Shown here piece by piece: positions 1-13,513 of a DNA stretch of 13,513 nucleotides. This DNA comes from Actinomycetes bacterium. GTDB taxonomy: Bacteria > Actinomycetota > Actinomycetes > Mycobacteriales > Micromonosporaceae. Location: the NCBI GenBank assembly GCA_023437285.1, contig JAEZGP010000542.1, forward strand, positions 1 through 13,513. Direction: 5' to 3'. A program made the translations under genes and the position numbers. The number at the start of each line of letters is the position of its first letter. The first letter of the stretch is position 1. The notes beneath the pieces are model-generated. The model ran no database searches and had not been told where the DNA came from. It was given only the letters and a program-made list of their open reading frames with translations.

Positions 1-318
1 GGGGTGCTGCGCTACCGGGCCCGGACCGCGCCGGCGTACCGACTGTTCCGGCTCAACGTGCCCGGGGTCGCCCGGCCAGGATTGGTGCGCACCGGCGACG
101 GGCCCGCGGGGGGCGTGGCCGTGGAGGTGTGGCAGCTGCCGCATCAGGGCATCGGCGCGCTCCTCGACCTCATCCCCGCGCCGCTCGGCCTGGGCCGCGT
201 CGAACTGGACGACGGCACGCTGGTCACGGGGTTCCTCGCGGAGGAGTACGCCACCCGCGACGCCACGGACGTCAGCCACCACGGCTCCTGGCGCGCCGCC
301 CTCGCGGCCGTGGCCTAG
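1..318 (+). CDS. atzF: Allophanate hydrolase, C-terminal fragment (cut by window edge)
   Basis: The frame is open from base 1 and stops with TAG at 316-318, so only about the last 105 residues are present and the true start lies outside the window. The visible part resembles the C-terminal domain of allophanate hydrolases (AtzF/DUR1,2 type), the small gamma-glutamylcyclotransferase-like domain after the amidase domain. The recognisable stretches are AVEVWQLP, the IPAPLGLGRVELDDG block, VTGFL and the terminal HGSWRAAL. The family converts allophanate to ammonia and CO2; the N-terminal amidase domain with its Ser-Ser-Lys triad would lie upstream and cannot be checked. The gene converges on the Uma2 gene 17 bases away. 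The biuret-hydrolase-like gene on the other strand at 1025-1717 would make its substrate, which strengthens the call. The GTG at base 4 is an internal codon, not the start. Confidence 0.82.
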   Translation, partial: GVLRYRARTAPAYRLFRLNVPGVARPGLVRTGDGPAGGVAVEVWQLPHQGIGALLDLIPAPLGLGRVELDDGTLVTGFLAEEYATRDATDVSHHGSWRAALAAVA

Positions 319-335
319 TCGGCCGGACCAGGACG

Positions 336-881
336 TTAGGCCAGGTCGGCCGGGTCGATCGTGACGGCGACCGGCTCGGTCAGCGTCAGCACGCCACCGG
401 CCGCGTGCTGCGTGTAGTGATCGCCATCGAGGCGTAACAACCGCAACCCGATCTCGTCGCCGTCCGGCTCCACCAGCAGGTACCACTCGAGGCCCGCGTC
501 GGCGTAGTAGTGCATCTTCAGGAGGCGGCCGTTGAACGCGTTACTCGGCGACACGATCTCCGCGATGAGGCGCACGGCCGAGCCGTCCACGGCCGGCTCG
601 CGTGGATCGATCCGATCGACGACGACCAGGTCGGGAATCGGGATTCGCCCGGCCCGCAGCCGTACGTTCACCGCTTCATAAACGCGCAGTCCTCGACTCT
701 CGGCCGGTCGCCTGAGCAGGGCGTGCAGCAGATGCGAGATCTCCTGGTGCTGCGGCGTCGGTGCCGGCGTGACGATCAGTCCCCCGTCGAAGAGTTCCAC
801 CCGGTCAGTGGTCTCGCCCAGCGCGAGGTAGTCCTCCTCGGTCCACGGGATCCCCCGGTAGCCCAGCGTCTCGGCCGTCAT
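336..881 (-). CDS. Uma2 family (DUF820) restriction-endonuclease-like protein
   Basis: This 181-residue protein has the Uma2/DUF820 layout: an N-terminal W-T-x-E-D-Y segment, V-E-L-F-D-G-G (residues 28-34), the QHQ-x-I-S-x-L-L helix, then the PD-(D/E)xK-like core. The likely catalytic residues are D84 in PIPDLVVVD, E108 in AEIVSPSN and K122, followed by the typical KMxYYADAGLEWYLLVEP block. The family is widespread and often multicopy in actinomycetes and cyanobacteria, and its biological role is unsettled. The start is ATG at 879-881, with GGAGGT eight bases upstream. It lies behind the hairpin at 939-970, so it is probably transcribed separately from the transporter operon. Its place between the hydrolase and allophanate hydrolase genes looks like a passenger insertion rather than a pathway step. 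Confidence 0.85.
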   Translation of the reverse strand: MTAETLGYRGIPWTEEDYLALGETTDRVELFDGGLIVTPAPTPQHQEISHLLHALLRRPAESRGLRVYEAVNVRLRAGRIPIPDLVVVDRIDPREPAVDGSAVRLIAEIVSPSNAFNGRLLKMHYYADAGLEWYLLVEPDGDEIGLRLLRLDGDHYTQHAAGGVLTLTEPVAVTIDPADLA

Positions 882-938
882 GGTGCACCACCTCCGGGTC
901 CCAGTCTGCCGTCAGGGCACGCGCGGCGTCCGGGCATG

Positions 939-970
939 GAGTGGGCCGGACCGTGCCGTCCGGCCCACTC
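939..970 (-). terminator. Perfect 13-bp stem hairpin after the hydrolase gene
   Basis: GAGTGGGCCGGAC (939-951) pairs perfectly with 958-970 across a 6-base loop. It starts 54 bases after the stop codon of the hydrolase gene (1025) and ends before the Uma2 start (881). No U-tract follows, as is common for terminator hairpins in GC-rich actinomycetes. I read it as the end of the gntR-transporter-hydrolase transcript. Confidence 0.72.
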
Positions 971-1024
971 TGTGAACCCCGGCGCCGGACGGGAGGTGAT
1001 GCCGCCGCCGAGCCTGTCACCCGG

Positions 1025-1717
1025 TCAGGCGCCGATGGCCGCCAGGAGGGCCGACGACGGGGCGATGGCCCCGAACACGCCGCCCTGCATGAGGATCATG
1101 TTCAGCGCCGCCTGGTAGTTGCCGACGTCGGTGGCGCCCGTGCAGTCCGTCAGCAGCAGGCACTCGAAGCCGCGGTCGTTGGCCTCGCGCATGGTCGTGT
1201 GCACGCACACGTCGGTGGTGATGCCGGTCAGCACGATGTGCGTGATGCCCCGGTTGCGCAGCAGCAGGTCCAGGTCGGTGCCGTAGAACGAGCCCTTGCC
1301 CGGCTTGTCGATGATCATCTCGCCGGGCTCGGGGTAGACCTCGGGAACGATGTCCCAGCCGGGCTCGCCGCGCACCAGGATGCGCCCGCACGGGCCGGCG
1401 TCGCCGATGCCGGCGCCGATCTGCTTGCTGCGCCACAGTTTGTTGGGCGGGCAGTCGGCCAAATCGGGCCGGTGGCCCTCGCGGGTGTGGAAGATGTGGA
1501 ATCCGGCCGCGCGCATGGCGGCGAGCACCTTCTGGGTGGGTGCCAGGCCGGCCCGGGTCAGGTTCAGGTCGTAGCCCATCGTGTCGACGTAGCCGCCCGG
1601 CCCGCAGAAGTCGGTCTGCCAGTCGATGTTGATGAGCACGGTACGCGCGGGGTCGATGCTGCCGTCGTACGGCCAGTTGTACGGCTTGGCCTCGACCTGG
1701 GGAAACGTCGTCGTCAC
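1025..1717 (-). CDS. biuH: Isochorismatase-fold cysteine amidohydrolase, probable biuret hydrolase
   Basis: This 230-residue cytoplasmic protein belongs to the isochorismatase-like cysteine hydrolase superfamily. The expected triad is visible: D36 in IDWQTDF, K138 in [12 protein letters not shown] and C171 in [13 protein letters not shown], with the G-I-T/T-x-x-C nucleophile elbow. From memory, Rhizobium BiuH uses Asp36, Lys142 and Cys175, which matches in order and almost in spacing. BiuH hydrolyses biuret to allophanate and ammonia. Close relatives with the same fold cleave triuret (TrtA), ureidoacrylate (RutB) or N-carbamoylsarcosine, so the substrate is not proven by sequence. The partial allophanate hydrolase gene nearby favours biuret or triuret. 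The start is GTG at 1717, supported by GGAGGT at 1724-1729 with a 6-base spacer. It is the last gene of the operon, 60 bases after the binding-protein gene, with a hairpin between them. Confidence 0.8.
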
Positions 1718-1738
1718 GCGGTCACCTCCGGTAACGGG

Positions 1739-1770
1739 GATGGGCCGGGCAGCCAGCCGCCCGGCCCATC
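1739..1770 (-). promoter_or_regulatory. 12-bp intercistronic hairpin between binding protein and hydrolase
   Basis: GATGGGCCGGGC (1739-1750) pairs perfectly with 1759-1770 around an 8-base loop, starting 7 bases after the stop of the binding-protein gene. No U-tract follows and the next SD begins 10 bases further on. It may be a partial terminator, or an mRNA-stabilising end that leaves more binding-protein message than hydrolase message, as is known for other ABC importer operons. The structure is seen; the effect is inferred. Confidence 0.6.
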
Positions 1771-1777
1771 GAACGGG

Positions 1778-2959
1778 TCAGGAGGACGGGATCTTGCCGA
1801 CCACGCCCTCGACGAAGTACGTGATCGACTCGATGGTCTTGTAGTCGGGGATGGTCCCGGCCGGAATCTGGATCTTGCCGTCCTGGTCGACGACGGGCCC
1901 GGCGAACGGCGAGCCGTCCTTCGCAATCTTCGCGGCCGCCTCCTCGACGAGCTTCTTCGTCTCGTCGGTCACGGCCGGGCCGTACGGGGACTGGACGAAC
2001 GGGTTGTCGCCGGTCTTGAGGCCGACGCGGAAGTTGGCGTTGTACTCGCTGCCGGTGAAGCCGCCGTCGAGGGTCTTCTGCACGATCTTCGTGTAGAGCG
2101 GCCCCCACTTCCATTCCGACCCGGTCAGCCAGCCCTTCGGGGCGATCGACTGCGCGTTGGCGTGGTAGCCGACCGTGTACTTGCCGGCCGCCTCGGTGGC
2201 CTTGATGACCGTGGCGGTGCAGTCCTGGTGCTGGCTGACCACGTCCACACCCTGGGCGAGCAGGCTGTCGACGGCCGCCTTCTGCTTGCCGGGGTCACAC
2301 CAGCTCGACGTGTTGACCGTGTACGTCTTCGCGTTCGGGTTCACCGACTTGGCCCCGAGCTGGAAGGCGTTGATGTTGTCGAGCGTCTGCGAGATCGGGA
2401 ACGCGTACACGTACCCGAGCTTGTTGGTTTTGGTCGTCTTGCCGGCGACGATGCCGGCCAGGTAGACGGGCTCGTACACGGTGCCGAAGTAGGTGCCGAA
2501 GTTCGGCGGCAGCGTGCCGTCGACCAGGTTGCCCTGCTGCACGACGACGACGTCGGGGTGGGCGGCCGCGACCTTGAGCGCCGGGTCCTTGTGACCGTAC
2601 GAGGTGGCAAAGATGATCTTCGCCCCCTGAGCGATCATGCCCTCCATGATGCGCGTCGCGTTGTCGTCCTCCGGCACGTTCTCCGCCGTGAGCACCTTCA
2701 GGTCGGGGTAGGCCTTCGCTACCTCCTGGCTGCCCTCGTAGGCCGCCTGGTTGTAGCCGTAGTCGTCCTTGGGGCCGACGAAGATGAAGCCGATCGCCTT
2801 GCCGCCGGTGCCGGGCTTGCCGGCGGCCCCGCCACCGCCCGCCGCGTTCTCCGAGGTGTTGGTGGCGCAGGCGCTCGCCACCGGCAGCGCGAGCGCCAGG
2901 AGCAGCGCCAGCGCCGCGGTCCGGCGCGTTCGCCGCCGGGACCCGTATGCAGCACGCAT
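1778..2959 (-). CDS. BMP family ABC transporter substrate-binding lipoprotein
   Basis: This is a 393-residue exported protein. An Arg-rich start and a hydrophobic run (residues 15-27) lead to a lipobox A-S-A-C with C31 as the lipidated cysteine, then a Gly/Ala-rich linker to about residue 53. The mature domain has the basic membrane protein (BMP/PnrA, Peripla_BP type) pattern: FIFVGPKDDYGYNQAAYEG (59-76), IIFATSYGHKDPAL, NFGTYFGTVYEPVYLAGIVAG and the GVDVVSQHQDC strand end. The characterised family members bind purine nucleosides. With a ureido hydrolase next door, this one more likely feeds a nitrogen-rich small substrate, which is inference. C221 (SSWCDP) and C247 (HQDCTA) are the only mature-domain cysteines and could form a disulfide. 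The start is ATG with a weak AAAGG. A hairpin-rich gap separates it from the permease, so its expression may be set separately. Confidence 0.9.
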   Translation of the reverse strand: MRAAYGSRRRTRRTAALALLLALALPVASACATNTSENAAGGGGAAGKPGTGGKAIGFIFVGPKDDYGYNQAAYEGSQEVAKAYPDLKVLTAENVPEDDNATRIMEGMIAQGAKIIFATSYGHKDPALKVAAAHPDVVVVQQGNLVDGTLPPNFGTYFGTVYEPVYLAGIVAGKTTKTNKLGYVYAFPISQTLDNINAFQLGAKSVNPNAKTYTVNTSSWCDPGKQKAAVDSLLAQGVDVVSQHQDCTATVIKATEAAGKYTVGYHANAQSIAPKGWLTGSEWKWGPLYTKIVQKTLDGGFTGSEYNANFRVGLKTGDNPFVQSPYGPAVTDETKKLVEEAAAKIAKDGSPFAGPVVDQDGKIQIPAGTIPDYKTIESITYFVEGVVGKIPSS

Positions 2960-3014
2960 CGCAGTAACCTTTCAGGTGCGTCCAGGGACACGAGATGTCG
3001 AATTCGGGTGGTAC

Positions 3015-3045
3015 CTGGTGCGTGTATCGGTGCTTCGCGCACCAG
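3015..3045 (-). repeat. Inverted repeat in the permease-to-binding-protein gap
   Basis: CTGGTGC at 3015-3021 is exactly complementary to GCACCAG at 3039-3045, with 17 bases between. A shorter alternative pairing, GGTGC with GCACC around 3030-3043, competes with it. It lies 55-85 bases upstream of the binding-protein start codon. It could be an RNA structure in the leader or a DNA-binding site; nothing further supports either. Confidence 0.35.
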
Positions 3046-3047
3046 CT

Positions 3048-3069
3048 CCGGGCGGTTGCCGCCGCCCGG
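3048..3069 (-). promoter_or_regulatory. 8-bp hairpin downstream of permease 2
   Basis: CCGGGCGG (3048-3055) pairs with 3062-3069 around a 6-base loop. With the neighbouring hairpin at 3074-3093 it gives two GC stems in a row just after the permease coding region. The likely reading is attenuation or RNA-end protection between the membrane genes and the binding-protein gene; no U-tract is present. Confidence 0.45.
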
Positions 3070-3073
3070 GGCG

Positions 3074-3093
3074 CCCGCGCGTCAGCGCGCGGG
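3074..3093 (-). promoter_or_regulatory. 8-bp hairpin with the permease 2 stop codon in its loop
   Basis: CCCGCGCG (3074-3081) pairs with 3086-3093, and the 4-base loop (3082-3085) holds the TGA stop of the permease gene. A ribosome ending translation here would melt the stem, so transcription termination could depend on whether the permease message is being translated. The pairing is seen; the coupling is inferred. Confidence 0.4.
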
Positions 3094-3999
3094 AGTCATG
3101 TCGAACACCTGCGACAGCCCGTCGGGCGCCGCGTTGGCACGCCGCCGGCCGAGCACGACCAGCGCCACCAGCGTGACGACGTAGGGCAGGGCGTCGAGGA
3201 CGAACTGGTTGAGCCCGATGCCGCGGGCCTGCAACGCGGGCGACAGCGCCAGCGCCGCGCCGAACAGGTACGCGCCGCTCACCGCGCGCAGCGGGTGCCA
3301 GGCCGCGAAGATGACCAGGGCCACCGCGATGAAGCCGCGGCCTGCGGTCATGTTCTCAAACCAGGCATTCGCGTACGCCGTGGACAGCTGCGCGCCGCCG
3401 ACCCCGGCGAGCAGCCCGCCGCCGACGACGGCCAGGTAACGGACGAGCACCGGCGAGTGTCCGTACGCGCGCAGCACCTCCGGCTTCTCCCCCGCCCCGC
3501 GCACGGTCAGCCCGACGCGGCTGCGGTAGAGCAGCCACCACATCGCCGGCGCCACCAGGTACGACAGGTAGGTCAGCGGGTCGTGGTTGAACAGCACGTC
3601 GCCGACGAACGGGATGCTGGACAGCCCCGGGACCGCCCACGGCCGGAACGCGACGATCTCGCGGCCCACGTACGCGGCCCCGAACAGCGACGTCAGCCCG
3701 AGCCCGAGGAACAGCACCACGAAGCCGGTCGCCAACTGGTTGGCGCCGCGCCACAGCACGACGACCGCGTGGACGAGGGCGAGTAGGCCGCCCGCGACGG
3801 CGCCGGCCACGACGCCGACCCACGGGCTGCCCGTCGAGGCGGTCACGGCGTAGGCCGCGAGCGCCCCGGTGAGCATGCTGCCCTCCGTACCGAGGTAGAT
3901 GACGCCGGCCCGCTCGGCGAGCGTCTCGCCCAGGGCCGCGTACAGAATGGACGTTCCGCCCCGGACCCCGCCGGCCGCGACCTCGGTGATCAGGTTCAT
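3082..3999 (-). CDS. ABC transporter permease 2 (BPD_transp_2, nucleoside/BMP type)
   Basis: This 305-residue, very hydrophobic inner-membrane protein belongs to the branched-chain/ribose/nucleoside permease superfamily, NupQ/YufQ type. Typical segments are GETLAERAGVIYLGTEGSMLTGA near the N-terminus, the cytoplasmic loop GLTVRGAGEKPEVLRAYG that contacts the ATPase, and GFIAVALVIFAAWHP followed by GAYLFGAAL. About 8 to 9 membrane segments can be drawn. The same frame stays open far upstream but loses membrane-protein character there. The start is therefore ATG at 3997-3999, which overlaps the TGA of permease 1 by 4 bases and has GGAAGG-rich sequence ahead of it. It forms the heterodimeric channel with permease 1. 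Confidence 0.9.
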   Translation of the reverse strand: MNLITEVAAGGVRGGTSILYAALGETLAERAGVIYLGTEGSMLTGALAAYAVTASTGSPWVGVVAGAVAGGLLALVHAVVVLWRGANQLATGFVVLFLGLGLTSLFGAAYVGREIVAFRPWAVPGLSSIPFVGDVLFNHDPLTYLSYLVAPAMWWLLYRSRVGLTVRGAGEKPEVLRAYGHSPVLVRYLAVVGGGLLAGVGGAQLSTAYANAWFENMTAGRGFIAVALVIFAAWHPLRAVSGAYLFGAALALSPALQARGIGLNQFVLDALPYVVTLVALVVLGRRRANAAPDGLSQVFDMTPAR

Positions 4000-5096
4000 G
4001 CCCCCACCTTCCGGGACTTCAGGTTGGAGCCGAGGACGACCAACAGGACGACGGCCATGAGCACGTTGACCGAGGCGGCTGGCAGGCCCGAGTTGATCTG
4101 CAGGCTGTCGCCCGCCATCGCGATCGCCGCCAGCAGCACGGCCGCCGCGGCCACCCGCAGCGGGCGGTGCCCGGCGAGCCAACTGACCAGGAAGCCGATG
4201 TAGCCGAAGTTGAGCGTCATGTGCGGCCGCAGCTTGAACTCCGTGCCGGCCAGGTGCACCATGCCGGCAAGGCCGGCTAGCGCGCCGCCGACGAGCATCG
4301 CCGAGAACAGCAGCAGGCCCACCCGCATGCCGGCCTGCCGCGCGGCCTCCGGGTTGCCGCCGACCACCCGCAGGCGGAAGCCCCACTCGGTCTTCTTCAG
4401 CGCCCACCAGACCGCGACCACCGCGATGACCGCGATGACGAGCCCGGCGTTGAGCTTGTGACCGGGCAGGAACAGCGGCAGCCGGGCCGCCTCCGCCAGC
4501 GGCCGGGAGGACGGCTGGCCGAAGCCGGACGCGTCCTTCCACGGGTCGTAGATGAGGCCCAGCATCAGGTCCAGCGCCACGAAGTTGAGCAGCAGGGTGC
4601 TGATCGCCTCGTTGACCTTCACGGTCAGCCGCAGGCCGGCGGCCAGCCCCGCCCAGAGCGCCCCGCCGACCGCGCCGGCGAGGAGCATGAGCAGGAGTAC
4701 GACCATCCCGGGCAGGCGCTGGTCGGTGACGAGGCCGACCCCGGCGGCACAGACCGCGCCGATGATGATCTGACCCTCGCCGCCCACGTTGAGCAGACCG
4801 GCCCGCGCCGGCACGGCGACCGCCAAACCGGCCAGCACCAGCACGACCGCGCGGATGACGACGGTCTCCGCCTGGGCGGGGGTCGTCAGCGAGGCGAGCA
4901 TGTCGGCGTACATGGTGAAGGGGTTGACGCCCTTCACGGCGACGAAGGCGCCGAAGATGACCGGCGCGCCGGCGATGGCGACCACCCAGCCCAGCCACGG
5001 TACGGCCGCCAGGCGCGCGGCCAGCGGCTTGTCCCGGGCGGGCGGTTCGGGGGCCGTCGCCGGCACGGCCGGTTCGAGCACGCTCGTGTCGCTCAC
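3996..5096 (-). CDS. ABC transporter permease 1 (BPD_transp_2, nucleoside/BMP type)
   Basis: This is a 366-residue integral membrane protein of the NupP/YufP type. A Pro/Ala-rich cytoplasmic N-terminus of about 30 residues precedes the first helix. The family signatures [54 protein letters not shown] (the ATPase-coupling loop) and [15 protein letters not shown] are all present. The frame continues upstream without stops, but that part is antisense-like filler. The start is GTG at 5094-5096, which overlaps the ATPase stop codon by 4 bases and has GAGGTG 5 bases upstream. It pairs with permease 2 to form the membrane pore. Confidence 0.9.
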
Positions 5097-6643
5097 GCTG
5101 TCACCTCGCCGCCGCCGAGCATGAGCTGGCCGATGGCGTAGCGGTCCGTCTCGCCCGGCACCACGACACCCGCGAGGTGACCGTTGTGCAGGACCGCGAT
5201 CCGGTCGCTGAGCGCCAGCAGCTCGTCGAGGTCCTCGGACACGACCACCACCGCCGCGCCGGCGTCGCGCTGCTCCAGCAGCAGCTCCTGCGTGCGTCGC
5301 GTGGTGGCGATATCGAGCCCCCGGCTCGGGTACGCCGCGACGACGACCCTGGCGGAGGCGCCCAGGGCCCGGGTGAGCACGACGCGCTGGATGTTGCCGC
5401 CGGACAGCTCGGCCATGACCCGGTGGCCGGGGGCCATCCGCAGCTGCGCCTTCTCCGCCTTCGCCGCGACGTCGGCGTTGACCTTCTTCCAGTCGATGCC
5501 GAGGCCCTTGCGGAACCGGCCCAGGTCGGCCAGGGCCATGTGCTCCACGATGGACAGACCCGGCACGACCGCGTCGGTGATCGGGTCCTCCGGCACGCCG
5601 ACAGCGTCCTCGGCGAGCGCCTGGCGCGGGTCGCCGCCCTTGAGCGCCGTCTCCCCGAGCGTCACCGTACCGGCGGTGACCTTGCGCTGGCCGAGGATGA
5701 CCTCGCACAGCTCGCGTTGGCCGCTGCCGGCCACGCCGGCCACGCCCACCAGCTCGCCGGGCGCGATCTCCAGGCTCACGTCGCGCAGGGCGGGCTGGCC
5801 CCGGTCGCCCGTGACGCTGACGTGGCTGAGGACCACGGCCGGCGGGGTGTCGGCGCCGGGGCGCTCGCGGTGGCCGGCCAGCGGCGGTACCGAGCGGCCG
5901 ACCATCGCCTCGACCAGTTCGGCGTCGGTGAGTTCCTTCGGGTCGGTGTTGCGCAGCACCGTACGCCCGCCGCGCAGCACGGTAACGCGGTCGGCGATCG
6001 CCCGGGCCTCGCCGAGCTTGTGCGTGATGATCACGATCGACAGGCCGGCGTCGCGCAGTGCGCCGACCGCCGCGAAGAGCGCGTCGACCTCCTGCGGGGC
6101 CAGGACGCTCGTCGGCTCGTCGAGGATGAGCAGCCGGGCACCCGCCATGAGGACCTTGAGGATCTCGACGCGCTGCCGTTCCCCGATCGACAGGTGGCGC
6201 ACGACCGCGTCCGGGTGCACGGGCAGCCCGTACCGGTCGGCGGCCTCAGCGACCTGCGCGGACAGCGCCTTGCGGTGGAACCGCAGCCCACCGCCCGGCA
6301 TGGCCAGGGCGATGTTCTCCGTCACGGTGAACGCCGGCACCAGCCGCATGTCCTGGAAGACCATGCCGATGCCGGCCGAGCGCGCGGTCGCCGGGGAGTC
6401 GATGGTGACGGGTGCGCCGTCGACGTGCAGCTCGCCCTCGTTCGGCTGGTAGACGCCGTAGATCAGCTTCATCAGCGTGGACTTGCCGGCGCCGTTCTCG
6501 CCGAGCACCGCGTGGACCTCGCCGGCGGCCACGTCGAAGTCCACTTCGTGGTTGGCGACGACCTCGCCGAACCGGCAGGTCAGCCCTCGTACGGACAGCA
6601 GCGGCGGGACGACCGCCGTGGGTGCCTCGACGGTGGCGGTCAT
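5093..6643 (-). CDS. ABC transporter ATP-binding protein with two fused nucleotide-binding domains
   Basis: This 516-residue ATPase is of the RbsA/NupA (sugar and nucleoside importer) type. The first domain is canonical: Walker [10 protein letters not shown] (48-56), Q-loop Q97, signature LSIGERQR (151-158), Walker [10 protein letters not shown] (171-179) and H208. The second domain has lost residues needed for hydrolysis: [11 protein letters not shown] (301-311) lacks the Walker A lysine, [12 protein letters not shown] (433-444) lacks the catalytic Glu, and VVSEDLDE stands where the H-loop histidine would be, while LSGGNIQR (413-420) is intact. This asymmetry is normal in the subfamily. Its ATG overlaps the TGA of gntR by 4 bases, with little SD of its own, so translation is probably coupled. 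It energises uptake through the two permeases that follow. Confidence 0.93.
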
Positions 6644-7350
6644 GGAATGATGCCGAGTTCGCTGGCCATCATCTTGGCGAGCGCCCTCGTTGCGCGCTCC
6701 TCCACGACGGCGATGGACTCGCCCAGATGCATCGTGAACCTCCTGTGCGCGGTGTCGAGGTCGCCGGTACCGACCGCCTCGACGATGCCGAGATGCTGGG
6801 TGATGGTGCGGTCGATGCGTTCCTCGGTGAGGAAGTCGTGCATGCGCACGACGCGGATGCGCTCGTTGACCACGCCGAGCAGCTCGGCCAGGGCGGCGTT
6901 GCCGGAGGCCTCGGCCAGGCGTACGTGGAAGCTCTCGTCCAGCAGGACGAAGCCGGGGTCGGGATCGGGTGTGTCGGCGCGCAGTGCCCGCCAGTCCTCG
7001 CGCAACGACTCGATCATGTCGGCGTCGTGTCGGGTGCCCAGTTCCTCGGGGCGCAGCATGGCCGACATCTCCAGCGAGCGGCGCACCTCGTACAGCTGGC
7101 GGATCTCGATCAGGTTCGGCGCCGTCGGGGAGTAACCGCCGTCGGGCAGGCGCTCGACGAGGCGCTCCGCGTGCAATCGGACGAGCGCCTGGCGCACCGG
7201 CGTGCGCGAGACGCCCAGCAGGGCCGCGAGGCGTTCCTCACCGAGGCGGATGCGCAGCGGGAACTCGCCCATCAGCAGGCGGCGCTTCAGTTCGGTGTAC
7301 GCGCGCTCACCGGCCTGACCCCGCTCCGCTGTATACAGCGTTGGATCCAT
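6640..7350 (-). CDS. GntR family (FadR/FCD subfamily) transcriptional regulator
   Basis: This 236-residue protein has an N-terminal winged helix (about residues 12-75): [14 protein letters not shown], then [29 protein letters not shown] and the GGYSP wing. The C-terminal FCD ligand domain has the usual metal ligands visible as D138 and H142 (LDESFH), H186 and H208 (FTMHLGES). FCD regulators usually repress catabolic operons until a small acidic or metabolite ligand binds. Being the first gene of the operon and overlapping the ATPase gene by 4 bases, it very likely controls its own transcript. The start is ATG at 7348-7350; an in-frame TAG lies 12 bases upstream and no other start occurs before M27. 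There is no SD upstream, so the message may be leaderless. The natural ligand could be biuret, allophanate or a related compound, but this is unproven. Confidence 0.9.
7329..7338. promoter_or_regulatory. Candidate GntR operator, 10-bp palindrome CTGTATACAG
   Basis: CTGTATACAG is a perfect palindrome covering codons 5-7 of the GntR gene, about 10 bases inside the coding region. TGTATACA-like palindromes are known operators for several FCD-type GntR regulators. If transcription begins at or near the ATG, a protein bound here would block early elongation. The palindrome is seen; its use as an operator is inferred. Confidence 0.45.
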
Positions 7351-7356
7351 ACGCAG

Positions 7357-7362
7357 AAGCTA
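7357..7362 (-). promoter_or_regulatory. Possible -10 element for a leaderless gntR operon transcript
   Basis: On the minus strand TAGCTT (fits TANNNT) ends 6 bases before the ATG at 7350, the spacing seen in leaderless actinobacterial genes. No SD is present between them. I see no convincing -35 hexamer 16-19 bases further upstream, so the call is weak. Confidence 0.3.
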
Positions 7363-7393
7363 GGTATCGCCCACGTCGCCCAGATATCGCGAT
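7362..7393. repeat. Direct repeat TATCGC spaced 20 bases, second copy in an 8-bp palindrome
   Basis: AGGTATCGC (7362-7370) and AGATATCGC (7382-7390) differ at one base and are phased exactly 20 bases apart. The second copy runs into the palindrome ATCGCGAT (7386-7393). They lie in the divergent gap between gntR and the PPC gene. Two-turn phasing would suit protein binding on one face of the helix, but the repeat is short. Confidence 0.25.
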
Positions 7394-7525
7394 GGTTAGA
7401 ACTGTGTGGCGTGGGCGGGCCAATACGACATAACGGGGTCGGAACCGCCTCTCGCTCTATCGTGGACGCTCGCCGCCGGGCATGCTGTCTGCCTGCCCCT
7501 CGTGATCGCACCGGATGGAGGCTTG

Positions 7526-7987
7526 ATGCGCAGCCGGGAGCTGACCCTCGGACGCACCTTCGCGGTGGTCTTCGACCACGGGGAGGACTTCATGACGGCG
7601 CTGAGCGAGTTCTGCGCGGCCAACGGCGTACGTCAGGGTTATGTGCCGGGCTTCCTCGGCGCGTACAGCAGCGCGGACCTGGTCGCCACGTGCGAGGCCC
7701 CGGCCGACCCGGTCGCTCCCGTGTGGACCCGGCTGCAGGTCGAGTACGTCGAGGCGATCGGCTGCGCCACCCTCGCCTGGGACCCGGACGCCGCCCGCGT
7801 CGTCCCGCACGTGCATCTCGCCACCGGCGTCAAGCGCTACGCCGCCGCCGGGCACACCAGTCACCTGCTCGGCGCCACGGTCCAGTTCGTCAACGAGCTG
7901 CTGGTCTTCGAGGTCGTCGCACCCCAGCTGCGCCGCCCGCCGCGGCCGGACCTCTACAACATCCCCGTGCTCACCCTGGAGGACTAG
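7526..7987 (+). CDS. PPC (PCC/DUF296) domain protein
   Basis: This 153-residue protein consists of essentially one PPC domain (plant and prokaryote conserved, DUF296). Visible landmarks are the opening RTFAVVFDHGEDFMTALSEFCAANGV, the GFLGAYSSADL turn, a central WDPDAARVVPHVHLATG with the conserved H-x-H, and GHTSHLLGATVQFVNELLVFEV. Bacterial members are small trimeric proteins with conserved histidines that may hold a metal; they are sometimes annotated as DNA-binding by analogy with plant AHL proteins, but their function is not settled. The start is ATG at 7526 with GGAGG (7517-7521) four bases before it; the frame is open 40 codons further upstream but without domain character. It is divergent from gntR with 175 bases between, and may share its control region. 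It converges with the Smr gene 13 bases away. Confidence 0.82.
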   Translation: MRSRELTLGRTFAVVFDHGEDFMTALSEFCAANGVRQGYVPGFLGAYSSADLVATCEAPADPVAPVWTRLQVEYVEAIGCATLAWDPDAARVVPHVHLATGVKRYAAAGHTSHLLGATVQFVNELLVFEVVAPQLRRPPRPDLYNIPVLTLED

Positions 7988-8000
7988 GGCGTACGGGGCC

Positions 8001-8252
8001 TCAGAAGCGGAAGTGCACGAAGACGCGGCCGAAGTTCTTCGAGTCCTTCTCGACCCGGTGGTACCGGGCCTTGATCTCCTTCTGGTCCAGGAAGCGCAGG
8101 ACCCGCTTCTTGAGCTGGCCGGAACCCTTACCGGGGATGATCTCGACGAGTTCGGCCTTCTTGCGGACCGCCTCGTCGATGATGTCGCGCAGCGCGCGCT
8201 CGATGTCCTGGTTGCGGTTGTAGATGTCGTGCAGGTCCAGCTTGAGCTTCAC
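8001..8252 (-). CDS. Stand-alone Smr domain protein
   Basis: This 83-residue protein is a bare Smr (small MutS-related) domain. It opens with the LDLH motif (residues 5-8), has the helix DIERALRDIIDEAVRKKAELVEIIPGKG and the nucleotide-contact loop IPGKGSGQLKKRV (39-51; families usually show H-G-x-G or T-G-x-G here), and ends with GRVFVHFRF. Smr domains nick branched DNA or cleave RNA; bacterial homologues include ribosome-rescue nucleases, but this small actinobacterial type is uncharacterised. The start is GTG at 8250-8252, 9 bases after the stop of the upstream Cys-motif gene and without a clear SD, so it is probably translated as part of that three-gene message. Confidence 0.87.
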   Translation of the reverse strand: MKLKLDLHDIYNRNQDIERALRDIIDEAVRKKAELVEIIPGKGSGQLKKRVLRFLDQKEIKARYHRVEKDSKNFGRVFVHFRF

Positions 8253-8261
8253 ACCGCGAAT

Positions 8262-8459
8262 CTACTGGGTCGCGACGGCGGCGCGTCCCCCGGACGTGAG
8301 CACCTTGTGCGCGGCGATGCGCGCGTCGCAGGGCGCGGGCCGGCCGCACGCCCGGCAGCAACCGGTCCACGAGACCTCGGTGTGGGCGGCGAGGACCCGG
8401 CGCGCGGCGGCCACCCGCTCGGCGGAGAAGCGCGCCGCGAAGTCCCGGTCGCCGATCAT
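8262..8459 (-). CDS. Small Cys-motif protein, possible zinc-binding, second tandem paralogue
   Basis: This 65-residue protein is not assigned to a named family. It has a basic helical N-terminal half with ARRVLAAH (19-26) and a cysteine cluster G-C-C-R-A-C-G-R-P-A-P-C (C34, C35, C38, C44), followed by a helix with H51. The C35-x2-C38-x5-C44 spacing with H26 could bind zinc as a CCCH site. The same frame opens further upstream, but ATG at 8457-8459 fits best: it overlaps the TGA of the previous gene by 4 bases. It aligns end to end with the product of that gene. Together with the Smr gene behind it, it forms a compact operon. Function unknown. Confidence 0.65.
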   Translation of the reverse strand: MIGDRDFAARFSAERVAAARRVLAAHTEVSWTGCCRACGRPAPCDARIAAHKVLTSGGRAAVATQ

Positions 8460-8704
8460 CGCGTGGCCTCCGGCGTCGCGCCGGTGACGAGCATCGCGTA
8501 GAGCGCGTCCGGACAGGGCCATTCGGCGCCGCAGTCGATGCACACCCGCCGAACGACGGGACGGGCGGCGTGGATGTCGAGGATGTCGCGCGCCTGGGCG
8601 ACATCGGCCCGGGAGGCCAGTGAGGACAGCGGTACGGACAGGTCACGGTTCATCCGTAGGGGGTCACGTCGCGGTTCTGCCAGCCCATCGCTCCCGGTCA
8701 ACAT
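8456..8704 (-). CDS. Small Cys-motif protein, possible zinc-binding, first tandem paralogue
   Basis: This 82-residue protein is not assigned to a named family. The C-terminal half has ARDILDIH (38-45), then C-I-D-C-G-A-E-W-P-C (C55, C58, C64), the same C-x2-C-G-x4-C layout as the next gene, and a short helix DALYAML. The first 17 residues are Arg/Pro-rich. I start it at ATG 8702-8704 because GGAGAG (8709-8714) sits 4 bases ahead; the internal ATG at 8651-8653 has no SD, although a 65-residue product from there would match its paralogue in length. It is divergent from the XRE regulator gene (174 bases between) and first in the three-gene operon with the Smr gene. Confidence 0.62.
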   Translation of the reverse strand: MLTGSDGLAEPRRDPLRMNRDLSVPLSSLASRADVAQARDILDIHAARPVVRRVCIDCGAEWPCPDALYAMLVTGATPEATR

Positions 8705-8708
8705 ACTT

Positions 8709-8714
8709 CTCTCC
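8709..8714 (-). promoter_or_regulatory. Shine-Dalgarno that decides the 8704 start
   Basis: On the minus strand GGAGAG lies 4 bases before ATG 8704 (GGAGAGAAGT then ATG). The in-frame ATG at 8653 has only pyrimidine-rich sequence ahead of it. Confidence 0.55.
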
Positions 8715-8760
8715 GATCTTTCGCCACCCAAAGTGATGTCAGCAACGCTCTGCGTCAACG

Positions 8761-8771
8761 TTATGGCATAA
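8761..8771. promoter_or_regulatory. 11-base palindrome TTATGGCATAA in the divergent gap
   Basis: TTATG and CATAA mirror each other around one base, in an AT-rich island of the otherwise GC-rich 174-base gap between the Cys-motif operon and the XRE gene. On the minus strand TTGACG (8753-8758) lies just beyond it and could be a -35 hexamer, but no clear -10 follows at the right distance. It may be an operator for the XRE protein or simply promoter DNA. Confidence 0.3.
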
Positions 8772-8878
8772 GTTTGCCTCACGCAGCGCGATCGGGCGAT
8801 TTCGCCACGCTAATCCGTCCCGCCCTGCTTGCTCCCCGTCGTCCGTAACACGAGACTTGTGCCCGGAAGGAGAGGCCC

Positions 8879-9724
8879 ATGCCGAAGCCGATCGGTCCGA
8901 CCATCCCGCGATGGCAGCTCGGCGAGCAGCTGGCCCGGCTGCGCGAAGAAGCGGACCTGTCACAGGCCGACATGGCCAAAAACCTCGGCTGCTCGGTCAG
9001 CAAGATCCAAAAGATCGAGGCCGGCGATGTGGGCATCGTGCGCTCCGAGCTCCTGGCGATGCTCGACGCGTACGGCGCGATGGATGACCCCCTACGCGCG
9101 GAACTCCTCGAACTGCAACGCCTGGGCAAACAGCGCGGCTGGTGGTCCACCTTCGGCCAACTCCCCACGCCCTTCGCCACGCTCCTGGGCATGGAGAGCG
9201 CCGCAACCAGCATCCGCGTTTTCGAACCCATGATCGTCTATGGGCTTCTACAAACCCGGGAATACACCACCGAACTCATCAAGGCGGCGCAGCCCGAACT
9301 CGCCGATGCCGACCGGCAATGGCGGATTCGCCACGCACGACAGGAGCGTGTACTCGGCGATGACCCACCCGCTATACACGTCATTCTCGACGAGGCCGCC
9401 CTCCGCCGTCCCGTGGGCGACAACAAGATCATGCGGGCACAGCTGGAGAGCCTACTCACACTGCCCCAGCACGTCAGTCTGCAAGTCGTTCCCTTTCAGG
9501 CGGGCGGATACCCAGGCCAGCTAGGCCAACTGTCAATATTTGAGTTCCCCCCACGTCTGCATTCACCCGTGGCGTACGCCGAAACCCAGGCCGGGAACCT
9601 ATATTTAGAAAAGGAGGAGGATTTGCGTCGGTGCAACGCACGGTTCGATCGCATCGCCGAGGTTGCACTCAACAGCGAAAAATCCTCCGAACGGATACAA
9701 GAAATCATCGCCACTATCTTTTGA
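8879..9724 (+). CDS. XRE family helix-turn-helix regulator with DUF5753
   Basis: This 281-residue protein has an N-terminal Cro/C1-type HTH (about 14-68: LGEQLARLREEADLSQADMAKNLGCSVSKIQKIEAG) and a large C-terminal DUF5753 domain (about 95-275). The latter is recognisable from YGLLQTREYTTELI, the RHARQERVL helix, IHVILDEAALRRPVG, MRAQLESLL, VSLQVVPFQAGGYPG, FSIFEF-like LSIFEF and VAYAETQAGNLYLE. This architecture is almost confined to actinomycetes, where it occurs in many copies next to DUF397 genes; characterised relatives affect development and antibiotic production (WhiJ/AbaA-like loci in Streptomyces). The start is ATG 8879 with AAGGAG 6 bases ahead. The DUF397 gene follows 13 bases downstream in the same operon. 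The 3' third is visibly richer in A/T than its neighbours. Confidence 0.93.
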   Translation: MPKPIGPTIPRWQLGEQLARLREEADLSQADMAKNLGCSVSKIQKIEAGDVGIVRSELLAMLDAYGAMDDPLRAELLELQRLGKQRGWWSTFGQLPTPFATLLGMESAATSIRVFEPMIVYGLLQTREYTTELIKAAQPELADADRQWRIRHARQERVLGDDPPAIHVILDEAALRRPVGDNKIMRAQLESLLTLPQHVSLQVVPFQAGGYPGQLGQLSIFEFPPRLHSPVAYAETQAGNLYLEKEEDLRRCNARFDRIAEVALNSEKSSERIQEIIATIF

Positions 9725-9737
9725 AATTGGAGACATA

Positions 9738-9941
9738 GTGAACTTGGACCTCACCGGAGCCCAGTGGAAGAAGAGCAGTCGCTCGGCGGGCAACGGGCAG
9801 TGCGTTGAAGTTGCGCTCGTCGGCGACCATGTCGCGGTCCGGGACTCCAAGCACCCGTCTACACTGCCCCTGACCTTCTCCCGCGACGCGTGGGTCTCGT
9901 TCATCAGCGCCGTCAATCGCGGCGACTTCGACGCCGAGTAG
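9738..9941 (+). CDS. DUF397 domain protein
   Basis: This 67-residue protein has the standard DUF397 pattern: LTGAQWKKSSRS (5-16), GNGQCVEVA (18-26), VAVRDSKHP (32-40) and a C-terminal FSRDAWVSFISAVNRGDF. DUF397 proteins are encoded beside XRE/DUF5753 regulators and are thought to antagonise or modulate them. The start is GTG 9738 with GGAG 5 bases ahead, just after the regulator stop; the frame runs further upstream inside the regulator gene, but that part does not belong to the domain. The hairpin at 9953-9984 ends the pair. Confidence 0.92.
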   Translation: MNLDLTGAQWKKSSRSAGNGQCVEVALVGDHVAVRDSKHPSTLPLTFSRDAWVSFISAVNRGDFDAE

Positions 9942-9952
9942 AGGACGGCCCG

Positions 9953-9984
9953 GCGTTCCCCGCCGCGGTTGCGGCGGGGAACGC
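9953..9984 (+). terminator. Perfect 14-bp stem, 4-base loop hairpin after the XRE/DUF397 pair
   Basis: GCGTTCCCCGCCGC (9953-9966) pairs without mismatch with 9971-9984 around the loop GGTT. It begins 11 bases after the DUF397 stop codon. No U-tract follows. Stem length and position make it the strongest terminator-like structure in the window. Confidence 0.8.
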
Positions 9985-10017
9985 TGAACCATTGCGCAAC
10001 GCTGGCACTGTGGACGC

Positions 10018-10686
10018 ATGCAGAGAAGGATCGTCGAACATCTCCGTCCCGCGGCTCTGGCGGTCGGCCTGATCGGGGCGATTGTCCTCACCACGGCCCT
10101 CTTGATCGCATCTCCACCAGGCATCAGGGCGTTAGCGGACTCGCGCAGCGACTGGGACCGACTATCCGCGGTCGGGCAGACTTACGAAGGAATCGCAGCG
10201 ATCCTGGCCGGGCTGGCGTTTTGTGGTGTGGCCGTGTCGCTTCTCCTTCAATGGCGCCAGAACCGATTGACGCAGGTTATCGCTATGGCGGAACGGCAGC
10301 ACGAGCTACAACGTCTTGCTCTGGATAATCCGCAGCTCAGCCACCTCGGCATGCCGTCCGATCGGGATCCAGACACGGACGTCAGGCCCTGGATCTATTG
10401 CCATATGCTCGTCTGGCACTGGCGTCTCAGTTGGGAAATCGGTCAACTCAGTGACAGGCGCTTGGAACACCACGCCCGCGACCTGTTCAGCGCGCCCGAG
10501 GCACAAGACTGGTGGGTTGTCGTACGCGATAGATGGGCGAACAACGACAGCCGACGGTCACGCCGGTTCGTCGCGCTCGTCAACTCAGGATGCCAACGAG
10601 CAGTTGCGGCAAACAACACCAGATCGGATGAACCGCCAGCAACATCGCCACCCGATGGCACGCGTTTACCCAGTAAATCGTCATGA
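10018..10686 (+). CDS. DUF6082-type membrane protein
   Basis: This 222-residue protein has two predicted membrane helices, about 13-32 (ALAVGLIGAIVLTTALLI) and 57-77 (EGIAAILAGLAFCGVAVSLLL). A soluble region follows: the QWRQNRLTQVIAMAERQHELQRLALDNPQL helix, a W-rich segment YCHMLVWHWRLSWEIG and DWWVVVRDRW. The second helix with its S-A-V-G-Q-T-Y-E-G-I-A-A lead and the following Q-x-R/RQH-E-L-x-x-L-A-L block match the actinobacterial DUF6082 family as I remember it, often found near XRE regulators; function unknown. The ATG has no SD ahead of it, so the start is uncertain. The C-terminal 30 residues are Ser/Pro/Asn-rich and look disordered. Codon use is less GC-biased than in the flanking core genes. 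Confidence 0.68.
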   Translation: MQRRIVEHLRPAALAVGLIGAIVLTTALLIASPPGIRALADSRSDWDRLSAVGQTYEGIAAILAGLAFCGVAVSLLLQWRQNRLTQVIAMAERQHELQRLALDNPQLSHLGMPSDRDPDTDVRPWIYCHMLVWHWRLSWEIGQLSDRRLEHHARDLFSAPEAQDWWVVVRDRWANNDSRRSRRFVALVNSGCQRAVAANNTRSDEPPATSPPDGTRLPSKSS

Positions 10687-10742
10687 TCAAGGGGTGGTCG
10701 ATCCGGGTACGGACGACCTACCCTGCAGGGACCGTATCGAGA

Positions 10743-10760
10743 GCGTGACGCCCGTCACGC
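10743..10760. promoter_or_regulatory. 18-base palindrome fitting the Crp/GlxR core, upstream of the acyl-CoA synthetase gene
   Basis: GCGTGACG and CGTCACGC are perfect inverted copies with 2 bases between. Inside them is GTGA-N6-TCAC, the core of the Crp/GlxR binding consensus of actinobacteria, though the outer T and A of the full consensus are replaced by C and G. A further half-site CGTGAC follows at 10764-10769. It sits 25 bases before the start codon, a position suited to repression or to a roadblock. It could also form a weak hairpin ending the preceding gene. Confidence 0.45.
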
Positions 10761-10784
10761 GCCCGTGACCGAAGGATGCCCCCA

Positions 10785-12608
10785 ATGACGCTGGCCCTGC
10801 CGTACCGGTCGATCCCGGACATGTTCCTGCATCGAGTCGCGGCCACGCCCGACACCGAGGCACTCGGCTATCCGACCGCCGACGAGGACATCGCCTGGCT
10901 GACCTGGGCTCAGGTGGGCACGCGCGCCACGGCCATCGCCGCCGGGCTGCGCCAGTTGGGGGTCCGTCACGAGGACCGCGTCGCGATTCTCGCCTCGACG
11001 CGCCTGGAGTGGGTGCTCGCCGACCTCGGCGTCATGTGCGCGGGGGCCGCCACCACCACGGTGTACCCGACGACGGAGCCCGAGGACGCGGCCTTCATCA
11101 TCAGCGACTCCGGCTCCACGGTGCTCATCGCGGAGAACAACGAGCAGGTGACCAAGGTGGCCGGGGCGAGCCTGCCCAGCCTCACCCACATCGTCCTCAT
11201 CGACGGCGAGCCCACGGCCAGCGCTCCCGTGCCCGTACTCACCCTGGCCCAGCTGGAGGCCGACGGCGCCGCCGCCCTCGCCGCGGACCCCGACCTCATC
11301 ACGAACGTGGTCAAGGAGATCGGTCCGGACGATCTCGCCACGCTGATCTACACGTCGGGCACGACGGGCCGGCCCAAGGGCGTCGAACTGCTGCACGCCG
11401 GCTGGGTGTGGGAGGGCGTGGCGCAGGCCGACATCGACCTGCTGCGCCCCAACGACATCCAGTACCTGTGGCTGCCGCTGTCACACTCGTTCGGCAAGAC
11501 GCTGCTGTGCGGGGTGTTGCACGCCGGCGTGCAGACCTATGTGGACGGCCGCGTCGACAAGCTGGTGGTCAACCTGGCCAAGGTGCAGCCCACGGTGCTG
11601 TGCTCGGCGCCGCGCGTGTTCGAGAAGGTGTACAACGCCGCCGTCGCCAACGGCACGTCGGCCGGTGGCCTCAAGGCGAAGATCTTCAACTGGGCGGTCC
11701 GGACCGGCAAGGCCAAGGTCGCGTTGGAGCAGGCGGGCAAGCCCGTCCCGGCGGGCCTCAACCGCAAGCACGCCATCGCCACCAAGCTGGTCTTCTCGAA
11801 GCTACAGGCCCGCCTCGGCGGACGCATCCGGGTGCTGGTGTCCGGGTCGGCCCCGCTGAGCCCGCAGATCTCGGAGTTCTTCTCCGCCGCCGGGCTGCCG
11901 ATCCTGGAGGGGTACGGCCTGACCGAGACGTCGGCCGGCAACTTCGTCAACCGCCCCGGCCGCCTGCGCATCGGTACGGTCGGCCTGGCCATGGGCGACC
12001 TCGAGGCGAAGATCGACAGCGACGGCGAGGTGCTGCTGCGCGGGGTGCCCGTCATGCGCGGCTACCACAACCTGCCCGACGAGACGGCCGCCGCGTTCAC
12101 CGACGACGGTTTCTTCCGCACCGGCGACATCGGCGAACTCGACGCCGACGGGTACCTGAAGATCACCGACCGGAAGAAGGACCTCATCAAGACCTCGGGC
12201 GGCAAGTACGTCGCGCCGAGCCACATCGAGGGCCTGTTCAAGTCGATGGCCCCGCTCGTGTCCCAGGCGCTGGTGATCGGGCAGGCCCGCAACTACTGCA
12301 CGATGGTCGTCACCCTGGACCCCGACGCGCTGGCCACCTGGGCCAAGGGCGGGGAGCTGGAGGGCCGGTCCTACTCGGACCTCGTGGCGGCGCCCGAGAT
12401 TCACGCGGTGGTATCTGGTTACATCGACGAGTTGAATGAGAAGCTCAACCGCTGGGAAACGATTAAGAAGTTCACGATTCTGCCGCGCGACCTGTCCATC
12501 GCCGACGGCGAGCTGACCCCCTCGCTGAAGATCAAGCGACGGGTGGTCGAGGCCAGCTTCGCGCGGGAGATCGAGTCCATGTACGAGGGCACGGTCGCTC
12601 AGCTGTGA
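10785..12608 (+). CDS. fadD: Long-chain acyl-CoA synthetase (AMP-forming), FadD15-like
   Basis: This 607-residue ANL-superfamily enzyme activates fatty acids with ATP to acyl-AMP, then acyl-CoA. Motifs in order: P-loop YTSGTTGRPKG (189-199), substrate-pocket region LPLSHSFGKTLLCG, adenine-binding GYGLTET (376-382), TGD (446-448), the hinge/linker DRKKDLIKTSGGKYVAP (462-478) and the catalytic lysine K582 in LTPSLKIKRR. The insert with KIFNWAVRTGK and the overall length near 600 are typical of the bacterial FadD15/long-chain group rather than short-chain synthetases. I start at ATG 10785 because GAAGGA lies 8 bases ahead; an in-frame ATG at 10776 overlaps that SD. A Crp-like palindrome lies just upstream and a 9-bp hairpin follows the stop codon. 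Confidence 0.93.
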   Translation: MTLALPYRSIPDMFLHRVAATPDTEALGYPTADEDIAWLTWAQVGTRATAIAAGLRQLGVRHEDRVAILASTRLEWVLADLGVMCAGAATTTVYPTTEPEDAAFIISDSGSTVLIAENNEQVTKVAGASLPSLTHIVLIDGEPTASAPVPVLTLAQLEADGAAALAADPDLITNVVKEIGPDDLATLIYTSGTTGRPKGVELLHAGWVWEGVAQADIDLLRPNDIQYLWLPLSHSFGKTLLCGVLHAGVQTYVDGRVDKLVVNLAKVQPTVLCSAPRVFEKVYNAAVANGTSAGGLKAKIFNWAVRTGKAKVALEQAGKPVPAGLNRKHAIATKLVFSKLQARLGGRIRVLVSGSAPLSPQISEFFSAAGLPILEGYGLTETSAGNFVNRPGRLRIGTVGLAMGDLEAKIDSDGEVLLRGVPVMRGYHNLPDETAAAFTDDGFFRTGDIGELDADGYLKITDRKKDLIKTSGGKYVAPSHIEGLFKSMAPLVSQALVIGQARNYCTMVVTLDPDALATWAKGGELEGRSYSDLVAAPEIHAVVSGYIDELNEKLNRWETIKKFTILPRDLSIADGELTPSLKIKRRVVEASFAREIESMYEGTVAQL

Positions 12609-12610
12609 GG

Positions 12611-12636
12611 GTTGGGCGGCCGGCCGCCCGCCCAAC
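12611..12636 (+). terminator. 9-bp hairpin between fadD and the membrane-protein gene
   Basis: GTTGGGCGG (12611-12619) pairs with 12628-12636 around an 8-base loop, beginning 2 bases after the fadD stop. The next SD starts only 6 bases later, so it may be a leaky terminator or simply protect the fadD message. No U-tract. Confidence 0.55.
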
Positions 12637-12657
12637 AACGGTGGAGGACTACCCCTG

Positions 12658-13482
12658 ATGCAACCGAGCGACCCGACCCCGCCGCCCGGGCACTACACGC
12701 CGGGCGCCGGCGGTCCGCCGTCCACGCCGGCCTGGCCGCTGACGCTGGGCGACGCGCTGGAGATCGGCGGCGGCGCGCTGATCTTCCTCTTCTCCTTCGC
12801 GCCGTTCATCTCCACCAGCGTGACGTCGCCCTTCTCGCGCGAAGACCCCATCACCAACTGGTGGAACGCCTGGTCGCTGGAGCTGTTCATGGTGCCGCTG
12901 ACCCTGTTCGTCGTGGTGGCCGGCATCCTGCTCATCGTGCTGGGGCTCAGCCGCAAGTTCTGGTCGCCCCAACGCGAGGTGCTCGGCTTCAAGCCCAACC
13001 AGCTCGCCGTCGGCATCGCGCTGTTCGCGTTCCTGGTCCTGCTCGGGTACGCGCTGTCGCGCAAGACGGCCTACGTCTCCTTCTCGTGGGGCGGGACGCT
13101 GATGCTGATCGGGGCGCTGGCCGCCACGGTCGGCGCGTTCCTCAACCACTTCGGGGTCGGCGGGCAACTGCCGCTGCCCAACCTGCGCCGCCCGGCCACG
13201 CCGCCCGCCGGCTACCCGGCCGGCCAGTACCCGGCAGGTCAGTACCCGACTGAGCAGTACCCCGCGGGGCAGTATCCGACCGAGCAGTACCCGGGCGGGT
13301 ACGCGCAGCCCGCCGCGCCGGACCCGCAGCAGCCGGCCGCGCCACCGCCCGCCGCGCCGCAGGCCGTCGCGCCGCAGACACAAGCGCAGCCGCAGACACA
13401 AGCACAGCCGCAGACACAAGCGCAGCCGCCGGCGCAGGGGCAGCAGCAGCCGGCACCGGGACAGCCGCCGCAGCAGCAGTAG
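12658..13482 (+). CDS. Four-helix membrane protein with a Pro/Gln-rich repeat tail
   Basis: This 274-residue protein has no family I can name with confidence. A Pro/Gly-rich start (1-27) precedes four hydrophobic segments at about 36-53, 76-97, 116-134 and 145-163. Residues 186-215 carry five to six YPxxQ/YPAGQ-YPTEQ pentads, and residues about 238-256 carry three PQTQAQ repeats before a Q/P-rich end. Pro/Gly/Tyr/Gln-rich tails of this kind are common in actinobacterial membrane proteins, where they may self-associate or interact at the cell pole or septum; that is analogy only. The start is ATG 12658 with GGAGG (12643-12647) 10 bases ahead. It lies 49 bases after fadD with a hairpin between. 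The tail's DNA is repetitive, so its length may vary between strains. Confidence 0.75.
   Translation: MQPSDPTPPPGHYTPGAGGPPSTPAWPLTLGDALEIGGGALIFLFSFAPFISTSVTSPFSREDPITNWWNAWSLELFMVPLTLFVVVAGILLIVLGLSRKFWSPQREVLGFKPNQLAVGIALFAFLVLLGYALSRKTAYVSFSWGGTLMLIGALAATVGAFLNHFGVGGQLPLPNLRRPATPPAGYPAGQYPAGQYPTEQYPAGQYPTEQYPGGYAQPAAPDPQQPAAPPPAAPQAVAPQTQAQPQTQAQPQTQAQPPAQGQQQPAPGQPPQQQ
13213..13302 (+). repeat. 15-base coding repeats (YPxxQ pentads)
   Basis: Six degenerate 15-base units encode Y-P-[AT]-[GE]-Q in the tail of the membrane protein; the units alternate between the AG and TE versions. Several synonymous differences (TAC/TAT, CCG/CCC) show the repeats are not fresh copies. Confidence 0.7.
13372..13425 (+). 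repeat. Three tandem 18-base repeats (PQTQAQ)
   Basis: Units at 13372-13389, 13390-13407 and 13408-13425 follow CCGCAGACACAAGCGCAG; the second differs only by G to A at 13404. The near identity suggests recent expansion by slippage or unequal exchange. Confidence 0.8.
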
Positions 13483-13513
13483 GGCGACATCGTCAGGGCG
13501 ACATCGTCAGGGC
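13482..13513. repeat. 14-base tandem repeat at the window end
   Basis: GGGCGACATCGTCA occurs at 13482-13495 and again at 13496-13509, and the next copy begins (GGGC) at the last base. Each unit contains the inverted pair GAC-ATC-GTC. The array starts on the last base of the stop codon of the membrane-protein gene and runs out of the window, so its full length and role are unknown. Confidence 0.6.

Follow-up and report, generated by a model that had tools for sequence, protein, structure and literature searches.

A predicted biuret uptake and hydrolysis operon with a BMP-type importer in a Micromonosporaceae bacterium

An operon from an actinomycete of the family Micromonosporaceae probably serves to import biuret, or a ureide very like it, and to begin its mineralisation. 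It lies in the window, by which we mean the whole stretch of 13,513 nucleotides analysed here (GenBank assembly GCA_023437285.1, contig JAEZGP010000542.1, positions 1 to 13,513). On balance, the evidence also leans towards a separate, cross-phylum subfamily of BMP proteins dedicated to biuret and kindred ureides and remodelled from a purine-binding ancestor, which accompanies biuret or allophanate hydrolase and is controlled, in many actinobacteria, through one GntR operator, TGTATACA. The features on which these readings draw are as follows:

1-318, plus strand: C-terminal domain of allophanate hydrolase, truncated at the edge of the window (PF21986, NF006043, TIGR02713)
336-881, minus strand: Uma2-family gene, between the genes for BiuH and allophanate hydrolase (PF05685)
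1025-1717, minus strand: biuret hydrolase BiuH, isochorismatase fold (NF050097; nearest solved chain 6XJM)
1778-2959, minus strand: BMP-type solute-binding protein (PF02608; AtzT is the nearest solved protein by sequence)
3082-3999, minus strand: ABC importer permease, subunit 1 type (PF02653, BPD_transp_2)
3996-5096, minus strand: ABC importer permease, subunit 2 type (PF02653, BPD_transp_2)
5093-6643, minus strand: ABC importer ATPase with two nucleotide-binding domains (PF00005, two stretches)
6640-7350, minus strand: transcriptional regulator of the GntR/FCD type, predicted to repress the operon (PF00392 and PF07729, both over cut-off)
7327-7340, no strand: 14-base perfect palindrome CGCTGTATACAGCG with core TGTATACA at 7330-7337, predicted GntR operator (from the sequence)

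The spacing of the six minus-strand genes (1025-7350) is consistent with one operon: the first four, from gntR to the second permease, overlap by 4 bases each, and gaps of 122 and 60 bases follow. An earlier sequence-only reading had placed a BMP-type importer, a GntR/FCD regulator and a hydrolase in one operon, with the end of an allophanate hydrolase nearby. Open frames and family matches bear out all of these parts, including PF02608 in the binding protein, PF02653 in two proteins and PF00005 in two stretches for the importer, PF00392 (50.1 bits) and PF07729 (74.9 bits) for the regulator, and PF21986 and TIGR02713 on the plus strand at bases 1-318. The Uma2-family gene is probably a bystander, and no homologue was found at E 1e-5 in the best 80 of at least 585 biuH loci. 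No RNA element or tRNA scored above threshold in the window.

As we picture the pathway, Tyr69 and Trp220 of the BMP protein, a lipoprotein by its N-terminus, would clamp planar biuret between them, with Ser120, Gln191, His244 and Asp246 holding it, and the two permeases and double ATPase would bring it in. Cys171 of BiuH, with Asp32 as base and Lys138, would then release ammonia and leave allophanate, a step supported by homology. The allophanate hydrolase ending in 1-318 would convert allophanate to ammonia and CO2, judging from homology and from related loci. The GntR/FCD protein may repress the operon by binding TGTATACA at the operon head, with a metabolite of the pathway relieving the repression.

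The hydrolase is the best-defined component. In a profile search it scored 411.2 bits against the BiuH equivalog model NF050097 (curated cut-off 370), over positions 1-221 of 221. The Asp-Lys-Cys triad pointed out in the sequence-only reading is present as Asp32-Lys138-Cys171 and, by an ungapped offset of 4, corresponds to the published Asp36/Lys142/Cys175. The biuret contacts Lys145, Thr171, Gln215, Phe41 and Tyr47 are all kept, as Lys141, Thr167, Gln211, Phe37 and Tyr43; triad and contacts are named in excerpts of the BiuH structure paper (PMC5806882). The nearest solved chains are 6XJM from Rhodococcus and, next, R. leguminosarum BiuH (6AZO), which share with the window protein a near full-length match, the triad, the biuret contacts and the residues that distinguish BiuH from triuret hydrolase (TrtA). 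The R. leguminosarum enzyme belongs to a cyanuric acid pathway, whereas no cyanuric acid hydrolase was found in the window. Still closer is the BiuH of Luedemannella helvata, which is 99% identical; the DNA thus probably comes from a relative of Luedemannella within the family. Membership of the BiuH family thus holds at equivalog level, and the predicted hydrolysis of biuret to allophanate is well supported by homology, in line with the substrate proposed earlier. No biuret hydrolase pseudoenzyme was found in the open-licensed literature.

The context of biuH is widely conserved. When GTDB contigs were scanned with BiuH, at least 585 candidates were confirmed. The best 80, ranked by their likeness to the window BiuH and in many cases related to one another, were retained, and the counts that follow refer to these 80. 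By open frames, a BMP protein lies near biuH in 51/80 loci, an allophanate hydrolase in 42/80 (another amidase only in 16/80), both a BMP protein and an allophanate hydrolase in 28/80, and a GntR protein of at least 40% identity in 28/80. Where 7 kb or more of upstream sequence is available (64 loci), a same-strand BMP gene lies within 6 kb in 42 and the full cassette is present in 41; 22 are without BMP. Chance would yield about 0.26 BMP genes in 64 stretches of 12 kb, based on 53 such genes, linked ones included, in 22 biuH-bearing genomes (155.8 Mb in sum). The sequence-only reading had named a consistent lack of allophanate hydrolase at orthologous loci as evidence against itself. No such consistent lack was found: of 70 loci where the downstream sequence extends for 3 kb or more, 37 have this enzyme, 13 have only another amidase and 20 have neither. 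The common actinobacterial order is GntR-ATPase-permease-permease-BMP-BiuH-allophanate hydrolase, and the common proteobacterial and cyanobacterial order is BMP-permease-permease-BiuH-ATPase-TrtA.

Other transporters also occur beside biuH. A membrane protein of about 530 residues adjoins the gene in 9 of these best 80 loci, never together with a BMP protein (0/80), and one of the two importers is found in 60/80, the other 20 being mixed. For example, three BMP-less loci (L042, L048 and L054) have an NCS1 nucleobase-type permease next to biuH, joined in L042 by an NCS2 permease and a cyanuric acid hydrolase. A sugar-type ABC set is present in L030, the cassette permeases occur in L069 and L077, which are cut before the binding protein, and L007 and L038 have no transporter candidate next to biuH. 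The protein of about 530 residues matched no family at E 0.001 (L061 and L129 in Pfam and NCBIfam; L131 and L037 in Pfam), and the L061 protein has no PDB relative. Its model is poor (mean pLDDT 53), and the best Foldseek matches (E 1.5e-3), to BicA, UraA and SLC26 proteins, only suggest a UraA-like fold.

The binding proteins linked to these hydrolases share a pocket. In the window protein it consists of Tyr69, Ser120, Gln191, Asn195, Trp220, His244, Asp246 and His266, and the pattern Tyr-Ser-Gln-Asn-Trp-His-Asp-His is common to 47 of the 51 biuH-linked BMP proteins from the best 80 of at least 585 loci. Three depart from it (L050, L060 and L062), and L002, whose binding protein is cut at the start, was left out of the tree and of the full eight-residue count. 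In a tree of 90 rows, made by a quick method with SH-aLRT support only, 62 linked BMP proteins fall on one side of a branch with SH-aLRT 100 and 28 controls on the other. The linked rows span five bacterial phyla and comprise 51 biuH-linked proteins, the window's included, and 11 from Micromonosporaceae; the controls include AtzT and Brucella 3S99. Four control rows (L150, L151, L160 and L161) were dropped as themselves linked genes, and the 1.5 kb flanks of the remaining 26 controls contain neither BiuH nor allophanate hydrolase.

AtzT, from the atzSTUVW transporter of Pseudomonas sp. ADP (PDB 6PI5/6PI6), thus sits on a separate branch from the window protein. The two have the fold in common, but the guanine-contacting Glu165 and Asn220 of AtzT correspond to Gln191 and Asp246, Asn218 to His244 and Asp239 (our numbering) to His266. 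Among the solved BMP relatives, the ligands are guanine, nucleosides or riboflavin. In the proposed ureide subfamily, replacement of the Glu that reads the guanine donors by Gln would suit a molecule with both N-H and C=O groups, with a His and an Asp added. The substrate of the importer is predicted from gene context and pocket residues to be biuret. The NCBIfam models for a putative B6 ABC transporter were tried and rejected, all four scores falling below their cut-offs (80.2/400, 181.5/465, 142.1/400 and 432.4/670).

The converse association was examined in 396 evenly drawn Actinomycetota genomes, 27 of which have a BMP match at a threshold of E 1e-40. Three of the 27 combine the pocket pattern with an adjoining biuH (L162, L163 and L164; L163 is the same gene as in L004). 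One orphan gene comes near the pattern, with Thr for Asn169 (L165/L204), and its surroundings, checked by tblastn, hold neither cassette nor biuH. The pattern is absent from the other 23, of which 22 have Glu, and none of these has BiuH or allophanate hydrolase in its 1.5 kb flanks. From the side of the enzyme, a BiuH match occurs in 14/396 genomes, at 67% identity or more in 8, and only 3 of these 8 have a linked BMP protein.

An importer of this family might instead bring in a larger precursor, such as a purine, a nucleobase, cyanuric acid or triuret, from which other enzymes make biuret, with BiuH acting later. AtzT binds guanine at 0.11 uM, 2-hydroxyatrazine at 2.2 uM and cyanuric acid at 340 uM (excerpts of PMC6834077), excerpts of PMC12625717 call the cassette a nucleoside transporter, and the NCS1 permeases of the three BMP-less loci, with the NCS2 permease and cyanuric acid hydrolase of one, fit such a route. 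The window itself, however, was found to hold no cyanuric acid hydrolase or purine gene, and PF09663 occurs in only 9 of 50 genomes with BMP-linked biuH (50 of the 51 such loci among the best 80 of at least 585), a count on which cyanuric acid was also rejected as the usual source of biuret. The guanine-binding Glu of AtzT, kept in nearly all the pattern-less actinobacterial matches, is Gln in 48 of the 51 linked proteins from the same 80 loci. Precursor import is unlikely.

Still less likely is a system for triuret, or for biuret and triuret together, in which BiuH is a generalist. The nearest solved enzyme, 6XJM, is such a generalist, if a weak one: excerpts of PMC7948467 report that it hydrolyses triuret 25-fold better than usual BiuH, with a kcat/KM about 40-fold lower than for biuret. 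The same pocket pattern is also found beside biuH-trtA pairs. In the window, by contrast, there is no TrtA gene and no second recognisable isochorismatase-like open frame, and hence no sign of triuret use. The same excerpts name the positions that distinguish TrtA from BiuH; in the window protein, the TrtA residues Glu160, Phe35, Asn41, Ala134 and Ile205 are absent, and Asp169, Tyr43, Tyr49, Ser143 and Val214, the BiuH letters, stand in their place. Gene content and diagnostic residues together speak against triuret as the main substrate, and the triuret degradation suggested by the sequence-only reading is not supported. Action of the hydrolase on another amide (ureidoacrylate, N-carbamoylsarcosine or guanylurea) is very improbable: despite the shared fold and superfamily, the RutB model reaches 108.7 bits against a cut-off of 378, the BiuH model passes at 411 of 370, and the biuret-contact set is kept.

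Biuret uptake followed by hydrolysis would leave allophanate, and the second enzyme is seen only at its end. Bases 1-318 match positions 28-122 of 123 of PF21986 at 106.1 bits (cut-off 27). The match to TIGR02713, the AtzF model, covers positions 464-561 of 563 and scores 98.1 bits against a cut-off of 511, as the window holds no more than the final 105 residues. The likeness to AtzF extends over the C-terminal domain to its end, and the amidase domain would lie left of base 1; the enzyme is predicted to be intact. Its gene is convergent to the operon and hence not on the same transcript, and it would need its own promoter at this locus.

Relatives in the family tie this gene to the importer. 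A BMP protein 78-81% identical to the window's was found in 11 Micromonosporaceae genomes; in 10 an allophanate hydrolase gene directly follows the BMP gene with no biuH between, and in the eleventh (L111/L122) none stands beside it. As these genomes come from few genera (Phytohabitans, Solwaraspora and Actinoplanes, by named relatives), they are not 11 independent cases. The window fragment is 68-74% identical, over 97-102 residues, to the C-terminal domains of six allophanate hydrolases beside orthologous BMP proteins (L123-L128), compared with 57% for its best match among the best 80 of at least 585 biuH loci. Since the BMP gene of these relatives adjoins a similar hydrolase, the window's allophanate hydrolase is tied to the importer despite the opposite strands. 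All 11 genomes carry biuH elsewhere. In the family, biuH occurs in 103/354 genomes, with identities to the window BiuH of up to 72%. All 103 also have a second match at a threshold of E 1e-60; among the matches listed, these second ones are 51-56% identical and adjacent.

Regulation appears to be conserved in part of the set. The GntR/FCD protein is predicted to be a repressor acting at TGTATACA, which occurs once in the window. The palindrome around this core is the only such site there, with 0 in 200 shuffles, and it extends over codons close to where gntR is annotated to start. FadR-type GntR proteins typically have sites of this kind. Between -300 and +150 of the operon head, TGTATACA is found in 20 of 34 related loci, against 0.51 expected; these 34 are the loci with a definable operon head, excluding the window, where the site was first noticed. 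It ranks first of 256 palindromic 8-mers and has only 21 sites in 631,497 bases, the one away from operon heads belonging to the relocated gntR of L018. In L010, L013, L016 and L018, gntR is relocated and TGTATACA still stands before the ATPase gene. The site is absent at 14 of the 34 operon heads and in the 11 Micromonosporaceae loci examined (L061 and L122-L131). No operator for such a GntR regulator was found in the open-licensed literature.

The sequence-only reading held that the pairing of importer and hydrolase might be undescribed, but excerpts of PMC12625717 (mSystems, 2025) report biuH collocated with bmpA-nupABC, atzF, trtA and gntR in nitrifier genomes, so the gene pairing had already been described. 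Those ammonia-oxidiser clusters share with the window the biuret hydrolase, allophanate hydrolase, BMP-type ABC transporter and GntR regulator; they often also have trtA, trtB or allFGHK, whereas the allophanate hydrolase gene of the window is convergent and lies behind a Uma2 gene. The excerpts contain no pocket or operator analysis; the present analysis adds the pocket pattern, the operator-like site and the grouping of the linked proteins on one branch. No BMP importer tested on biuret was found in the open-licensed literature.

Biuret is an impurity of urea fertiliser. Together with triuret it is carried into soils by such fertiliser, and both are also products of uric acid oxidation (excerpts of PMC7948467). 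Should the pocket pattern prove to be the mark of a biuret importer, a substrate could be assigned to BMP transporters from five bacterial phyla, a claim testable with one purified protein. In some sources, the linked BMP proteins are labelled as sugar transport or basic membrane proteins.

Among the biuret hydrolase (biuH) loci of GTDB contigs, a recurrent feature is a second gene of the same family. In 31 of the 80 loci most similar to the window's BiuH (the best 80 of at least 585 confirmed candidates), a BiuH paralogue immediately precedes BiuH, for example in the related loci listed here, as well as in others:

L001, 9405-9965, BiuH paralogue
L003, 9393-9926, BiuH paralogue
L004, 9457-9969, BiuH paralogue
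L018, 9387-9953, BiuH paralogue

In proteins P0010, P0034, and P0057, the two are fused into a single chain. The position of Lys138 (window BiuH numbering) is substituted in all 26 copies in which it could be aligned, that of Cys171 in 26 of 31, and that of Gln211 is Ser in all 31. From these replaced active-site residues, the paralogue looks catalytically dead; it may serve BiuH as a partner with a regulatory or structural role. It is absent from the window, where just 60 bases separate the binding protein gene from biuH. These further neighbours in the window show no visible connection to the operon:

7406-7987, PCC/DUF296 gene, divergent from the operon
8001-8252, small Smr-domain gene
8879-9941, HTH-DUF5753 and DUF397 pair
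10776-12608, acyl-CoA-ligase-like gene
12658-13482, frame with a repetitive Pro/Gln-rich tail, no Pfam family found

Transport genes at biuH also vary. In the first three loci below, as well as in L037, L049, L052, L056, L057, L073, L075, and L079, the BMP importer gives way to a membrane protein of about 530 residues encoded next to biuH. No Pfam family was found for the four of these proteins searched; a poor structural model hints at a UraA-like fold. Elsewhere, in Nocardia and Streptomyces, an NCS1 permease adjoins biuH, with L042 additionally carrying an NCS2 permease and cyanuric acid hydrolase.

L061, 11364-12974, membrane protein
L129, 7760-9349, membrane protein
L131, 7198-8766, membrane protein
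L042, 6401-10004, NCS1 permease (also NCS2 permease and cyanuric acid hydrolase)
L048, 8705-9988, NCS1 permease
L054, 5327-6514, NCS1 permease

Three biuH-linked alphaproteobacterial BMP proteins (L050, L060, and L062, the second with an AtzE amidase also present) have an altered pocket, with Tyr replaced by Trp, Gln by Ile, Thr, or Ser, and His by Asn, perhaps reflecting a different substrate. An orphan BMP protein has a pocket nearly identical to that of the linked set; its surroundings gave no match to the transporter genes of the BMP cassette, and the next downstream frame (8411-11074) is long.

L204, 7234-8433, orphan BMP protein

At the expected position of allophanate hydrolase, three loci carry an amidase adjoining biuH that scores below the curated cut-offs of every family listed. 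PMC12625717 reports a similar case in archaea, with a gatA-like gene. In four loci from Verrucomicrobia and cyanobacteria, the C-terminal domain of allophanate hydrolase (AH_C) has an open frame of its own, about 130-150 residues long.

L034, 8850-10340, amidase
L058, 10693-12201, amidase
L074, 8697-10193, amidase
L056, 11317-11709, AH_C frame
L057, 8600-9046, AH_C frame
L059, 13084-13473, AH_C frame
L064, 8432-8833, AH_C frame
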